A stretch of 27,308 bases of DNA from the NCBI GenBank assembly GCA_020080175.1, contig JAGHQL010000253.1:1-27308 (forward strand), in the 5' to 3' direction. This document shows positions 1 to 27,308 of this stretch, one piece after another. The notes beneath the pieces are model-generated. The model worked only from the letters and a program-made list of their open reading frames with translations, was not told where the DNA came from and ran no database searches. The DNA comes from Glutinoglossum americanum. Its lineage: Eukaryota > Ascomycota > Geoglossomycetes > Geoglossales > Geoglossaceae. The position numbers and the translations under genes are program-made. Each line of letters starts with the position of its first letter. Position 1 is the stretch's first letter.

Positions 1-890
1 GCCACAATATTGTGAGTCTTGCAGTATTCATCAAACTTGATGAATATATGACTTTCATGCCCATCGAGTATTAACATCCGGTATCCACCTTTCTTTAAAG
101 AACAAGTATGTTTGTTGAAATGTTGAATCCAATCCAAGCCTGTCGCATTATCGGTCCATCCATTTTCAGTTGGTTTAACCACCCAGTTGTGTGGTAAGCC
201 ACCTTCAGTATACCAATTGGCAAGGTGAACCGTACCCTTGACCACCAAAAACGGAGGAATATTATGGCCCTCTGCATTGACACAAGCAATAGCAGTAGCC
301 CATTCTCGATTGCCAGGCTGTATTCTCTTTCTTTTCCCCTTTCGATCAGCCTTTGTGACCACCATACTACTAGAAATCACTCCAATCATAAATCCAGTCT
401 CATCAAAGTTCCAGATGTCGCTATCTTGAATACCATATTTAGCCTTCGCATTTGCAACACGTTGAAACCAAACTTCAAGAAGCTTGGGATCTTCGCATTG
501 GGCTCTTTGGTAGTCATAGGAACGTGAAAAACGCGTCTTTAGCTCTGGGGTGCGCTTTACAAGTCGATGCGCCCAGAGCTTACCGATCGGAGGTCCATGA
601 CGCGATGCGAGAATTGTGTTGGCCATATCTTCTATATCCTTCAGTCGGGGAGAAAACTCTCGATCGTCTAGGTCAACTATATGCTGAATAAGAACCTCCT
701 CCTCCAATTCATTTAGAAGTCGAATATTCGGTCTGGTTTCTGCCTTTGATTGTCTGCCGTTCATTCTGGAGCGGAGGGTAGTATCGGATACATCATAAAT
801 TTGTGCAGCTTTATGAACAGTTAATTTCTGGTTGCATTGGAGAGCCTCGATGGCTAGGACTATTCTAGCTTCTTTCGATTGACTTGACAT
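1..890 (-). CDS. pogo/Fot1-type DDE transposase, 5' part (runs off window)
   Basis: The minus-strand frame from ATG at 890-888 is open for 296 codons to the window edge, so the C-terminus lies outside. The N-terminus has a Psq-type helix-turn-helix (about residues 5-45: EARIVLAIEAL, KAAQIYDVSDTTLRSRM), then a CENP-B/Tc5-type DNA-binding region (about 60-125, with LWAHRLVKR). The start of the DDE catalytic domain follows. The first catalytic Asp is in IWNFDETGF (about residue 165) and the second is in MLILDGHESH (about 280); the third lies beyond the edge. Such enzymes cut and paste their own element at TA dinucleotides. I saw no internal stop or frameshift when translating every codon. Base composition is ordinary, unlike the A+T-rich repeats next to it, so this copy has escaped RIP and is probably a recent arrival. 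Whether it is active cannot be told without the missing end. Confidence 0.9.
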   Translation of the reverse strand, partial: MSSQSKEARIVLAIEALQCNQKLTVHKAAQIYDVSDTTLRSRMNGRQSKAETRPNIRLLNELEEEVLIQHIVDLDDREFSPRLKDIEDMANTILASRHGPPIGKLWAHRLVKRTPELKTRFSRSYDYQRAQCEDPKLLEVWFQRVANAKAKYGIQDSDIWNFDETGFMIGVISSSMVVTKADRKGKRKRIQPGNREWATAIACVNAEGHNIPPFLVVKGTVHLANWYTEGGLPHNWVVKPTENGWTDNATGLDWIQHFNKHTCSLKKGGYRMLILDGHESHIFIKFDEYCKTHNIV

Positions 891-989
891 GTTGTGGTTG
901 TGGAGAAAACGCGTGTTGAAGTAGAAAGATAATACGGTTGCGAAAAGTTCACCGCTTGGTGATATTCACCGCTTACTGATAAGCGACGT
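1..989 (-). mobile_element. pogo-type DNA transposon, transposase-proximal end
   Basis: The element carries the transposase at 1-890 and about 100 bp of 5' non-coding DNA. The likely outer end is at 989, directly before a TA at 990-991, the target expected for this superfamily. Read inward the terminal sequence starts ACGTCGCTTATCAGTAAGCG. It includes two copies of TTCACCGCTT (948-957 and 965-974), possible subterminal transposase-binding repeats. The opposite end is outside the window, so the inverted repeat cannot be verified here. Confidence 0.7.
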
Positions 990-999
990 TATAGTATCT

Positions 1000-1335
1000 A
1001 AAATTACTAAATATACTAGTTTTTCTAAAGCAACAATTTATCAAATTAAAAAAATTGTAGTTAAATAAGATTATAATTCTAAGGTAAGTTATAAGTTTAA
1101 AGATGAGTATTTTACTAATATATCTCATTTTGGCTAGCCTAAAGTTATTACAGAAGAGATTTCTATTAAAGTATTAAAAATAATATATATAGATAGAAAG
1201 GAAAGAGAGAAGTCAACACAAAAGATAGGTTTTTTTACTAGTATATTAGAAATGTCAATATTACAAATTTTGCAAGAGTATAAATTAGAAAATTAGAAGC
1301 TTATATGAAAGCCTAGCTTAAGTGCAGTTATATGT
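1000..1335 (+). pseudogene. RIP-decayed Tc1/IS630-like transposase N-terminal fragment
   Basis: Reading from about 1016 one frame gives a recognisable Tc1/IS630-like N-terminus: a helix-turn-helix (FSKATIYQIKKIV), then YKFKDEYFTN, PKVITEEISIKVL, DRKEREKSTQKIGFF and EYKLEN, and it ends near KPSLSAV. The frame keeps its register but has four stops, at about 1064 (TAA), 1136 (TAG), 1295 (TAG) and 1307 (TGA). All fit C-to-T or G-to-A change of Arg or Trp codons. The region is strongly A+T-rich, as expected of RIP. The similarity ends where an LTR-like repeat begins at 1351, and I could not find the catalytic domain on the far side of that repeat nest. It is a dead fragment of a plain DNA transposon. 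Confidence 0.7.
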
Positions 1336-1431
1336 AAAGTTAAATTAAAGTGTAAGAACTTTTAATATCAAGGTAACATAAAGGCACTCTAACGTCAAGG
1401 GTTTTCAGAGATTCAATAATAGTGTGATGTC

Positions 1432-2095
1432 TGTTACGGTGGCCACTGGGTAAGGGCCCGGTGGGCCACCGAACAAGTTGAGAAGGAGAGCTAGCCTTGA
1501 GGAAGGCTGGCGGAACATAGGAGGGACCACCCCATATGTAATATACTAGGTCGGTGGCATACGAAGGGGGCCCGCAAGGCCCTACCAATGACGTCATGAA
1601 GGAACTCCATATGGGAGCATGGCCAGCGATGAAGGAACTACACGGGCATTATAGGAACTCCACATGGGAGCATGGCCGGTGGTGAAGGAACCGCACGGGC
1701 ATCATAGGAACTCCACATAGGAGTACGGCCAGCGGCGGAAGGCATGGCCGGTGGCGAGAGAACCACATGGGTATCACAAAGGCTTCCCAATGGAAGCACA
1801 GCCAATAGTGAGAGGTCCGTATGCATTCATAGAGGGAACTGAGCAGGTCCCTACCGTGGGCCCCTTAGGGCCATTAGTATATATAGAAGGCCGAGGAGGG
1901 TTCTGAAGGGAACCTCATCGGTCAATATCCATAACCATCCTAGATAGACTATTAAGACCAATAACCCTACCCCCTCTGTCGTGCCACGCGGCCGGCCCTC
2001 CTTGCTTCTTCGTGATCAGCCCTCTAGGGCTAGCTTGGCCCTGACGCCCACGGCATCCAACTTTCGCGGCCCAGCTTACATAAGCCGCCATCACA
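1432..2095 (+). mobile_element. Solo LTR (TGTTACGG..ATCACA), 664 bp, perfect 5-bp target duplication
   Basis: The element starts TGTTACGGTGG and ends GCCATCACA. It is bounded by ATGTC at 1427-1431 and again at 2096-2100, and removing it restores the interrupted host repeat. TG..CA ends plus a 5-bp duplication are diagnostic of an LTR left after LTR-LTR recombination. A TATA-like TATATATAG near 1878 suggests plus orientation. The interior has a roughly 53-bp degenerate tandem repeat (about 1600-1760). It is G+C-rich, so it looks much younger than the surrounding A+T-rich copy. Ty3/Gypsy or Ty1/Copia cannot be decided without coding sequence. Confidence 0.85.
1600..1765 (+). repeat. Degenerate ~53-bp minisatellite inside the solo LTR
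   Basis: About three units share GGAACTCCACATGGGAGCA, then a GGCC(G/A)GC block and a GAAGGAACCGCACGGGCAT block. The same unit recurs in at least five copies at 27065-27308, so the copy number differs between members of this LTR family. Confidence 0.75.
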
Positions 2096-2393
2096 ATGTC
2101 ACATCTCATAGCAATAATGATGGCTGGCTGACTGGTCTGCGTCTAGGTATACAAAAATTAATAAATGAACTTAATAGTTGATGGTTCAGGGTAACTTGAC
2201 ATCAGCTTGATTTAAAATATAAAGTAGACAAAATAGACTTGATTTTAGTAAGTAGAAGATATAGAAGAACTGATCGCTGACCTCTGGCAGAAAGTTAGTG
2301 AGCTACTTATATATACGATAGGCATTCAATAATGAATTAAATGTCATAAAGCAATAAGAATAGATACTTCTGGAATTCATATTGCTATATAAG

Positions 2394-3311
2394 TATCAGG
2401 ACTCTTGATGCCAAGATGACACGAAGGCATTCTGACATCAAAGGTTCTTAGAGAGGTTCGGTAATAGTGTAACATCACATCTCATAGCAACAATGCTAGC
2501 TAGCTAGCTGATCTATGTGTAGATAAGACTTAGGTATATAGGGGCTAATAGATTGACTCAATGGTTCTAGAATAACTATATATTAGTTCAACTTAGAATG
2601 TATAGCAGGCAGGATAGACTTGTTTCTAGCAAGTAGGAAATGTAAAAAACTGATCACTGACCTCCAAGCAAGAGGCCAGTAAGTCATATATATACACGAT
2701 GGCAAACACATAATAACTGGGAGATTATATTGTATATGGATGAGATGTTGTTGATATCACGTGAGCTAATTACCTAGTCATAGAAACTCAGCAGCCTTGC
2801 CAGATAACTGACTATGAGTCATGACAATAGACAAGTTGCTATTTGTATCATGACCCGCAGTTAGTTATCTGGCAAGGCTATTTAGGCCTTTGCAGCCAGG
2901 TAACTAGCTTGGGTTACGCAAACGACAACTCGCTTATATGGCTATATAGATTCTGCAAGTGTATATCCTTATTGCTTTATGATGTCTAGTTTATTGTTGA
3001 ATACCCATTGTATATATAAGTAGCTCGCTGGCCTCCCGCTAGAGGTCAGCGATCAGTCTTTTATATTTCTTACCTGCTAGAATCAAGTCTATCCTACCTG
3101 CCATATATTCTAAGTCAGACTGATGTGTAGTTGTTCTCAAACCATTGAATTAACTTATTAGCTCTTATATACTTAAGTCTTATTTACACGTAGGCCAGGT
3201 AGCTAGTCATTGTTGTCGCTGTGAGGTACGACGTCATACTGTTACTGAACCTCCCAAGAACTCTTGACAGTAAAGTACCTTCATGTCATCTTGATATCGA
3301 GAGTTTTTACA
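2394..3311. repeat. 918-bp imperfect palindrome made of two inverted LTR copies
   Basis: The left arm (2394-2826) and right arm (2844-3311) are the same repeat in opposite orientations, separated by 17 bp. Shared blocks include CCTTGCCAGATAACT near the centre, and CTTAAGTATATA/GACTTAGGTATATA and GATCAGT(C/T)TTT-type blocks further out. The arms have diverged by many transitions. Such a structure could form a large hairpin in single-stranded DNA. Confidence 0.75.
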
Positions 3312-3321
3312 AGTCATCACA

Positions 3322-4440
3322 AGTTTTGATACAGTTGGTTAAACAATTACTATATAGTTAAGTGACTAAGAATGAGTTACAATAATTGAAGGAATCAATG
3401 CAGCTAAGTAAGTGATACTACCCTTTCTTATTCTTACAGTTAAGCTTTATCAAACTAACTAGTATCAAGACCTACTCATTAAATAAATAATTGCTGTTAA
3501 TAATAATAACTGAATAAGAAATGAGTTAAGCTTTAACTAACTTTAGTACTTTAACTACTATATAAAAATGTATATAGAAGATGTCTATTAACTTCTTATA
3601 TTTGATAGTCATAGTAGCTATACAATATCTGAGTTTGATTAGTACTGTATAGAAAACAAGATTATCATATTTTACATACCTTCCCATACCTCACACCTAC
3701 TTTAGCAGCTTGATATTAGCTGCTTCTCACCCCTTAAGTATACATATAAACATTAAATATCTAAGTTTGCATAATAAAATATCTTCTACATCAATAAACA
3801 GAACTTTTTACAAATATACATAAGTATTAGGAAGACAATTTTGTCAAAATAGAATATTCAAGGTAGCTTCTGAGTAACAGAACTAGTCTTTACATGTCTA
3901 GAACATGTCCTGTCATTGCTTACAGTAGTTCAGATACTTTCTCTACTAGAAATAGCAACTGATGCTGAGATTGTATAGATAGTAGAAATACTATATATTA
4001 TTGCTTAGTTTCAGTAACAAGCTTAATATATACAAGGCTTGCTTCATCATCAATTTCAGAGTCCTACTACTTAAGCTATTGACTAACTTGTTAAAGGCTG
4101 TCAGCTAGCAATAAATTTAGCGACAATTTTTACAATAGAGAATAGAAAGCTTTAACAAGCTAGTTAATATTACCAGTATCGTCAGGGGTAGTGATAATAG
4201 TATATTACCTGTAGAGACACTTTACAGACAAAAGAAGGTCAATTGCTTACTATAGAGGCTGAAAAACTACTTTAGTAGATAGAGCAGACAAGGCTAGCTA
4301 GTTGATAGTGGGCACTATCAACATGTAGCAACTGTCACAAACAGGGGCATATAAGGACTCAGTGTACTACTAGATAGTGTGCATCTAATAGATCTATTTA
4401 CTATATATTTTATTGTGGTGGTGTAGAGCTATCTACTGAA
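3322..4440. other. A+T-rich, RIP-like DNA without recognisable gene
   Basis: About 1.1 kb is dense in TA-rich words and stops in all frames. It has no open frame of useful length and no protein similarity I can name. It probably consists of decayed transposon DNA between the LTR nest and the gene island. Composition changes back to normal near 4440, about 270 bp before the first gene. Confidence 0.6.
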
Positions 4441-4708
4441 AAGCTGCCGCGATTTTGGTAGGGCTGACGGATGAGTGATCCTGGCGGATGTTTTTCTTTG
4501 TCACATGTAGGCCAATGGCCGCCCACCCCACCATGTAATATAAAAACCCCGCTCAATTCTAGCTAGATAAGGGACGCACAGGCCAATTCTCACTCCACGT
4601 TCAACAGAACCCCTGCAACATAAAAAAACTTCAAACACGGAAACCTGTACACCTGAAACAGCGGCTTACGTCCGATCTCCCTCCTATTCCATCGCCACAT
4701 CCTCCAGA
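4441..4708 (+). promoter_or_regulatory. Promoter and 5' leader of the formyltransferase gene
   Basis: This G+C-normal stretch lies between the A+T-rich block and the ATG at 4709. It contains a TATA-like TAATATAAAAA at about 4537-4547, then a C- and A-rich leader (CACTCCACG, CAACAGAACCCCTGCAACA), typical of fungal 5' untranslated regions. I saw no clear Gcn4- or Bas1-type site that I could defend. Confidence 0.45.
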
Positions 4709-5596
4709 ATGACCGGGCCGGAAGAGTCGCCATGTCGTATTCTGGTCATGGCCTCTGGCTTTGGCTCGAACTTCCAGGCTCTCATAGATGCCATATCTAT
4801 GGGTCAGCTTCGAAATAGCCACATTATCTCACTTATCACAAACCGGAGAAATGCACACGCAATTGTTCGAGCGGATGAAGCAGGTAGGAGCTCTCCCATG
4901 CGCGTGTATACAGCATGCAACTAATTCACGACCAGGCATTCCTTGGGATTACTTCAATCTAATCAGTAACGGGTTCTTGCAGAAGGGAGAAACAGACGAA
5001 CAGAAATTGGCTGAAGGCCGTCAAAAATATGATGCTGCATTGGCCGCGAAGATTCTGTCAACAGATAAGGAACGGCCTGAGTTGATTATTCTCGCTGGTT
5101 GGATGCATGTCTTCTCACGTGCTTTCCTGGAACCTATCGAAAGGGCAGGGATGAGAATAATCAATATTCATCCGGCACTGCCCCGTAAGTTCTAAGAGAT
5201 TATGCTGGGTCTGGCTACTTACAATTTGCACAGGGGAGTTCGATGGAGCTATGGCGATTGAGCGAGCTTTCGAAGAGTTTAAGACTGGGCGACTAACACG
5301 CACGGGTATTATGGTCCACGACGTAATTGAAGAGGTGGATAGGGGTGCTCCTATCATGGTTAAAGAGATTGAGTGGGAGGGAGAGGAGCTGGAAGAGTTG
5401 AAGGAAAGGATGCATTTCCATGAGCACGAGCTGATCGTGAAGGCAACGGCGAAGGTGGCGCAGGAGATAGTGGAGGGCAGGGAACGTAAGCCTCGAGACG
5501 TCCCAAAATCCTTGAGCTGTAGGTATGTCACTGCAACAACCTTCGTTATGAAATTAACATGCCCCTTATAGGAGAACATTGTCGTCGCAACATTGA
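4709..5596 (+). CDS. ADE8: Phosphoribosylglycinamide formyltransferase (GAR transformylase), four exons
   Basis: The enzyme transfers a formyl group from 10-formyl-tetrahydrofolate to GAR, the third step of de novo purine synthesis, in the cytosol. My model is exons 4709-4883, 4936-5184, 5234-5522 and 5572-5596, giving 245 residues. The three introns (52, 49 and 49 nt) have GT..AG ends and branch-like CTAAT/TTAAC words. Visible motifs are the N-terminal phosphate-binding GFGSNFQAL (about 17-25), ITNRRNAHAI, AGWMHVFS, the catalytic Asn and His in INIHPALP (about 134-141), and the catalytic Asp in EEVDRGAPI. C-terminal HEHELIVKATAKVAQEIV matches the family. Length is close to yeast Ade8. The splice after HPALP gives an Arg where many homologues have Gly. 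The last exon is uncertain: without the third intron the frame stops at 5571, and a GTAAGC donor near 5485 is an alternative. Confidence 0.9.
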
Positions 5597-5970
5597 TCAA
5601 GTTGTTATTTCGACGAGGCCACGAACTCCTCTTGCCTTTCACCCGCGGCCGGCAGCTCTGCATCTTACTCGTTACTAGGCTTTTCATGAAATCCCATTCT
5701 TTCTTGAGTAAAGCTTAGAAGTGCCACAGTGTGAGATTGAGCAGGATAACACCGGTTAACACAAGGAGGTATAACTAAAATTGCGTGTCACGGACACCTA
5801 CCACGGGATGAGAACCTGGGTGGGTAGCTAGACTTCTATAAAACAGACTGTAATTTTCCTTTTCGCTCATCTTGCTTCCTCCCCTCTACATGTCATCTAG
5901 ACACGAGAATAAAAAGATCTCTTTCCTGAGCTGAATTCTCACACACAGGCCCTCGAGCCAGCCCGGCACG
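5597..5970. other. Intergenic region with promoter-like elements
   Basis: The region between the formyltransferase stop and the next candidate ATG (5971) holds a TATA-like CTATAAAACA near 5837 and pyrimidine-rich stretches (TTTTCCTTTTCGCTC, CTTCCTCCCCTC). These are plausible core-promoter and leader features for the downstream gene. No open frame here looks coding. Confidence 0.4.
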
Positions 5971-7067
5971 ATGTCTCGCAGAAGCCCTGCAGCCCTAGAG
6001 GCAAGTGAGAGTGAACGATGTAAGTGTATTCTCGGTCTTGCTTGCTAATGGAAGCTACTCGACCCCAGCCACGTGTCTGCGGATTGCCGGTCTAACTATG
6101 AACTCTTAGCGCTGGAGAATACGGAAGCACTGGCTCTGGACGCTGCCAATTACAATCACTCACTCAATCAGCAGCGTTTGTTGCGCAGGCACGAAGCACA
6201 AGACTGGTGGCTGAGTTTGTGTCGCCAACCAGATAAGGGAGCCAACTTATCAACGCATTTGATCTCCTACGGTCCCGAGATTCACACCGATCAACATTCT
6301 TGCAAGCGTTCTTCCGACATGACGAGCAAGCAAGGGTGTTTGGATGATCCTGTAGCTATAATGAATGATGGAGACATTTGTGAATTGTCCGATCTTGGTC
6401 ACACAGAATTCACATCGCCGACCAAGACACACCGCAGCGCAGCATTAGAACAAGACTATGGGCTCTATTATTGTACAGAGCCAGGCTGCTATCGGGCTGT
6501 TCACAAATATGCCTTCACGATTGGAGGGTATAATCGCCACATGCTCGCCCACAAAGAGGGCCCGCAATATTGCGTGTACCCTGAATGCGCAGCAGACACC
6601 CCCAAAAGCGTACTTCGGAAAGGAATGCCTTCAGGACCATGTGGGAAGGATGCACAAGGGCCCACGACAACGCCACGTGGGTCGACGTCCCGTCGTCCGC
6701 CATAAGGCATCTTCCGGCGTTCCAGTGGATGAAGCTACAATCAAAGGATGTAGAGAGAAGATGCAATACAGAAACTGCAGTGACAGCGAAGACCATAAGG
6801 AAGGCGAGACGGACGACTACAAAGATTACCGCAATGGGCCAGGCACTTTGGGTCAGTCTAGAGGCAGATTCACCTGTCGAAGCCTCCGAGCGTATGCACA
6901 GTCATGCCGCCAGAAGGACGGCCACGAAACCACCATCAACGAGTACATGTCGTATCTGATGAACCAAGCTTCCCAGGTACCAAGATGCGGTTGTAGCCAT
7001 TGGCCACGTCGATTGTGCTAACTTCTGAGAATAGGAAGTTTCTGAAGACATCAAAGCGGAAAGACAA
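5971..7067 (+). CDS. Zinc-finger/exonuclease-like protein, N-terminal C2H2 part (frame interrupted)
   Basis: This is the N-terminal part of the gene continued at 7150. A likely first exon starts at ATG 5971 (MSRRSPAALEAS). The best-looking donor, GTAAGT at 6020, does not keep the frame of the next exon (from about 6069), while a weak GTGTAT donor at 6024 would. The frame at 6069-6600 carries a C2H2 finger, YCTEPGCYRAVHKYAF..YNRHMLAHKEG (about 6472-6555). A second finger begins YCVYPEC and continues FGKECLQDHVGRMHKG only after a +1 shift at the C5 run 6599-6603. An acidic linker and INEYMSYLMNQASQ lead to an intron (6977-7034), a small exon (7035-7067, EVSEDIKAERQ) and a second intron (7068-7149). 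The join into 7150 is out of frame by one, so this model is incomplete. It was probably one host gene; whether it is functional is open. Confidence 0.5.
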
Positions 7068-7149
7068 GTAACATTGGATTTCAATATCAGTATGATATGT
7101 ATGAATGTCTGCATCGTTTTCTGTTTCTCGGTAACTGACGTTTCTGCAG

Positions 7150-8858
7150 TGATGTTCCCTGAACTTCAAATTATTTTGCCGGCCAGAAAGTCTGCTTGTC
7201 AGGGCGCAGCGCTGCCATCCTTTGATGGTTATTCCGGGGAAAGCTGCCCTAGCGGATACAATGAAACCATTTGGACATGCAAACTTTACAAGAATCAGAG
7301 AACTGAAGGTCTCAGCCTGTCGCGCCGTTGCGATAAGTGCAGATTCCGACAAAAGATCTATCAGGAACTTAATAAGAAAGGACTTTATACGCCTGAGTCT
7401 GGATCCTCCTGTACGAAGTGCGATCGCCCACGTGCTCTCCCGAGGTCCAAGCTGTGTCCTCTTCATGCCATTCGACATAGGCACGGTTCGAGTCTCAAGA
7501 TTTCATCGGATACCGCTGAACAGATCGACTCCATCCTAAGCCGCAGTCGCGTGTCCCTGGAAAGGGCCTGGAAGCCAGTAAATGATGCCTTCAAGCTTCT
7601 GAATTCTTCAAGCAGTCCCAGCCACAACTACAAAGACTACGTTCTTGTTGACTTAGAATTCTCTGTTTTCAATGAAGGTGTTGTAGAAATCTGGCAAGTA
7701 TCAATCGTTGATCTTCTTGGCAGGCCCCTCGTTGAAGTCTTTATTGACTGGGAAGAGAGCGAGCGCGAGAAGCACGGCGATGGCTACCAGCATCGACTGA
7801 ATAAGCCAGAATTTGCTACGATGTGGGACTTTTACCATCTCAGAGCCATGGAACGCAAGTCTGGCAAAAGAACTTTGCCGAATTGGACAATGCAAGAACT
7901 TGCCGAAGAACTCAAACACCACGTCAATCGAGAAACGACCTTCATTGAGTACAGCTATGGTGGTGTCGATTTCAACGTTCTTTCCAAAGGCCTATCGCAT
8001 TTCGGGTATCCAAACCTTCTTGGCTCGGTCAAGCACCAATCTCTCCCGGCAATCCCTACCCTCAAGAAAGCTATGCCTGGTATCACATCATGGAGCCTCG
8101 AAACCATTTTCCCGGCCTTCTTTCCTGGCAGCAATCTGGTGGATGGAAACCACGACGCTAGGGTTGATACTCGCCAGCTTGCAAAGCTGCTTGCGCTACG
8201 TTTTGAGCTGGCCGAGCCATTAGATGGCCGCAGCGACCGCCTACTTTCTGTCTGGCCAGTTCATGAGAGGGGATTTCATGGGAGCCCTAGCCAGCGACAG
8301 ACCAGCATTAGAGCAGAAGAAAGTGTTGACGCTGTCCCTGAGCCAACAGGGTCTATTGCTTTAGGTGTGAAGCCAGGCACTGCCGGCAAAAACATGAAAC
8401 ATCGTGCTGGGACTTGGGATCTGGACGAAGTTGAATTCTGCCGAAAGATAGGAGACAAAATGAAAGAGAAGGGGATCATGCATCCTGATGGCGGTTTCAC
8501 TTGCAATTGTGGTCATACCTGGGGCCAGAAAACTTTCTGGAAGCACATCCACATGTGGGAAAAACATTGCCGTTCAATCCAACATCGCTCCGCAAATCCT
8601 GATGATCCTTACATCTGTATTTGCGGGGAACTCCTTGCAAATGCGAGAGAAGATCAAAAACATGAGCAGTCTCCAAAACATTCTGCATGGAGTGAAGCAT
8701 ACGAAAGAATCAGATCCGGATTGCTGTTAAGTTTTGAACTCAGGCAGAGAGAACTTGCATCCATTTGTGTCCAGGGCGAGGGATTCAGGTTCGACTGGCG
8801 ATGTACTTGCGGCAGTGCAATCTTTGTTTTACCCCCCGACTGGCATGCCTCCAAATAA
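7150..8858 (+). CDS. DEDDh 3'-5' exonuclease-like core with flanking zinc modules
   Basis: The frame is open throughout; the first in-frame ATG after the acceptor CAG (7147-7149) is at 7152. Order: CxxC pairs (RRCDKCRFRQK, SSCTKCDRPRALPRSKLCPLH, about 7326-7470), a Ser-rich linker, then a domain with the DEDDh signature. Motif I is D-x-E in VLVDLEFS (Asp codon 7650), motif II is Asp in YGGVDFNVL (7968), and motif III is His-x4-Asp in NHDARVDTRQLAKLL (His 8151, Asp 8166). These are the metal-binding and general-base residues of RNase T/DnaQ-fold nucleases, so a metal-dependent exonuclease activity on RNA or DNA is inferred, not proven. After it come repeated CxCG zinc modules (FTCNCGHTW..HIHMWEKH, YICICGELL..H..H, WRCTCGSAIF). 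The stop at 8856 follows a C6 run (8832-8837). Removing one C would continue into the downstream zinc modules. I do not recognise this architecture as a named family. Confidence 0.7.
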
Positions 8859-9547
8859 AGCCTTAAAAGTACACATCAACGGACCTTGCGCACTCCGCAA
8901 ATTTGCCTATAGCCCGCAGCCTGCCGAACTTGGGTATACCTGTGAATGCGGCACTATCCTGACGTCGAAAACGAACTCAGCTGGGAAGCCAAATACGTTG
9001 AAACATCACAAGACATTGATCTTTCACCAGGCATTCCTCGATTCCAAAGATTCAGAATGTTCTGAGTGCAAACTTCTCGTCGATCAGTCAGTTGGAATTG
9101 CGAGACACCTTGCGAGCCCATGCCATAAGTTCCTCAAAAACTTGTCGGATGAAGAACGTGTTAGGTTTTTAACTTCTTCCCTTGGGCTTGGAACAATCCT
9201 CCGGGTTTGTCACATTTACCAAGCACCCAAGGAGACAGTCAAAGTCGATTGCCCCGAATGTGGATTGGCGTTCTGGAAAAAAGATTTATGGGAACATCAG
9301 ACTAATCATCACTTTGGGACCGTTTGTTTTTTTCCCCGCATGCGACCACAGGTTCGTATCTCACCTTTACGAACACCTCGATTCCACCACTATGGCAAAA
9401 AATGGTGGGATGTTACATTTTTCTTGGCCAGGCTGCGAGAGTGGAGAAAGCAAGCTACGACAGAATAAAGTCGTACGTGCGTGCATGCGCAAACACCAAG
9501 GTAGGGCAAGGAGGCGTTTCATCAATCAAACTACCGGGTCGGGTTGA
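8838..9547 (+). CDS. C-terminal zinc-module array of the exonuclease-like protein (frame interrupted)
   Basis: In the next frame after the C6 run, coding continues (TGMPPNKALKVHINGPCAL) with further Cys/His units: YTCECGTIL..HHKTLIFH (8937-9030), ECSECKLL..ARHLASPCH (9055-9126) and DCPECGLAFWKKDLWEHQTNHH (9247-9312). After the T7C4 run at 9327-9337 the sensible frame shifts again by one. It gives FFPACDHRFVSHLYEHLDS, then PGCESGESKLRQNK, and stops at 9545-9547. The Cys/His spacing resembles the units upstream of 8858, so this is the continuation of the same protein and not a separate gene. Zinc binding and nucleic-acid or protein contact are inferred. Confidence 0.55.
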
Positions 9548-9835
9548 TTTGCGAGATATACAACAGAGAATGCGGTTTTGAAGGCGACGGAATAATAAGA
9601 TAACCTTTGTCCACTTCCAATATCAACCTCTCTATTTTCTTTGTGATATTCCACTTATGCATCTGAACCCCCAATCCTCACTTTGAATGCCATTTCTCTT
9701 GACTATACATGCTCCCACGTTGAGACTGGCTGATAGAAGAATGAGATCCTCATCATATATTTGTCCCCAGCAGAGGTTAGGGACAAGTAGGCACACAGAT
9801 CTTAAGCTGCTGCCTGTCCACCTGTGGGAGGAAGC
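9548..9835. other. Convergent intergenic region
   Basis: About 290 bp separates the 3' ends of two genes facing each other (plus gene ending 9547, minus gene ending 9836). It should hold both 3' untranslated regions and poly(A) signals. AATAATAAGATAA near 9590 is A-rich enough to serve the plus-strand gene. I see no gene. Confidence 0.45.
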
Positions 9836-12019
9836 TTATTTGACTCTATGCTGTACCATGGTCCAGCGTGTGCGTACTGCGGCTGGAGTCCTGCCTGGGA
9901 ACTTCTTGAAGATCCAGTCCCAAGACTTGTCCTCTTTCTTGTATGCCAGCAAGCGCTGCTCGTCTACAGCTTCCCATGGGATATTCATCCTCGTGCTCGA
10001 GCCTTGCTTTTCTTTACTCGAACACCCGTCATCGCCGCTGCTGAGATCAGGATCGCTGTCGCTCAATCCATCATCGTCATAGCTACTTGACGGCTCACTT
10101 CCTTCCGATGGCAGAGCCCCAGCATCAACGGCTCTGCCATCCTGGGGTCGGGTACGCGTCGTATCCCTGTGGATACGGCTTACCTCAGCGGCAGTCACCA
10201 CAGTCGCTCTGCCAAACAAGGGCCGGGACGATGTATGCCGGCTGAAGCCAGTCAAGAGGAACGAATGTTGCTGGAACGGCTTGATCGTGAAGTCGTCAAT
10301 CTTCCCAACATAGCCAATGCTCTCGATGAGTCGGGTAAGCTGGCTGAAAGAGACTCCCCCGTCGCAACTGTCCCGGACCACCGCTGTAAAGGAGCAGTAG
10401 TGTTGGGAGTGCGGACGGAACGTAACCTCGGTCAGCGTCGGTAGGATATCACTAGACGATCCGCCCAGGTTACTGCAGTCAGATGGCATCTCTGTATCCA
10501 TGGTCTGCAGCGCCGAAGGTGCCGGCGAAGGCAATCGACCCTCGGCACTAGATACTGTGGTGACTCTCGAAGTCTGATAAAAGGGGGGTATGATTTTGAA
10601 AAGTGCCGATGGAGTTTGGAGTGTGGTCTATGTTGGCGGGTAGACCTCTGCTTAGGATGGCACTTGCGCTTCTTTTGCATTGGGCCGTCATGAGATGAGG
10701 ACGGCCGTTTCCGTTTCATAGGACATGGTTCCTCATCATCGTCCTCTAGGTCGGCTTTGTTGTCATTAAGGTCGTTGTCGCTGTCACCATCACTACAACT
10801 CCCCGCATCATCATGACTTGACATTGGCAAGGGATCGCAGGACGGTAAGAGGGCTGGCCTTGGGCTTCCATCTTCGTTGGATGGATGGGTATCATCGACG
10901 CTTTTGGTCGTCACCACTGCTGTCGGATCATTCACCTCCTGCCGCTGACTCTTCCCCTCATTAACCGGATCGGTATCAAGTATAGAGCCAAGCACCTCCA
11001 GCTCGTGTTCGTCTGCTGAGCTTCGACCTGCATGAAGATGATCCTTATGAACGGGCTGGTTCTCTGGTGACGCTCTGGCGCAAAGTGACAGCTGATAGCG
11101 ACGAGCAGAAGAGCACATCGTGGCCTCGGATCTGGCGCAGACTGTGCATTGGCCTGCTGCGCTGGTGTGGTCGTGCAATGGCTCGCTCGAGGCACGGGAA
11201 GAGGAAGGAGTATGAGGGCGCATGGAATCGGACGTCGAAGGTTTTTGTTCAGAGCGCCGCAAGCGCTGTGCTGTCTCGAGGAAGTTATCAATATCGTGCC
11301 ACACATCAGGATTGGAAGGAGGGGCCGGAGTTGTCGACCCGACGGCAGTCTCTAGGTTATCGAGAAGGCTCTCGTCTGCTGCTGCACTTTCGGCATAAAG
11401 ACCACCGCCATCGACTTCGGCTTCAGAGGCACTTGAGTCGTCATCGCCCAGCAGCACAATTGGATCCCCTACGCTATGTTAGAGAAACTGGTTGTCATTT
11501 CCACGACAGAAGGTAGAGGGCGTGCTCACCTAGACCACCGCCTGAGTTATCGCCTGCTACTGACCCGTTACTACCTCTCTCCTCTACAGTTACATCCTTA
11601 ACTCCGCAGGCTGTGCTGTTCGGACTCTTGTCCTCCGCTGCAAAGCCCTCCTTCTGTAGCGTGGTATATAGTAGTTGTTCGATGGGAGGAAGGTCGCAGT
11701 CATCGTCGTTTTCGTTGTTATAGTACCCAGTGCTAGTCTCTACTCAGATATCCACAGGTTAGTTACTATTGCTACCAGCCCAAACATCTCCATCTCAAAG
11801 CATACTTCGGATTCCAAGTTTGTCACCTCCATTATCATCAGCAGCAGTAGCTGCTGCTGCTGGTCGGGGCGTACTGAGAGCCGCACCGCTCGGCTTGATG
11901 CGCTGGATCTTGTCGAAGATGCTGACTGGCTTCAGGGCAGGTTTGCGGCGAGCTGTTGCGCTCTTGGAGCGTGGAGCAGTTGGCACATAAGTATAAGAAA
12001 TGGGGACAAAAGTGGCCAT
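9836..12019 (-). CDS. Acidic, Ser-rich protein with C-terminal Myb/SANT DNA-binding domain, three exons
   Basis: The start is ATG at 12019 in GAAATGGCC context. Exons are 11806-12019, 11530-11739 and 9836-11468, separated by introns of 66 nt (GTATGC..TAACTAAC..TAG) and 61 nt (GTGAGC..CTAAC..TAG). The first exon reads MATFVPISYTYVPTAPRSK and the second includes DCDLPPIEQLLYTTL. The third opens with DPIVLLGDDDSSASEAEV. It then has a long low-complexity acidic/Ser region, a basic stretch (PMKRKRPSSS, QKKRKCHPKQR; probable nuclear signal), and a globular block (TLTEVTFRPHSQHYCSF to KPFQQHSFLLTGFSR). It ends in a single Myb-like repeat with spaced Trp residues (IPWEAVDEQRLLAYK, SWDWIFKKF, RTRWTMVQHRVK). 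A nuclear, DNA-binding regulatory role is inferred. The frame changes near the G6 run at 10583-10588, so the gene is broken there or the assembly is. From memory, similar proteins form a repeated family in Penicillium. Confidence 0.75.
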
Positions 12020-12448
12020 TTCGAGCGCGCGGAAATGATCGGAAGTATTCAAGAAATTCTCTGCTTTCTGCTAGCTGCACAAACTGGACTGCAAAATGGT
12101 GGCAGAAGGGGAAATTAGAGGGTTCATGTAGGCTTCTCGCACCGCCCTCGCAGAACCGGAATACGTTTTAGCATGTCATTCTCCCCCCTCTTCTGACGTC
12201 CTCACTGTCAAAAATGCCTTGGCGTCAATGCTGCCCCTCTTACGCTCAGAGAGATCCACCGTAGCTGCAAGGCCCTGAGACCCCCGATCCTGCGCTCTCA
12301 TGCCGGAAGATGCCCATTGCCCATCCGCGGCCACCATCTCCACTTCGCTGTCCACCACGATCGGCCGATCTCAGTATCCTTTCTCAATCGTTGGCGAGGC
12401 CGCGAAAAGCTGAACAAGGAGGCAGTGACGATCGAAAGAAGGGAGGAG

Positions 12449-12675
12449 TCGTATGACCTCGGATACCACCGTTCCCGCCCATCCGAAAGCTTCAGGCAGA
12501 CTTGCACATCCCAGGTATTCTCGTCGTCGACGTCTCAGCTCTCATGCGGACAGCTGGAGCGAGAGGGGGTCGCATGACTTCAGATATTGCCGCCCGTCCG
12601 AAGGCTTCAGGCAGACTGGCACGTTCCAGGTATTTCCCGTCGTCCTGCGTCTCAGCTTCCAAGCATGCAGCTGGC
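12449..12675 (+). repeat. Two-unit direct duplication, ~120-bp period
   Basis: The blocks from 12449 and 12569 share TCG(T/C)ATGAC(C/T)TC, then CCGAAAGCTTCAGGCAGAC versus CCGAAGGCTTCAGGCAGAC, then a CCCAGGTATT/TCCAGGTATT word and CGTCTCAGCT. Similarity is high in blocks with small length differences, as expected of an old local tandem duplication. Confidence 0.7.
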
Positions 12676-13316
12676 ACAATCCAATCAGCAGTTGCTCCAG
12701 CAGTTCCTCCAAGTAATGCTCCTGGCAGAGCCTCGCATCATCCCGCCGTCTCGAATTAGCCCAGATCCGCGCAATCAAGACGAATACGAAACGTGCTGCG
12801 GCAGAAGGGAAACTCATCAAGAAGCTCTCGACGCGTCATCCACCAGCGGCGCAGCTAGGTAGAAGCCAGGCCGCGTCGTCGTGAGGCATTTCCGCGATCG
12901 GTTGTTGTGCCGCAACGAGTGCAGGCCAAGCCTGGCATCTCAGTCTCTGGGGCGCTCTGCTGTGAGGGATGGTGATGATGCGAAAACGAAGCAGATTGCG
13001 AGAAGGTTTGGACACTGCAAAGCTCGTAACTCAGCCAATGCGAGGCGGGCTTGTGAGGGGATCAGTGTCACAGTTGCTCAGCAGCATCAAAGCTGTAGGG
13101 GATGATCACGGATTCTGGTTGAAGCTGCCCCGCACCTCTTTGGCGTGGTCTTCTCAGCTGCGGCGTGGCCGATCAGGGGAGCCTAGTAGAGTAGATGGAT
13201 TCTAGGCAGAAGGGCTGAAATGCGAAAATCGAGCACCAGACGTCGCGAGGTGGAGGATAGTTGGGTTGTTGGAAAAGGAAGAAAGAAGAGAAGGAGCGAG
13301 CGATAGAGAGGCGCGA

Positions 13317-13324
13317 CTTTTATA
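13317..13324 (-). promoter_or_regulatory. TATA box (TATAAAAG) of a minus-strand transcript
   Basis: Read on the minus strand, GTATAAAAGTCGCGCC is followed within about 50 bp by a CT-rich stretch (CTCTCTATCGCTCGCTCC, CTTCTTTCTTCC). This is a classic fungal start-site arrangement. The transcript would run left into 12020-13290 and toward the Myb gene. Confidence 0.5.
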
Positions 13325-13395
13325 CCTCGCGAAAGCGGCGACGGGCCCGTGCGCACACCTTGCCCAATGCGGGGGGTCGTGGTTTCCTGATGCGG

Positions 13396-13497
13396 GCTTA
13401 CCTCAGCAGGCTCAGGCCCTCGGTTCGGCACAGCACGCTAAGTTCAATATGGTATTACTCTCACAGAGGGCCTGAGCGCTGGATGCAGCATTGGTAA
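13396..13497. mobile_element. Small foldback MITE, copy 1 (~100 bp)
   Basis: The left arm CTTACCTCAGCAGGCTCAGG and the right arm CCTGAGCGCTGGATGCAGC..GGTAAG are inverted copies around a short centre. The element forms a hairpin and has no coding capacity. A related copy lies at 13816-13918. Confidence 0.6.
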
Positions 13498-13815
13498 GTA
13501 CCATTAGGAAGTTTGGGTGAGGTATTGCGTAAGTTTATTGAGTTCAAAATAAGTAGTAAACTAGTAATAATATACTATAAAGTAGTTTAACAAGACTTTA
13601 GATATTCTTATTACTAAAATACTTAAATATAATAAATTGTGCAATATCTATAAATCAGTTTAATTAGAATTTAGTGAGGCAGAGCCTAAGTGCAACTTTA
13701 TATTACTTAAGAAAAAGCTCTTTAAACTAGTAAGAAAAAATACTTTTCTAGTACCTAATATATACTTATAAAATATTTCTTAGCATTGAGTAAAATTTTT
13801 AATATACTAAACTGT
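13498..13815. other. A+T-rich spacer between two MITE copies
   Basis: About 320 bp of TA-rich, stop-dense DNA. Nothing recognisable beyond general RIP-like composition. Confidence 0.55.
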
Positions 13816-13918
13816 GGCATTCAGCACTCAGGCTCTATGACAGAGCATGATTCTTTTTGGTTAACTTCATGAGCTTTGTCATAGGCCTGAGCCTGCTGAA
13901 GTAAATGCAAGCTTACCA
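13816..13918. mobile_element. Small foldback MITE, copy 2 (~103 bp)
   Basis: The arms GCACTCAGGCTCTATGACA and TGTCATAGGCCTGAGCCTGC pair with each other. The right end reads AAATGCAAGCTTACC, matching the CTTACC..GCAGGCTCAGG arm of copy 1 in reverse. The two copies therefore belong to one non-autonomous family. Confidence 0.6.
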
Positions 13919-14123
13919 TCTAGTATTTTACTATATATAAAAAAATTAATTCTACTATATATTTTATATTATAAAGTAAGAATTCAATTTCTAATTTTAT
14001 TAAATATAATTATTTAAGTGAGATTTATTTATATTTATATTAATATTTTATCAAATTTTAATTTATTTATTTATTATATAATAAAATTAAAAACTGTTAT
14101 TAGTAAAAAATATTTTTATTGTT

Positions 14124-14454
14124 TGTTAAACCTTAGTATAGGTTTGATGAGTTGCAGTGGCAGTGTGCCAGCATCTATACAGTTGGTATAACCGCTACAG
14201 CTAAACGATTAGGTTATATGGCATTATACCTTTATAGTGCGGCTATATAGAGAGCTAGAATTTGTTGTCATTCAATATGTAATAGAACTAATTGCTGTTC
14301 TCCTAATGAGGCCAGCGACCCCCTTCAAAAGGGGTGCAGAGTCTATGATACATGATGTCATACCTGAAAGCCCTCAGAATGCAGGTGCTGTGCTGGCACC
14401 AATCCAGCAAGGCAAGTGGAAGCAGTATAGGCAATACTAGCCACATCCCTTATA
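14124..14454 (-). mobile_element. Solo LTR, TGTAAGGGATG family, copy A (reverse)
   Basis: This is the reverse copy of the roughly 333-bp repeat best defined at 15752-16084. It starts TGTTAAACCTTAG and ends CATCCCTTATA as read on the plus strand. No coding sequence is attached. It keeps more G+C than the forward copies and no clear target duplication was found. Confidence 0.65.
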
Positions 14455-14823
14455 CCCTTGTATCATCAACTTACAATCTCCTGATACAACGAGGCTGCGG
14501 CTCCTTTTTTTCTTATGACTGGCTCAGCCAATACAGGTTGCTGCATTTATTATGTGAGGCTCAACTTTTATGAGGTCATAGAGTTGTGATTCCTCATATT
14601 GAGACATTTATAACATTCAATTCTTTTAAACTAAAGCTGATTACTTTTTAATTAAAAAGGCACTTATGAATTTTATCTTTTTTAGTACTTAGCAAAGTAT
14701 ATATTTTTTTACTTTACTTTATTTTTTTTAAGAAAATTATTACTGTTATAAATATGATGCAGAATAGAACAAAATTATTATTTGGTAGTAGGAACAAGAA
14801 GTTATATGAGGAAAAAAGGTAAC
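14455..14823. other. A+T-rich DNA, nothing recognised
   Basis: About 370 bp between an LTR and the first GGGTCGGGT element. It includes poly(T) runs and no coding signal. Confidence 0.5.
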
Positions 14824-14916
14824 TAGGCTGCGCATCGGGTCGGGTAGGGTCGGGTTTTGGCACCTTCAACCCGGCCCCTTGGCGACCCGGGTACCCGAAA
14901 CCCGTTGTGCAGTCTA
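14824..14916 (+). mobile_element. GGGTCGGGT-rich MITE, copy a
   Basis: Ends TAGGCTGCGCATCGGGT and ACCCGAAACCCGTTGTGCAGTCTA form imperfect terminal inverted repeats beginning at TA dinucleotides. It is 93 bp, very G+C-rich inside an A+T-rich block, and non-coding. Two more copies follow within 400 bp. Confidence 0.7.
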
Positions 14917-14987
14917 ATAACATCAACAAAACAAACAATACTAGTATTATAGAGCAAACTTATAATAGATAATAGTAATGTTATAAA

Positions 14988-15206
14988 TAGACTGCGCAAC
15001 GGGTTTCGAGTACCCGACCCGACCCTGGGTAAAACCCGGCCATCGGGTAGGGTAGGGTCGGGCAGGGTATCCGGCCAGGCATTTTACCCCTTCTAGCAGT
15101 CATTTTAAGGGTCCTACGGCATCAATTAAAATTTTGACCTTTTTTTCAATTACTCAATTTGGCTTTTGAAGGTGACAAAACCCAGCCCGACCCGATGCGG
15201 AGCCTA
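14988..15206 (-). mobile_element. GGGTCGGGT-rich MITE, copy b (longer form)
   Basis: This is in reverse orientation relative to copies a and c. It begins TAGACTGCGCAACGGGTTT and ends CCCGATGCGGAGCCTA. At 219 bp it is about twice as long as its neighbours, with an A+T-rich middle. It shares the CGGGTAGGGT and GGGTAAAACCCGG blocks with copy c. Confidence 0.65.
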
Positions 15207-15210
15207 CTAT

Positions 15211-15321
15211 TAGGCTGCGCATCGGGTCGGGTAGGGTTGCCAAAATCACAACCCTACCCTACCCAATGGCCGGGTTTTACCCAGGGTCGGGTCGGGTACC
15301 CGAAACCCGTTGCGCAGTCTA
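15211..15321 (+). mobile_element. GGGTCGGGT-rich MITE, copy c
   Basis: A 111-bp element from TAGGCTGCGCATCGGGT to CCCGTTGCGCAGTCTA, four bases after copy b ends. Its ends match copy a almost exactly. The inner part is self-complementary (CCGGGTTTTACCC). Confidence 0.7.
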
Positions 15322-15746
15322 ATAATAATAAAGAAGTTGTCAAGATATCAGGTCAGGTGAGCAAAATAGTTCTTTACTTTGATATAGAATATTAAAAGAG
15401 AGTTACTGATTTAGAAGTAATGAGGACCTATTTTTAGACTATTAATAAAATACCAACAGCTAGAAAAATTGATATAATTAATATAGTACTTAGTGTCATG
15501 GATAAGATGTAAATGAAAAGTATTAGACTGTTAGAAGAATAAATATATTAAGTAAACCTATTTGGCTAGGCAGGTCAACTATAATAATGCTTAATTTCAT
15601 AACAATAATAATGTTATGAAGTAAATTTATAATATTTAGTAAATAACTTCAGATTATAGTAAATGTATTTTCTGATTTAGTTATTATATTAAAAATTTAA
15701 TAAAGACTCAAAATAGTAAAATAAAATAAAGAATACCTATTGTTTA
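15322..15746. other. A+T-rich decayed repeat DNA
   Basis: About 425 bp with no open frame. The piece at about 15500-15590 (GGATAAGATG, GAAGAATAAATATATTAAG, CTATTTGGCTAG) recurs inverted at about 17455-17535, so this is part of a dispersed element, probably internal or flanking retrotransposon DNA. Confidence 0.5.
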
Positions 15747-15751
15747 TACTA

Positions 15752-16084
15752 TATAAGGGATGCGGCTAGCGTTGCCTATACTACTTCCACTTGCCTTGCT
15801 GGATTGGTACTAGTGCAGCACCTTCATTCTGAGGGCTTTCGGGTGTGATGTCATGTATCGTGAATCCCGCACCCCTTATCAAGGGGGTTGCTAGCCTCAT
15901 TAGGAGGACAGCAATTAGTTCTATTACATATTGAATGGCAACAGATTCTAGCTCTCTCTATATAGCTGTATCATGAAGGTGTAACACTATATAACCTGAT
16001 CATTTAACTGTAGTGGTCATACTGACTGTGTAGATGCTGGCACACTGCTACTGTAACCCATCAGACCTATACTAAGGTCTAACA
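15752..16084 (+). mobile_element. Solo LTR, TGTAAGGGATG family, copy B with 5-bp target duplication
   Basis: A 333-bp repeat with TACTA on both sides (15747-15751 and 16085-16089). The ends as seen are TATAAGGGATGCGG and AAGGTCTAACA, corresponding to TG..CA ends in the family. The 5-bp duplication identifies it as a solo LTR. It is old, being A+T-shifted. Confidence 0.75.
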
Positions 16085-16128
16085 TACTAATAAAGTACTA
16101 GATAACTAATAAAGCTATAATCTAAAAT

Positions 16129-17347
16129 TATAAGGGATGTAGCTAGCATTGCTTATACCACTTTTACTTGTCTCGCTGGATTGGTACCAGTACAGTGCCT
16201 GTATTCTGAGGACTTTCAGATGTAATGTCATGTATTACAGACCCCACACCCCTTTTGAAGAGAGTCGCTAGCTTTATTATATAAGAGATGCAGCTAGCAT
16301 TACTTATACTGCTTTCACTTGTCTTGCTGAATTGGTGCCAGCATAGTACTTACATTCTGAAGGCTTTTGAGTATGACATAATGTATCACAGACCTCGTAC
16401 TCCTTTTGAAGGAAGTCACTGGCCTTATTAAAAGAACAGTAATTAGTTCTATTATATATTAAATGACAATGGATTCTAGCTCTCTATATAGTTACACTAC
16501 GAAAGCATAACTATAAAAAATATGGCTAGTATTGCCTATACTACTTCTACTTGCCTCATTGGATTAGTACTAGCATAGTACCTTTATTCTAAAAGCTTTC
16601 AGATGTAATGTTATGTATCGTAGACCCTATACTTCTTTTAAAGAGGGTCACTAGCTTCATTAGAAGGACAGCGATTAGTTCTATTACCTATTGAATAACA
16701 ATAAATTTTAGCTCTTTATATAGCTACATTATAAAGATATAATACTATATAATCTAATCATTTAGCCATAGCAGTCATACTGACTATGTAGATCCTGGTA
16801 TACTACCACTGTGTCACGACACATAAAGACAGGGCTTGTAAGCTTAGATCAGTATAGGGTCTGTGCTTAAGCCAAGCTCTCAAGCTCCTTTTCTGACTGA
16901 CAGAGTTAATTCTTCAATCTCTATTGGTCAACACATCTCTTGTATATAGTTCATCTAATAGAAGCCCCTCGATGGCTCATACCCATTCTCCTACTCAGCC
17001 TATCTACCTCTGACATCCCACTGGACCTCCTGTCGAGCTGTGACACCCATTAGAGCTCGAGAACTCTTTCGTGAGCCCACGGACGACCTTCCGAATGACC
17101 CCCTTGAGCCTCGAGTACCCGCAGCACCCCCCTAGGACCTGACACACTGCAACTTATCAGACCTATACTAAGGTCTAATAGTAATACCGTATAACCTGAT
17201 CATTTAGCTGTTGCGGTCATACTAACTATGTAGACATTAGCATACTACTACTGCAACCTATTAGATCTATACTAAGGTCTAATACCAACTATGTAGATAC
17301 TGACATACTACTACTATAACTTATTAGACCTATATTAAGGTCTAATA
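16129..17347 (+). mobile_element. Nested LTR stack of the TGTAAGGGATG family (copies C, D, E and tails)
   Basis: Three same-orientation heads follow one another: C (16129-16279), D (16280-16511) and E (from 16512). E is complete and ends at 17180, but is interrupted by another LTR at 16812-17144. After E comes a tail (17181-17284) that fits exactly where D stops, then a second tail (17285-17347) attributable to C with a piece missing. The 5-bp sequences flanking E (ATAAC and GTAAT) are near-identical, consistent with insertion of E into D. All are non-coding fossils. Confidence 0.65.
16812..17144 (+). mobile_element. Solo LTR (TGTCACGAC..CCTGACA), 333 bp, perfect 5-bp duplication
   Basis: It starts TGTCACGACAC and ends GGACCTGACA, with CACTG at 16807-16811 and 17145-17149. 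A TATA-like TGTATATAG near 16932 suggests plus orientation. It sits inside LTR copy E and retains high G+C, so it is younger than its host. Two reverse copies are at 18984-19316 and 26664-27005. Confidence 0.85.
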
Positions 17348-18265
17348 CCTTATATATATAAAAATCTCTTCTTACTTTACTTTACTCTTTATATAACCTC
17401 TTGTCTTTATACACTAAATAAATTTCTTTTTACAAGAATTCTAACTTTATTTGCCTGAATTTGTCTAGCCAAATAGATTTACCTAATACACTTATTCTTC
17501 TAATAACTTAATACCTTCCCTCTATATTCTATCCATAACAAATAATAGAAGTTTGAACTTGTGATGGTTACTAATATAAGCTGGGTTGTAAAGATTAGAT
17601 ATTATAGGTATTAAGATTGAGCTAGTCCTAAAGGACCAGTTATAAAGAAGTAAAGAGAGCCAGCTATATGATATAATAGAAAGAATAAGTTTATTAGTTA
17701 TAATAGTCTATTTAGAATAGTTATAGGTATTGACTGATAAGGTTCCCTTTTAAACTCTTTTCAGTTTTCTATATATACTAATAGTTCTGAAAAGTCTGGA
17801 AGTAGAAGTTTACTTAGCTCTCCTCTAATTAACTAATAGTTAGATTATTTATTAGTTCTATATAGATCTTTTAACTATAGCTTTTTACTTGTATAGTTTC
17901 TTCATCATTGATTATGTTCTCATATAGAGTTCTTATGATACTCATATAGTTTCTTTACTACTATCTATACTCTTATATAAAGTTTTTATACTACCTATAT
18001 AGTTTTTTTATTATCAGTCATACCCTTCACTACTAGCTGTACTTCTATATAAAGTTCCTTTATAATATCATTAGTAGAACTTTGTAGGCCTTATTCATAT
18101 ATTACCAACTTAGTGTATTATATATAAGATAGTTTTTTCTATACTTTACTAACTATTTTTAAAGCTCATTCTCTTTTTTAATTTGTTCAATGACTAATCA
18201 AGCCCTTACTTAATAGCTACTATAATAGAACTATAATAAGAATAGTAAAAATGCTTTATATTAAG

Positions 18266-18739
18266 TGTAAGAATTCTCAATACCAAGGTGACATAAAGGT
18301 ACTCTGATGTTAAAGACTTTTAGGAGTTTAATAATAGTGTAACATCATACTTTGTAATAATGATAATGGCTGACTGACTGGTCTACATCTAAGTAAGGTT
18401 TGAATATACAAAAACTAATAGATTGACTTAGTAGTTTGATAGTTCAAAGATGATTAAATATCAGCCTGATTTGAAATATAGAGTAGGTAGAATAAACTTG
18501 ATTCTAATAAATAAATAATATAAAAGAACTAATTGCTGACCTTTAGCAGAAGGCCAGTGAGTTACTTATATATACAATAGGTATTTAATAATAGATTAAA
18601 CATTATAAAGTAATAAGAATATATGATTGTGAAATTTATATAACCATATAGACTAGTCACTATTTATATAACCTGAGTTAGTTACCTAGCTACTGAGATC
18701 TAAATAGCCTCACTGAGTAACTAACTATGAGTCATGACA
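18266..18739 (+). mobile_element. LTR-like repeat, TGTAAGAAC family, single copy
   Basis: A 474-bp copy from TGTAAGAATTC to GTCATGACA, which defines the family length used for the nest at 1351-3321. Flanking bases do not give a clean target duplication. Decayed and non-coding. Confidence 0.6.
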
Positions 18740-18983
18740 CAAGCTAACTTTAAGAAGCTAGTTATAAAGAAGCAAGAGAGGCTAGCCATATAACATAATA
18801 AATAGAGTAAGTTTATTAGTTTTGATAATCTATTTAGAATAGTTATGAGTATTAACTAATGAAGTTCTCTTTTAAACTTTTCTTGATCTTCTATATATAT
18901 TAATAATCTTAAAAGACTTGAGGGTAGAAGCTTGCCTAACCCCCCTCTTATTAGCTAATAGTTAGGTCATCTATTAGCTCTAT

Positions 18984-19316
18984 TGTCAGGTTCTAGGGGG
19001 GTGCCGCGGGTGCTCGAGGGTCGAGGGAGTCGTTCGGGAGGTTATCCGTGGACTCGCGAATGAGTTCTCGAGCTCGAAAGAGTGTCATGGCTCGGCAGGA
19101 TGCCTGGCGGGATGTCAGAGGCAGGTAGGCTGGGTAGGTGGATGGATATGGGCCACCGGGTAGCTTCTATTAGATGAACTATATACAAGAGGTGTGTTGA
19201 CCAATAGAGATTGAAGAATCAACTCTGTCGATCAGAAAAGGAGCTTGAGAGCTTGGCTTAAGCACAGACCCTATACTGATCTAAGCTTACAAGCCCTGTC
19301 TTTATGTGCCGTGACA
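18984..19316 (-). mobile_element. Solo LTR, TGTCACGAC family, reverse copy
   Basis: 333 bp from TGTCAGGTTCTAGG to GTGCCGTGACA, flanked by TCTAT and CCTAT, a near-perfect 5-bp duplication. It is G+C-rich inside A+T-rich DNA, hence young relative to its host. Confidence 0.8.
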
Positions 19317-19712
19317 CCTATGTAAGCCTTTTAATTATAGTCCTTTACGTATTTATATATGTAGTTCTTTTACTAGCTATACTTTCAGACTGTACTTCCA
19401 TATAAAGTTTTTATAATATCTATATAGTTTCTTCGCTAGTCCTACTTCTATGTAGAGTTCTCTATAATATTATTAGTATAACCATATAAGCTCTATTTAT
19501 ATATTATCAGCTTAATATATTATATATAAAGTGGTCTCTCCTATACTTTACTGATCTTTTTTAGAACTAACTCTCCTTCTTAACTTATTTAGTAGTTAGC
19601 CAAGCCTTTACTTAGTAGCTATTATGATATAAAAAATCTATACAGAGCTAGTTCAGTTCTGACATTTACAATATCCAATCTTTATAATTCAGCTTATATA
19701 AGCAACTGTTAT

Positions 19713-19909
19713 ATTAAATTAATATTTAGTTATCCTTAAACTATTAAGTTAATTTATAATTCTTATATATTTAAGTTTTATTTATATATAAGCTAGTTAG
19801 TTAGTCATTGTTATTATTACAAAATATAATATTTATACTACTATTGAACCTTTAAAAATTCTTAACATCAAAGTACCTTTATGTTATCTTAATATTAAAG
19901 GTTTTTATA
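19713..19909 (-). mobile_element. Truncated LTR-like fragment, TGTAAGAAC family
   Basis: Reverse fragment of about 200 bp ending AAAGGTTTTTATA. It matches the first part of the family (words corresponding to TTAACATCAAAGTACCTTTATG). The remainder is absent. Heavily A+T-shifted. Confidence 0.55.
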
Positions 19910-20492
19910 ATTATTTCTTTATTATAATTCTTACTACTACTTACAAAGGAAACAATTATTAAAAGAATATTTTTTATAACATAAAAATTTTTTCACTTAT
20001 CTTCTTTAATTTACCCTTTAGTTAAACTTAAACTGTAGATATCAAACTTTCTAACTTTGCAATAAATACTGTCTCTCCCTGGTATCAAATTTAATCTATA
20101 AGCTTAGAGACAGGCATACAGAATTTAGACCATCTAGTAATTAAACTATTGAATAATTATCTTAGTAAGTAGGTTCATCAGTATTATCACAAACCCTTTG
20201 CATGATAGAAATAGCTGACATAAGTACGCAAAAATAAACCCGCTATGGAAGTCATTGTATCTGTTTGGGCAACCCGTTCAACTTCACAATAAGCAGGCTT
20301 GCAGAAGGTGGTGAGTCCGCACCCGGTTTTGGTGAGCTCGCCCCGAAAAAAAAAAACCAACCAACGCGGTTCGTTGGACACGAAAAGTTAATATTCTATG
20401 CACTGGCTGGGTACCAAGCCGCACTTGCAACTTCCTTCAACCCCGCTGTTACCTGAGAAAGATATGGATTTTGGGGGTATCAAGAGTTAAAT
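19910..20492. other. Boundary region from A+T-rich repeats to gene-like composition
   Basis: Composition turns from A+T-rich to normal at about 20200. An A10 run lies at 20347-20356. A short motif TGGTATCAAA at 20083 resembles the primer-binding sequence of copia elements but has no adjacent LTR in the correct orientation. No gene is supported. Confidence 0.4.
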
Positions 20493-21947
20493 ATGTCTGT
20501 CGTCCGCACAACTACGATCTCTGACTTTTGGCATATCGGCCCATTAACGACGGTATTTACGCCTCCGTCTTTCTTGTGATAATCGTTTCAAGTACGATGA
20601 CTTTTGGAGCTACTGTCGCGATTTAACCTTGATAACAACTGGACCTGCTTCGGAGGATAACTATGATGGAGCCGAGTGCTACCCCTCCGGGCTAAGTAAG
20701 ACCTGAAATGGGCTATCGGTATTACTCTCCCGGTATATGTCCGAGAGACTATAGTACCGTCTCGAGAGGGTCAACAAGCCGAACCAAGTCCGAGGCAGTG
20801 TGCTGTCCGAGGCAAGACAACCCTATGTGCAACGCGGACTTACAGCTTTCCTTACAAGCTTGTTTGCAGTCGATATTCACTTAGGATTAGCTCAACAAAA
20901 TACTTATGGTGTGAGAGCTACATGTCCACTCCAGAGGTTGTCTAAGTTATTTCTGTAACCACCGAGGGAACCACCTCCAGCCTCTTCATCGACTCCACAA
21001 CCACATTTAATCCCTCTGCAATTTCATACCTGTATGCCAGGGCGCAGGTTATTTTGGTACGGTGGGAAAACTCTGACACGACGCTCCTTCCTCCGATCAC
21101 AGGTGCAACTACGTTGATGCCCAATGTTATACCTCCATCAACTACGGTGACTTCTGCAGTGACTTCTACAGGTATTCAGGCGAGCAGTTCTACCCCAGCA
21201 TTCAAAGGTGCGACATCTTCGACGACCAGACTCCCTACAAGAGCCATCGCTGGACTATCAATAGCTATTACAGTCTTCGTTGTCTCTGCAATAGTGTGCC
21301 TTATTGTAATCATAAGACGAAAGAGGGCACAGAGAGCTTTATCCACGATCGATTCACCATCCATATTGGACATCAGACAGCTACCTATAGTAGAACTAGG
21401 TTTAAGCGGAGGGAATAGAAATGAAGGTATTCGCGACACTCGAGCGGAGATCGATACGCCATCGGTGATAAACACCAGACAGCCGTCCGCAGCAGAACTG
21501 GGTTCGAGTGGAAGGAGCGGAAGTAAAAGCATTCACAACACTGCGGTAGAGATCGATACGCCGTCTGTGATAAACGTCAGACAGCCGCCTGTAGCGGAAC
21601 TGGGTTTGAGTAGATGGAATGGAAGTGAAGGCATTCACGACACCACGGAGCGAGAAAACCCCTCGGCACGTCTAAACCATAGACCTTTATTGCGCAAAGA
21701 ACTGCCTGTCCAAAGCCCTGGTCTGAATCGCACGGTTGAGCCATCATGCGACCCGGAAGTGTATCTGGCTCCTCAGCTACCTCCTACCTTGTCGCAGCAG
21801 ACCCGACAGGCACTGGTCGATGAGTTACGAGAGGTCGAGGCGGAAGAGGCAAGATTGCTCGAGTTAGGGAGGGTTTCACGACGCAAACGAGAACTGCAGG
21901 AGCAATTAGGGTCGCGCCCATGCGGGACGGCGTTGGATGTTGGGTGA
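20493..21947 (+). pseudogene. Broken gene for a secreted Cys-rich, single-TM fungal surface protein
   Basis: ATG at 20493 opens with PLTTVFTPPSF. The next blocks are in other frames: CDNRFKYDDFW..NYDGAECYPSG (20575-20690), then YYSPGICPRDYS..AVCCP..CLQSIF (20711-20890). Next comes VTTEGTTSSLFIDS..VRWENSD and the long final frame to 21947. Together these match the layout of a common ascomycete family: Ser/Thr- and Cys-rich ectodomain, TM helix (IAGLSIAITVFVVSAIVCL), basic stop-transfer RRKR, cytoplasmic tail. At least two frame changes within conserved motifs, before CDNRF and before YYSPG, cannot be introns, because the conserved motifs continue directly. A third may be an intron near 20865-20950. 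The tail has three 34-residue repeats and ends with a charged helix (DELREVEAEEARLLELGR). The function of the family is not established; a wall- or signal-related role is inferred. Confidence 0.65.
21345..21650 (+). repeat. Three 102-bp in-frame tandem repeats in the cytoplasmic tail
   Basis: Units start at about 21345, 21447 and 21549. Each encodes about 34 residues: IDSPSILDIRQLP, IDTPSVINTRQPS and IDTPSVINVRQPP, followed by a (V/A)ELG(L/S)S block and a G.. I(R/H)(D/N)T block. The period is a multiple of three and the frame is kept. Confidence 0.85.
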
Positions 21948-23776
21948 GAACCGCGCTAACGGAAGAGCACCCGGGACTTACTCCGCAGTAGCAAATGGGG
22001 ACTGCCAAATCTGTGCTGCGCCTATTTGCCTGTCTGGGTTCCTGGCTGGCAAAAGACTTCTCGCACATGTAAACTTCTCTCCGCACCAAAAAAGGGCGGT
22101 GGCTAGACCGAATCGCACAATTCACCGGCATCCAAATTATTATATTTAAAAGGGCAGTTAATTCGAACATTATGGACAAGCCTCTGCAAATACCAGATAT
22201 CAGAGACAAGATTGGGGTCTGTAGGATCTTGTGATGTACTTGGAAATATTAAAGGGATTATAATTTGTCAAATTTTTGGGGGTGGTCTACTGGCGAATGA
22301 GGGTTTGTCGCTTTACTGAATCACAGTCAATTTGAAGAACATTCGAATGAAAGAGTATGGGATTTGCTAGCACTTGCCGATCAATGGTTAACTTTTAATG
22401 TATCACATTTTCCAAAGTGTCCAAAAAATACCATCTAAGAAAACAAAATGTCTGGGAGGGGCCCAACATTAGTACCAATAAGATGCATAGAAAATTAATG
22501 AAAGTATTATTGCGAATGCGGATGCTAGCGAATTGGCATCCAAACCTTTGACACTCCAGCAGCCAGTTTTGGATGCCTTGGCGCTGTCTTTTTTCTTTTT
22601 TTTTTGAACGCTCTTCCACTACGGGTCGAGGTTGGGGGACAGAGTATCGAACAGTTCGCCTGGCTAACTGTATTTTAAAAAAAAAAAACCATGACCCCCC
22701 CCCCAAATACCCGGGGAGCGAGATCTCCGCCTGGGTGCATACAAACCTTCGATCTGGTACTGTACGAAAAGAAAGCAACCCCATCGTTTAGTACTCGAGC
22801 TCCTTCGCGTCCCCCCCGGCTCCCGCGCAGGACAAATGTATCCGCCCTACTGGTGGCCAGCTACTGTGCGGCTGCAAGCTAGGGCTTGTCGGATTTTGGT
22901 CGGGCAGAGCACGGGACCCGGCGATTTGGCCTTGATCGGGTGGATGGCAGCAGGTGTTATGGTATTGGGATGGGGGCGCTCTCACAGTGCCCCTTTTTTG
23001 GTTTGCGGAAGACTCTAGTGTCGGACTCCAGCGCAGGCATCGCTGCACTTGGCCAAACTAATAACAAGCCTCCCGTACCGATATAGAGTTGCGCAATGGC
23101 TTGCTTGAAGAAGTGCGTGTAAGATCAGATACCGAGCGCAAGGGCCCGGGTTGCTGGTAGGGTAACCCAAGGGGGCCCACAAACCGTGTATTCTAGTATT
23201 TGCTTCCGCCCGGACTCCATGGGGAGGAGGAGGTTGGCAATCAGTTCTTCCAGCACACAGACGAACGCACACACCCCCGCACTGCGCATGCTAACCCCAA
23301 CTAGAAGAACCCCAAACCCCCGGAATCGTTTGAAAGGAAAGCTAATACGAGCCTTTAATTCTCAAAAAAAAAATTTTTTTGTGGGAAAAACATCTAAACG
23401 GCTTTTGCTATACAAAAGCTACAATTCTGCGTTAGGTGACAAAAAAGAAGGGATCAGGAAGCTATCTTGAACAAGAGGCGTAAAGCGACAATCAGACAAG
23501 AGAGAGAGAGAAAGAGAGCAACTCTTCAAGGTCATTTTTTATACTTGGCATAAACGGAAATTCGTAACAAGGTGCTGGCAGCAGAGGTAGAGACTACGCG
23601 CAAGAAGGTATCTCAGCAATAAACCAGGAAAAGAAAGCAACAAGAAATACTATTGGGAGATGAAGGAGACGCTATGGAATCCAGCATCGACAGCGAAATA
23701 TGTGATTCCAGCAACTGTATCTACATGTGCAAAGATCAGAATCTTTGTCTGGGTGCGCTATATCTGTCGGGCCCGC
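21948..23776. other. 1.8 kb without recognisable gene
   Basis: Composition is mostly normal, but no open frame shows a domain or believable splice structure. Landmarks are a T9-10 run near 22596-22605, an A12 run at 22677-22688 followed by C10 at 22695-22704, and an (AG)n microsatellite at about 23498-23518. The part left of 23777 includes the 3' untranslated region of the DUF7703-type gene, which ends there on the minus strand. Confidence 0.45.
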
Positions 23777-24781
23777 CTATTTCTCCCCCTCAACAGACCC
23801 AGGCGGACCACTGTATTCCGTAACCTCCTCGGTTGTCTTGAAGACGCCACCACTTCTTATCTTGGATAAGGGAATGTGATCAGTCCCGGTCAAGGTGGTA
23901 TGGGGGTCCCCCAAGTCCCTAGCATTCCGATTTTTGGTAGTTCCAGTGCTGTCCACATCCACGATGGGTTGGCTGTTATGCTGATAGTTGGACCAATCTT
24001 CAGTCCGATTCCGGGTGACTTCGAGCAACTGGTTCAGGACCACAAACTCCATCTTCAGTTTGACGCTATAGACAGCCACCTTGTAGAAGTGCTGCACTTC
24101 ATCATATCCAGCGTATTGGATGCTGACAAGGATGATGTCTAGAGCGATAACAAAGATGTTAACATAGATGAGGCGCCAGAAGGTCAAGCGAGCCTTTTGT
24201 CCACGTATGCTCTGGATAGGGCGAAGGGTCATAAGGGCAAAGTAGATGTAGATTCCAGAGATGGTAATCTCTTGGAGGGAGAAGATGGTGAGCTGGAGAG
24301 GTTCGTAGATCTTGTAGACGTCTGCGTACGAGGAGACCCCGGGTCTTGCGAACATTAGGAAGACGATGATGGTAATGGGGATGTGGCAGACGAGGACGGT
24401 GAAGATGATCATGAAAAGAACGCCGCGGATCACGCTGGGATTGTAAACCACCATATGGAGTCGGCTGTAGAGAACGAGGGCCTGGCCGGTAACCATCAGA
24501 TACCATCCAAGGATGAGGGCGACAACAACAAGCATCACATGGGCCGGGCTAGCATCGTTCAACTTGAAGGTCTTCATGACAACGCCCAAGCCGTTTATAG
24601 CGACTCCCCACATGGCGGCGAACACGCTCCAGAAGTAGAGACCCCTCCATCGCTTGAACGTGGAGAAGAGGAGGAAGTGCAGTTCGATGACATTGTAGAA
24701 GGCGATGGTCATGAGCGCGCACTCTGTCATGTAGGTGGGGAAAGCGGAAGAGAGGACGACGCCGCCATCTTGTGTTTTCAT
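23777..24781 (-). CDS. Seven-TM fungal integral membrane protein (DUF7703 type)
   Basis: A single uninterrupted exon of 334 residues from ATG 24781. Hydrophobic segments lie at about residues 15-38, 47-66, 80-104, 118-145, 160-185, 200-222 and 232-255, giving seven predicted membrane helices. They are followed by a polar tail of about 75 residues with NRTEDWSNYQHNS and DHIPLSKIRSGGVFK. Phrases such as LHFLLFSTFKRWRGLYFWS, VTGQALVLYSRLH and VYSVKLKMEFVVLNQL match my memory of a widespread ascomycete family of unknown function labelled DUF7703. The fold resembles fungal 7-TM receptor-like proteins, but ligand and signalling partner are unknown. The frame is intact, unlike its two nearest protein-gene neighbours. 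No intron is needed. Confidence 0.85.
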   Translation of the reverse strand: MKTQDGGVVLSSAFPTYMTECALMTIAFYNVIELHFLLFSTFKRWRGLYFWSVFAAMWGVAINGLGVVMKTFKLNDASPAHVMLVVVALILGWYLMVTGQALVLYSRLHMVVYNPSVIRGVLFMIIFTVLVCHIPITIIVFLMFARPGVSSYADVYKIYEPLQLTIFSLQEITISGIYIYFALMTLRPIQSIRGQKARLTFWRLIYVNIFVIALDIILVSIQYAGYDEVQHFYKVAVYSVKLKMEFVVLNQLLEVTRNRTEDWSNYQHNSQPIVDVDSTGTTKNRNARDLGDPHTTLTGTDHIPLSKIRSGGVFKTTEEVTEYSGPPGSVEGEK

Positions 24782-25640
24782 GTTGACGATTGACGATGTT
24801 GGGATATGGAGTTGGTGACGAGATGTGTTCGACGGGCGGAAGTGACGATATATCCCAGCTCCTCGTCAACGCCTAGACCGCGCCCGTCCGTGGGGATACG
24901 GCAAATGACTGGCAGAGTTCGTTGCCGAACGGGATGGTCTGACGATCCCGCCCCCTGGCAGGCACGGGAGACGGGCCAGGTTTCTCGCGCCAGTTGTGCA
25001 GCAACGTGCATCCACAGGGGGGCTCATCGCTTGCTCCCGTCCTAGCGTGTGCTATCGTGGGGAGAGCAGGCTGCTCCTGCACGGAGAGGGGACTGTCGCG
25101 ATCCGCCATCCGAGTGACAGGCGGGGTGTACGGCCGCGGTGCAAAGGAGTCGCGCGCAGCCGAGGACGACTGTCAAGACGTATTCCAGGCGACACTGTGT
25201 GATGGACCTCCATATTCTCGCTGCTTGAGACATCGCCGCCGGTGGTTGGATATTGTGGAGATGCCAGCGGCGTCAGGGCGCAACTCCAGCCATGATGCAG
25301 ACTCGAGACGGACTGCTGGAAACGACCCCACAGCGTCCCAAGATGCTCTGCAATTCGTCCTGGTTGTTCCGTTCTATTGAACCTTGCCCTCGATTGGGGA
25401 GCAGGAACGCCCAGTGTGTCAGTGGGATGGCTTGGATTCTCGCGGGCCGAAGGATTGATGGGAGCCGAGTCAAGTGCGCCATGTTCCGAGCCAATGGCGA
25501 CAAGCGTCCTGGGCGGGACACTAACCCGCACCGACCCAAAGGCGTATTTCACAAAGGGGCGATAGCACAATCGCCTTTGGTGACGGGGACGGTCGGGGCA
25601 GGCATCTTGGCTCTTGGTCGTTGTAGTCAAAAGCAGCTCT
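24782..25640 (-). promoter_or_regulatory. Upstream region of the DUF7703-type gene
   Basis: About 860 bp of G+C-rich DNA lies before the A+T-rich block. The leader just before the ATG reads CATCGTCAATCGTCAAC on the coding strand. Many open frames overlap here on both strands, but they mirror each other, have no domains and are typical of G+C-rich non-coding DNA. No defined operator was identified. Confidence 0.4.
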
Positions 25641-26216
25641 GAATGGAATATAAGAATGGCCCGAAAAGTGCTTAAAGAAGTGTACTATGGTACAGGGCGA
25701 AAATTTTGTTAGTATGTGCGCTACTGCAAGGGCTGTGGAAATTACCTTCTCTTGCTGTTTTTCTTCTGGGTTCGTTCCCACCCACCCTTCTATTCTTCAA
25801 GTATTAATACTAAAATACTATGAGTGAAAATATCAGTTTTGTTCCTTTTACTTTAAGAAAAAAAATTCATCTTACTTGTAATTAGTGACTTGATATTTAG
25901 CTTCTATGTTCCTTAAAATAGTTTTACTTTAAGATTGTAAGACATACTGATATAACTAAATAATAAATTTAATATGTATATCAAGAGCTAGTAATATTAC
26001 AAAAGCATACTGAATAACCTCTAAAACTTAATTCAGATTAAATCAAAGAGCTTATCAAATTCATTATAGTATTTAAAATTGATTAATAAATATCCTATTA
26101 TTAATTAATTAAAATATTAAATTTTGAATATAAAGAATATACTGTCTGATTTATTTTGAAAAAAATAATTTTAATTAATATATTGTTTGTCAAAAACCTT
26201 TAATTAATATTAAAAA
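25641..26216. other. Transition to A+T-rich RIP-like DNA
   Basis: From about 25795 the sequence is strongly A+T-rich with TTAATTAA words and no open frame. Nothing recognisable apart from composition. Confidence 0.5.
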
Positions 26217-26601
26217 TATAAGAACTTTCAATGTCAAGGTGACATGAAGGCACTTCGACATTAAGGGTTCTTAAAAGGTTTGAGGATGACTATACATCGG
26301 TCTGACTTAGAATATATAGCAGGTAGGATAAACTTGATTCTAGCAGTCAAAAAATATAAAAGACTAATTATTAACCTTTAAGTGAGAGGCTAGTAGATCA
26401 TATATATACATAATAATAAATGTATAATAGTCAGGACATTGCATTACTGTCAGAATGTAAGTCTCTAGTATTGACTTCAGAATGTATACTTCTGGAATTT
26501 ATATCACTATATAGATAAAATGTCGTCGACATCATATAAGCTAATTACCTAGCTATAGAGTCTTAGTAGTCTCACTGAGTAACTAATCACAGGTTATAAC
26601 A
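26217..26601 (+). mobile_element. LTR-like repeat, TGTAAGAAC family, shortened copy
   Basis: Starts TATAAGAACTTTCAATG and ends GGTTATAACA. It shares GACTTAGAATATATAGCAGG and GCTAATTACCTAG with the copies at 2394-3311. It is flanked by AAAAA on both sides, which is weak evidence because of low complexity. About 90 bp shorter than the full copy. Confidence 0.6.
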
Positions 26602-26663
26602 AAAAACTAATAATTAAAACTAGTATGAATAAAGAAATATTATTACTAGAAATATAAGTAATA

Positions 26664-27005
26664 TGTCAGGTTCTAGGGGGGTGCCGCGGGCGCTCGAGGG
26701 TCGAGGGGGTCGTTCGGGAGGTCGTCCGTGGGCTCGCGAATGAGTTCTTGAGCTCGAATAGGTGTCACGGCTCGGCAGGATATCCGGCGGGATGTCAGAG
26801 GCAGGTAGGCTGGGTAGGTGGATGGATATGGGCCACTGGGTGGCTTCTATTAGATGAACTATATACAAGAGGTGTGTTGACCGATGGAGGTTGAAGGGTC
26901 AACTCCGTCGGTCGGAAAAAGGGCTTGCGGGCTTGGCTCGAGCACGGACCGCATATTGGTCCAAGCTCGCGAGCTCTGCCCCTTGCGGCTCTGCGCGCCG
27001 TGACA
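26664..27005 (-). mobile_element. Solo LTR, TGTCACGAC family, second reverse copy
   Basis: 342 bp from TGTCAGGTTCTAGG to GCGCCGTGACA, G+C-rich and close to the copy at 18984-19316. GTAATA occurs immediately on both sides. The right flank continues as the TGTTACGG-type LTR, but the left flank does not resemble that LTR, so the insertion site has been rearranged or truncated. Confidence 0.75.
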
Positions 27006-27308
27006 GTAATACACTAAGCCGGTGACATACGAGGGGGGCCCGCAAGGCTCCACCAATGACGTTATCATAGGAACTCCACATGGGAGTACAGCCGGCGGAG
27101 GAACCGCACGAGCATTAGAGGAACTCCATATAGGAGCACGGCCGGCGGCGAAGGAACCGCACGACATCATAGGAACTCCACATAGGAGCACAGCCGACGG
27201 CGAAAGAACTACATGGCATAATAGGAACTCTACATAGGAGCACGGCTGGTGACGAAGGAACTGCACGGGCATCATAGGAACTCCACATAGGAGCACGGCC
27301 AGCAGCGG
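27006..27308 (+). mobile_element. Partial TGTTACGG-type LTR with minisatellite, cut by window end
   Basis: From GTAATACACTAAGCCGGTG it follows the inner part of the solo LTR at 1432-2095 (shared GGGGCCCGCAAGGC block). It then has at least five 52-53-bp units (starts near 27065, 27117, 27171, 27223 and 27276) built on AGGAACTCCACATAGGAGCA. The LTR's first part is absent and its end is beyond the window. Confidence 0.75.

Follow-up and report, generated by a model that had tools for sequence, protein, structure and literature searches.

A divergent DEDDh-like exonuclease core among zinc-type modules, at a Glutinoglossum americanum locus with three frame changes

The window analyzed here, a stretch of 27,308 nucleotides from the genome of Glutinoglossum americanum, holds a locus that we consider probably to derive from a divergent family of DEDDh 3′-5′ exonucleases equipped with zinc-module arrays, perhaps acting on RNA, and that in this genome is either decaying or damaged by sequencing errors. 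The order of its parts, with C2H2 fingers followed by a CxxC/C3H-like module, a DEDDh core, and a CxC(G) array, is shown or well supported in the window. The catalytic kind, a DEDDh exonuclease, is already known. It is the architecture that is new to the databases and literature searched, in which the fungal scope was the organism’s own genome.

Gene structure and Cys/His modules

The gene lies on contig C172 of a 25.8-Mb genome in 317 contigs. A sequence-only reading had treated it as one gene, and this stands to the extent that it runs from an ATG to a stop in the last frame (Table 1); however, it is not plainly open, for besides 3 introns there are 3 shifts of the reading frame, near 6600, 8840, and 9330, which had been missed earlier. 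All 3 modeled introns have a CTRAY branch site 15 to 18 bases before the acceptor. We modeled codon usage from 24,670 codons in 67 long ORFs, taken from 20 stretches of this genome. By this model, codon use in exon 4 is coding-like through most of the exon, and the N- and C-terminal parts of the gene score weakly, with the first part of exon 2 weakly positive. Moreover, rival frames score equally or higher in places (e.g., 6450-6600 and 9180-9300), and, thus, the codon model cannot fix the positions of the frame changes.

Table 1. Features of the zinc-module DEDDh-like gene, in window coordinates.
Feature	Position	Strand	Details
Gene	5971-9547	+	multi-exon, fungal; ATG 5971, last-frame stop 9545-9547
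Exon 1	5971-6019	+	ATG to donor; read from sequence
Intron 1	about 6020-6109	+	GTAAGT donor, CTAAC branch site
Exon 2, first part	6110-6600	+	frame start mod 3 = 1; runs up to the frame change next to CCCCC (6599-6603)
C2H2 finger 1	6472-6552	+	C-x4-C ... H-x4-H
C2H2 finger 2	6571-6655	+	split by first frame change
Exon 2, second part	6611-6976	+	frame mod 3 = 2; acidic linker
Intron 2	about 6977-7034	+	frame-consistent; CTRAY branch site
Exon 3	7035-7089	+	between frame-consistent introns 6977-7034 and 7090-7149
Intron 3	about 7090-7149	+	frame-consistent; CTRAY branch site
Exon 4	7150-8840	+	open frame, 563 codons from 7152
CxxC pair	7329-7340	+	aligns with CVSC of the paralogue
C3H-like module	7410-7484	+	C-x2-C ... 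C-x2-H
DEDDh-like exonuclease core	7626-8234	+	VLVDLEF (D7650, E7656), VDFNVL (D7968), NHDARVD (H8151, D8166; H-x4-D); profile evidence
C-terminal module 1	8502-8567	+	CNCG...H...H
C-terminal module 2	8616-8681	+	CICG...H...H
C-terminal module 3	8802-8889	+	CTCG...H...C; split by frame change at CCCCCC 8832-8837
C-terminal module 4	8941-9027	+	CECG...H...H
C-terminal module 5	9058-9126	+	CSEC...H...H
C-terminal module 6	9250-9312	+	CPECG...H...H
Possible C-terminal module 7	9325-9376	+	C...C...H...H; split by frame change at T7 9327-9333
Stop codon, last frame	9545-9547	+	open-reading-frame reading

Both N-terminal C2H2 fingers of the sequence-only reading are present, as are the CxxC motifs it placed ahead of the core. 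For the C-terminal part it had counted 6 to 7 modules. With a complete module defined as C-x1-4-C ... H-x2-6-H/C within a single frame, 5 are found, and the larger total holds only when the 2 split modules are counted. The C-terminal array is beyond chance: 2,000 shuffles of the same pieces gave on average 1.0 complete modules and never more than 4, and the 5 CxCG/CxxCG motifs compare with a shuffle mean of 0.16 and a maximum of 3. From their residue patterns, the Cys/His modules are predicted to bind zinc. A genome search with a piece of the array returned the window alone.

The DEDDh-like core and its paralogue

All of the DEDDh signature residues had been claimed to be present and in order, and so they are, in three motifs of the types D-x-E, D, and H-x4-D. 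The spacing from ExoI to ExoII is about 100 residues, with little similarity to the DnaQ/RNase T-type enzymes. Comparison with RNase T/DnaQ profiles, proposed earlier as the check on this domain, came out in two ways. Pfam RNase_T (PF00929) gave no hmmscan match to the core up to an E value of 10, and the PF00929 search of the genome, carried to the same limit, listed 3 other loci with the window core absent. These 3 are a PAN2-like protein and an oligoribonuclease-like one, both so named because of PDB matches, and a third that we take to be REX4-like. However, a home-made DEDDh profile and hhalign, both run with controls, support placing the core among the DEDDh (DnaQ-like) exonucleases as a putative member. 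The profile was built from 19 proteins (the 3 PF00929 loci of the genome and 16 bacterial loci) and searched without filtering against 2,431 targets, comprising the cores of window and paralogue with 1,000 shuffled versions of each, plus 429 ORFs (100 aa or longer) taken from 20 stretches of the genome. The window core ranked 2nd with 10.5 bits, its E value of 0.042 being weak in absolute terms, and the paralogue core 3rd with 6.7 bits; the best of the 2,000 shuffles reached 5.3 bits, below both. Only one of the 429 genome ORFs outranked the window core, at 16.8 bits. It lies in a stretch of contig C69 and, judged by coordinates, is a PF21762 DEDDh_C protein; a genome search with PF21762, the Gfd2-type profile, up to an E value of 10 listed C69 alone and not the window.

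When window and paralogue were combined into a two-sequence profile, hhalign against the DEDDh profile gave 83% with a score of 40.1 over 173 columns, and the ExoI and ExoIII residues were aligned with their counterparts; across 200 column shuffles, the score never exceeded 20.8 nor the probability 2.6%. When 20 DEDDh sequences were compared one at a time, hhalign gave at most 7%, for the REX4-like protein, and hence no DEDDh subfamily can be named. AlphaFold2, run without an alignment on two cuts of the core, gave no usable model (pLDDT 37.0 and 35.6).

The paralogue was detected on contig C283 by a weak match in the genome’s own sequence (E = 0.03, 45% over 45 aa). Its order matches that of the window gene, with N-terminal Cys/His fingers, an acidic linker, a KRC..C pair, a C3H-like module, and a core; from the order and nearness of the finger and core parts, we infer that they belong to one gene. 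Homologues lacking the signature residues had been named as evidence that would count against the DEDDh reading; the one homologue found, this paralogue, keeps all 5, in the motifs DLVILDLEFN, YYDLALL, and NHRALVD. Identity with the window over the aligned core is 28% (MAFFT), and local alignment against 500 shuffles gave z = 13.8 for module plus core and 13.6 for the core. For the Cys module alone, the alignment score of 47 (z = 3.5) was exceeded by the best shuffle, at 49, and the C3H-like module of the paralogue matched Pfam zf-C3Hc3H at E = 0.031, below the cut-off. The genome search with the window array piece found no C-terminal array beside the paralogue. The paralogue looks decayed, since 3 in-frame stops interrupt its core region; repeat-induced point mutation (RIP) as their source is unsupported, the RIP indices of the locus being normal (TpA/ApT 0.62). 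Another match in the genome, on contig C37 (E = 0.71), was rejected as chance after its reading frames were read.

In wider searches, exon pieces found nothing above the cut-off in Pfam, NCBIfam, or PHROGs. The PDB gave no match to the window protein and, for the two-sequence profile, a single match at E = 1.4 to a non-DEDDh chain. No relative was confirmed in IMG/VR scanned with the core, the C-terminal part, and the paralogue part, or in bacterial and archaeal genomes scanned with the window protein; tblastn of the core against phages gave 11 records, of which the 10 listed have E values of 5 to 7. Nor did the literature searched, which mostly excluded subscription papers, yield a described fungal zinc-finger DEDDh protein of the same architecture. 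The earlier suggestion of a candidate new family thus holds against the profile libraries and the viral and bacterial sequence scanned, with the caveat that the fungal search covered the organism’s own genome alone.

Frame changes and rival readings

Each of the 3 frame changes falls at or beside a homopolymer (Table 1). Stretches of 45 to 120 bases bounded by GT and AG that would restore the frame are available at all 3, with 9 near 6600, 12 near 8840, and 5 near 9330. None of these 26 candidates has a CTRAY 15 to 18 bases from the acceptor, and one has a CTAAT at 50 bases. Because none has a branch site at the normal distance, and because finger 2, C-terminal module 3, and possible module 7 each run across one of the changes, frame breaks appear likelier here than unusual introns, though this is not proven. 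The neighboring formyltransferase gene matches PF00551 in two pieces (profile positions 58-115 and 114-181) that join across an ordinary intron, with the reading continuing, and two HSP70 genes are stop-free over matches of 570 and 598 profile positions. Of the 14 HSP70 matches listed, 8 are without an internal stop and 6 have one. The formyltransferase gene and the two stop-free HSP70 genes indicate an assembly that is not broken in general, which favors decay of the window gene; the homopolymer position of all 3 changes also fits local sequencing error. Hence, the window copy appears either to have recently decayed or to carry homopolymer sequencing errors, and given the 3 frame changes its function is doubtful. 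The flanks are AT-rich and RIP-like, with TpA/ApT of 1.30 at 13-20 kb and 1.19 at 1.5-4.5 kb; that of the gene is 0.54, which is not RIP-like. A DDE_1 transposase lies at the contig edge.

One reading would have the zinc-array DEDDh nuclease as an ancestral family of which both copies here are dead, so that the window feature is a relic, and to this we give slightly less than an even chance. It draws on the 3 frame changes, with no well-formed intron at any of them, on the 3 in-frame stops of the paralogue, and on the soundness of the assembly nearby and elsewhere, as judged from the formyltransferase and HSP70 genes. Set against it are an exon 4 that runs for 563 codons without a stop and whose codon use looks coding for most of that stretch, the position of all 3 changes where sequencing errors also cluster, the room left for unusual introns by 26 frame-consistent GT-AG stretches, and a gene without the RIP-like signature although its flanks bear one.

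The remaining alternatives concern the core itself. Its strong divergence, such that Pfam does not recognize it, and the dominance of the zinc array over the C-terminal half would suit an RNase H-like core that has lost nuclease activity, the protein serving instead as a zinc-finger scaffold or binder of nucleic acid; however, two copies with only 28% core identity retain all 5 catalytic residues, and we regard this loss of activity as unlikely. Less likely still, and already disfavored, is that the DEDDh residues coincide by chance and the gene is of another kind, derived from a transposon or coding for an unrelated zinc-finger protein. The lack of a significant match in public databases, the AT-rich, RIP-like flanks, and the transposase at the contig edge could be read in favor of coincidence, but the shuffle and decoy controls tell against it, as does the paralogue in keeping the signature residues. 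A transposon-encoded nuclease would be expected in several DNA copies; a DNA search of the genome with 5900-9600 returned itself alone, with no second copy, unlike an active transposon.

Known nucleases and a possible role

With the DnaQ/RNase T-type DEDDh enzymes (PF00929), the putative exonuclease core shares the order and type of its motifs and a profile-profile match; unlike them, it is undetected by PF00929 and is flanked by zinc modules. The PF21762 DEDDh_C protein, presumably Gfd2/YDR514C-like, is similar in having a divergent fungal DEDDh domain whose ExoIII is also H-x4-D, but it is a separate gene of the same genome, and hhalign to the window profile gave 0.15%. For the published comparisons, it should be borne in mind that Cryptococcus is a basidiomycete and that CRN-4 has a zinc domain. 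As described in the available parts of the sources, TOE1, a DEDD deadenylase that carries a C3H zinc finger (PMC10493513), is likewise a eukaryotic protein in which a DEDD nuclease and a zinc finger are joined, but it has one C3H finger, whereas the window gene has fingers on both sides of the core and a C-terminal array. By description alone, a published parallel is Cryptococcus Znf3, a protein of about 1,515 aa that has 3 zinc fingers alongside a putative ribonuclease domain and is needed for RNAi and transposon silencing; it is a fungal protein of similar make-up but differs in size and species, and its type of ribonuclease is unstated in the portion of the source at hand (PMC4778953). In the same portion, Neurospora QIP appears as a DEDDh exonuclease of the RNAi pathway, and thus a fungal enzyme of like kind, with no zinc array mentioned in its description (PMC4778953). 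CRN-4 and the nidovirus and arenavirus ExoN also join a DEDDh core to zinc-binding elements. In the viral enzymes, as far as the source was available, these are one or two zinc sites and no array (PMC7968707).

If the locus does stem from a zinc-array DEDDh exonuclease, its core would be expected to fold like RNase T/DnaQ. It would take nucleotides off 3′ ends, using the two-metal-ion mechanism of DEDDh enzymes, which the available part of PMC10493513 gives as established for the superfamily. The Cys/His modules would bind zinc and hold either a partner or the nucleic acid, RNA being the likelier kind, and so set the choice of target. In DEDDh enzymes, the histidine is the general base. A role in RNA turnover or genome defense, as put forward in the sequence-only reading, may follow. 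In the genome, Piwi matches number 7, spread over four contigs (4 contain stops and one falls under the cut-off), and RdRP matches 16, spread over six (again with one under the cut-off), which make a small-RNA pathway plausible, though as context only. A fuller proposal, which we offer as a speculation with the odds well against it, is that of an undescribed fungal DEDDh family whose own C2H2 and CxCG arrays pick RNA (transposon, viral, or RdRP-made double-stranded) for the core to trim, in a Piwi- and RdRP-bearing genome, the family being lost in this species.

DEDDh exonucleases usually draw their specificity from partners or from a single accessory domain. The present case suggests that profile libraries as they stand miss divergent fungal DEDDh proteins. 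A cellular DEDDh core set inside a zinc-module array would amount to a self-targeting trimming enzyme, and such an enzyme would be a candidate for a part in the defense of fungal genomes or in fungal RNA decay.

Sequence surroundings

The gene islands of the window, normal in GC, are flanked by AT-rich blocks (1500-4500 and 13000-20000; GC as low as 28%) with RIP-like dinucleotide indices. The transposase frame, which continues past the contig edge, is not RIP-like. Similar minisatellites lie close to each contig end, the second overlapping a repetitive open frame.

Features of the window and of the paralogue locus
Feature	Position	Strand	Remarks
DDE_1 transposase with HTH_psq, open frame	3-965	-	
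Minisatellite	1600-1734; 27064-27307		52-53 bp unit, starts AGGAACTCCACAT...
Myb-like gene	9836-11478	-	weak Pfam match, below cut-off
DUF7703 protein	23780-24865	-	E 7.7e-48
Repetitive open frame	26859-27308	-	
Paralogue of the 5971-9547 gene	1501-3694 of L007 (own-genome locus, contig G000:C283)		

A frame change and a distant paralogue

The coding frame of the Myb-like gene shifts near a C6 run at about 10590, and the change is either an intron or another frame break. Elsewhere in the genome, the paralogue of the exonuclease-like gene looks like a decayed copy, and a frame beside it resembles that of an aspartate-semialdehyde dehydrogenase.
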